Shown here in pieces: positions 1-64,000 of a DNA stretch of 64,000 bases. This DNA comes from Periplaneta americana (taxonomy: Eukaryota; Arthropoda; Insecta; Blattodea; Blattidae): the NCBI RefSeq assembly GCF_040183065.1, contig NW_027185534.1:62001-126000 (forward strand). The letters are read 5' to 3'. The notes under the pieces are model-generated. The model made no database searches, was not told the origin of the DNA, and saw nothing but the letters and a program-made list of their open reading frames with translations. The position numbers and the translations under genes were made by a program. How positions within the stretch are numbered: position 1 is the first letter of the stretch; every line of letters starts with the position of its first letter.

Positions 1-1397
1 TGCAGATTTTATTCATGATTATATAGCTTAATCTCCCAAAAACCAAATTTTAGAGAAAAATTGGTCAGAGTGATAAATGGAAACGAGTGATAAAATGCGA
101 TCTCATTGTGAATGCTAAACCAATTAAGAAAGAATTAGCCCAATCGGTTTGAATTTGTATGTTTTATTAATGTATATAAAAAAAACTCATTTCTAGCTCG
201 AGAAACCACGATTTTTCCACTTTAACGATTTACACTAACAAACTCATATCTTTCTGGACGCGAACATGAGTGTTTGGATAGAAATAGGTGTACGCACACG
301 AATTTGACATTTTTTAAAAGAAACTAGAGAAATCCGATGGGATTTGTAGATTTTATTCATGATTATATAACTTAAAATCTCACAAAAGAAAAAATTTTGA
401 GAAAAATTTTGTATGAGTGGAAATTCGAAACGAGTAACAAAACGCGTTCTCATTGTGAATGTTAAACCCATTCAGAAGGAATTAGCACAATCGTTTGGTA
501 TTTGTAGGTTTTTTAAAGTATGTACAAAAAAACTCATTTCTACCTCGAGAAACGACGATTTTTCCACTTAAACTTTTTACACTAGCAAACGCATATCTTT
601 CTGGACGCGAACATGAATCTTTGGATAGAAATACGTGTGTCCACACGAATTTCACATTTTTTTAAGAAATGAGAGAAATCGGATGTGATTTGTAGATTTT
701 ATTCATAATTACATAGCTTAAAATCTCACTAATAACAAATTTTTTGAGAAACTTTGTATGAGTGGAAATTCGAAACGAGTAATAAAACGCGGTCTCATTG
801 TGAATGTTAAACCCATTCAGAAGGAATTACCACAATGGTTTGGAATTTGTAGGTTTTTCTTATTGCATATACGAAAAAACGCATTTCTAGCTCGAGAAAC
901 GACGGTTTTTACACTTAAGCTATTTACACTAACTAACTCACTTCTTTCTGGACGCGATCATGAATCTTTGGATAGAAATACGTGTGTCCACACGAATTTG
1001 ATATTTTTTTTAAAAATTAGAGAAATCCGATGGGATTTGTAGATTTTATTCATGACTATATAACTTAAAATCTCGTAAAAACCAAATTTTTGAGAAATTT
1101 TGTTTGAGTGCAAAATCGAAACGAGTGATAATATATGGTCTCATTGTGAATGGTAAACCCATTCAGAAGGAATTAGCACAATCGTTTGGAATTTGTATGT
1201 TTTATTAATGTATATACAAAAAAAAGCTCCTTTCTAGCTCGAGAAACGACGATTTTTCCACTTTGACGAATTACACTAACAATCACAACTCATTGTGGAC
1301 GTGAACATTAAACTTTGGATAGAAATACGTGTGTCCACACGAATTTGAAAAAATTTAAAAAACTAGAGACATCGGATGGGATTTGTAGATTTTGTAT
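1..1397. repeat. Satellite array segment, about 346-bp monomers
   Basis: About four tandem monomers. The landmark GGATTTGTAGATTTTATTC recurs near 339, 685, 1032 and 1378, giving periods of 346-347 bp. Each monomer also carries TTCTAGCTCGAGAAACGACG, a CTTTGGATAGAAATACGTG block and a GTGTGTCCACAC dyad. No conserved reading frame spans the monomers. The last monomer is interrupted just after GTAGATTTT, where the Penelope-like insertion begins; that edge is accurate to a few bases. Confidence 0.95.
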
Positions 1398-1463
1398 GAT
1401 TTGAGGCTTTCTCGGCGTTGGTTCGCTAATATGTTTTCGCGGGATATCAGCCGAGTTAAGATT

Positions 1464-1512
1464 TTGGAATGCTCCAAGCTTTCGACTGCTATCTCTGCAG
1501 CCATCTTCAGGG
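1464..1512 (-). other. Hammerhead-like fold in the Penelope 3' region (candidate)
   Basis: On the minus strand, CTGAAGA is followed by a GCTGC/GCAGT stem with a short loop, then CGAAA, then a TTGGA/TCCAA stem. This spacing resembles the CUGAUGA-stem II-GAAA-stem III core of a hammerhead ribozyme, and Penelope-like elements are known to carry such ribozymes in their terminal repeats. The core base that should be U is A here, and the cleavage-site triplet is not clear, so this copy is probably inactive if it is one at all. Confidence 0.3.
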
Positions 1513-1643
1513 AAGTGATGTCCGAACAGAAAGTCGAAAGGTTATATAGATGTGGCTGTCTCAGGTGAAACGGGATTGGTTGGCGGATCGGCCAATCCGG
1601 GGCCGGGAATTGTGATCGCTCGTAAGCTCCGCCCCTCTCGGGA

Positions 1644-2342
1644 TTACTGCGTGAAGTTTGGCGGGCGGCGAGCCCTGTTCCGCCGGTTGGAATCGGTTGC
1701 CGTCCTCGGTCCGTGATCTTCATGACCTTGATTGTAAGAGGGCCTGAGTTGGTCTAAGGCCGGTGTCCATGCCTGACTGAGCTGGAGTCCACTGTCTCTG
1801 TTAAAGTTGTTTTTCTCCAGCTTGATCTCTATGGCCTCCTTGATTGTACGATCCCAGTAGTGGCTTGATTTGTTAATGACCTTGGTGTGGTCAAACAGTA
1901 TTTTATGCTCCTTTTCTATGCTGTGTTGCGCCACTGCAGATTTTTCCGGGTAATACAGCCTCAGGTTCCTCTTATGTTCTTTGATTCTGTCTTCTATTGT
2001 GCGGCCAGTCTGCCCTATGTATACTTCGCCACACTCGCATGGAATCTTGTAAATCCCTGGAGTCCTTAAGCCCTGACTGTCTTTAACCTGACGTAGATGA
2101 CTCCGGATTTTGCTCTGTGGTTTATGGATGGTTTTGATATTAACCTTCTGGAGGATTCTGCTTATTTTGTGTGACACGCTCCCGCAGAATGGAATGAAAG
2201 CTTTCTTTGTCGGTTCTTGCTTGCTGTCTAAGTCTATTGTGTTACATCTCGTGGTAACTTGTTTGAGGGCTTTGCTGATGTCTCTCCGGCTGTAGTTGTT
2301 TTGTTGTAGTGTTCTACGAAGATGGTCCATTTCTGCAGGCAA
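1644..2342 (-). CDS. GIY-YIG endonuclease domain of a Penelope-like element (partial)
   Basis: This is the C-terminal part of a Penelope-like polyprotein. It would nick target DNA to prime reverse transcription. The frame is open for about 232 codons. Residues 96-98 are GIY and 108-110 YIG, followed by TGRTIEDRIKEHKRN, which holds the conserved arginines and histidine. The Cys-x-Cys between GIY and YIG and the later SAVAQH and KEH histidines match the zinc-binding insertion typical of EN+ Penelope elements. An acidic EAIEI helix and an LSQAWTP block follow, so the domain looks complete. There is no real start codon: the frame simply opens at the inversion junction (2342) with residues of the linker before the endonuclease. 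The last 30-40 codons are basic, low-complexity and may be 3' untranslated. No stop or frameshift is visible inside the domain, suggesting a fairly young insertion. Confidence 0.88.
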   Translation of the reverse strand: MPAEMDHLRRTLQQNNYSRRDISKALKQVTTRCNTIDLDSKQEPTKKAFIPFCGSVSHKISRILQKVNIKTIHKPQSKIRSHLRQVKDSQGLRTPGIYKIPCECGEVYIGQTGRTIEDRIKEHKRNLRLYYPEKSAVAQHSIEKEHKILFDHTKVINKSSHYWDRTIKEAIEIKLEKNNFNRDSGLQLSQAWTPALDQLRPSYNQGHEDHGPRTATDSNRRNRARRPPNFTQ

Positions 2343-3161
2343 GTTGTTGATATCGGAAATGACTATGGCGCGAGTATAGTCGTTCTCCAGGCCGACAAAG
2401 GAAACGCTACGGTGGTGTTGGACTCTTCAACGTACCACCAGAAAATTGTTGAACTACTAGCAGACACGACCTACAAGAAACTGACACGTGATCCCACTAA
2501 CAGGATCATAAGAAGAACCACCACGCTGCCGGAATCTTCCTCGCTGCCTGCCGAGGTTATGAAAGTTCTACTACCACACTCGGCCACACCACCTCGGATT
2601 TACGGGCTCCCCAAGATCCACAAACAAGGGCTACCATTACGACCCATTGTTAGCACCATCGGGTCGCCCACATACCACCTGGCCAAGCATCTAACCAACA
2701 TGCTCCAACCCCTGATTGGAACGTGTGAACATCATGTGAAAAACTCTACAGAATTTGTTAGAATTCTGGAGAACATCACAGTGGTCCCATCAGATCTACT
2801 AGTGAGCTTCGATGTAATTTCACTCTTCACAAAGGTTCCGATAAAAGAGGCTCTTGAACTGGTAGCGGAACAATTCCCGGATAATATTCTACAACTTTTC
2901 CGACTGGCCTTGACTACTACTTACTTCACGTACAACAGTGAGTTCTACGAACAAACTGACGGCGTGGCAATGGGCTCCCCGCTGTCACCTGCTATTGCTA
3001 ACTTTTACATGCAGCACTTCGAACACCAGGCCCTAGACTCAGCCACACACAAGCCGAGCCACTTCTTCCGCTACGTAGACGACACCTTCGTGGTCTGGCC
3101 GCACGGACAAGACAAGCTACAAGAGTTCCTACAACATCTCAACAGCATGAACGCGAATATT
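2343..3161 (+). pseudogene. Penelope-like reverse transcriptase, truncated at both ends and inverted
   Basis: This frame encodes the RT domain of the same Penelope-like element, lying opposite to its endonuclease. The open frame starts at an ATG at 2322, but that ATG and the first seven codons are antisense endonuclease sequence, so they are not a genuine start. Numbered from that ATG, LQADKGNATVV is at about 22-32, YGLPKIHK at 94-101 (a Penelope hallmark), LRPIVS at 106-111, the first catalytic Asp in SFDVISLFT at 164, GVAMGSPLSP at 214-223 and the catalytic YVDD at 251-254. The frame stays open to about residue 280 and then runs into satellite, losing the thumb and the linker to the endonuclease. 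The catalytic residues are all present, but the fragment cannot make a full polyprotein. Confidence 0.9.
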
Positions 3162-5302
3162 TTTTTAAGAAACTAGAAAAATCGGATGGGATTTGTAGAT
3201 TTTATTCATGATTATAGAGATGAAAATCTCGCAAAAACCAAATTTTTAGAAAAATTGTGTCTGAGTGGAAAATCGAAACGAGTGATAAAATAGAGTCTCA
3301 TTGTGAATCTTAATCCCATTCAGAAAGAATTAGCACAATCGGTTGGAATTTGTAGGTTTTATTAATGTATATACGAAAAAACGCATTTCTATCTCGAGAA
3401 ACGACGATTTTTCCACTTTCACCATTTAAACTAACGAACTCACCTCTTTCTGGACGCGAACATGTGTCTTTGGAAAGAAATAGGTGTGTCCACACGAATT
3501 TGACATTTTTTAAGGAACTAGATAAATCCGCTGGGATTTGTAGATTTTATTCTTAATTATATAGCTTAAAATCTCGCAAAAAAAAAATAACAAATTTTTG
3601 GAGAAATTTTGTATGAGTGGAAAAGCGAAACGAGTGATAAAATGTGGTCTCATTGTGAATGTTAAACCCATTCGGAAGGAATTAGCACAATCGTTTGCAA
3701 TTTGTAGGCTTTATTAATTAATAAACAAAAAAACTCATTTCTAGCTCGAGAAATGACGATTTTTTAACTTCAACGAATTACAGTAACAAATACAACTCTT
3801 TGTGGACATGAACATCTATCTTTGAATAGAAATACGTGTGTTCACACGAATTTGAAAAAAATTTTAAGAAACTAGAGACATCGGATAGGATTTGTAGATT
3901 TTATTCATGATTATAGAGCTGAAATTCTCGCAAAAAACAAATTTTTAGAGAATTATTGTCTGAGTGGAAAATATAAACGAGTGATAAAAAGCGATCTCAT
4001 TGAGAAAGTTAAACCCATTCGGAAGGAATTAGCACAATCGTTTGGAATTTGTAGGTTTTATTAATGTATATACAAAAAAATCATTTCAAGCTCTAGAAAT
4101 GACGATTTTTCCACTTTAATCAATTACACCAACAAACACATCTCTTTGTGGACAAGAAAATCAATCTTTGGATAGAAATACGTGTGTCCATACAAATTTG
4201 AAAAAATTGTAACAAACTAGAAAAATCCGAAGGGATTTGTAGATTTTATTCATGATTATAGAGCTGAAATTCTCGCAAAAACCAAATATTTAGAAAAATT
4301 TTATCTGAATGTAAAATCGAAACGAGTGATAAAATGTGGATTCATTGTGAATGTTAAACCCGTTCAGAAGGAATTAGCACAATCGTTTGGAATTTGTAGG
4401 TTTTATGAATGTATATACAAAAAAACTCATTTCTAGCTCGAGAAACGACGATTTTTCAACTTTAACTAATTACACTAACAAACACATCTCTTTCTGGACG
4501 GGAACATCAATCTTTGAATAGAAATACGTGTGTCCACATGAATTTGACATTTTTTAAATTACTAGAGAAATCGGATGGGATTTGCAGATTTTATTCATGA
4601 TTATATATCTTAAAATCTCGCAAAAACCAAATTTTTAGAGAAAATTTGTCTGAGTGATAAATCGAAACTAGTGATAAAATGCGATCTCATTGTGAATGTT
4701 AAACCAATTAAGAAAGAATTAGCACAATGGGTTGGAATTTGTATGTTTTATTAATGTATATAAGAAAAAACTCATTTCTAGCTCGAGAAACGACGATTTT
4801 TCCACTTTAACGATTTACACTAACAAACTCATATCTTTCTGTACGCGAACATGAGTGTTTGGCTAGAAATAGGTGTGCGCACACGAATTTGACATTTTTT
4901 AAGTAACTAGAGAAAGCCGATCGGGATTTGTAGATTTTATTCATGATTATATAGCTTAAAATCTCGGAAAAGAAAAATTTTTAGAGAAATTTTGTATAAG
5001 TGGAAATTCTAAACGAGTAGTAAAACGCGGTCTCATTGTGAATGTTAAACCCATTCAGATGGAATTAGCACAATCGTTTGGAATTTGTAGGTTTTTTAAA
5101 GTATGTACAAAAAACTCATTTCTACCTCGAGAAATGTCGATTTTTCCACTTTAACGATTTACACTAACAAACGCATATCTTTCTGGACGCGAACATGAAT
5201 CTTTGGATAGAAATACGTGTGTCCACACGAATTTCACATTTTTTTTAAGAAACGAGAGAAATCGGATGGGATTTGTAGATTTTATTCATAATTACATAGC
5301 TT
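3161..5302. repeat. Satellite array segment
   Basis: About six monomers of the same family, in the same direction as those before the Penelope-like insertion. The sequence ends inside ATTACATAGCTT, where the LINE begins, and the next half of that monomer (TTAAAATCTCAC) continues at 8349. No gene seen. Confidence 0.95.
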
Positions 5303-5530
5303 TTTTTTCCGGTTTAATTATCACCATGCCCCATTACGCGTAATCATATTACGTGGTTTATTGAAACTTGTTTATAAATTTTGTGTTCATAGGTTTCCCA
5401 TTGTCTTTTGCTTCACTGTTTCGTGGTTTTGTTGATATTCATTATTGTGTTGTATTATTTAATGTTATTCACTGTTGAATGTTTTCTATCACTATCACTA
5501 TTTTTGAGTTAATTATACTTGTTCTATTTG

Positions 5531-5533
<3 letters not shown>

Positions 5534-5568
<35 letters not shown>
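5534..5568. repeat. (TA)n microsatellite in the LINE 3' UTR
   Basis: About 17 uninterrupted TA units. It lies in the roughly 500-bp non-coding 3' part of the LINE, between the poly(A) remnant and the ORF2 stop. The rest of that stretch is AT-rich, with repeated CACTATCA-like words, and I see no gene in it. Confidence 0.95.
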
Positions 5569-5572
<4 letters not shown>

Positions 5573-5818
5573 TTTTGGTAATTGGATCTTCACTATCACT
5601 CTCTTTCACTTAATGAAACTAATATCTTCACTATCATTCTCTTTCACTTATTGAAACTATTTCTATTTACACTATTTACATATATACACTTTAAGTAATT
5701 ATAACTATAGTGTTTATAATATATTGCTAATTGAGTGTGTTTACGCATGTTACGAAACTGAGACATATATTTACAATTGTTCAAAGTTTGTAGCTTTAAT
5801 ATAGTGCACAAATGACCT

Positions 5819-8347
5819 CTAATGCTGTTTTATGATGTCCCTATAATTTATTGGCCAATTTCTTCCACTCCTTGTTGCTTCCTTGAAGACAGTGCGCTGT
5901 TGGTTCAAGATTTGGCAATCCCACAGAAGATGATCGACTGTTTGGTCAGCTGCTCCGCAAGGACATCCTGGGTTTTCCGAAATTCTGAATCTATAGTAAT
6001 AATATCTGAGTTTCCCATGACCAGTTAGTATTGATGTAAGGTTTGGTGTAGCTGGTATATTGATTTTCATCCTATCCGTCACTGAAGGAAAAAATCTCTT
6101 CGTTAGTGCTCCTTTTGTTGTGTTTGACCACATCCTTTGCCATTTTTCAGTGCTTTTCTTTTTCCCTGCGTCTATTATTGTACTCTTAGGTATTTTATTG
6201 TAGATTACTGGTATGTGATCTTCTTCTGTTGCTTGCTTAGCTAATTTATCAGCTATTTCATTTCAATGGATGCCAACATGTGCTTTTATCCATTTAAAGT
6301 TAATCTTCCAATGCTGACTAAAGAGGATTTTAAGATTTTGCCTAATTTGCTCTATTATGTATCCATGTTTGTCGTTGTTCCTCAGTAAATCTATTGTGAC
6401 TTTGCTGTCTGTGTAAATTGCCACTGTTCGTTCAATATTTGGTATGTCCATTTCCGTTATTATCTTTAGAGCTTGTAGGATTGCTATCTGTTCCGCTTAA
6501 TTATTTGAGCATTTATTGTTTAGCCTGAATTTTTGTTGTTGGACTACTGTTTTGTTTCTAAATATGACTGCTGCTGCTCCTAATTTTCCATTAATTTTGC
6601 TGCCATCTGTGAACACTTCTATTTCGTATTGTTCATTTGTAGCTTCACAGATCTCTATTATTTCTGCAGGATGCATCCACTGTGTTGTATCTACTGGTTC
6701 GTCGTACTCCTGTAGCAATCCGTGTGTGGCCTTATATATGTTTATCTTCTCTTCTATTATAATCTTTATTGGCTCGACTCCAGCTATGATACAAGATGCA
6801 TCGTAAGATAGGGTCCTGTATGCTTTCGCCATTTTGATGTTGATTAGTCTTTGGACCCTTTGGTATTTCTTGATGTTATTTCCTTTTGTTAGTGCCTTCT
6901 CCCAGACGGGTGCTCCGTACACTAACACAGGAATGATAGCACCTCGATAGATAGTTTTGAGGGCTTCGTGTCCTAGTCCCCACTGGAGTCTTGCAGATTT
7001 TGTAAGTTGGTGGATTAGGCCTGTGCACTTTTGCGAGACATATTCTATATGTCGATCAAAGGTCAGTCTACTATCCAGAAATATTCCTAAATATTTCATG
7101 GTTTTAACCTATTCTAGTGGTTGATGATTCATGTAGATTCTAACTTTTGCATTATTTCCAATTCTTCTTCTTGTTACCAATAGGACCTTGGATTTCTCGC
7201 TGTTGAAGTGTATTTTGTAGCTTTTTGCCCAATTTTCTATTTTCTTTAGGTCTTGATTAGCAAAGTTTTCAGCTTCTGCTATACTTTGTCCTTTTGTAAG
7301 GGTGACTAAGTCGTCTGCAAATGCAATTACTTTGGTTTTATCCGTGAATTTCAGGTTTAATAACGAATTATATAATACATTCCAAAAACCTGGACCGCAG
7401 CAAGAACCTTGTGGGCATCCTTTGTTCAGCTCTTTCTCTATTTTATAGGTGTTGAGCCTTAAACTTGCTTTCCTTTGAGAGAAGTAGTTTCGTGACAAGC
7501 GATAAAGATTCCTAGGGCATTGTAGCTCCCTTAAGTTAGCCATAATGCCGGGCCACCACGCTGCGTCGAACGCTCTTTTGACATCTAAACTTACTACAAT
7601 AGTGAAGTTCATTAGGGTATTTTCTTCTATGGTCTCTTTAACAGCCATCGCTGCATCTATCGTGCTTTTCTGAGGAGTAAATCCCTATTGGTTTGTGTTG
7701 AACTTCTTTTTGGTATTGATGTGGTGGAGTATCCTATCAATCATTAGCTTTTCTAGGACCTTTCCTCTTATATTCAGTAAGCTGATAGGCCTAAATTTTG
7801 AAGCATCTTTACTGTCTTCTTTCCCAGGTTTGGCAATAGGAATGATTACGGAAGTTTTCCATATTCTTGGAAAAAGTCCCATACTTAGACACTCGTTATA
7901 CATTTTTGTTGTAAATTTAGGAAAGTGTCTGAATGCGCGGAAAAGTATCTCGCATGTCAGGCCATCTTCTCCCGGTGCTTTTTTAGGATCAAACTTCTTC
8001 AATACTAGAATTATTTCTTCCTGTGTGAATTCTCCGTCATCTTCTGTATTTATTTCTTCATTCATCAATTCTTGAATTTCCCTCTGTTGTTTATTATCGG
8101 TCAGTGGGTCGTCATCTGGAGTGAAGTGATGAATCATGAGGTTTATTGTACTTGCAGTATCAGCAGTGAAAGTTCCATCTGGCTTCAGGAGTGTAGTTAG
8201 GCTAGTTGGGCTTCTCAGTTTCCCTGCTGCTATTTTGTATATGGCGTTCCATGGATTGGACTCTTCAGTTAGAGTGCAGTACTTCTTCCAGGAGGAGAGT
8301 TTTTCGTAGTGTAGTTTCATCTCGTATATTCTCTTTCCGTCTAAGTA
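5819..8347 (-). pseudogene. LINE ORF2: reverse transcriptase, RNase H and Cys/His tail, four stops
   Basis: One frame runs the whole length from 8347 to the terminal TAG at 5819, with no frameshift. In order it has the RT finger region (KKAPGEDGLTCEIL, IPIAKPGKE, FRPISLLNIRGKVLEKLM), the palm with SLDVKRAFDAAW, GCPQGSCCGPGFWN and the catalytic FADD at about 7310-7321, then YLGIFLDSRLTFDRHI. RNase H follows, with EVFTDGSK and a later YTDSK and WIKAHVGIH block, and the end has a CPCG..H..C cluster typical of this class. Four in-frame stops break it: TAG at 7685-7687 (in the NQ-x-GF motif), TAG at 7109-7111, TAA near 6497 and TGA near 6263 (in HVGIH-x-NE). Each is explained by a single base change. 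The active-site residues survive, so decay is recent and point-like. Confidence 0.9.
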
Positions 8348-8348
8348 T

Positions 8349-11300
8349 TTAAAATCTCACAAATAACAAATTATTTGAGAAACTTTGTATGAGTGGAAAT
8401 TCGAAACGAATAATAAAACGCGGTCTCATTGTGAATGTTAAACCCATTCAGAAGGAATTACCACAATGGTTTGGAATTTGTAGGTTTTTTTAAATGCATA
8501 TACGAAAAAACGCATTTCAAGCTCGAGAAACGACGGTTTTTCCACTTTAACAATTTACACTAACAAACTCATTTCTTTCTGGACGCGATCATGAATCTTT
8601 GGATAGAAATACGTGTGTCCACACGAAATTGACATTTTTTTTTTTTAACTAGAGAAATCCGATGGGATTTGTAGATTTTATTCCTGATTATATAACTTAA
8701 AATCTCGTAAAAACCAAATTTTTGAGAAATTTTGTTTGAGTGGAAAATCGAAACGAGTGATAATATATGGTCTCATTGTGAATGGTAAACCCATTCAGAA
8801 GGAATTAGCACAATCGTTTGGAATTTGTAGGTTTTATTAATGTATATACAAAAAAACGCATTTCTAACTAGAGAAACGACGATTTTTTCACTTTAACTAT
8901 TTACACTAACAAACTCACCTCTTTCTGTAAGCGAACATGAATCTTTGGATAGATATAAGTGTGTCCACAAGAATTTGACATTTTTTTTAAGAAACGAGAG
9001 AAATCCGATGGGATTTGTAGATTTTATTCATGATTTTATAACTTAAAATTTCCTAAAATCAAAATATTTTGTGAAATTTTGTCTGAGTGGAAAATCGAAA
9101 CGAGTGATGAAATGCGGTCTCATTGTGAATGTTAAGCCCATTCGGAAGGAATTAGCACAATCGGTTGGAATTTGTAGGTTTTATTAATGTATATACAAAA
9201 AAAACGCATTTCTAGCTCGAGAAACGACGATTTTTCCACTTTAACGATTTACACTAACAAACAAAGCTCTTTCTGGATGCGAACATCAATCTATGGATAG
9301 AAATACGTGTGTCCACGAGAATTTGATATTTTTTTCAGAAACTAGAGAAATCGGATGAGATTGTAGATTTTATTCTTGATTATATAGCTTAAAATCTCGC
9401 AAAAACCAAATTTTTAGACATATTTTGTCTGAGTGGATAATCGAAACAAGTGATAAAATGCGATCTCATTGTGAATGTTAAACCCATTTAGAAAGATTTA
9501 TCACAATCGGTTTTAATTTGTAGGTTTTATTAATGTATATAAGAAAAAACGCATTTCTAGCTCGAGAAACGACGATTTTTCCACTTTAACGTTTTACACT
9601 AACAAACTTATATCTTTCTGGACGCGAACATGAATCCTTGGATAGAAATAGGTGTTCCCACACGAATTTGACACTTTTTAGAGATATTAGGAGAAATCCG
9701 CTGGGATTTGTAGATTTTATTCTTGATTATACAGCTTAAAAACTCGCAAAAAAAAAACAAATATTTGGAGAAATTTTGTATGAGTGAAAAAAAAAACGAG
9801 TGATAAAATGTGGTCTCATTGTGAATGTTAATCCCATTCTGCAGGAATTAGCACAATCGTTTGGAATTTGTAAGTTTTATTAATTTACATACAAAAAATC
9901 GCATTTCTAGCTCGAGAAACGACGATATTTCTACTTTAACTATTTACACTAACAAACTCATATCTATCTGAACGCGATCAGGAAACTTTGGATATGAATA
10001 CGTGTGTCCACACGAATTTGACCTTTTTTTGAGAAACTAGAGAAATCCGATGGGATATGTAGTTTTTATTTATGATTACATAGCTTAAAATCTCGCAAAA
10101 AAAAAAAAACAAAAAACAAAATTTTAGAGAAATTTTGTATGAGTGGAAAATCGAAACGAGTGATAAAATGTGGTCTCTTTGTGAATGTTAAACCCATTCA
10201 GAAAGAATTAGGACAATCGTTTGGAATTTGTAGGTTTTATTAATGTATGTACAAAAAAACTCATTTCCAGCTCGAGAAACGACGATTTTTCCACTTTAAC
10301 GAATTACACTAACAAACACACCTCTTTCTGGAAGTGAACATCAATCTTTGCATAGAAATACGTGTTTCCACATGAATTTGAGATTATTTTAAGAAACTAA
10401 AGAAATCGGATGGGATTTGTACTTTTATTTCATGATTACATAGCTGAAAATCTTGCAAAAACCAAATTTTTTGAGAAATTTTGTCTGAGTGGAAAATATA
10501 AACTAGTGTCAAAAAGCGGTCTCATTGAGAATGTTAAACCCATTCAGAAGGAATTAGCACTATCGTTTGGAATGTGTATGTTTTATTAATGTTTATACAA
10601 AACAATCCTTTCTAGCTCGAGAAACGATGATTTTTCCACTTTACCGAATTACACTAACAAACACAACTCTTTGTATACGTGAACATCAATCTTTGGATAG
10701 AAATACGTGTGTCCACACGAATTTGAAAAAATTTTATGCAACTAGAGAAATCGGATGTGATTTGTAGGTTTTATTCTTGATTACAGAGATGAAAATCTCG
10801 CAAAAACCAAATTTTTAGAAAAATTTTTTCTGAGTGGAAAATCGAAACGTGTGATAAAATGGAGTCTCATTGTGAATCTTAATCCCATTCAGAAAGAATT
10901 AGCACAATCGGTTGGAATTTGTAGGTTTTATTAATGTGTATACGAAAAAACGCATTTCTAGCTCGAGATACGACGATTTTTCCACTTTCACCATTTGAAG
11001 TAACGAACTCACCTTTTTCTGGACGCGAACATGTATCTTTGGATAGAAATAGGTGTGTCCACACGAATTTGACATTTTTTTAAGAAACTAGATAAATCCG
11101 CTGGGATTTGTAGATTTTATTCTTAATTATATAGCTTGAAATCTCGCAAAAAAAAAAAATTTTTTGGACAAATTTTGTATGAGTGGAAAAGCGAAACCAG
11201 TGATAAAATGTGGTCTCATTGTGAATGTTAAACCCGTTCGGAAGGAATTAGCACAATCGTTTGCAATTTGTAGGCTTTATTAATGTATAAACAAAAAAAA

Positions 11301-13227
11301 ACTCATTTCTAGCTCGAGAAATGACGATTTTTTAACTTTAACGAATTACAGTAACAAATACAACTTTTTGTGGACATGAACATCAATCTTTGAATAGAAA
11401 TACGAGTGTCCACACGAATTTGAAAAACTTTTAAGAAACTAGAGACATCGGATTGGATTTGTAGATTTTATTCATGATTATAGAGCTGAAATTCTCGCAA
11501 AAACCAAATTTTTAGAGAAATATTGTGTGAGTGGAAAATAGAAACGAGTGATAAAAAGTGGTCTCATTGAGAATGTTAAATCCATTCAGAAGAAATTAGC
11601 ACAATCGTTTGCCATTTGTAGGCTTTATTAATGTATAAACAAAAAAACTGATTTCTAGCTCGAGAAATGACGACTTTTTAACTTTAACGAATTACAGTAA
11701 CAAATACAACTCTTTGTGGACATGAACATCTATCTTTGAATAGAAATACGTGTGTCCACACGAATTTGAAAAAATTTTAAGAAACTAGAGACATCGGATG
11801 GGATTTGTAGATTTTATTCATGATTATAGAGCTGAAATTCTCGCAAAAACCAAATTTTTAGAGAAATATTGTCTGAGTGGAAAATATAAACGAGTGATAA
11901 AAAGCGGTCTCATTGACAATGTTAAACCCATTCAGAAGGAATTAGCACAATCGTTTGCAATTTGTAGGTTTTATTAATGCATATACAAAAAACTCATTTC
12001 TAGCTCGAGAAACGACGATTTTTCCACTTTAACGAATTACACTAACAAACACACCTCTTTGTGGACGTGAACATCAATCTTTGGATAGAAATACGTGTGT
12101 CCACACGAATTTGACTTTTTTTTTAAGATACTAGAGAAATCCGATGGGATTTGTAGATTTTATTCATGATTTTATAACTTAAAATCTCGTAAAACCAAAT
12201 TTTTTGAGAAATTTTGTCTTAGTGGAAAATCGAAACGAGTGATGAAATGCGGTCTCATTGTGAATTTTAAACCCATTCGGTAGGAATTAGCACAATCGGT
12301 TGGAATTTGTAGGTTTTATTAATGTATATACAAAAAAACGCATTTCTAGCTCGATAAAAAATGATTTTTCCACTTTAATAATTTACTCTAGCAAACACAG
12401 TTCTTTCTGGATGCGAACATCAATCTTTGGATAGAAATACGTGTATCCACACGAATTTGACATTTTTTTAAGAAACTAGAAAATTCGGATGGGACTTGTA
12501 GATTTTATTCATGATTATATACAGTAGTTTAAAATCTCGCAAAAAAACAAATTTTTAAAGATGTTTTGTCTGAGTGGAAAATCGAAACGAGTGATAAAAT
12601 GCGGTCTCATTGTGAGTGTTAAACCCATTCAGAAGGAATTAGCACAATCGTTTGGAATTTGTAGGTTTTATTAATGTATATACAAAAAAACGCATTTCTA
12701 GCTCGAGAAACGATGATTTTTCCACTTTAACTAATTACACTGACAAACACATCTCTTTTTGGACGTGAACATCAAACTTTGGACAGAAATACGTGTGTGT
12801 ACAGGAATTTGAAAAAAATTTAAGACAGTAGATAAATCGGATGAGATATGTACATTTTATTCATGATAATAGAGCTGAAATTATCGCAAAAACGAAATTT
12901 TTAGAAAAATTTTGTCTGAGTGGAAAATCGAAACTAGTGAAAAAAATGGAGTCACATTGTGAATCTTAAACCCATTCAGTAGGAATTAGCACAATCCTTT
13001 GGAAATTGAAGGTTTTATTAATGTATATTCGAAAAAACGCATTTCTAGCTCGAGAAACGGCGATTTTTCCACTTTAACCATTTACAGTAACAAACTCACC
13101 TCTTTCTGGACGTGAACATAAATCTTTGGATAGATATAAGTGTGCCCACAAGAATTTGACATTTTTTTTAAGAAACTAGAGAAATCCGATGGGATTTGTA
13201 GATTTTATTCATGATTTTATAACTTAA
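8349..13227. repeat. Satellite array segment
   Basis: About fourteen head-to-tail monomers of the 346-350 bp family. The A-tract after TCTCGC varies in length (for example near 10100). The segment ends at 13224-13227 with TTAA, the target site of the piggyBac insertion. No gene seen. Confidence 0.95.
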
Positions 13228-13360
13228 CCCGTCTTAGCCCAAACTCATTACAGATGTACAAATTGTTTATTAATGATTAAATAATGTTTACTATAGCCTA
13301 TAGAAGTATTGTTTATTGAGAATTAATGGAAAATCATATTTACAAACGGACTGTAGATGT

Positions 13361-13383
13361 GTCACCTCTGGGTGACATTGGGC
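13361..13383. repeat. piggyBac subterminal palindrome, left
   Basis: GTCACCTCTGGGTGACATTG followed by GGC. It is an inverted repeat (GTCACC/GGTGAC) around four bases, and the same arms occur near the right end. It is probably a transposase-binding site. Confidence 0.7.
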
Positions 13384-13443
13384 AATAAATCTTATTGTCA
13401 CATTTAATGACTGCAATATCATATTTTATTCAGTGGTGAATAT

Positions 13444-14965
13444 TTAAGATAGCATATATGTAATAATACTACTGGATGGGACTGAATCGCTGGCTGGATG
13501 TCTGTATGGATCTTTCCCATAGAGACCACAACATACTTGCACGATATTTCGCCGGAATTCACAATATGTCAAGTCTTTTTGTATTGCATCTCTTCTTGAT
13601 ATTAACCACGCATTATGACAGGCTGCATCGAGATCAAATGCGAAATTAGGTACCACCATTTCGTTCCATGAAAGCTCACTTTCAAAGAATGAACATTTTC
13701 GTCAAATATATCTACTCCCAAGTATTTGATGTACTATTCAATAGCCAAAGGGCAATCCACTTGAATTTTGCTTCGTTTCCCTGCAATAGTACTGACTCGA
13801 TCTGCTTTCAAAATTGGAGTTACATTGAGTCAGTTTGAAGCAAGAGTGACAATATTATTATCATGCCATCGAACAACAGCATCATCCTGTGTCACAGCGA
13901 AAGATATTGCACCACGATTGCGCTTTTTCATGTGCTTAGCGAGGTAGCCAAGACGTGTAGCTGCTGACCATAGTTTATATCCAAAACGCATAAATATGAA
14001 TATGCTGATTGTCACTGTCTCCCATGATAGGGAACCATTGTTTCATGAATAGATTTGTGACTCCACCATATCTTTTCAAACTGTTGGCCAAAATTGCCAA
14101 TTAGAATCTCGAAGTATCTTCGGACTTTACCAAATTCATTATTAGGAGAAAGATTGAAATTGTCCGAAAGATGTAAATACTTATGGATTTCTGTAAACCT
14201 ACTTCTCCTCATGGTATTGGATACAAGTTCATTGTGTACATTTGATTTTGTTTCGCAAAACATTGTTATGCTTTGGGAAGACATGTAGCCCGTCAGTAAG
14301 GGAATGACAATGTAAACTTTTTATATAATTTTTGTCCAATTCAATAGAATGATTCCTTTGGAAGGCATACAATTTTGACATTTTACACATAACAGCGAGT
14401 ATTTCTTCACTGAACAGGAGCTCGAAACATTAGACAGGAGTAAGTTTTGATTCATTATAATCTGTAAATGTTTCATATACGTCGCCTCTTCCAGATTTAC
14501 AAGTAAAGATTTCTTCTTTGTCAGACCATTCTTTATTACGAAAAGAAATATTAGAAGTAGATTTTTTTTCTCTGCTGAAGTCTAATACTAGAAATAGATT
14601 GTATTTCATCGCGAGAAATGTTAGAATAACACTGTGTTCTTTCGTAGACCATAAATATTTCTTCCAAGTATATTCATATCTGATTCCGGTAGTTTGTTTT
14701 TGTCTGTTGAAACTCCAGTGTTTATTTCCTCAATATAAGAATTGGACATTGTTATCTCGTCAATTGTTGATAGTCTCGGGTTACTTCCTTCATAATTATC
14801 TATTAGTACGTCATTGGCAGAAGTAACGTTGACTTCAAATGTAGGTGAGAATTCTTCCTGGAAGATGATTGATGTCACTGGTTGTTTTGTCACCACGTTC
14901 CTCATCGATAACAGGTCCATCAGCCGGTGGAAATATGGTAATATCAATAACAGACGAAGCTCCAA
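13444..14965 (-). pseudogene. piggyBac transposase pseudogene (DDE_Tnp_1_7 type)
   Basis: The fragments run N to C from right to left. The N-terminal acidic region is in 14621-14965. Near 14300-14430 a stretch reads FSEEILAVMCKMSKLYA, typical of the start of the piggyBac catalytic domain. At 14012-14284, NTMRRSRFTEIHKYLHLSDN is followed by HETMVPYHGRQ. At 13830-14015, RFGYKLWSAATRLGYL corresponds to the family's K-P-x-R-x-G-x-K block. At 13444-13659, DAACHNAWLISRRD is the C-terminal motif. The pieces fall in three different frames (the first two in one frame, the third and fourth in two others), and there are several stops, so at least two frameshifts are needed to explain it. It cannot encode a working transposase. 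Confidence 0.88.
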
Positions 14966-15020
14966 CTGTATCTAACTATACTAATATAATGAGATCGGAC
15001 TTTGAATGTATCTGACCAAT

Positions 15021-15036
15021 GTCACCTGGAGGTGAC
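15021..15036. repeat. piggyBac subterminal palindrome, right internal
   Basis: GTCACCTGGAGGTGAC, a perfect palindrome arm pair matching the left copy; CCAAT lies just upstream, matching the ATTGG next to the left copy in opposite orientation. Confidence 0.7.
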
Positions 15037-15373
15037 ATGTCACTTTGTAGTCCCTATTTACACTATATGCAATTTTTTATTCGTTTTTGAATATTGCATA
15101 TAAAATATCAATAGTTTAGTAATGTATATATGGAAACAAAAATAAAACTACTTAAATCTTAGTACTATTTTCACAAGCCATTATGTGAAATGCGCACAAA
15201 GTTGAGATTCTTTTGCATCCACGCTGATGTTTTCTTCTCTACTGCTGCAGATTTAAGAGCTAGTCGCCAAAAATGATTGAAATTCAGTTACCAGATGTCT
15301 AATAAGGCATTGTCGACGGCGATTTACGTTTAAATATATTTATTGGTAATTTTGGACAGCCTGATAGGGAGCG

Positions 15374-15395
15374 CCACCTTTAGGTGACATTGGGA
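15374..15395. repeat. piggyBac subterminal palindrome, right terminal
   Basis: CCACCTTTAGGTGACATTGG, the copy nearest the right terminus. One base of the left arm has changed (GCCACC for GTCACC). Confidence 0.65.
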
Positions 15396-15408
15396 CATCA
15401 AGAGTTAA

Positions 15409-17383
15409 AATCTCCTAAAAACCAAATTTTTTATAAATTTGATCTGAGTGGAAAATCGAAACGAGTGTTGAAATGCGGTCTCATTGTGAATGTTAAACCC
15501 ATTCGGAAGTAATTAGCACTATCGGTTGGAATTTGTAGGTTTTATTAATGAATATACAAAAAAACGCATTTCTAGCTCGAGAAACGACGATTTTTCCACT
15601 TTAACCATTTACGCAACAAACTCACTTCTTTCCGGACGTGAACATGAATCTTTGGATAGAGATACGTGTTTCCACAAGAATTTGAAATTTTTTTAAGAAA
15701 CTAGAGAAATTGGATGGGATTTGTACACTTCATTCATGATTATATAGCTGAAAATCTCGCAAAAACCATATTTTTAGAGAAATTTTGCCTGAGTGGAAAA
15801 TCGAAACCAGTGATAAAATGCGGTCTCATTTTGAATGTTAAACCCATTCAGAAATAATTATCACTATCCGTTGGAATTTGTAGCTGTTATTAATATATAA
15901 GTATGAAAATACGCAGTTCTAGCTCGAGAAAAGACGATTTTTCCACTTTAACCATTTACACTAACAAACTCACTTCTTTCCGGACGCGAACATGCATCTT
16001 CAGATAGAGATCGGTGTGACCACAAGAATTTGACATTTCTTAAAGAAACTAGAGAAATCCGATGGGATTTGTAGATTTTATTCATGATTATATAACTTAA
16101 AATTTCGTAATAACCAAATTTTTTGAGAAATTTTGTTTGAGTGGAAAATCCAAACGAGTGATAAAATATGGTCTCATTGTAAATGTTAAACCCATTCAGA
16201 AGGAATTACCACGATCGTTTGGAATTTGTAGGTTTTATTAGTGTATATACAAAAAAACGCATTTCTAGCACGAGAAACGACGATTTTTCCACTTTAACGA
16301 ATTACACTAACAAACACACCTCTTTCTGGACGTGAACATCAATCTTTGGATAGAAATACGTGTTTCTACTACAATTTGACATTTTTGTTAAGAAACTAGA
16401 GAAATCGGATGGGATTTGTGAATTTTATTAATGATTATACACCTGAAAATCTCGCAAAAACCATATTTTTAGAGAAATTTTGCCTGAGTGGAAAATCGAA
16501 ACCAGTGATAAAACGCGGTCTCATTGTGAATGTTAAACCCATTCAGAAAGAATTTCCACAATCGGTTGCGATTTGTAGGTTTTATTAAAGTATATACGCT
16601 AAACGCATTTCTAGCTCGAGAAACGACGATTTTTCCACTTTAAAGATTTACACTAACAAATTCATATCTTTCTTGACGCGAACATCAATATTTGTATAGA
16701 AATAGGTGTGTCCACACGAATTTGACAATTTTTAAGAAACCAGAGAAATCCGATGGGATTTGTAGATTTTATTCATAATTATACAGCTTAAAACCTCGCA
16801 AAAAAACAAATTTTTAGAGAAATTTTGTATGAGTGGAAAATCGAAACGAGTGATAATATGCGGTCTCATTTTGAATGTTAAACCCATTCAGAAATAATTA
16901 TCACTATCCGTTGGAATTTGTAGCTTTCATTAATATATAAGTACGAAAAAACGCATTTCTAGCTCGAGAAACGACGATTTTTCCACTTTAACGATTTACA
17001 CTAACAAACTCACAACTCTGTGGACGTGAAAATGAATCTTTGGATAGAAATAGGTGTGTCCACAAGAATTTGACATTTTTTAAATAAACTAGAGAAATCC
17101 GATTGGATTTGTAGATTTTATTCATGATTATATAGGATATATCTTGTAAAAACCTAATTTTTCGAGAAATTTTGTTTGAGTGGAAAATCGAAACCAGTGA
17201 TAAAAAGCGTCTCGTTGTGAATATTAAACCCATTCAGAAAGAATTAGCACAATCGGTTGCAATATGAAGGTTTTATTAATGTATATACGAAAAAACGCTT
17301 TCTAGCTCCAGAAACGACGATTTTTCCACTTCAACCATTTACACAACAAACTCATATCTTTCTGGACGAGAGCATGAAACTTT
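15409..17383. repeat. Satellite array segment
   Basis: Between five and six monomers, resuming in phase after the TTAA duplication. The segment ends in GCATGAAACTT, where the small retroposon begins. No gene seen. Confidence 0.95.
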
Positions 17384-17764
17384 CATTCATTCATTCATTC
17401 ATTTATTGTATTCCATAGATCTTATATGAGCAATGAAGCTTTTTAGATGTGGAACATGTCAACATTTTACAATATTACAATTACAATTTTTACAAATTTT
17501 TATAGTTTTACAATTTAGTAAATTTCTACAATTTTTACAATGTTGTACAATTTTTTTACATTTTGGCGAGATGTAGTGAGATGAAATGAGGTCCGAGGAT
17601 TCGCCAAAATATTACCCGGCTAACTTAATAATTTAGCGGTTAAACTCCGTTTACATTTCTAATTTATATAGTTTAAAGATATCCAAAAAACTACATTTTC
17701 ACTGTAGAAATAAAGGAAACTTATATAAATATTATAAATACTTAAAGATTAAATAAATCTCATT
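17384..17764 (-). mobile_element. Small retroposon with (AATG)n tail
   Basis: A 380-bp insertion splits the monomer at GAACATGAA/TCTTTGG. On the minus strand it ends in AATAAATGAATGAATGAATG, a short-repeat tail like those of several LINE and SINE families, preceded by a low-complexity TTGTAAAAATTGTA tract. No tRNA-like A or B box was found at its 5' end (near 17764), so it is either a truncated LINE 3' end or a truncated SINE. A block at about 17563-17618 matches, in the same sense, part of the tRNA-SINE at 48321-48358. Target duplication is unclear. Confidence 0.7.
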
Positions 17765-20700
17765 AACATCTTTGGATAAAAATAGGTGTGTCCACACGAA
17801 TATGACATTTTTTAAGAAACTAGAGAAATCGGATGGGATTTGTAGATTTTATTCATAATTATACAGGTTAAAACCTCGCAAAAAACAAATTTTTAGAGAA
17901 ATTTTGTATGAGTGGAAAATCAAACCGAGTGATAAAAAGCGGTCCCATTCTGAATGTTAAACCAATTCCCAAAGAATTAGCACAATCCGATGGAATTTGT
18001 AGCTTTTATTATGTATATATGAAAAAAACGCATTTCTAGCTCGAGAAACGAAGATTTTTCCCACTTTGAAAATTTACACTAACAATCTCACCTCTCTCTG
18101 GAAGTGACCATGGACCTTTGGATAGAAATACGTGTGTCCACACGAATTTGACATTTTTTTAAGAAACTAGAGAAATCGGATGGGATTTGAAGAACTTATT
18201 CATGATTATATAGCTTAAAATCTCGCAAAAACAAAAGTTTAAGAGAAATTTTGTCTGGGTGGAAAATCGAAACGAGTGATAAAATGCTGTCTCATTGTGA
18301 ATGTTAAACCCAATCACAAAGAATTAGCTCAATCGGTTGGAATTTGTAGCTTTTATGAATATTTATATACGGAAAAACGCATTTCTAGCTCGAGAAACGA
18401 CGATTTTTTCACATTGACCATTTACAATAACATACTCACCACTCTCTGGACGCGAACATGAATCTTTGGATAGAAATAATTGTGACCACACGAATTTGAC
18501 ATTTTTTTAAGAAACTAGAGAAATCGGATAGGATTTGTAGATTTTATTCATGATTAAACCAAAAACCAAAGTATAAGAGAAATTTAGTCTGAGTGGAAAA
18601 ACGATACGAGTGATAAAAAGCGGTCTCATTGTGAATGTTAAACCCATTCAGAAAGAATTAGCACAATAGTTTGCAATTTGTAGGTTTTATTAATGTATAT
18701 CCAAAAAACGCATTTCTAGACGGAGAAACGACGACTTATTCACTTTGACAATTTACACTAACAAACTCACCTATCTCTGGACTTGAACATGAAACTTTGG
18801 ATAGAAATACGTGTGTCCACACGATTGTGACATTTTTTTTTTTAACTAGAGTAATCGGATGGGATTTGTAGTTTTAATTCATGATTATAAATAGCTAAAA
18901 ATCTCGCAAAAACCAAAGTTTAAGAGATATTTTGTCTGAGTGCAAAATTGAAACGAGTGATAAAATGCGGTCTCATTGTGAATGTTAAACCCATTCAGAA
19001 AGAATTAGCACAATCGGTTGGAATTTGCAGGTTTTATTAATGTACATACAAAAAACGCATTTCTATCTCGAGAAACAACGATTTTTTCACTTTAATCATT
19101 TACACTAACAAACACAGCTCTTTCTGAATGCGAACCTAAATCTTTCGATAGAAATACGTGTTCCCACACGAATTTGACATTTTTTTAACAATCTAGAGAA
19201 ATCGGATCGGATTTTTTTTTTATTCGTGATTATATAGCTGAAAATCTCGCAAAAACCATATACTTAGAGAAATTTTGCTAGAGTGGAAAATCCAAACCAA
19301 TGATAAAAAGCGGTCTCATTGTGAATGTTAAACCCATTCAGAAATAATTAGCACAATGGGTTGGAATTTGTAGGTTTTATTAATGAATATAAGGAAAAAC
19401 TCATTTCTAGCTCGAGAAATGAAGATTTTTCCACTTTGACCATTTACACAAACATAGTCACTTCTCTCTGGACGCGAACATGAATCTTTGCATAGAAATA
19501 CGTGTGTCCACACGAATTTGACATTTTTTTAAGAAACTAGAGTAATCGGATGGGATTTGTGTATTTTATTCATGATTATATAGCTTAAAATCTCGCAAAA
19601 ACCAAAGTTTAAGAGAAATTTTGTCAGAGTGGAAAATCGAAACCAGTGATAAAAAGCGGTCTCATTGTGAATGTTACACCCATTCAGAAGGAATTTCCAC
19701 AATCGGTTGCAATTTGTAGGTTTTATTAAAGTATATACGCAAAAACGCATTTCTAGCTCGAGAAACGAAGATTTTTCCACTTTGACCATTTACAATAATA
19801 TACTCATTTCACTCTGGACGCGAACATGAATTTTTGCATAGAAATACGTGTGTCCACACGAATTTGACATTTTTTTAAGAAACTAGAGTAATCGGATGGG
19901 ATTTGTATATTTTATTCATGATTATATAGCTTAAAATCTCTCAAAAACCAAAGTTTAAGAGAAATTTTGTCTGAGTGGAAAATCGAAACGAGTGATATTA
20001 TGCGGTCTCATTTTGAATGTTAACCCATTCAGAAAGAATTACCACTATCGGTTGGAATTTGAAGGTTTTATTAATGTATTTAAGATAAAACGCATTTCTA
20101 GCTCGAGAAACGAAGATTTTTCCACTTAATCGATTTACACTAACAAACTCATATTTTTCTGGACGCGAAAATGAACCTTTGGATAGAAATAGGCGTGTCC
20201 ACACGAATTCGACATTTTTTGAAGAAACTAGAGAAATCCGACGGGATTTGTAGATATTATTCATAATTATATAGCTTAAACTCTCGAAAAAAAAAAAAAA
20301 AAAAAACAAATTTTTAGAGAAATTTTGTACGAGTGGAAAATCGAGACGAGTGATAAAAACGGTCTCGTTGTGAATGTTAAACCCATTCAGAAAGATATAG
20401 CACAATCGGTTGCAATTTGTACTTTTATTAATGTATATACGAAAAAACGCATTTCTAGCTCGAGAAACGACGATTTTTCCACTTTAACGATTTACACTAA
20501 CAAACTCATATCTTTCCGGACGCGAACATGAATCTTTGGATAGAAATAGATGTGTCCACACGAATTTGACATTTTTTGATGAAACTAGAGAAATCCGATG
20601 CGATTTGTAGATTTTATTCATATTTATATAGCTTTAAATCTCGCAAAAACCAAAGTATAAGAGAAATTTAGTCAGAGTGGAAAATCGAAATGAGTGATAA

Positions 20701-22414
20701 AATGCGGTCTCATTGTGAATATTAAACCCATTCAGAAGGAATTAGCACAATCGTTTGGAATTTGTAGTTTTTATTATTGTATATACAAAAAAACGCAATT
20801 CTAACTTGAGAAACGATGATTTTTCCATTTTAACGATTTACACTAAAAAACTCAGAGATCTTTCTGGACGCGAACATGAATCATTTAATAGAAATACTTG
20901 TGTCCACACGAATTTGACATTTTTTGAAGAAACTAGAGAAATCGGACGGGATTTGTAGATATTATTCATAATTATATAGCTTAAAATCTCGCAAAAAAAA
21001 AACAAATTTTAGAGAAATTTTGTGGTTATGGAAAATCGAGACGAGTCATAAAAACGGTCTCGTTGTGAAAGTTAAACCCATTCAGAAAGAATTAGCACAA
21101 TCGGTTGCAATTTGTACTTTTAATAACGTATATACAAAAAACCGCATTTCTAGCTCGAGAAACGACGATTTTTCCACTTAAACTATTTACACTATCAAAC
21201 CCATATCTTTCTGGACGCGAACATGAATCTTTGGATAAAATAGGTATGTGCTCACGAATTTGACATTTTTTGGAGAAACTAGAGGAATCCGATGGGATTT
21301 GTAGATTTTATTCATAATTATATAGCTTAAAATCTCGCAATAAAACAAATTTTTAGAGAAATTTTGTATTAGGGGAAAATCGAAACGAGTGATAAAAAGC
21401 GGTCACGTTGTGAATGTTAAACCCATTCAGAAGGAATTACCACTATCGTTTGGTTTTTGTAGGTTTTATTAGTGTATTACTAAAAAACGCATTTCCAGCA
21501 CGAGAAACGAAGATTTTTCCACTTTAACGTTTTACACTAACAAATTCATATCATTCTTGACTCGAACATTAATCTTTGTTTAGAAGTAGGTGTGTCCACA
21601 CGAATTTGATATTTTTTTAAGAAACTAGAGAAATCCGATGGGATTTGCAGCTTTTATTCATAATTATAGAGCTTAAAATCTCGCAAAAAGACAAATATTT
21701 AGAGAAAATTTATATGAGTTAAAAATCGAAACGAGTGATAAAAAGCGGTCTCATTGTGAATGTTTAACCCATTCAGAAAGAATTAGCACAATCGTTTGGA
21801 ATTTGTAGGTTTTATTAATGTATATAAGATAAAACGCATTTCTGACTGGAGAAACGACGAATTTTCCACTAACAAAGTCATATCTTTCTCGAGGCGAACA
21901 TGACTCTTTGGATAGAAATAGGTGTGTCCACACGAATTTGACATTTTTTGAAGAAACTAGAGAAATCCGACGGGATTTGTAGATATTATTCATAATTATA
22001 TAGCTTAAACTCTCGCAAAAAAAAACAAATTTTTAGAGAAATTTTGTATGAGTGGAAAATCGAGACGAGTGATAAAAACGGTCTCGTTGTGAATGTTAAA
22101 CCCATTCAGAAGGAATTAGCACAATCGCTTGGAATTTGTAGGTTTTATTAATGTATATACAAAAAAAACGCATTTCAAACTCGAGAAACGACGATTTTTC
22201 CACTGTAACGATTTACACTAACAAACTCATATCTTTCTGGCCGCGAGCATGAATCTTTGGATAGAAATAGGTGTGCCCAAACGAATTTGACATTTTTTTT
22301 AAGAAACTAGAGAAATCCGCTGTGATTTGTAGGTTTTATTCATAATTATGTAGTTTAAAATCTCGCAAAATATCAAATTTTTAGAGAAATTTTGTATGAA
22401 TGGAAAATCGAAAC
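17765..22414. repeat. Satellite array segment
   Basis: About thirteen monomers. From 20962 onward the sequence belongs to the large direct duplication whose second copy starts near 53520. The A-tract of the monomer at about 20285-20306 is expanded to roughly 20 A. The segment ends at TCGAAAC, where the long-TIR transposon begins. No gene seen. Confidence 0.95.
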
Positions 22415-22550
22415 AGTAGATAAGAAATGATGCCTACGTCACAGGTGTAAGGGTGTAAGTTAGGTGTTAGGGGGCGTGGGAAGTGACGTCATTGTGGGCG
22501 TGGCCAAAGTATTACATCAGAAGTGGGCGGGGCCAAAGTATGGCGTCATG
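22415..22550 (+). repeat. 136-bp terminal inverted repeat, left (copy A)
   Basis: It pairs base for base with 27201-27336. It contains CTACGTCACAGGTGTAAGG, AAGTGACGTCATTGTGGGCG and two GGGCG(T/G)GGCCAAAGTAT blocks. Confidence 0.95.
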
Positions 22551-22696
22551 GGATGAATTTAATCTGGGTAATAATGTATGGCTTAAATTAAATACACTAA
22601 TATTTATTTTGATGTACCGAAGTACATATGATATTTCCATGCAGATATTCTGCTTTCTCAGATGATGAGAGAGAGATGGAAAGGAGAAAAATTCTC

Positions 22697-22767
22697 TCCG
22701 GCGCCGGGATTTGAACCCGGGTTTTCAGCTCTCCGTGCTGGTGCTTTAACCACTAAGCCACGCCGGA
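22697..22767 (-). tRNA. tRNA-like SINE head (left arm, copy A)
   Basis: A 71-nt sequence folds as a cloverleaf: acceptor TCCGGCG/CGCCGGA, D stem GCTT/AAGC, anticodon stem CCAGC/GCTGA with one mismatch, loop ACGGAGA (GGA in the anticodon position, but C instead of U at 33), and T arm CCGGG-TTCAAAT-CCCGG. A box TGGCTTAGTGG and B box GGTTCAAATCC look intact. It is probably the tRNA-derived promoter of a SINE rather than a working tRNA gene, since it has no normal serine variable arm and sits in a repeat. Confidence 0.6.
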
Positions 22768-23312
22768 TACAATCCCGACACCGTTGAGAATCGTCTCTGA
22801 TTAAGCTCCATCTCTTGGGTTCCCTCTAGTGGCCGCCCTCTGCACTACGTTATAGATGTCTATGCACGCAGGACCGAAGTCCATACATGTGTAGAGGTGC
22901 ACTCAGATGAGTGACTGGTTGGCCGGGGTCCGACGGTATGCGCGCCGTCTTTAAATCACAAAGTGATTTATTACGCATATCATATTTATTTTGATGTACC
23001 GAAGTACATATGATATTTCCATCTCTCTCTCATCATCTGAGAAAGCAGAATATCTGCATGGAAATATCATATGTACTTCGGTACATCAAAATAAATATGA
23101 TATGCGTAATAAATCACTTTGTGATTTAAAGACGGCGCCCATACCGTCGGACCCCGGCCAACCAGTCACTCATCTGAGTGCACCTCTACACATGTATGGA
23201 CTTCGGTCCTGCGTGCATAGACATCTATAACGTAGTGCAGAGGGCGGCCACTAGAGGGAACCCAAGAGATGGAGCTTAATCAGAGACGATTCTCAACGGT
23301 GTCGGGATTGTA

Positions 23313-23383
23313 TCCGGCGTGGCTTAGTGGTTAAAGCATCATCACGGAGAGCTGAAAACCCGGGTTCAAATCCCGGCGCCGGA
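23313..23383 (+). tRNA. tRNA-like SINE head (right arm, copy A)
   Basis: The mirror copy of the left-arm head on the opposite strand. Acceptor, D and T stems are perfect; the anticodon stem is TCATC/GCTGA with one mismatch at a different position from the left arm. Pol III A and B boxes are intact. It is likewise best read as a SINE head. Confidence 0.6.
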
Positions 23384-24528
23384 GAGAATTTTTCTCCGTT
23401 CCATCTCTCTCTCATCATAAATACACTAAACAATCCACTCAAAATGTATTACTTCTTCAATTTTGGTGAAAACATTATCACAATTGGGATTCACTAACTG
23501 AAAATATATTTCAATACTCAGTGCATTGTATTTCTTTTTATGAATAAATATATACGCATAATTTTACGTTGTTACTATTTTCTTTTACCAAGCACATCCC
23601 CATCCTCAATGACTAGATTCAGTTTAATCATTGACATTCCCTCAATCATCCTCAGGTTTTATCATACAATCATGTAATGAATCCACCACTCCCAAATCAA
23701 TAAGCTACCACTGGAATTATGTTATATTCTGGTAACATATATGTTTAGAATAATCTCAACTTATACACCAATTCTTAAGGATTATTAATATTTGAAAACC
23801 TATATACCAATTCTTAATATTGGAAAAGGATTTCTAATATTTGAAAGGAAAGTGTTATAGGTTAATTCTCTAAACGAACCCAACCCTTTGGTTATGTGGG
23901 ATGGAAATGGATGGTTAAGACATAGAAGAAATTACAGTGCAAATCTATTTCCAAAAAGAACATTTATTACAATTCGAACATTCTTCATAATCAAGCTTAA
24001 CATTCACCACGCTTCATCATGGTCACTGTTTTTTACACTCAGAGCATTTAAATTGTGCGATTTCTTCTTCTTCAGCTCAAACCGAGACTGGAGATGCAGC
24101 ATCATCTAAATTAAAATTAAAAATAAATATTGTGAGACATTATTAACGCTATGGCTGCTATTACGCTACCAAATTTTTTTGACATAGATCTTTTATAAAA
24201 TATGTAATAGTGTAATAGTTGTGTAAATTCGAGCGTATTATTCATCATCTTGCCCCCCCTCCCACTGCTGTCTAAACTTGTTCAATGTCAATTATTCCAA
24301 ACTGCAATACTTCTTTCATTACACTTCTAAATAATTCACCTCATCATCCAGCCATATTACCTCCAAGGTCATTATAAAAAACATGTTTTTTATCATTACT
24401 CAGTAATTTCATCGTCGGATGTGACATTGCATAATATTTGCACACATAGCAGATAGCTATTATTTACTTGTAATCAATACAATATTTGTGTAACATAAGA
24501 CGCTGAGAGAACAATCGCCGGATGTTTG

Positions 24529-25321
24529 CATCATGCAATATTTGTGTAATATAACACGTTCCAGATGCTTCAGAAACATATTTTTATCATTACTCAGCAA
24601 TTGCATCGTCGCCGGAAGTGATTCAGCAAGCTTGCATAATATTTGCACACTTATACATATGTAATAACATATACATCTACATTGATTTATCTGCTACAAT
24701 TACTGCTCTAAATCATAATAATGTCACATTCTGATGAATTTAATGTTGGTAATAATGTATTAAATACGCTAAACAAACTACTCAATTTTACTTCAAAATG
24801 TATTACATTGGAATAATAATAATATGAGAAGAATGTATGTGTTTAATTTACAAGTGTGCTAGATTAATTTTTTTATCAATTGGCTTAAAGTACAACCATT
24901 TACGCCATCAATAATTCCCCCATTCCAATTTCAATTAACACTTGCGAATTTCCCTTACCCATTACTATTTATCAATTAAATTACTATTACATTAGAATTT
25001 TATCACATTCCCCCCCCCCATTTCCAACTTCAATTACAAATTTATAACATCACACTTTAAGTTATGACGTATGTATTTCAAATTATAAACAGCCATCACC
25101 CATTTCCAACTTCAATTACAAATTTATAACGTCACACTTTAATCTTCTTTATGACGAATAATAATAATAATGAGAAGAAGAAGAAGAAGCAATTGCTATA
25201 TTACGAACAGCTTCGGTAATAATGTATGGCATAAAATAAATCCAATAAATGTTACTTCAAAGTGTATTAAATTATTAATCAATCCAATAAATGTTACTTC
25301 AAAATGTATTAAATTGGAACC

Positions 25322-25379
<58 letters not shown>

Positions 25380-26420
25380 GGTGGCCATTATTCAGCACTT
25401 GCGTCTTCACCGGATTTGAATTAACAGCTTGCATATTATAAGCATCATGCAATATTTGTGTAATATGACACGTTGCAGATGCTTCAAAAACATGCTTTTA
25501 TCATTACTCAGCAATTGCATCGTCGCCGGAAGTGATTAAGCAAGCTTGCATAATATTTGCACGCTTCAACATATACATCTACATTGATTTATCTGCCACA
25601 ATTACTGCTCTAAATCATAATAATGTCACATTCTGATGAATTTAATGTTGGTAATGATGTATTAAATACGCTAAACAAACCACTCAAAATGTATTACTTT
25701 GGAATAATATGAGAAGAATGTATGTGTTTAATTTACAAGTGTGCTAGATTAATTTTTTTTATAAATTGGCTTAAAGTACAACCATTTACACCATCATAAT
25801 TCCCGCATTCCAATTTCCATTTCCCATTACTATTTATCAATTCAATTACCAGTACATTAGAATCTTAATATTTTTTATCAATTACTCAACAATTGGCTTA
25901 AAGTACAACCAGTTTCAGGACATCCATTGGACAGCTGGCCATTATTCAGCACTTGCGTCTTCACCGGATGTGAATTAACAGCTTGCATATTATTTGCATC
26001 ATGCAATATTTGTGTAATATGACACGTTGCAAGTGCTTAAAAAACATGATTTTATCATTACTCAGCAATTGCATCGTCGCCGGAAGTGATTCAGCAAGCT
26101 TGCATAATATTTGCACACTTATGCATTACACAACATATACATCTACGTTGATTTATCTGCTACAATTACTGTATTACGAAATAATAATGTCACATTCTGA
26201 ATGTTGGTAATAATGTATTAAATACGCTAAACAAACCACTCAAAATGTATTACACTAGAATAATGTGAGAAGAAAGTATATGTTTAATTTACAAGTGTGC
26301 TAGATTATTTTTTTTTATAAATTGGCTTAAAGTACAACCATTTACGCCATCAATAATTCCCCCATTCCAATTTCCATTTCCCATTACTATTTATCAATTC
26401 AATTACCAGTACATTAGAAT
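24529..26420 (+). repeat. Three copies of an internal AT-rich repeat (copy A transposon)
   Basis: A block starting CATCATGCAATATTTGTGTA and running through GCATCGTCGCCGGAAGTGAT, ATTTATCTGC and GGCTTAAAGTACAACCA begins at 24529, 25443 and 25997. The last two are a near-tandem pair about 555 bp apart; the first is 914 bp upstream. No reading frame is shared. CACTTGCGTCTTCACCGGAT precedes the last two copies. Confidence 0.85.
25322..25379. repeat. (ATA)n microsatellite, copy A
   Basis: About 19 trinucleotide units. The matching run in the duplicate (57879-57939) is one unit longer. Confidence 0.95.
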
Positions 26421-27200
26421 CTTAATATTTTTTATCAATTACTCAGCAATTGGCTTAAAGTACAACCAATAAAATTAGCAACCTTGCATAATATTTGCAC
26501 ACATAGCAGATAGTGATTATTTTAACATTCACAACTCACTTTCAAAAATACAAACATGTATCAACTTGTCTATTCCCCCTCCCCACTATACAAACTTGCA
26601 TGAACATGTGCATTTCAAATTATTACATTTCCAACTTCAATTAAAAATTTATGACGCCACACTTTAAGTTATGCCGTTCGTATTTCAAATTTTTACCCCC
26701 CCTCCCCCATTTCCAACTTCAATTACAAATTTATAACGTCACTTCAGCCACATCCTGTTTAATTTACAAGTGTGCTAGATTAATTTTTTATCCATTTATG
26801 TCCCACATTCCAACACCCATTCCCCAATCAATTAAATTACCATTACATTAGAATCTTAAGAAAAAGAATGTATGTGTTTATGTGTGATAGATTAATTCTT
26901 CGCCGGATGTGACCTTGCATAATATTTGCACACATAGCAGTTTTCAAACATGTATGAACTTGTGTCTTTCACCTGAGAACAATTGCCGGATATGACTCAG
27001 CATTATATTTGCACACATAGCAACATTGATGAGATAAACATGTATGAACTTGTCATACCACAACTTCAATTACATACCTGCATGACGTCACACTTTAACC
27101 TTGAACGCTTATGACGTAATTTAAGTTACGCCCCATTCCTACGTCATACTTTAAGCCCGCCACCCCCTCCGTGCTGTCATACTTTAAGCCCCGCCCCCTT

Positions 27201-27336
27201 CATGACGCCATACTTTGGCCCCGCCCACTTCTGACGTAATACTTTGGCCACGCCCACAATGACGTCACTTGCCACGCCCCCTAACACCTAGCTTACATCC
27301 TTACACCTGTGACGTAAGCATTATTTCTTATCTACT
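27201..27336 (-). repeat. 136-bp terminal inverted repeat, right (copy A)
   Basis: Inverse complement of 22415-22550 with about six substitutions and no gap. Just inside it, from about 27138, two more ATACTTTAAGCCC units continue a degenerate subterminal repeat of roughly 30 bp. Confidence 0.95.
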
Positions 27337-30300
27337 AAAAAACGACTGATAAAAAGCGGTCACATTGTGAATGATAAACCCATTCTGAAAGAATTAGCAC
27401 AATCCGTTGGAATTTGCAGCTTTTATTAATGTCTATACGGAAAAATGCATTTCTAGCTCGAGAAACGACGATTTTTCCACTTTAACCATTTACACTAACA
27501 AACTTAGACATTTCTGGACGCCAACATGAATCTTTGGATAGAAATACGTGTGTCCAAACGAATTTGACACTTTTTAAGAAACTAGAGAAATCCGATGGGA
27601 TTTGTAGATTTTATTTTTGATTATATAGCTTAAAATCACGCAAAGAAATAAATTTTTAGAGAAATTTTGTATGAGTGGAAAAAAGAAACGAGTGATAAAA
27701 TGTGGTCTCATTGTGAATGTTAAACACATTCAGAAGGAATTAGCACAATCGCTTGGAATTTGTAGGTTTTATTAATGTCAACAAATTATTAGAGATATTT
27801 TGTATTAATTGAAAATCGAAACGAGTGATAAAAAGCGGTCTCATTGAGAATGTTAAACCCATTCTGGAAGAATTACTACAATCGGTTGCAATTTGCAGGG
27901 TTTATTAAAGTATTTACGCAATAACGCATTTCTAGCTCAAGAAACGACGATTTTTCCACTTTAACGATTTACACTAAAAAACTCATATCTTTCTTGAAGC
28001 GAACATCAATCTTTGTATAGAAATATGTCTATCCACATGAATTTTACATTTTTTTAAGAAACTAGAGAAATCCGATGGGATTTGTAGATTTTATTCTTAA
28101 TTATATAGCTTTAAATCTCTCAAAAAGACAAATATTTAGAGAAATTTTGTATGAGTAGAAAATCGAAACGAGTGATAACAAGCGGTCTCATTGTGAATGT
28201 TAAACCCATTCTGGAAAGAAGTAGCACAATCGTTTGGAATTTGTAGGTTTTATTAATGTATATACGAAAAAACGCATTTCTAGCTCGAGAAACGATGATT
28301 TTTCGACTCTGACAATTTACACTAACAAACTCACCTCTCTCTGGACGTGAACATGAATCTTTAGATAGAAATAGCTGTGTCCACACCAATTTGACATTTT
28401 TTTAAGAAACTAGAGAAATCGGATAGTATTTGCAGATATTACTCATGATTATATAGAGTAAATCTTCGCGAAAACCAAAGTATAAGAGAAATTTGTCTGA
28501 GTGGAAAATCGAAACGAGTGATAAAATGCCGTCTCATTTTGAATGTTAAAGCCATTCAGAAAGAATTAGCACAATCGGTTGGAATTTGTAGCTTCTATTA
28601 ATGTATATACGAAAAAACGCTTTTCAAGCTCGAGAAACGACGAATTTCCACTTTAACAATTAACACTAATATACTCACCTTTCTCTGGACGCGAACATGA
28701 ATCTTTGGATAGAAATACGTGCGTCCACAGCAATTTGACATTTTTTTAAGAAACTAGAGAATTCGGATAGGATTTGTAGATTTATTCATGATTAAATACC
28801 TTAAAATCTCGCAAAAACCCAAGTATAAGGGAAATTTAGTCCCAGTGCAAAATCGAAACGAATGATAGAATGTGGTCTCATTGTGAATGTTAAACCCATT
28901 CAGAAGGAATTAACACAATCGTTTGGAATTTGTAGGTTTTATTATTATATATACTAAAAAACGCATATCTAACTCGAGAAACAACGATTTTTCCACTTTA
29001 ACAATTTACACTAACAATCTCACATCTCTCTGGACGTGGACATGAATCTTTGGATAGTAAGAAGTGTGCCCAAAAGATTATGACATTTTTTTTAAGAAAC
29101 TAGAGAAATCAGCTGGGATTTGTATAACTTAATCATACTTATATAGCTTAAAATCTCGCAAAAAAGAACAAATTTTTAGAGAAATTTTGTGTGAGTGGAA
29201 AATCAAAAACGAGTGATAAAATGAGGTCTCATTGTGAATGTTAACCCCATCCAGAAGGAATTAGCACAATAATATGGAATTTGAAGGTTTTATTAATGTA
29301 TATAGAAAAAAACGCATTTCTAGCTCGACAAAACGACGATTTATCCACTTCGACAATTTACACTATCAAACTCACCTCTCTCTGGACGCGAACATGATTC
29401 TTTGGATAGAAATACGTGTGTCCACAAGAATGTGAAATATTTTAAAAACAAGAGTAATAGGATGGCATTTGTAGGTTTTATTCATGATTATATAGCTTAA
29501 AATCTCCCAAAAACCGAAGTTTAAAAAATTTTGTCATAGTGCAAAATTCAACCGAGTGATAAAATGCGGTCTCTTTGTGAATGTTAATCCCTTTCAGAAA
29601 GAATTAGCACAATCGGTTGGAATTTGCAGGTTTTATTAATGTACATACAAAAAACGCATTTCTAGCTCGAGAAACGACGATTTTTTCACTTTAATCATTT
29701 ACACTAACAAACACAGCTCTTTCTGGATGCTAACCTGAATCTTTTGGATAGAAATACGTGTGTCCACACGAATTTGATATTTTTTTAAGAAACTAGAGAA
29801 ATCCGCTGGGATTTGTAGATTTTATTCATAATTATATAGTTTAAAATCTCGCAAAAAAAAAAAACAAAAAAAACAAAAAATTAGTGTTAATTTGTATGAG
29901 TGGAAAATCGAAACGTGTGATAAAATGTGGTCTCAATGTGAATGTTAAACCCATTCAGAAGGAATTAGCACAATCGTTTGGAATTTGTAGGTTTTAATAA
30001 TGTATATACAAAACAACGCATTTCTACCTCCACAAACGGCGATTTTTCCACTTTAACGATTTACACTAACAAACTCAGAACATTCTAGACGCGAACATGA
30101 AACTTTGGATAGAAATAGGTGTGTCCAGACGAATTTGACATTTTTTGAAGAAACTAGAGAAATCCGACGGGATTTGCAGATATTATTCATAATTATATAG
30201 CTTAAAAACTTGCCAAAAAACAAATTTTTAGAGAAATTTTGAATGAGTGGAAAATCGAGACGAGTGATAAAAAGCGGTCACATTGTGAATGTTAAACCCA

Positions 30301-33300
30301 TTCAGAAAGAATTAGCACAATCGGTTGCAATTTGTACTTTTATTAATGTATATACGAAAAAACGCAATTCTAGCTCGAGAAACGAAGATTTTTCCACTTT
30401 AACGATTTACACTAACAAACTCATATCTGACTTGAGGCGAACATACATTTTTGTATAGAAATAGGTGTGTCCACACGAATTTGACATTTTTTTAAAAAAC
30501 TAGAGATATCCGATGCGATTTGCAGATTTTATTTTTGATTATATAGCTTAAAATCTCGCAAAAAAACAAATATTTAGAGAAATTTTGTATGAGTGGAAAA
30601 TCGAGACGAGTCATAAAAAGCGGTCACTTTGTTAATGTTAAACCCATTCGGAAAGAATTAGCACAAGCGGTTGCAATTTGTGATTTTATTAATGTATATG
30701 CGAAAAAACGCAATTCTAGCTCGAGAAACGACGATTTTTCCACTCTAACGAATTACACTAACAAACACACCACTTTCTGGACGTGAACATCAATCCTTCG
30801 ATAGAAATACGTGTTTCCACACGAATGTGACATTTTTTTTTTAAATCTAGAGAAATCGGATGGGATTTGTAGATTTTTCATGATTATATAGATAAAAATC
30901 TCGCAAAAACCAAATTTTTAGAGAAATTTTGCCAGAGTGGAAAATCCAAACCAGTGATAAAAAGCGATCTCATTGTGAATGTTAAACCCATTTAGAAAGA
31001 ATTAGCGCAATCTCTTGGAATTTGTATGTTTTGTTAATCTATATACGAAAAAACGCATTTCTAGCTCGAGAATCGACGATTTTTCAACTTTAACGATTTA
31101 CACTAACAAACTCATATCTTTCTGGACACGAACATGAATCTTTGGAGAGAATTAGATGTGACTTCACGAATTTGACATTTTTTGAAGAAACTAGAGTAAT
31201 CCGATGGGATTTGTAGAAATTATTCATAATTATATAGCTTAAAATCTCGCAAAAAACAAAGTATAAGAGAAATTTAGTCTGAGTAGAAAATCGAAACGAG
31301 TGATAAAATGCGGTCTCATTGTGAATGTTAAACCCATTCAGAAGGAATTAGCTCAAACGTTTGGAATTTGTAGGTTTTAAAATTATACATACAAAAAAAC
31401 GCATTTCTATCTCGAGAAACGACGATTTTTACACTTTAACGAATTACACTAACAAACTCAGATCTTTCTGGACGTCAACATGAATCTTTTAATAGAAAAA
31501 CGTGTGTCCACACGAATTTGACATTGTTTTAGTAGACTAGAGATATCCGATGGGATTTGTAGATTTTATTTTTTATTATATAGCTTAAAACCTCACAAAG
31601 AAACGAAATTTTAGAGATATTTTGTATGAGTGGAAAATCTATACGACTGATAAAATGTGGTCTCATTGTGAATGTTAAACCCATTCAGAAGGAATTAGCA
31701 CAATACTTTGGCATTTGTACGTTTTATGAATGTATATACAAAAAAAACCCAATTCTCACTCGAGAAACGACGATATTTCCAATTTCACGAATACACTAAC
31801 AAACACACCTCTTTGTGGACGTGAACTTCAATCTTTGGATAGAAATACGTGTTTCCACACGAATTTGACATTTTTTAAAGAAACTAGAGAAATCGGATTG
31901 GATTTGTAGATTTTATTCATGGTTATATAGCTTAAAATCTCACAAATAAAAAATTCTCAGACTAATTTTGTCTGAGTGGAAAATCGAAACCAGTGATAAA
32001 AAGCGGTCTCATTGTGAATGTTAAACCCATTCAGAAAGAATTAGCACAATCTGATGGAATTTGTATGTTTTGTTAATCTATATACGAAAAAACGCATTTC
32101 TATCTATGTTTTGTTAATCTATATACGAAAAAACGCATTTCTATCTCTAGAATAGACGATTTTTCAACTTTAACGATTTACACAAACAAACTCATATCTT
32201 TCTGGACGCCAACATGAACCTTTGGATAGAAATAGGTGTGTCCACACGGATTTCACATTTTTTGAAGAAACTAGAGAAATCCGATGGGATTTGTAGATTT
32301 TAATCATAATTATATAGCTCAAAATCTCGCAAAATTACAAATTATTAGAGATATTTTTTATGAGTGGAAAATCTAAACGAGTGATTAAATGTGGTCTCAT
32401 TGTGAATGTTAAACCCATTCAGAAGGAATTAGCACAATCGTTTGGAATTTGTAAGTTTTATTAATGTATATACAAAAAAACGCATTTCTACCCCGACAAA
32501 CGGCGATTTTTCCACTTTAACGAATTACACTAACAAACACACCTCTTTCTGGAAGTGAACATCATTCTTTGTATAGAAATACGTGTTTCCACTCGAATTT
32601 GAGATTTTTTTAAGAAACTTGGGAAATCGGATGGGATATGTAGATTTTATTCTTGATCATATATCTAAAAATTTCGCAAAAATCAAATTTCTACAGAAAT
32701 TGTGTCAGAGTGGAAAATCGAAACCAGTGATAAAAAGCTGTCTCACTCTAAATGTTAAACCCATTCAGAAAGAATTAGCACAATCGTTTGGTATGTATAG
32801 GTTATATTAATATATATACGAAAAAACGCATTTCTACCTCGAGAAACGACGATTTTCCACTTTAACGATTTACACTAACAAACTCATATCTTTCTGGACG
32901 CGAACGTGAACCTTTGGATAAACATAGGTGTGTCCACACGAATTTGACAATTTTTGAAGAAACTAGAGAAATCCGACGGGATTTGTAGATATTATTCATT
33001 ATTATATAGCTTAAAATCTCGCAAAGAAACAAATATGTATAGAAATTTCGTATGAGTGGAAAATCGAGACGAGTGATAAAAAGCGGTCTCATTGTGAATG
33101 TTAAACTCATTCAGAAAGAATTAGCATAATCGGTTGCAATTTGTTCTTTTATTAATGTATATACGAAAATACGCATTTCTAGATCGAGAATGACGATTTT
33201 TCCACTTTAACGATTTACACTAACAAACTCATATATTTCTGGACAAGAACATGTATCTTTGGATATAAATAGATGTGTCCTCACGAATTTGACATGTTTG

Positions 33301-36300
33301 CAAGAGACTAGAGAAATTCCATGGGATTTGTAGATTTTATTCATAATTATATAGCTTAAAATCTCGCAAAAACCAAAGCATAAGAGAAATTTAGTCTGAG
33401 TGTAAAATCGAAACGAGTGATAAAATGCGGTCTCATTGTGAATATTAAACACATTCAGAAGAAATTAGCACAATCGCTTGGAATTTGTAGGTTTTATTAT
33501 TGTATATACAAAAAAACGCATTTCTAACCCGAGAAACGACGATTTTTCCACTTTAACGATTTACACTAACAAACTCAGATCTTTCTGGACGCGAACATAA
33601 AGCCTTTAATAGAATCACGTGTGTCCACACGAATTTGACATTTTTTTAACAAACTAGAGAAATCCGATGGGATTTGTAGATATTATTTTTGATTATATAG
33701 CTTAAAACCTCGCAATGAAACAAATTTTTAGAGAAATTTTGTATTTGTGGAAATTTCAAACGAGTGATAAAAATCGGTCTCTTTGTCAATGTTAAACCCA
33801 TTCAGAAAGAATTAGCACATGCGGTTGGAATTTGTAGGTTTTATTAATGTATATACGAAAAAAACCCATTTCTAGCTCGAGAAACGACGATTTTTCCACT
33901 TTAGCGGTTTACACTAACAAACTCATATCTTTCTGGACGCGAACATGAATCTTTGGATAGAAATCGGTGTGTCCACACGAATTTGAAATTTTTTTAAGAA
34001 ACTAGAGAAATCCGATGGGCTTTGTAGATTTTATTCATAATTATATATCTTAAAATCTCGCAAAAAACAAAGTTTTAGGGAAATTTAGTATGAGTGGAAA
34101 ATCGAAACGAGTGATAAAAAGCTGTCTCATTATGAAATTTAAACCCATTCAGAAAGAATTAGCACATTCGGTTGAAATTTTTAGCTTTTATTAATGTATA
34201 TACGAAAAAACGCATTTCTAGCTCGAGAAACAACGATTTTTCCACTTTGAACATTTACACTAACAAATGCCTCTCTCTCTGGACGTGAACATGAATCTTT
34301 GGATAGTGATAGGTGTGCCACACGAATTTGTCATTTCTTTAAGAAATTAGAGGATTCGGATGGGATTTGTAGGTTTTTATTCATGACTAAATAGCTTAAA
34401 ATCTCGCAGAAACCAACGAATAAGGGAAATTTATTCTGAGAGGAAAATCGAAACGAGTGATAAAATGCGGTCTCATTGTGATCTTTAAACCCATTCGGAA
34501 GTAATTAGCACAATCGTTTGCACTTTGCAGATTTATATTATTGTATAAACAAAAAAACGCATTTCTAACTCGAGAAACGACGATTTTTCCACTTTAACGA
34601 TTTACTCTAAAAAACTCAGGAATTTCTGGACGCGAACATGAATCTTTTAAAAGAAATACGTGTGTCCACAAGAATTTGACATTTTATTAATAAACTAGAG
34701 AAATCCGATGGGATTTGTAGATTTTATTTTTCATTATATAGGTTAAAATCTCGCAACGAAACAAATATTAAGAGAAATTTTGTATGAGTGGAAAATCGAA
34801 ACCAGTGATAAAATATGGTCTCTTTGTGAATGTTAAACCCATTCAGCAGGAATTAGCACAAGAGTTTGGCATTTGTAGGTGTTATGAATGTATATACAAA
34901 AAAAATCATTTCTAGCTCGAGAAACGACGATTTTTCCACTTTAACGAATTACAATAACAAACACACCTCTTTCTGGACGCGAACATCAATCTTTGGATAG
35001 AAATACGTGTTTCCACACGAATTTGACATTTTTTTTAAGAAACTAGAGTAATCGGATTGGATTTGTAGATTTTATTATTGATTATATTGCTGAAAATCTC
35101 GCAAAAACCAAATTTTTAGAGAAATTTTGTCTGAGTGGAAAATCGAAACCAGTGATAAAAAACAGTCTCATTTGAATGTTAAACCCATTCAGAAAGAATT
35201 AGCAGAGTCGGTTGGAATTTGTGGGTTTTGTTGTTGTATATACAAAAAAAAAACGCATATCTAGCTCGAGAATCGACGATTTTTTCACTTTAACGATTTA
35301 CACGAACATACTCACCTCTCTCTGGACGCGAACATGAAACTTTGGATAGAAATACGTGTGTCCACACGAGTTTGACATTTTTTAAGTAACTAGAGAAATC
35401 GGATGGGATTTGTAAATTTTATTCATGTTTATATAGATTAAATCTCGCAAAAACCAAAGTTTAAAAGAAATTTTGTCTGAGTGGATAACCGAAACGAGTG
35501 AAAAATGTAGTCTCATTGTGAATGTTAAAACAATTCAGAAAGAATTAGCACAATGGGTTGGAATTTGTACGTTTTAATAATGTATATACGAAAAAACGCA
35601 TTTCTAGCTCGAGAATCGACTATTTTTCCACTTTAGCGATTTACACTAACTAACTCATATCATTCTGGACGCCAACATGAACCTTTGAATAGAAATAGGT
35701 GTGTCCACACGAATTAGACATTTTTGTTAGAAACTAGAGAAATCCGCTGGGATTTGTAGATTTTATTCACAATTAAATAGCTTGAAATCTCGCAAAAAAC
35801 AAATTATTAGAGAAACGTTGTAAGAGTGGAAAATCGAAACGAGTTATAAAAAGCGGTCTCATTGTGAATGTTAAACCCATTCTGAAAGAATTAGCACAAT
35901 CGGTTGGAATTTGTAGGTTTTATTAATGTATATACGAAAAAACGCATTTCTAGCTCGAGAAACGACGATTTTTTTACTTTAGCGAATTACACTAACAAAC
36001 TCATTTCTTTCCTGAAGCCAACATGATCCTTTGGATAGAAATAGGTGTGTCCACACGAATTTGACATTTTTTGAAGAAACTAGAGAAGTCCGATGGGATT
36101 TGTAGATTTTATTCATAAATATATAGCTAAAAATCTCGCAAAAAAAAACGAATATTTAGAGAAATTTTGTATGACTGGAAAATCGAAACAAGTAATGAAA
36201 AGCGGTCTCGTTTTGAATGTTATACACATTCAGAAAGAAGTTAACACAATCGGTTGGAATTTGTACGTTTTATTAATGTACATATGAAAAACGCATTTCT

Positions 36301-39300
36301 AGCTCGAGAAACGACAATTTTTCCACTTTGACCATTTACACTATCAAACTCAACTCTCTCTGGACGCGAACATTAATCTTTGGATAGTAATACGTGTGTC
36401 CACACGAATGTGATTTTCTTTAAGAAACTAGAGAAATCGGATGAGATTTGTAGACTTTATTCATGATATTATAGCTTAAAATCTCGCAAAAAAAAAAAAA
36501 AAAAAAAAAACAAATTTTTGGAGGAATTTGTATGAGTGGAAAAGCGAAAAGTGTGATAAAAAGCTGTCCCTTTGTGAATGTTAAACCCATTCAGAAAGAA
36601 TTAGCACAAGCGGTTGGAATTTGCCGGTTTCATTAATGTATATAGGAAAAAAACGCATTTCTAGCTCGAGAAACGACGATTTTTCCACTTTAGCGGTTTA
36701 CACTAACAAACTCATATCATTCTGGACGCCAACATGAATCTTTGGATAGAAATAGGTGTGTCCACACGAATTTGAATTGTTTTTAAGAAACTAGAGAAAT
36801 CCGCTGGGATTTGTAAATTTTTTTCATAATTATATAGCATAAATTCTCGCAAAAACCAAATTTTAAGAGACATTTTGTGTGAGTGGAAAATCGAAACGAG
36901 TGAGAACAAGCGGTCTCATTTGGAAAGTTAAACCCAATCAGAATGAATTAGCAAAAGCGTTTCGAATTTCTAGGTTTTATTAATATATATACGAAAATAC
37001 GCGTTTCCAGATCGAGCAACGACGATTTTTCCACTTTAACCATTTACACTAACAAACTCACCTCTCTCTGGACGTGAACAATAATCTTTGGATAGAAATA
37101 CGTGTGTATACACGAATTTGACATTTTTTTAAGAAACTAGAGAAATCGGTTGGGATTTGTATATTTTATTCATGATTATATAGATTAAAATCGCGCAAAA
37201 TCCAAAGTTTAAGTGAAATTTTCTCAGAGTGGAAAATCGAAACGAGGGATTAAATGCGGTCTCATTGTAAATGTTAAAATAATTCAAAAGAATTAACGCA
37301 ATCCATTGGAATTTGTTGGTTTTATTAATGTATATAGGAAAAAACGCGTTTGTAGCTCGAGAAACGACGATTTTTCCACTTTGTCTATTTACACGAACAT
37401 ACTCACCTCTCCCTGGACGCGAACATGAATCTTTGGATAGAAATTCGTGTGAACACGAATTTGAGATTTTTTTGAAGAAACTAGAGACATCGGATGGCAT
37501 TTGTAGATTATATTCATGATTATACAGCTTAAAATCTCGCAAAAACCAAAGTATAAGAGAAATTTTGTCTGAGTGGAAAATCGAAACGAGTGATAAAATG
37601 CGGTCTCATTGTGAACGTTAAACCCATTCAGAAAGAAATAGCACAATCCTTTGGAATTTGTTAGTTTTATTATTGTATATACAAAAAACGCATTTCTAAC
37701 TCGAGAAACGACGATTTTTCCTCTTTAACGATTTACTCTAACAAACTCAGATATTTCTGGACGCGAACATGAATGTTTTAAAAGAAATGCGTGTGTCCAC
37801 AAGAATTTGACATTTTCTTAATAAACTAGAGAATTCCGATAGGATTTGAAGATTTTATTTTTGATTACATAGCTTAAAACCTCGCAAAGAAAAAAATTTT
37901 TAGAGAAAATTTTTATGAGTGGAATATCGAAACGAATGATAAATTGTGGTCTCATTGTGATTGTTAAACCCATTCAGAAGGAATTAGCACAAGAGTTTGG
38001 CTATTGTAGGTTTTACGAATGTATATACAAAAAAAAAATCATTTCTAGCTCTAGAAGCAACGATTTTTCCACTTTAACGAATTACCACTAACAAACACAC
38101 CTCTTTCTGGACGTGAACATTAATCTTTGGATAGTGATAGGTGTGCCCACACGACTTTGTCATTTTTTAAGAAACTAGAGAATTCGGATGGGATTTGTAG
38201 GTTTTTATTCATGATTAAATAGCTTAAAATCTCGCAAAAACCAAAGAATAAGGGAAATTTAGTCTGAGAGGAAAATCGAAACGAGTGATAAATTGCGGTC
38301 TCGTTGTGAACGTTAAACTCGTTCAGATGTAATTAGCACAATCGTTTGCAATTTGTAGGTTTTATTATTGTATATACAAAAAAACGCATTTCTAACTCGA
38401 GAAACAACGATTTTTCCACTTTAACGATTTACTCTAACAAACTGAGAACTATCTGGACGCGAACAAGAATCTTTTAAAAGAAATACGTGTGTCCACAAGA
38501 ATTTGACATTTTTCTAATAAACTAGAGAAATCCGATGGGATTTGTGGTTTTTATTTTTCATTATATAGCTTAAAACTCGCAAAGAAACAAATTTCTAGAG
38601 ACATTTTGTCTGAGTGGAAAATCGAAACGAGTGATAAAATGTAGTCTCATTGTGAATGTTAAACCCATTCAGAAAGAATTAGCACAATCGTTTGGAATTT
38701 GTAGCTTTCATTAATGTATATACGGAAAAAAACGCATTTCTAGCTCGAGAAAGACGATTTTTTCACTTTAAACATTTACACTAACAAAATCATATCTTTC
38801 TGGACGCGAACTTGAATCTTTGGATAGAAATAGGTGTACTCACACGAATTTGACATTTTTTTAAGAAACTAGAGAAATCCGATGTGATTTGTAGATTTTA
38901 TTCATAATTATATAGCTTAAAATCTCGGAAAAAAGAAAACAAATTTTTAGAGAAAATTTGTATGAGTGGAAAATCGAAACGAGTGATAAAAAGCGGTCTC
39001 ATTGTGAATGTTAAACCCATTCAGAAAGCATTAGCACAATAGTTTGGATTTTGTAGTTTTATTAATGTATATATGAAAAAACGCATTTCTAGCCCGAGAA
39101 ACGACGATTTTTTCACTTTAACCATTTACACTAACAAACTCATATCTTTCTGGACGCGAACATGAATCTTTGGATAGAAATAGGTGTGTCCCCACGAATT
39201 TGTCATTCTTTTAAGAAACTAGCAAAAACCGCTGGGATTTGTAGATTTTATTCTTCATTATATAGCTTAAAATCTCGCAAAATAACAAATTATTAGAGAA

Positions 39301-42300
39301 ATTTTGTATGAGTGGAAAATCGAAATGAGTGATAAAAAGCGGTCTCATTGTAAATGTTAAACCCATTCAGAAAGAATTAGCACAATCGTGTTTAATTTGT
39401 AGCTTTTGTTAATGTATATACGAAAAAACGCATTTCTAGCTCGAGAAACGACGATTTATTCACTTTAACAATTTTCACTAACATACTCACCCGTCTCTGG
39501 ACGTGAACATGAATCTTTGGATAGAAATCGGTGTGTCCACATGTATTTGACATTTTTTGAAGAAACTATAGAACTCCGATGGGATTTGTAGTTTTTATTC
39601 ATAAATATATAGCTTAAAATCTCGCAAAAAAGAACATTTTTAGAGAAATTTTTTTGAGTGGAAAATCGAAACGTGTGATAAAAAGCGGTCTCTTTGTGAA
39701 AGTTAAACCCATTCATATAGAATTAGCACAATCGGTTGGAATTTGTAGCCTTTATTAATATTTAACGAAAAAACGCATTTCTAGCTCGAGAAACGACGAT
39801 TTTTCCACTTTGACCATTTACACTAACACTCTCACGTCTCTCTGGACGTGGAAATGAATCTTTGGATAGAAATAGGTGTGCCCACACGAATTTGACATTT
39901 TTATAAGAAACCAGAGAAATCCGCTGGGATTTGTAGATCTTATTCTTAATTATATAACTTAAAATCTCGCAAAACAAACAAAAAAAAAACAAATTTTTAG
40001 ACAAATTATGTGGGAGTGGAAAATCGAAACGAGAGATAAAATGTGGTTTCAATGTGAATGTTAAACCCATTCAGAAGGAATTAGCACAGTCGTTTGGAAT
40101 TTGTAGGTTATATTAATGTATATACAAAAAAACGCATTTTCATCTGGAGAAACGACGATTTTTCCACTTTAACGATATACGCTAACAAACTCACCTCTCT
40201 CTGGACGCGAACATGAATCTTTGGATAGAAATACGTATGTCCACACGAATGTGACATTTTTTTATGAAACTAGTGTAATCGGATGTGATTTATAGGTTGT
40301 ATTCATGATTATATAGCTTAAAATCTCGAAAAAAACAAAAAATTACAGATATTTTGTATGAGTGGAATATTTGAAACGAGTGATAAAATGCGGTCTCATT
40401 GTGAATGTTAAACCCATTCAGAAGAAATTAGCACTATCGTTGGGAATTTGTAGATTTTATTAATGTATATTAAAAAAAACGCATTTCTAACTCGAGAAAC
40501 GATGATTTTTCCACTTTAACGATTTACTCTAAAAAACTCAGAACTTTCTGGACGCGAACATGAATCTTTTAAAAGAAATACGAGCGTCCACAAGAATTTG
40601 CCATTTTTTTAATAAACTAGAGAAATCCCATGGGATTTGTAGATTTTATTTTTCATTATATAGCTCAAAACTCGCAAAGAAACAAATTTTTAGAGAAATT
40701 TTTTATGAGTGGAAAATCGAAACGAGTGATAAAATGTGGTCTCTTTGTGAATGTTAATCCCATTCAGCAGGAATTAGCACAAGAGTTTGGCATTTGTAGG
40801 TTTTATGAATGTATATATAAAATAAATCATTTCTAGCTCGAGAAACGACGATTTTTCCACTTTAACGAATTACAATAACAAACACACCTCTTTCTGGACG
40901 CGAACATCAATCTTTGGATAGAAATACGTGTTTCCACACGAATTTGACATTTTTTTTAAGAAACTAGAGTAATCGGATGGGATTAGTAGATTTTATTAAT
41001 GATTATATTCCTGAAAATTTCGCAAAAACCGAATTTTAGAGAAATTTTGTCTGAATGGAAAATAGAAATCTGTAATAAAAAACAGTCTCATTGAGAATGT
41101 TAAACCCATTCAGAAAGAATTAGCAGAGTCGGTTGGAATTTGTAGGTTTTGTTGATGTATATACGAAAAAACCCATTTCTAGCTAGAGAATCGACGATTT
41201 TTTCACTTTAACCATTTACACTAAGAAACTCATATCTTTCTGGACGCCAACATGAACCTTTGGATAGTAATAGGTATGTCCACACGAATTTGACATTTTT
41301 TTTAAGAAACTAGTGAAATCCGCTGGGATTTATAGATTTTATTCATAATTAAATAGCTTAAATTCTCGCAAAAAACAATTTATTAGAGAAACTTTGTATG
41401 AGTGGAAAATCGAAACGAGTGATAAAAAGCGGTCTCATTGTGAATGTTAAACCCATTCAGAAAGAATTAGCACAATCGTTTGGAATTTGTAGGTTTCATT
41501 AATGTATATACGAAAAAACGCATTTCTAGCTCAAGAAACAACGATTTTTCCACTTTGGCGAATTACACTAACAAACTCATTTCTTTCCTGAAGCCAACAT
41601 GATCCTTTGGATAGAAACAGGTGTGTCCACACGAATTTGACATTTTTTGAAGAAACTAGAGAAATCCGATGGGATTTGTAGATTTTATTCATAATTAAAT
41701 AGCTTAAAATCTCGGAAAAAAAAAACAAATATTTAGAGAAATTTTGTATGAGTGGAAAATCGAAACGAGTGATGAAAAGCGGTCTCATTGTGAATGTTAT
41801 ACGCATTCAGAAATAATTAGCACAATCGGTTGGAATTTGTACGTTTTATTAATGTATATATGAAAAAACGCATTTCTAGCTCGAGAAACGACAATATTTC
41901 CACTTTGACCATTTACACTACCAAACTCAAATCTCTCTGGACACGAACATTAATCTTTGGATAGTAAATACGTGTGTCCACACGAATGTGATTTTCTTTA
42001 AGAAACTAGAGAAATCGGATGGGATTTGTAGATTTTATTCATGATATTATAGCTTAAAATCTCGCAAAAAAAAAAAAAAACAAAACAAATTTTTAGAGAA
42101 GTTTGTATGAGTGGAAAAGCGAAACGAGTGATAAAAAGCTGTCCCTTTGTGAATGTTAAACCCATTCAGAAAGAATTACCAGAGTCGGTTGGAATTTGTA
42201 GGTTTTGTTGATGTATATACGAAAAAAAGCATTTCTAGCTCGAGAATCGCCGATTTTTTCACTTTAACGATTTAACACTAACAAACTCATATCTTTCTGG

Positions 42301-45300
42301 TCGCCAACATCAACCTTTGGACAGTAATAGTTGTGTCCACACGAATTTGACATTTTTTGAAGAAACTAGGGAAATCCGATGGGATTTGAAGATTTTATTC
42401 ATGATTATATAGCTTAAAATCTCGCAAAAAATAAAAAATTTAGAGAAATTTTTTATGAGTGGAAAATAGAAACGAGTGATAAAAAGCGGTCTCATTGCGA
42501 ATGTTAAACCCATTCAGCAAGAATTATCACAATCGGGTGGAGTTTGAAGCTTTTATTAATATATATACGAAAAAACGTTTTTCTAGCTCGAGGAACGACA
42601 ATTTTACCACTTTGTCCATTTACACGAACATACTCACCTCTCTCTGGACGCGAACATGAAACTTTGGATAGAAATACGTGTGTCCACACGAATTTGACGT
42701 TTTTTTAAGAAACTAGAGAAATCGGATGGGATTTGTAAATTTTATTTATGTTTATATAGCTTAAATTCTCGCAAAAACCAAAGTTTAAAAGAAATTTTGT
42801 CTAAGTGGAAAATCGAAACGAGTGATAAAATGTAGTCTCATTGTAAATGTTAAACCCATTCAGAAAGAATTAGCACAATGGGTTTGAATTTGTAGGTTTT
42901 ATTAATGCACATACGAAAAAACGCATTTCTAGCTCGAGAAACGACGATTTTTCCACTTTAGCGATTTACACTAACAAACTGATATCTTTCTGGACGTCAA
43001 CATGAACATTTGGATAGAAATAGGTGTGTCCACACGAATTTGACATTTTTTGGAGAAACTAGAGAAATCCGATGGGATTTGTAGATTTTATTCTTAATTA
43101 TATAGCTTAAAATCTCGCAAAAAAAACATAAATTTAGAGAATTTTGTATGAGTGGAAAATCAAAACGAGTGATAAAATGTGGTTTCATTGTGAATGTTAA
43201 ACCCATTCAGCAGGAATTAGCACAAGTGTTTGGCATTTGTAGGTTTTATGAATGTATATACAAAAAAAATCATTTCTAGCTCGAGATACGACGATTTTTC
43301 CACTTTAACGAATTACACTAACAAACACACCTCTTTCTGTACGCGAACATCAATCTTTGGATAGTAATACGTGTGGCCACACGAATGTGACTTTTTTTAA
43401 GAAACTAGAGAAATCGGATGCGATTTGTAGATTTTATTCATGATTATATAGCTTAAAATCTCGCAAAAAAAACAAATTTTTAGAGAAATTTTGTATGAGT
43501 GGAAAATCGAAACGAGTGATAAAAAGCTGTCTCATTGTGAATGTTAAACCCATTCAGTAAGAATTAGCACAAGCGGTTGGAATTTGTAGGTTTTATTAAT
43601 GTATATACGAAAAAAAATTTTCTAGCTAGAGAAACGACGATTTTTCCACTTTAGCGATTTACACTAACAAACTCATATCTTTCTGGACGCGAACATGAAT
43701 CTTTGGATAGAAATCGGTGTGTCCACACGAATTTGACATTTTTTTAAGAAACTAGAGAAATTCGCTGGGATTTGTAGATTTTATTCATGTTTATATAGCT
43801 TAAAATCTCGGAAAATAACAAATTATTAGAGAAATTTTGTATGAGTGGAAAATCGAAACGAGTGATAAAAAGCGGTCTCATTGTGAATGTTAAACCGATT
43901 CAGAAAAAATTGTTACAATCGGGTGGAATTTGTAGCTTTTATTAATGTATATACGAAAAAACGCATTTCTAGCTCGAGAAACGACGATTTTTCCACTTCG
44001 ACCATTTATACTAACAAATTCACCTCTCTCTGCACGTGAACATGAATCTTTGGATAGTGATAGGTGTGCCCACTCGAATTTGACATTTTTTTAAGAAACT
44101 AGAGTATTCGGATGGGATTTGTAGGTTTTTATTCATGTTTACATAGCTTAAAATCTCGCAAACACCAAAGTTTAAGTGAAATTTTGTCAGAGTGGAAAAT
44201 CGAAACGAGTGATAAAATATAGTCTCATTGTGAATTTTAAACCCATTCAGAAAGAATTAGCACAATCGTTTTGAATTTGTAGGTTTTATTAAAGTATATA
44301 AGAAAAAACGCATTTCTAGCTCGACAAAAGACGATTTTTCCACTTTAACCATTTACACTAACAAACTCATATCTTTCTGGACGCGAACATGAATCTTTGC
44401 ATAGAAATAAGTGTGTTCACACGAAATAGATATTTTTTTAAGAAACTAGAGAAATCGGCTGGAATTTGTACATTTTATTCATAATTATATAGCTTAAAAT
44501 CTCGCAAAATAACAAATTATTAGAGATATTTTGTATGAGGGGAAAATCGAAACGAGTGATAAAAAGCGGTCTCATTGTGAATGTTAAACCCATTCTGAAA
44601 GAATTAGCACAATCGGTTGGAATTTGTAGGTTTTATTAATGTATATACGAAACAACGCATTTCTAGGTCGAGAAACGACGATTTTTCCACGTTAGCGAAT
44701 TACACTAACAAACTCATTTCTTTCCTGAAGCCAACATGAACCTTTGGATAGGAATAGGTGTGTCCTCACGAATTTGACATTATTTGAAGAAACTAGAGAA
44801 ATCCGATGGGATTGGTAGATTTTATTCATAATTATATAGCTTAAAATCTCGCAAAAAAAAAAATCGAATATTTAGAGAAATTTTGTATGATTGGAAAATC
44901 GAAACGAGTGATGAAAAGCGTTCTCATTATGAATGTTATACGCATTGAGAAAGAATTTAACACAATTGGTTGGAATTTGTACGTTTTATTAATATATATA
45001 TATGAAAAAACGCATTTCTAGCTCGAGAAACGACAATTTTTCCACTTTGACAATTTACACTACCGAACTCACCTCTCTCTGGACGCGAACATTAATCTTT
45101 GGATAGTAATACTTGTGTCCGCACGAATGTGACTTTCTTTAAGAAACTAGAGAAATCGGATGGGATTTGTAGATTTTATTCATGATTATATAGCTTAATA
45201 TCTCGCAAAAAAAAAAAAAACAAATTTTTAGAGAAGTTTGTATGAGTGGAAAAGCGAAACGAGTGATAAAAAGCTGTCCCATTGTGAATGTTAAACCCAA

Positions 45301-47775
45301 TCAGGAAGAATTAGCACAAGCGGTTGGAATTTGTAGGTTTTATTAATGTATATACGAAAAAAACGCATTTCTAGCTCGAGAAACGACGATTTTTCCACTT
45401 TAGCGGTTTACACTAACAAACTCATATCTTTCTGGACGCGAACATGAATCTTTGGATAGAAATCGGTGTGTCCACACGAATTTGAAATTTTTTTAAGAAA
45501 CTAGAGAAATCCGATGGGCTTTGTAGATTTTATTCATAATTAAATAGCTTAAAATCTCGCAAAAAAACAAATTTTTAGATAAATTTTGTAAGAGTGGAAA
45601 ATCGAAACGAGTGATAAAAAGCGGTCTCATTATGAAAGTTAAACCCATTCAGAAAGAATTAGCACAATCGGTTGAAATTTGTAGCCTTTATTAATGTATA
45701 TACGAAAAAACGGATTTCTAGCTCGAGAAACGACGATTTTTCCACTTTGACCATTTACACTAACAAAATCCTCTCTCTCTCTGGACGTGAACATGATTCT
45801 TTGTATAGTGATAGGTGTGCCACACGAATTTGTCATTTTATTTAGGAAACTAGAGAATTCGGATGGGATTTGTAGGTTTTTATTCATGATTAAATAGCTT
45901 AAAATCTCGCAAAAACCAAAGAATAAGGGCAATTTAGTCTGAGAGGAAAATCGAAACGTGTGATAAAATGCGGTCTCTTTGTGAACTTTAAACCCATTCA
46001 GAAGTAATTTGCACAATCGTTTGCAATTTGTATGTTTTATAATTGTATATACAAAAAAACGCATTTCTAATTAAGAAACGACGGTTTTTCCACTTTAACG
46101 ATTTACTCTAAAAATCTCAGAACTTTCTGGACGCGAACATGAATCTTTTAAAAGAAATACGTGTGTCCACAAGAATTTGACATTTTTTTAATAAATTAGA
46201 GAAATCCGATGGGATTTGTAGATTTTATTTTTCATTATATAGCTTAAAACTCGCAAAGAACAAATTTTTAGAGAAATTTTGTATGAGTGGAAAATCGAAA
46301 CGAGTGATAAAATGTGGTCTCTTTGTGAATGTTAAACCCATTCAGCAGGAATTAGCACAAGAATTTGGCATTTGTAGGTTTTATGAATGTATATACAAAA
46401 AAAAATCATTTCTAGCTCGAGAAACCACGATTTTTCCACTTTAACGAATTACACTAACAAACACACCTCTTTCTGTACGCGAACATCAATCTTTGGATAG
46501 TAATACGTGTGACCACACGAATGTGACTTTTTTTAAGAAACTAGAGAATTCGGATGGGATTTGTAGATTTTATTCATGATTATATAGCTTAAAATCTCGC
46601 AAAAATACAAATTTTTAGAGAAATTTAGTATGAGTGGAAAGTCGAAACGAGTGATAAAAAGCTGTCTCATTGTGAATGTTAAACCCATTCAGAAAGAATT
46701 AGCACAAGCGGTTGGAATTTGTAGGTTTTATTAATGTATATACGAAAAAACGCATTTCTAGCTCGAGAATCGACGATTTTTCCACTTTAGCGATTCACAC
46801 TAACAAACTCATATCATTCTGGACGCCAACATGAACCTTTGGATAGAAATAGGTGTGTCCACACGAATTTGACATTTTTTTAAGAAACTAGAGAAATCCG
46901 CTGGGATTTGTAAATTTTATTCATAATTATATAGCTTAAAATCTCGCAAAAAAACAAATTATTAGAGAAACGTTGTATGAGTGGAATATCGAAACGAGTG
47001 ATAAAAAGCGGTCTCATTTTGAAAGTTAAACCCATTCAGAAAGAATTAGCACAATCGGTTGGAATTTGTAGGTTTTATTAATATAGATACGAAAATACGC
47101 GTTTCCAGATCCAGAAACGACGATTTTTCCACTTTAACCATTTACACTAACTTACTCACCTCTCTCTGGACGTGAACAAGAATCTTTGGATAGAAATACG
47201 TGTGTATACACGAATTTGTCATTTTTTTAAGATACTAGATAAATCGGATGGGATTTGTAGATTCTATTCATGATTATATAGCTTAAAATCTCGCAAAATC
47301 CAAAGTTTAAGTGAAATTTTGTCAGAGTGGAAAATCGAAACGAGGGATAAAATGCGGTCTCATTGTGAATGTTAAAATCATTCAGAAAGAATTAGCACAA
47401 TCCGTTGGAATTTGTTGGTTTTATTAATGTATATACGAAAAAACGCATTTCTAGCTCGAGAAACGACGATTTTTCCACTTTGTCCATTTACACGAACATA
47501 CTCACCTCTCCCTGGACGCGAACATGAATCTTTGAACAGAAATTCGTGTGCACACGAATTTGACATTTTTTGAAGGATCTAGAGAAATCGGATGGCATTT
47601 GTAGATTATATTCATGATAATATAGCTTAAAATCTCGCAAAAACCAAAGTATAAGAGAAATTTTGTCTGAGTGGCAAATCGAAACGAGTCATAAAATGCG
47701 GTCTCATTGTGAATGTTAAAACCATTTAGAAAGAATTAGCACAATCGGTTGGAATTTGTAGGTTCTATTAATGTA
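27337..47775. repeat. Long satellite segment with higher-order blocks
   Basis: About 58-59 monomers. Variant monomers recur in blocks: the TTTCCTGAAGCCAACATGA variant at about 36005, 41582 and 44717; the expanded A-tract plus AGTGGAAAAGCGAAA variant at about 36490, 42065 and 45205; CCAAAGTTTAAGTGAAATTT at 37202 and 47300; the AAGAATAAGGG variant at about 34425, 38255, 45930 and 51840. A monomer near 27779 carries an internal deletion, and 32064-32145 holds a 41-bp tandem duplication. Every short open frame here shifts or stops between neighbouring monomers. No gene seen. Confidence 0.95.
32064..32145 (+). repeat. 41-bp tandem duplication inside one monomer
   Basis: TATGTTTTGTTAATCTATAT and the following 21 bases occur twice without a gap, at 32064-32104 and 32105-32145. 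The first copy is in normal monomer context; the second is the inserted one, or the reverse. Confidence 0.97.
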
Positions 47776-47967
47776 GGGTAAACTGTATAGTGATTGACCA
47801 CTTAAGCTAATGAATAATAAAACAATGTAATAGCGGAAGACGGTGGTAATTTATTGAGAGAATTTTAAAGGCATTGGTTCAAGTGAAGATTCAGAAACAA
47901 ATCTAAATCAATAAAATTTTAATGCAAACATAAATTAAATAAACTCAACAAGTCCACTTTTACAGTT

Positions 47968-48087
47968 ATTGACCGTCTACTGCACAGTTATTGACCACAC
48001 GCTTATTAGTGATTGACCGTCTACTGCACACTTATTGACCACACGCTTATTTGTGATTGACCGTCTACTGCACAGTTATTGAATACT
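47968..48087 (+). repeat. 44-bp subterminal tandem repeat of the pogo element
   Basis: ATTGACCGTCTACTGCACA starts at 47968, 48012 and 48056, exactly 44 bp apart, each of the first two followed by a second TTATTGACCACACGC word. The core ATTGACC is shared with the terminal inverted repeats, so these are likely transposase-binding sites. Confidence 0.85.
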
Positions 48088-48180
48088 CATTTACTAGTGA
48101 TTGAACAACACATTTTCACAATTTTCACTTTTTTCTTGTCTGTTTCGTTTCTCTTCTTCTGATCTTTCTCATTAAGAACT

Positions 48181-48447
48181 ATTCGCCACCGGCGTAGCTC
48201 TGTCGGCAAAGGTGTCTGCCTGCCGATCCGAAGTTTCGTTCGGGCGCGGGTTCAATTTCAGCTTGGGCTGATTACCTGGTTGGGATTTTCCGAGGTTTTG
48301 CCCAACCGTAAGGCAAATTTCAGGTAATCTATGACGAATCCTCGGCCTCATCTCGCCAAATACCATCTCGCTACCATCAATCCCATCGACGCTAAATAAC
48401 CTCATAGTTGATACAGTACGTTAAATAACCAAGTTAAAAAATAAGAA
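48181..48447 (+). mobile_element. tRNA-derived SINE nested in the pogo element
   Basis: A 267-bp insertion flanked by a 7-bp direct repeat AAGAACT (48174-48180 and 48448-48454). Its head has an A-box-like TAGCTCTGTCGG at 48195-48206 and a B-box-like GGTTCAATTT at 48249-48258, so it is a Pol III tRNA-derived SINE. The body contains GATTACCTGGTTGGGATTTT and CAGGTAATCTATGACGAATC; the tail ends GTTAAATAACCAAGTT followed by an A-rich run. Its body shares a block with the retroposon at 17384-17764. Confidence 0.85.
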
Positions 48448-48536
48448 AAGAACTCTTCTCGCTGCCTTTTCTTTCATTTCTTATTCGCTTCCTTCCTTCT
48501 CTTGCCTCTTCTTCCATTTTTCTCTTTTGTGCCTTA

Positions 48537-48770
48537 TCAGAAGCAAGTGTGTGTCATTTCTCTGATGTTATTACAAATGGCTTCACCCAGCACTGGACGG
48601 GGACCAAAGAACACTTTTCCTTCAACGGGATATTTGCTTCTGGACGCTAAGGTTGCTTTTAGGACACCAAACTACTTGGCAGCTTCATTTAAATCAAATC
48701 CACTGTCGACAGGTTCTGTAGCGTTTCATAAAGCTTCCCCTGTATAATGCACTTTACATGGCTTAGGCAT
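48537..48770 (-). pseudogene. pogo transposase N terminus (psq HTH), broken
   Basis: From an ATG at 48768-48770 a 78-codon frame runs to TGA at 48537-48539, with two internal stops (codons 15 and 33). It reads MPKPCKVHYTGEAL, then after the first stop NATEPVDSGFDLNEAAK, then after the second FGVLKATLASRSKYPVEG and GPRPVLGEAI. The order A-x-E-x-V-x-S-G, LNEAAK, FGV-x-KATL, then a GPRPVLGEA linker is that of the Pipsqueak-type helix-turn-helix that opens pogo and Tigger transposases. The domain is recognisable but dead, and the catalytic DDE part that should follow is absent; the SINE begins about 90 bp downstream. Confidence 0.72.
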
Positions 48771-49312
48771 TATAATATAGTATCAGTCCTGTAAAAATCC
48801 CCATCATTTAACCGATAACATATATAGAATTGGAGCAAATTGGTCATTACTCTAACAAATAATTTATGAACGACCAATCAATGTAGTTTGCGGCCATTCA
48901 CTTTATAGTGATTGACCACGGGGCATGTTATGTCATATAAAAACTTTAACAAAATAATATTCTGTGCACGGAAACCTTATACCTTTTCTCACACTGTGAG
49001 TGTAAAAACGAGCACCAGAATTTATGAATCCTTTGCAGAATAAATAAATTATTGCGTGCATTATTCTTAGCAATTTCTATAGTTATTTACACTTGTTTAC
49101 GTTCAGTTGCATTTCCAATCGATTTCAGAACTCTCAGACAACAGACACTAACTCAGTGGGATGAACAGCGACAACTAACCACAAATAAGGGTTGCAAATA
49201 GAGATATATGCAGCAAAAAGTGAAATCACGATCGTGGTTTATTCACAATATACTTGAAAAAAGGAACCGGACAGTCACAGTATACTGGTCAATAACTACC
49301 TAGTTTACCCTA

Positions 49313-52300
49313 TATACGAAAAAACGCGTTTCTAGCTCGAGAAACGACGACTTTTCCACTTTAACCATTTACACTAACAAACTCATATCTTTCTGGACGC
49401 CAACATGAACCTTTGGATAGAAATACGTGTCTCCACACGAATTTGACATTTTTTTTAACATACTAGAGCAATCAGATGGGATTTGTAGATTTTATTCACG
49501 ATTATATAGCTTAAAATCTCGCAAAAACCAAAGTTTAAGAGAAATTTTGTCTGAGTGGAAAATCGAAACGAGTGATTAAATGCGGTCTCATTGTGAATGT
49601 TAAACCCATTCTGAAAGAATTAGCTCAATCGGTTGGAATTTGTAGCTTGTATTAATGTATATACGAAAAAACGCATTTCTAGCTCGAGCAACGACTATTT
49701 TTTCACTTTGACTCTTTACACTTACACACTCACCTCCCTCTGGACGTGAACATGAATCTTTGAATAGAAATACGTGTGTCCACACGAATTTGACACTTTT
49801 TTAAGAAACTAGAGAAATCGGATGGGATTTGTAGATTTTATTCATGATTAAATAGCTTAAAATCTCGCAAAAACCAAAGTAAAAGACAAATTTAGTCAGA
49901 GTGGAAAATCGAAACGAGTGATAAAATGCGGTCTCATTGTGAACGTTAAACCCATTCAGAAGGAATTCGCACAATCGTTTCGAATTTGTAGGTTTTATTA
50001 TTGTATATACAAAAAACGCATTTCTAACTCGAGAAAAGACGATTTTTTTCACTTTTACTCTAACAAACTCAGAACTTTCTGGACGCGAATATTAATCCTT
50101 TAAAAGAAATGCGTGTGTCCTCAAGAATTTGACATTTTTTTAATAAACTAGAGAAATCCGATGGGATTTGTAGATTTTATTTTTGATTACATAGCTTAAA
50201 ACCTCGCAAAGAGACAAATTTTTAGAGAAATTTAGTATGAGTGGAAACTCGAAACGAGTGATAAAATGTGGTCTCATTGTGAATGTTAAACCCATTCAGA
50301 AGGAATTAGCACAAGAGTTTGGCATTTGTAGGTTTTATGAATGTATATACAAAAAAATCATTTCTAGCTCGAGAAACAACGATTTTTCCACTTTAACGAA
50401 TTACCACTAACAAACACACGTCTTTCTGGGCGCGAACATCAATCTTTGGATAGAAATACGTGTTTCCACACGAATTTGACATTTTTTTTACGAAACTAGA
50501 GTAATCGGACGGGATTTGTAGATTTTATTCATGTTTATATTGCTGAAAATCTCTCAAAAACCAAATATTTAGAGAAATTTTGTCTGAGTGGAATATCGAA
50601 AACAGTGATAAGAAGCAGTCTCATTGTGAATGTTAAAACCAATCAGAAAGAATTAGCGCAATCGGTTGGAATTTGTAGGTTTTGTTGATGTATATACAAA
50701 ATACGCATTTCTAACACGAGAATCGACGATTTTACCACTTTAACGATTAACACTAAGAAACTCATATCTTTCTGGACGCCAATATGAATCTTTCGATAGA
50801 AATAGGTGTGTCCACACGAATTTGACATTTTTTTTAAGAAACTAGAGAAATCCGATGGGATTTGTAGATTTTATTCATAATTATATAGCTTAAAATCTCG
50901 CAAAAAAAACAAATTTTTAGAGAAATTTTGTATTAGTGGAAAATCGAAACGAGCGATAAAAAGCGGTCTCATTTACACTAACATTCTCACCTCTCTCTGG
51001 ACGTGAACAAGAATCTTTGGATAGAAATACGTGTGTATACACGAATTTGTCATTTTTTTAAGATACTAGATAAATCGGATGGGATTTGTAGATTCTATTC
51101 ATGATTATATAGCTTAAAATCTCGCAAAAAAACAAATTTTTAGTGAAATTTTGTATTAGTGGAAAATCGAAACGAGCGATGAAAAGCGGTCTCATTGTGA
51201 ATGTTAAACGCATTCAGAAAGAATATAACACAATCGGTTGGAATGTGTAGGTTTTATTAATGTATATATGAAAAACCGCATTTCTAGCACGAGAAACGAC
51301 GATTTTTCCACTTTGACAATTTACACTTCCAAACTCACCTCTCTCTGGACGCGAACATTAATCTTTGGATAGAAATACGTGTGTCCACACGAATATGACA
51401 TTTTTTTAAAAAACTAGAGAAATCGGATGGGATTTGTAGATTTTATTCATGTTTATATAGCTTAAAATCTCGCAAAAACCAAAGTTTAAAAGAAATTTTG
51501 TCAGAGTGGAAAATCTAAACGAGTGATTAAATTTAGTCTCATTGTAAATATTAAACCCATTCCGAAACAATTAGCACAATCGGTTGGAATTTGAAGCTTT
51601 TATTAATGTATATACGAAAAAACGCATTTCTAGCTCGAGAAACGACAATTTTTCCACTTTAGCGATTTACACTAACAAACTCATATCTTTCTGGACGCCA
51701 ACATGAACCTTTGGATAGAAATAGGTGTGTCCACACGAATTTGACATTTTTTGAAGAAACTAGAGAATTCGGATGGGATTTGTAGGTTTTTATTCATGAT
51801 TAAATAGCTTAAAATCTCGCAAAAACCAAAGAATAAGGGAAATTTAGTCAGAGAGGAAATTCGAAACGAGTGATAAAATGCGGTCTCATTGTGAACGTTA
51901 AACCCATTCAGAAGTAATTAGCACAATCGTTTGGAATTTGCAGGTTTTATTATTGTATACACAAAAAAACGCATTTCTAACTCGAGAAACGACGATTTTT
52001 CCACTTTAACGATTTACTCTAACAAACTCAGAACTTTCTGGAAGCGAACATGAATCTTTTAAAAGAAATACGTGTGTCCACAAGAATTTGACATTATTTT
52101 AATAAACTAATGAAATCCGATGGGATTTGTAGATTTTATTTTTCATTATATAGCTTAAAACTCGCATAGAAACAAATTTTAGAGCAACTTTGTATGAGTG
52201 GAAAATCGAAACGAGTAATAAAATGTAGTCTCATTATGAATGTTAAACCCATTCATCAGGAATTAGCACAAGAGTTTGGCATTTGTAGGTTTTATGAATG

Positions 52301-54972
52301 TATATACATAATACACCATTTCTAGCTCGAGAAACGACGATTTTTCCACTGTAACGAATTACACTAACAAACACACCTCTTTCTGGACGCGAACATCAAT
52401 CTTTGGATAGAAATACGTGTTTCCACACGAATGTGACGTTTTTTTAAGAAACTAGAGTAATCGGACGGGATTTGTAGATTTTATTCATGATTATAGTGCT
52501 GAAAATCTCTGAAAAACCAAATTTTTAGAGAAATTTTGTCTGAGTGGAAAATCGAAACCAGTGATAAAAAACAGTCTCATTGTGAATGTTAAACCCATTC
52601 AATGAGAATTAGCAGAGTCGGTTGGAATTTGTAGGTTTTGTTGATGTATATACGAAAAAACGCATTTCTAGCTCGAGAATCGACGATTTTTTCACTTTAA
52701 CGATTTACACTAACAAACTCATATCTTTCTGGACGCCAACATGAACCTTTGGATAGTAATAGGTGTGTCCACACAAATTTGACATTTTTTGAGGAAACTA
52801 GAGAAATCCGATGGGATTTGAAGATTTTATTCATGATTATATAGCTTAAAATCTCGCAAAAAATAAAAAATTTAGAGAAATTTTGTATGAGTGGAAAATC
52901 GAAACGAGTGATAAAAAGCGGTCTCATTGCGAATGTTAAACCCATTCAGCAAGAATTAGCACAATCGGGTGGAATTTGTAGCTTTTATTAATATATATAC
53001 GAGAAAACGCATTTCTAGCTCGAGAAACGACAATTTTACCACTTTGTCCATTTACACGAACATACTCACCTCTTTCTGGAAGCGAACATGAAACTTTGCA
53101 TAGAAATACGTGTGTCCACACGAATTTGACATTTTTTTAAGAAACTAGAGAAATCGGATGGGATTTGTAAATTTTATTCATGTTTATATAGCTTAAAATC
53201 TCGCAAAAACCAAAGTTTAGAAGAAATTTTGTCTGAGTGGAAAATCGAAACGAGTGATAAAATGTAGTCTAATTGTGAATGTTAAACCCATTCAGAAATA
53301 ATTAGCACAATCGGTTGGAATTTGTAGATTTTATTAATGTATATACGAAAAAACGCATTTCTAGCTCGAGAATCGACGATTTTTCCACTTTAGCGATTTA
53401 CACTAACAAACTCATATCATTCTGGACGCCAACATGAATCTTTGGATAGAAATAGGTGTGTCCACACGAATTTGACATTTTTTTAAGAAACTAGAGAAAT
53501 CCACTGGGATTTGTAGATTTTATTCATAATTATATAGCTTAAAATCTCGCAAAAAAAAAACAAATTTTAGAGAAATTTTGTGGTTATGGAAAATCGAGAC
53601 GAGTCATAAAAACGGTCTCGTTGTGAAAGTTAAACCCATTCAGAAAGAATTAGCACAATCGGTTGCAATTTGTACTTTTAATAACGTATATACAAAAAAC
53701 CGCATTTCTAGCTCGAGAAACGACGATTTTTCCACTTAAACGATTTACACTATCAAACCCATATCTTTCTGGACGCGAACATGAATCTTTGGATAAAATA
53801 GGTATGTGCTCACGAATTTGACATTTTTTGGAGAAACTAGAGGAATCCGATGGGATTTGTAGATTTTATTCATAATTATATAGCTTAAAATCTCGCAATA
53901 AAACAAATTTTTAGAGAAATTTTGTATTAGGGGAAAATCGAAACGAGTGATAAAAAGCGGTCACGTTGTGAATGTTAAACCCATTCAGAAGCAATTACCA
54001 CTATCGTTTGGTTTTTGTAGGTTTTATTAGTGTATTACTAAAAAACGCATTTCCAGCACGAGAAACGAAGATTTTTCCACTTTAACGTTTTACACTAACA
54101 AATTCATATCATTCTTGACTCGAACATTAATCTTTGTTTAGAAGTAGGTGTGTCCACACGAATTTGATATTTTTTTAAGAAACTAGAGAAATCCGATGGG
54201 ATTTGCAGCTTTTATTCATAATTATAGAGCTTAAAATCTCGCAAAAAGACAAATATTTAGAGAAAATTTATATGAGTTAAAAATCGAAACGAGTGATAAA
54301 AAGCGGTCTCATTGTGAATGTTTAACCCATTCAGAAAGAATTAGCACAATCGTTTGGAATTTGTAGGTTTTATTAATGTATATAAGATAAAACGCATTTC
54401 TGACTCGAGAAACGACGAATTTTCCACTAACAAAGTCATATCTTTCTCGAGGCGAACATGACTCTTTGGATAGAAATAGGTGTGTCCACACGAATTTGAC
54501 ATTTTTTGAAGGAACTAGAGAAATCCGACGGGATTTGTAGATATTATTCATAATTATATAGCTTAAACTCTCGCAAAAAAAAACAAATTTTTAGAGAAAT
54601 TTTGTATGAGTGGAAAATCGAGACGAGTGATAAAAACGGTCTCGTTGTGAATGTTAAACCCATTCAGAAGGAATTAGCACAATCGCTTGGAATTTGTAGG
54701 TTTTATTAATGTATATACAAAAAAAACGCATTTCAAACTCGAGAAACGACGATTTTTCCACTGTAACGATTTACACTAACAAACTCATATCTTTCTGGCC
54801 GCGAGCATGAATCTTTGGATAGAAATAGGTGTGCCCAAACGAATTTGACATTTTTTTTAAGAAACTAGATAAATCCGCTGTGATTTGTAGGTTTTATTCA
54901 TAATTATGTAGTTTAAAATCTCGCAAAATATCAAATTTTTAGAGAAATTTTGTATGAATGGAAAATCGAAAC
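49313..54972. repeat. Satellite array segment
   Basis: About sixteen monomers. A monomer at about 50972 jumps from GCGGTCTCATT straight into TACACTAACATTCTC, deleting about half a unit. Block 52620-53400 resembles 42180-43000. From about 53520 the segment belongs to duplication copy B. No gene seen. Confidence 0.95.
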
Positions 54973-55108
54973 AGTAGATAAGAAATGATGCCTACGTCAC
55001 AGGTGTAAGGGTGTAAGTTAGGTGTTAGAGGGCGTGGGAAGTGACGTCATTGTGGGCGTGGCCAAAGTATTACATCAGAAGTGGGCGGGGCCAAAGTATG
55101 GCGTCATG
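54973..55108 (+). repeat. 136-bp terminal inverted repeat, left (copy B)
   Basis: Matches the left terminus of copy A except for a G to A change in the run near 55030; pairs with 59761-59896. Confidence 0.95.
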
Positions 55109-55254
55109 GGATGAATTTAATCTGGGTAATAATGTATGGCTTAAATTAAATACACTAATATTTATTTTGATGTACCGAAGTACATATGATATTTCCATGC
55201 AGATATTCTGCTTTCTCAGATGATGAGAGAGAGATGGAAAGGAGAAAAATTCTC

Positions 55255-55325
55255 TCCGGCGCCGGGATTTGAACCCGGGTTTTCAGCTCTCCGTGCTGGT
55301 GCTTTAACCACTAAGCCACGCCGGA
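55255..55325 (-). tRNA. tRNA-like SINE head (left arm, copy B)
   Basis: Identical to the head at 22697-22767: intact cloverleaf apart from one anticodon-stem mismatch, A and B boxes present. Probably a SINE head, not a tRNA gene. Confidence 0.6.
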
Positions 55326-55870
55326 TACAATCCCGACACCGTTGAGAATCGTCTCTGATTAAGCTCCATCTCTTGGGTTCCCTCTAGTGGCCGCCCTCTG
55401 CACTACGTTATAGATGTCTATGCACGCAGGACCGAAGTCCATACATGTGTAGAGGTGCACTCAGATGAGTGACTGGTTGGCCGGGGTCCGACGGTATGCG
55501 CGCCGTCTTTAAATCACAAAGTGATTTATTACGCATATCATATTTATTTTGATGTACCGAAGTACATATGATATTTCCATCTCTCTCTCATCATCTGAGA
55601 AAGCAGAATATCTGCATGGAAATATCATATGTACTTCGGTACATCAAAATAAATATGATATGCGTAATAAATCACTTTGTGATTTAAAGACGGCGCCCAT
55701 ACCGTCGGACCCCGGCCAACCAGTCACTCATCTGAGTGCACCTCTACACATGTATGGACTTCGGTCCTGCGTGCATAGACATCTATAACGTAGTGCAGAG
55801 GGCGGCCACTAGAGGGAACCCAAGAGATGGAGCTTAATCAGAGACGATTCTCAACGGTGTCGGGATTGTA

Positions 55871-55941
55871 TCCGGCGTGGCTTAGTGGTTAAAGCATCAT
55901 CACGGAGAGCTGAAAACCCGGGTTCAAATCCCGGCGCCGGA
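55871..55941 (+). tRNA. tRNA-like SINE head (right arm, copy B)
   Basis: Identical to the head at 23313-23383, on the strand opposite to its partner in the same palindrome. Confidence 0.6.
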
Positions 55942-57878
55942 GAGAATTTTTCTCCGTTCCATCTCTCTCTCATCATAAATACACTAAACAATCCACTCAA
56001 AATGTATTACTTCTTCAATTTTGGTGAAAACATTATCACAATTGGGATTCACTAACTGAAAATATATTTCAATACTCAGTGCATTGTATTTCTTTTTATG
56101 AATAAATATATACGCATAATTTTACGTTGTTACTATTTTCTTTTACCAAGCACATCCCCATCCTCAATGACTAGATTCAGTTTAATCATTGACATTCCCT
56201 CAATCATCCTCAGGTTTTATCATACAATCATGTAATGAATCCACCACTCCCAAATCAATAAGCTACCACTGGAATTATGTTATATTCTGGTAACATATAT
56301 GTTTAGAATAATCTCAACTTATACACCAATTCTTAAGGATTATTAATATTTGAAAACCTATATACCAATTCTTAATATTGGAAAAGGATTTCTAATATTT
56401 GAAAGGAAAGTGTTATAGGTTAATTCTCTAAACGAACCCAACCCTTTGGTTATGTGGGATGGAAATGGATGGTTAAGACATAGAAGAAATTACAGTGCAA
56501 ATCTATTTCCAAAAAGAACATTTATTACAATTCGAACATTCTTCATAATCAAGCTTAACATTCACCACGCTTCATCATGGTCACTGTTTTTTACACTCAG
56601 AGCATTTAAATTGTGCGATTTCTTCTTCTTCAGCTCAAACCGAGACTGGAGATGCAGCATCATCTAAATTAAAATTAAAAATAAATATTGTGAGACATTA
56701 TTAACGCTATGGCTGCTATTACGCTACCAAATTTTTTTGACATAGATCTTTTATAAAATATGTAATAGTGTAATAGTTGTGTAAATTCGAGCGTATTATT
56801 CATCATCTTGCCCCCCCTCCCACTGCTGTCTAAACTTGTTCAATGTCAATTATTCCAAACTGCAATACTTCTTTCATTACACTTCTAAATAATTCACCTC
56901 ATCATCCAGCCATATTACCTCCAAGGTCATTATAAAAAACATGTTTTTTATCATTACTCAGTAATTTCATCGTCGGATGTGACATTGCATAATATTTGCA
57001 CACATAGCAGATAGCTATTATTTACTTGTAATCAATACAATATTTGTGTAACATAAGACGCTGAGAGAACAATCGCCGGATGTTTGCATCATGCAATATT
57101 TGTGTAATATAACACGTTCCAGATGCTTCAGAAACATATTTTTATCATTACTCAGCAATTGCATCGTCGCCGGAAGTGATTCAGCAAGCTTGCATAATAT
57201 TTGCACACTTATACATATGTAATAACATATACATCTACATTGATTTATCTGCTACAATTACTGCTCTAAATCATAATAATGTCACATTCTGATGAATTTA
57301 ATGTTGGTAATAATGTATTAAATACGCTAAACAAACTACTCAATTTTACTTCAAAATGTATTACATTGGAATAATAATAATATGAGAAGAATGTATGTGT
57401 TTAATTTACAAGTGTGCTAGATTAATTTTTTTATCAATTGGCTTAAAGTACAACCATTTACGCCATCAATAATTCCCCCATTCCAATTTCAATTAACACT
57501 TGCGAATTTCCCTTACCCATTACTATTTATCAATTAAATTACTATTACATTAGAATTTTATCACATTCCCCCCCCCATTTCCAACTTCAATTACAAATTT
57601 ATAACATCACACTTTAAGTTATGACGTATGTATTTCAAATTATAAACAGCCATCACCCATTTCCAACTTCAATTACAAATTTATAACGTCACACTTTAAT
57701 CTTCTTTATGACGAATAATAATAATAATGAGAAGAAGAAGAAGAAGCAATTGCTATATTACGAACAGCTTCGGTAATAATGTATGGCATAAAATAAATCC
57801 AATAAATGTTACTTCAAAGTGTATTAAATTATTAATCAATCCAATAAATGTTACTTCAAAATGTATTAAATTGGAACC

Positions 57879-57939
<61 letters not shown>
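57879..57939. repeat. (ATA)n microsatellite, copy B
   Basis: About 20 trinucleotide units, one more than in copy A, showing slippage since the duplication. Confidence 0.95.
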
Positions 57940-59760
57940 GGTGGCCATTATTCAGCACTTGCGTCTTCACCGGATGTGAATTAACAGCTTGCATATTATT
58001 AGCATCATGCAATATTTGTGTAATATGACACGTTGCAGATGCTTCAAAAACATGCTTTTATCATTACTCAGCAATTGCATCGTCGCCGGAAGTGATTAAG
58101 CAAGCTTGCATAATATTTGCACGCTTCAACATATACATCTACATTGATTTATCTGCCACAATTACTGCTCTAAATCATAATAATGTCACATTCTGATGAA
58201 TTTAATGTTGGTAATGATGTATTAAATACGCTAAACAAACCACTCAAAATGTATTACTTTGGAATAATATGAGAAGAATGTATGTGTTTAATTTACAAGT
58301 GTGCTAGATTAATTTTTTTTATAAATTGGCTTAAAGTACAACCATTTACACCATCAATAATTCCCGCATTCCAATTTCCATTTCCCATTACTATTTATCA
58401 ATTCAATTACCAGTACATTAGAATCTTAATATTTTTTATCAATTACTCAACAATTGGCTTAAAGTACAACCAGTTTCAGGACATCCATTGGACAGCTGGC
58501 CATTATTCAGCACTTGCGTCTTCACCGGATGTGAATTAACAGCTTGCATATTATTTGCATCATGCAATATTTGTGTAATATGACACGTTGCAGGTGCTTA
58601 AAAGCATGCTTTTATCATTACTCAGCAATTGCATCGTCGCCGGAAGTGATTCAGCAAGCTTGCATAATATTTGCACACTTATGCATTACACAACATATAC
58701 ATCTACGTTGATTTATCTGCTACAATTACTGTATTACGAAATAATAATGTCACATTCTGAATGTTGGTAATAATGTATTAAATACGCTAAACAAACCACT
58801 CAAAATGTATTACACTAGAATAATGTGAGAAGAAAGTATATGTTTAATTTACAAGTGTGCTAGATTATTTTTTTTTATAAATTGGCTTAAAGTACAACCA
58901 TTTACGCCATCAATAATTCCCCCATTCCAATTTCCATTTCCCATTACTATTTATCAATTCAATTACCAGTACATTAGAATCTTAATATTTTTTATCAATT
59001 ACTCAGCAATTGGCTTAAAGTACAACCAATAAAATTAGCAACCTTGCATAATATTTGCACACATAGCAGATAGTGATTATTTTAACATTCACAACTCACT
59101 TTCAAAAATACAAACATGTATCAACTTGTCTATTCCCCCTCCCCACTATACAAACTTGCATGAACATGTGCATTTCAAATTATTACATTTCCAACTTCAA
59201 TTAAAAATTTATGACGCCACACTTTAAGTTATGCCGTTCGTATTTCAAATTTTTACCCCCCCTCCCCCATTTCCAACTTCAATTACAAATTTATAACGTC
59301 ACTTCAGCCACATCCTGTTTAATTTACAAGTGTGCTAGATTAATTTTTTATCCATTTATGTCCCACATTCCAACACCCATTCCCCAATCAATTAAATTAC
59401 CATTACATTAGAATCTTAAGAAAAAGAATGTATGTGTTTATGTGTGATAGATTAATTCTTCGCCGGATGTGACCTTGCATAATATTTGCACACATAGCAG
59501 TTTTCAAACATGTATGAACTTGTGTCTTTCACCTGAGAACAATTGCCGGATATGACTCAGCATTATATTTGCACACATAGCAACATTGATGAGATAAACA
59601 TGTATGAACTTGTCATACCACAACTTCAATTACATACCTGCATGAAGTCACACTTTAACCTTGAACGCTTATGACGTAATTTAAGTTACGCCCCATTCCT
59701 ACGTCATACTTTAAGCCCGCCACCCCCTCCGTGCTGTCATACTTTAAGCCCCGCCCCCTT

Positions 59761-59896
59761 CATGACGCCATACTTTGGCCCCGCCCACTTCTGACGTAAT
59801 ACTTTGGCCACGCCCACAATGACGTCACTTGCCACGCCCCCTAACACCTAGCTTACATCCTTACACCTGTGACGTAAGCATTATTTCTTATCTACT
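59761..59896 (-). repeat. 136-bp terminal inverted repeat, right (copy B)
   Basis: Inverse complement of 54973-55108 without a gap; equivalent to 27201-27336 in copy A. Confidence 0.95.
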
Positions 59897-62800
59897 AAAA
59901 AACGACTGATAAAAAGCGGTCACATTGTGAATGATAAACCCATTCTGAAAGAATTAGCACAATCGGTTGGAATTTGCAGCTTTTATTAATGTCTATACGG
60001 AAAAATGCATTTCTAGCTCGAGAAACGACGATTTTTCCACTTTAACCATTTACACTAACAAACTTAGACATTTCTGGACGCCAACATGAATCTTTGGATA
60101 GAAATACGTGTGTCCAAACGAATTTGACACTTTTTAAGAAACTAGAGAAATCCGATGGGATTTGTAGATTTTATTTTTGATTATATAGCTTAAAATCACG
60201 CAAAGAAATAAATTTTTAGAGAAATTTTGTATGAGTGGAAAAAAGAAACGAGTGATAAAATGTGGTCTCATTGTGAATGTTAAACACATTCAGAAGGAAT
60301 TAGCACAATCGCTTGGAATTTGTAGGTTTTATTAATGTCAACAAATTATTAGAGATATTTTGTATTAATTGAAAATCGAAACGAGTGATAAAAAGCGGTC
60401 TCATTGAGAATGTTAAACCCATTCTGGAAGAATTACTACAATCGGTTGCAATTTGCAGGGTTTATTAAAGTATTTACGCAATAACGCATTTCTAGCTCGA
60501 GAAACGACGATTTTTCCACTTTAACGATTTACACTAAAAAACTCATATCTTTCTTGAAGCGAACATCAATCTTTGTATAGAAATATGTCTATCCACATGA
60601 ATTTTACATTTTTTTAAGAAACTAGAGAAATCCGATGGGATTTGTAGATTTTATTCTTAATTATATAGCTTTAAATCTCTCAAAAAGACAAATATTTAGA
60701 GAAATTTTGTATGAGTAGAAAATCGAAACGAGTGATAACAAGCGGTCTCATTGTGAATGTTAAACCCATTCTGGAAAGAAGTAGCACAATCGTTTGGAAT
60801 TTGTAGGTTTTATTAATGTATATACGAAAAAACGCATTTCTAGCTCGAGAAACGATGATTTTTCGACTCTGACAATTTACACTAACAAACTCACCTCTCT
60901 CTGGACGTGAACATGAATCTTTAGATAGAAATAGCTGTGTCCACACCAATTTGACATTTTTTTAAGAAACTAGAGAAATCGGATAGTATTTGCAGATATT
61001 ACTCATGATTATATAGAGTAAATCTTCGCGAAAACCAAAGTATAAGAGAAATTTGTCTGAGTGGAAAATCGAAACGAGTGATAAAATGCCGTCTCATTTT
61101 GAATGTTAAAGCCATTCAGAAAGAATTAGCACAATCGGATGGAATTTGTAGCTTCTATTAATGTATATACGAAAAAACGCTTTTCAAGCTCGAGAAACGA
61201 CGAATTTCCACTTTAACAATTAACACTAATATACTCACCTTTCTCTGGACGCGAACATGAATCTTTGGATAGAAATACGTGCGTCCACAGCAATTTGACA
61301 TTTTTTTAAGAAACTAGAGAATTCGGATAGGATTTGTAGATTTATTCATGATTAAATACCTTAAAATCTCGCAAAAACCCAAGTATAAGGGAAATTTAGT
61401 CCCAGTGCAAAATCGAAACGAATGATAGAATGTGGTCTCATTGTGAATGTTAAACCCATTCAGAAGGAATTAACACAATCGTTTGGAATTTGTAGGTTTT
61501 ATTATTATATATACTAAAAAAGCATATCTAACTCGAGAAACAACGATTTTTCCACTTTAACAATTTACACTAACAATCTCACATCTCTCTGGACGTGGAC
61601 ATGAAACTTTGGATAGAAATACGTGTGTCCACACGAATTTGACATTTTTTTAAGTAACTACAGAAATCGGAGGGGTTTTGTAGATTTTATTCATAATTAT
61701 ATAGCTTAAAACCTCGCATAGAAACAAATTTTTAGAGAAATTTCATATGAGTGGAAAATCGAAACCAGTGATAAAAAGCGGTCTCATTGTGAATGTTAAA
61801 CCCACTGAGAAAGAATTAGCACAATCGGTTGGAATTTGTAGGTTTTATTAATGTATATACGAAAAAAACGCATTTCTAGCTCGAGAAACGACGATTTTTC
61901 CACTTTCGCGATTTACACTAACAAACTCATATCTTTCTGGACGCGAACATGAATCTTTGGATAGAAATCGCTGTGTCCACACAAATTTGACATTTTTTGA
62001 AGAAGCTACAGATATCCGGTGGGATTTGTAAATTTTATTCTTAATTATATAGCTTAAAATCTCGTAAAAAAATCAAATTTTTAGAGAAATTTTATATGAG
62101 TGGAAAATCGAAACGAGTGATAAAAAGGGGTCTCATTGTGAAAGTTAATCCCATTCAGAAAGAATTAGCACAATCGCTTGGAATTTGTACCCTTTATTAA
62201 TATATATACGAAAAAACGCATTTCTAGCTCGAGAAACGACGATTTTTTCCACTTTGACTATTTACACTAACAAATTCACCTCTCTCTGGACATGAACATG
62301 AATCTTTAGATAGTAAGAAGTGTGCCCAAAAGATTATGACATTTTTTTTAAGAAACTAGAGAAATCAGCTGGGATTTGTATAACTTAATCATACTTATAT
62401 AGCTTAAAATCTCGCAAAAAAGAACAAATTTTTAGAGAAATTTTGTGTGAGTGGAAAATCAAAAACGAGTGATAAAATGAGGTCTCATTGTGAATGTTAA
62501 CCCCATCCAGAAGGAATTAGCACAATAATATGGAATTTGAAGGTTTTATTAATGTATATAGAAAAAAACGCATTTCTAGCTCGACAAAACGACGATTTAT
62601 CCACTTCGACAATTTACACTAACAAACTCACCTCTCTCTGGACGCGAACATGATTCTTTGGATAGAAATACGTGTGTCCACAAGAATGTGAAATATTTTA
62701 AAAACAAGAGTAATAGGATGGCATTTGTAGGTTTTATTCATGATTATATAGCTTAAAATCTTCCAAAAACCGAAGTTTAAAAAATTTTGTCATAGTGCAA

Positions 62801-64000
62801 AATTCAACCGAGTGATAAAATGCGGTCTCTTTGTGAATGTTAATCCTTTTCAGAAAGAATTAGCACAATCGGTTGGAATTTGCAGGTTTTATTAATGTAC
62901 ATACAAAAAACGCATTTCTAGCTCGAGAAACGACGATTTTTTCACTTTAATCATTTACACTAACAAACACAGCTCTTTCTGGATGCTAACCTGAATCTTT
63001 TGGATAGAAATACGTGTGTCCACACGAATTTGATATTTTTTTAAGAAACTAGAGAAATCCGCTGGGATTTGTAGATTTTATTCATAATTATATAGTTTAA
63101 AATCTCGCAAAAAAAAAAAAAAAACAAAAAATTAGTGTTAATTTGTATGAGTGGAAAATCGAAACGTGTGATAAAATGTGGTCTCAATGTGAATGTTAAA
63201 CCCATTCAGAAGGAATTAGCACAATCGTTTGGAATTTGTAGGTTTTAATAATGTATATACAAAACAACGCATTTCTACCTCCACAAACGGCGATTTTTCC
63301 ACTTTAACGATTTACACTAACAAACTCAGAACATTCTAGACGCGAACATGAAACTTTGGATAGAAATAGGTGTGTCCACACGAATTTGACATTTTTTGAA
63401 GAAACTAGAGAAATCCGACGGGATTTGCAGATATTATTCATAATTATATAGCTTAAAATCTCGCAAAAAAACAAATATTTAGAGAAATTTTGTATGAGTG
63501 GAAAATCGAGACGAGTCATAAAAAGCGGTCACTTTGTTAATGTTAAACCCATTCGGAAAGAATTAGCACAAGCGGTTGCAATTTGTGATTTTATTAATGT
63601 ATATGCCAAAAAACGCAATTCTAGCTCGAGAAACGACGATTTTTCCACTCTAACGAATTACACTAACAAACACAACACTTTCTGGACGTGAACATCAATC
63701 CTTCGATAGAAATACGTGTTTCCACACGAATGTGACATTTTTTTTTTAAATCTAGAGAAATCGGATGGGATTTGTAGATTTTTCATGATTATATAGATAA
63801 AAATCTCGCAAAAACCAAATTTTTAGAGAAATTTTGCCAGAGTGGAAAATCCAAACCAGTGATAAAAAGCGATCTCATTGTGAATGTTAAACCCATTTAG
63901 AAAGAATTAGCGCAATCTCTTGGAATTTGTATGTTTTGTTAATCTATATACGAAAAAACGCATTTCTAGCTCGAGAATCGACGATTTTTCAACTTTAACG
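59897..64000. repeat. Satellite array segment to window end
   Basis: About twelve monomers, all part of duplication copy B. The partial monomer at about 60339 (TTAATGTCAACAAATTATT) matches the deleted monomer at 27779 in copy A, so that deletion predates the duplication. No gene seen. Confidence 0.95.

What the first reader, a model, noticed from the sequence alone, without database searches (positions are those of the whole stretch)
22601..23418. Near-perfect 757-bp palindrome made of two inverted tRNA-SINE units
Arms of 361 bp pair with no gap and only about four mismatches around a 35-bp spacer, and each arm has an intact Pol III A and B box facing away from the centre. The whole has a single 11-bp target duplication, so it inserted as one inverted dimer. 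A read-through transcript would form a very long hairpin, a natural source of dsRNA and small RNAs. Long palindromes are usually unstable, yet this one is found twice.
Basis: partly seen in the sequence, partly recalled or inferred. Interest (0 to 1): 0.75.

Follow-up and report, generated by a model that had tools for sequence, protein, structure and literature searches.

The report
Twin-primed palindrome of a tRNA-bearing retrocopy
A near-perfect DNA palindrome in what looks like an animal genome is most likely one insertion in which both cut ends of the chromosome were extended at once on a repeated or circular tRNA-containing RNA, so it would record how a fold-back repeat can be born.

Summary
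The palindrome is real: 361-nt arms (22662-23022 / 23058-23418), 4 mismatches, 35-nt spacer, one 11-12-nt target duplication, uninterrupted related sites nearby. The interpretation needs changing. (1) "Found twice" is one insertion: the second copy shares flanks and target duplication inside a segmental duplication. (2) These are not ordinary SINEs: the tRNA-like parts point outward with TTTTT just behind them, and the body lies upstream. (3) It is not a plain inverted dimer. Each half is slightly more than one lap (423 and 403 nt) of one 382-nt unit, starting 62 nt apart; laps wrap by 41 and 20 nt and meet at a 6-7-nt microhomology. Both halves read as antisense cDNA running inward from the target: the signature of twin priming on a tandem, circular or end-jumped RNA. 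A purified Penelope-like protein extends both target strands from internal RNA sites (PMC11167929, abstract and passages), and a head-to-head Penelope-like fragment lies in this window. No known ribozyme was found. No genome was held, so family status is untested. Mechanism inferred, confidence 0.65.

The parts
22601..23417 (.). whole insertion (817 bp), bounded by the target duplication
22589..22600 (+). left target duplication TAAATACACTAA (11-12 nt)
   Evidence: family D4
23418..23429 (+). right target duplication TAAATACACTAA
   Evidence: family D4
22600..23022 (-). left half: 382-nt unit plus 41-nt exact wrap (22600-22640 = 22982-23022); inferred RNA-sense is the minus strand; first base shared with the target duplication
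23016..23418 (+). right half: same 382-nt unit from phase 62, 20-nt exact wrap (23017-23036 = 23399-23418); inferred RNA-sense is the plus strand; 4 mismatches to the unit defined by the left half
22662..23022 (.). left arm of palindrome
   Evidence: (I1)
23058..23418 (.). right arm of palindrome
   Evidence: (I1)
23016..23022 (.). 6-7-nt microhomology where the two halves join (TTTCCAT / ATGGAAA)
   Evidence: 359 of 145,924 simulated joins reach 6 or more and 128 reach 7
22696..22767 (-). tRNA-like, called tRNA-Ser(GGA), 72 nt, outward facing; TTTTT at 22691-22687 behind it
   Evidence: (60.5 bits)
23313..23384 (+). tRNA-like, called tRNA-Ser(GGA), outward facing; TTTTT at 23389-23393
   Evidence: (55.7 bits)
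55159..55975 (.). second copy of the insertion inside a segmental duplication

Best explanation
One retrotransposition event. An endonuclease cut both strands of an AT-rich site, staggered by 11-12 nt. Each exposed 3' end primed reverse transcription of the same RNA species: a 382-nt tRNA-bearing unit present end to end (tandem transcript or circle). The two antisense cDNAs ran 423 and 403 nt, each more than one lap, then paired at a 6-7-nt complementarity and were filled in, leaving a palindrome whose RNA-sense strands both point outward. This is twin priming. A Penelope-like element is the favoured helper because one such protein is known to cut and extend both strands, to start internally without homology to the target, and comes from tandemly organised copies; a LINE with twin priming is the alternative. 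Shown: anatomy, phases, wraps, microhomology, target duplication, uninterrupted related sites. Inferred: the reverse transcription, the tandem or circular template, the helper.
For: The left half defines the unit and wraps it by 41 exact nt; the right half fits the same circle at phase 62 with 4 mismatches over 403 nt. Target duplication and related sites without the insert. Junction microhomology of 7 nt (6 if the variant base is not counted): 128 and 359 of 145,924 simulated joins reach this. Both halves are antisense from the target inward, and the RNA-sense strand so defined is also the sense strand of the tRNA-like part and carries both C(UUCG)G hairpins (sequence). An 8-bp stem runs across the unit boundary in the circular fold, as expected if the unit was continuous there. 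The bottom-strand cut site reads ATTT/AA, near the TTTT/AA that L1 endonuclease prefers; in a HeLa assay quoted there 17 of 17 inverted L1 insertions had 10-17-bp target duplications, and microhomology is reported at inversion junctions (passages of PMC2912911). The PLE protein PAc cleaves and extends both strands, starts internally at two adjacent sites not homologous to the target, prefers AT-rich DNA, and its copies are organised in tandem (PMC11167929, abstract and passages). A PLE-like fragment in the window has its RT part on plus (2322-3176) and a GIY...YIG-bearing part on minus (1644-2342), head to head, sense outward on both sides.
Against: No second independent insertion and no monomeric copy is in the window (unit against the rest: only 17-nt matches at E 6.0), so the 382-nt unit is known from this one event. 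Two cDNAs each exceeding one lap is unusual for twin priming, and in the human/chimp L1 system inversion is rare for RNAs copied in trans: one inverted Alu, 4 of 477 SVA. In PAc the start sites are adjacent and the same on both strands, in an AC-rich stem loop; here they lie 62 nt apart, and whether they fall in such a loop was not tested. Cutting the unit at the wrap boundary does not worsen its linear fold (rank 178 of 382), so the fold does not prove circularity. No hammerhead or other ribozyme was found. The helper is not identified; the second part of the PLE fragment was not recognised by Pfam, its GIY...YIG reading is by eye, two separate PLE insertions are not excluded, and its target duplication could not be resolved in satellite.
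Confidence: 0.65

Rival explanations
1. An established fold-back family: the inverted form arose once and now moves as a unit (by DNA or RNA), and this is one of many copies with the same ends.
For: It inserted as one block with a target duplication. No genome was held to count copies.
Against: Its two ends are not inverted repeats of each other: the left end extends 62 nt past the palindrome, so no terminal-inverted-repeat DNA transposon end is visible. An RNA of this form would fold at -750.8 kcal/mol, a poor template (inference).
Confidence: 0.18
2. Same event but from monomeric linear RNAs (3' end at phase 0, 5' end at phase 381), with the reverse transcriptase jumping from the 5' end of one RNA to the 3' end of another in both halves.
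For: Template jumping is proposed from work on the non-LTR family R2 (PMC2912911 passages). The left cDNA would start exactly at the RNA 3' end. The unit cut at this point folds no worse than at other points.
Against: Both halves would need the same clean jump with no added or lost bases, and an 8-bp stem runs across the supposed RNA end.
Confidence: 0.12
3. Ordinary inserted tandem copy followed by inversion of its right half, or replication-based inverted duplication.
For: The right half could be the flipped continuation of a tandem copy (phases).
Against: One inversion breakpoint would have to fall exactly at the edge of the target duplication. An inverted duplication would include flank sequence, and the inverted pairing stops at the element.
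Confidence: 0.03
4. Assembly or chimera artefact.
For: Palindromes are common chimera products (general knowledge).
Against: Flanks are not inverted, a target duplication is present, the halves are offset by 62 nt with wraps, and the same structure recurs in a duplicate with its own flank substitution.
Confidence: 0.02

Closest known systems
Twin priming (5'-inverted L1 and other LINE-mediated insertions)
   Same: Two cDNAs primed from both target ends on one RNA species, sense strands outward, microhomology at the inversion junction, target duplication of about 10-17 bp (PMC2912911 passages)
   Different: Both cDNAs here cover a whole 382-nt unit and more, giving a near-perfect palindrome instead of two different parts of one RNA
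Penelope-like elements (PAc in vitro system)
   Same: Extension of both strands, internal starts not homologous to the target, tandem organisation, AT-rich target (PMC11167929 abstract and passages)
   Different: No RT or GIY-YIG frame of 150 aa or more in the insertion; no hammerhead motif found; start sites 62 nt apart; no demonstrated link to a PLE
Non-LTR retrozymes of animals
   Same: Short tandem units (150-450 bp), target duplications longer than 4 bp when present, non-autonomous (PMC7229834 passages)
   Different: No hammerhead ribozyme found here; carries a tRNA-like part; halves inverted
tRNA-derived SINEs
   Same: Good tRNA-like part with A and B boxes; target duplication
   Different: Stop signal directly behind the tRNA, body upstream, no 3' tail seen
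Helenus (TRIM with tRNA-like sequence in its LTR)
   Same: tRNA-like part in a repeated terminal unit (PMC10886601 abstract and section 3.3)
   Different: Helenus makes 4-5-bp target duplications and has two LTRs with PBS and PPT between; here 11-12 bp and inverted halves

Membership tests
tRNA-derived SINE | internal Pol III A and B boxes | tested here: met
   both arms; cmscan tRNA 60.5 and 55.7 bits
tRNA-derived SINE | promoter at the 5' end of a body that the same promoter transcribes | tested here: not met
   TTTTT starts at the fifth base past the ARAGORN tRNA end in each arm; it is the only T4+ run in the sense unit. By sequence only; transcription was not measured
tRNA-derived SINE | many dispersed monomeric copies | not testable with these tools
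   no genome held; none in the rest of the window
Non-LTR retrozyme | hammerhead ribozyme in each unit | tested here: not met
   no CTGANGA core on either strand of the circular unit, and none with one mismatch plus a helix II and GAAA; no ribozyme among 26 Rfam matches at E up to 5
Non-LTR retrozyme | end-to-end short unit (150-450 nt) and target duplication over 4 bp | tested here: met
   382-nt unit with wraps; 11-12 nt
Non-LTR retrozyme | low GC content (paper gives under 45% and under 50%) | tested here: inconclusive
   unit GC 47.9%; limits from passages
Non-LTR retrozyme | expressed as a circular RNA | not testable with these tools
   no RNA data
Twin-primed insertion (process) | two segments with RNA-sense strands pointing outward inside one target duplication | tested here: met
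Twin-primed insertion (process) | microhomology at the inversion junction | tested here: met
   6-7 nt
Penelope-like element | RT and GIY-YIG coding region | tested here: not met
   no ORF of 150 aa or more is listed in 22601-23417; shorter frames were not listed
Fold-back DNA transposon | inverted repeats reaching both ends | tested here: not met
   left end extends 62 nt beyond the inverted repeat
Helenus TRIM | 4-5-bp target duplication, direct LTRs | tested here: not met
   11-12 nt; halves inverted

The most novel reading that the evidence does not exclude
The 382-nt unit is a circular, highly folded, tRNA-tipped RNA that has no known ribozyme and is retrocopied by a Penelope-like enzyme priming from both target strands: a ribozyme-less counterpart of retrozymes whose insertions are fold-back palindromes from birth.
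Probability: 0.2. Interest if true: 0.75.

Novelty: new variant of a known kind. Interest (0 to 1): 0.45.

Why it matters
Fold-back repeats are usually put down to DNA transposons or rearrangement (general knowledge). This locus gives base-level evidence for a one-step RNA route, in which both cut ends are copied on an end-to-end repeated RNA. If a Penelope-like enzyme did it, this would be a genomic counterpart to the both-strand, internally started synthesis shown in vitro for one such protein (PMC11167929). The template's form, tandem or circle, is directly testable by RNA sequencing.

Tried and rejected
Own-genome search: no genome held. A looser tRNA pattern found 2 viral contigs (L001, L002) with clusters of tRNA genes (20 and 21 calls); the matching genes are called tRNA-Asp; dropped as unrelated. 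Literature search for six sequence strings of the unit and satellite: 0 papers. Searches on inverted SINE palindromes, twin priming with palindromes, PLE with inverted copies and inverted dimers (all 4, 15, 6, 1 and 1 papers listed; 15 of 550 listed; 20 of 388 listed) showed no title or abstract start describing such an object; four papers were opened (PMC10886601, PMC7229834, PMC11167929, PMC2912911), none in full. Search for the 347-bp satellite (15 of 68 listed) did not name the species. Rfam microRNA matches at the centre fall below their gathering scores and reflect a perfect hairpin. Target-duplication chance control: 63 of 200,000 random position pairs show an 11-nt match; satellite repeats probably inflate this. 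The joined-flank search also gave a weak fifth hit at 47931-47958 (E 0.003), not counted. The Penelope copy's own target duplication was looked at in satellite flanks and left unresolved.

Full report
Observation. The palindrome is present as described: arms 22662-23022 and 23058-23418 (361 nt, 4 mismatches at 22682, 22738, 22741 and 22941 of the left arm, 35-nt spacer). The insertion is 22601-23417, flanked by TAAATACACTAA, 11 or 12 nt depending on one ambiguous base. Four related stretches just downstream (24733-24785, 25215-25269, 25635-25699, 26200-26253), each also present in the duplicate block, align across the joined flanks with no insert, at 77-81% identity and with one gap each. So it came in as one block.

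Found twice means duplicated, not inserted twice. The copy at 55159-55975 has the same flanks and the same target duplication, with 1 mismatch in 1301 bp, and that mismatch, at 22471, is in the flank. It lies in a segmental duplication (18419-31441 against 50970-64000); 17 of 27 chunks of 500 bp are 98.6% or more identical, and the other 10 lie in 345-347-bp satellite arrays.

Finer anatomy. The left half (22600-23022, 423 nt) is a 382-nt unit followed by an exact repeat of its first 41 nt. The right half (minus strand from 23418 to 23016, 403 nt) fits the same unit treated as a circle, starting at phase 62, with 4 mismatches, and wraps by 20 exact nt. The halves meet at TTTCCAT / ATGGAAA, a 7-nt complementarity between two places of the unit (6 nt if the base at phase 82, which differs in the right half's first lap, is not counted). 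Of 145,924 simulated joins of this unit, 359 reach 6 nt and 128 reach 7. Each half shares only one base with the target at its start.

Which strand was the RNA. If each half is cDNA primed from its target end, the RNA-sense strand is minus on the left and plus on the right. That strand is also the sense strand of both tRNA-like parts and carries two C(UUCG)G hairpins (sequence). The unit as a circle folds better than dinucleotide shuffles (z -5.6 sense, -4.8 antisense, 100 shuffles each). An 8-bp stem crosses the wrap boundary, which favours a continuous template there. Against this, a linear unit cut at the boundary folds no worse than average (rank 178 of 382), so circularity is not shown.

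Not a SINE in the usual sense. A and B boxes are intact, but TTTTT starts at the fifth base past the called tRNA end in each arm, and most of the other 300 or so nt lie upstream of the tRNA in each half. The called anticodon is GGA (Ser), but the 72-nt tRNA lacks the long variable arm typical of tRNA-Ser (general knowledge). The sequence before the tRNA resembles an inverted copy of its 3' part and flank (local score 18.5; maximum of 500 mononucleotide shuffles 15.5). No hammerhead core occurs on either strand of the unit, and no ribozyme is among the 26 Rfam matches at E up to 5. HDV-like ribozymes outside Rfam were not tested.

Mechanism. Two cDNAs, each antisense and starting at opposite target ends, joined at short complementarity inside a target duplication of 11-12 nt, is the twin-priming picture (PMC2912911 passages). 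What is unusual is that each cDNA exceeds one unit length, which needs an RNA with units end to end, a circle, or repeated template jumps. On a single linear tandem RNA the phases fit a template of about 743 or 847 nt, depending on which end was primed first (arithmetic). The Penelope-like protein PAc cuts and extends both strands, starts internally at two adjacent sites without homology to the target, favours AT-rich DNA, and its copies are organised in tandem (PMC11167929 abstract and passages). These properties would yield this kind of structure. In the same window a Penelope-like fragment shows the same outward head-to-head layout: RT on plus (RVT_1, 50.7 bits), and on minus a part with a GIY...YIG motif read by eye and not recognised by Pfam. 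That is supporting, not proof.

Results against. No helper is identified, and an APE-type LINE (cut site ATTT/AA) remains possible. In the human/chimp L1 system, inversion is rare for RNAs copied in trans: one inverted Alu and 4 of 477 SVA insertions. PAc starts at adjacent sites in an AC-rich stem loop, the same for both strands, whereas here the starts are 62 nt apart. The unit is known from one event only.

dsRNA. The whole folds at -750.8 kcal/mol (20 shuffles, mean -232.4). Both internal promoters point outward and meet T5, so only outside transcription would be expected to make the hairpin. No RNA data were available.

Setting. The insertion sits about 190 bp inside the left end of a roughly 4.9-kb block (about 22415-27336) with 136-bp inverted ends (130 of 136 identical), itself interrupting satellite; no open frame of 90 aa or more was printed for it. 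The window also has a jockey/R1-like LINE (name recalled; RVT_1 hits) and a piggyBac-type fragment (family name recalled; DDE_Tnp_1_7). These point to an animal, probably an arthropod (inference); the species was not identified.

Limits. One event, one locus, no genome, no reads. The unit has no other match in the window beyond 17-nt hits at E 6.0. Whether 382 nt is the natural unit, and whether inverted copies recur, is untested.

Noticed in passing
about 1394-3160: Penelope-like fragment inside satellite with RT on plus (2322-3176) and a GIY...YIG-bearing part on minus (1644-2342), head to head: looks like an inverted, twin-primed PLE insertion. The RT match stops at profile position 179 of 205.
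   Followed up: partly
about 22415-27336 (duplicate about 54973-59896): Roughly 4.9-kb block with 136-bp inverted ends (130/136) starting AGTAGATAAGAAAT, carrying GTGGGCGTGGCC-type short repeats; probably a non-autonomous DNA transposon in the satellite and host of the palindrome.
   Followed up: partly
18419-31441 and 50970-64000: Segmental duplication, 98.6-100% identical in all 16 chunks from 20919 to 28918 of the first copy.
   Followed up: yes
4-1393, 3161-5302, 8349-22423, 27780-47775, 49311-54981: Long arrays of a 345-347-bp AT-rich satellite, with interruptions; about 83% identical between shifted copies.
   Followed up: partly
13228-15403: Degenerate piggyBac-type transposase fragment (DDE_Tnp_1_7, E 9.8e-12 for 14012-14320 minus) interrupting satellite.
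   Followed up: partly
5304-8348: Broken jockey/R1-like LINE (name recalled) on the minus strand in at least three open pieces, interrupting satellite.
   Followed up: no
23243-23262 and mirror in left arm: GGCGGCCACTAGAGGGAACC resembles the CTCF core motif (recalled from memory, not tested).
   Followed up: no
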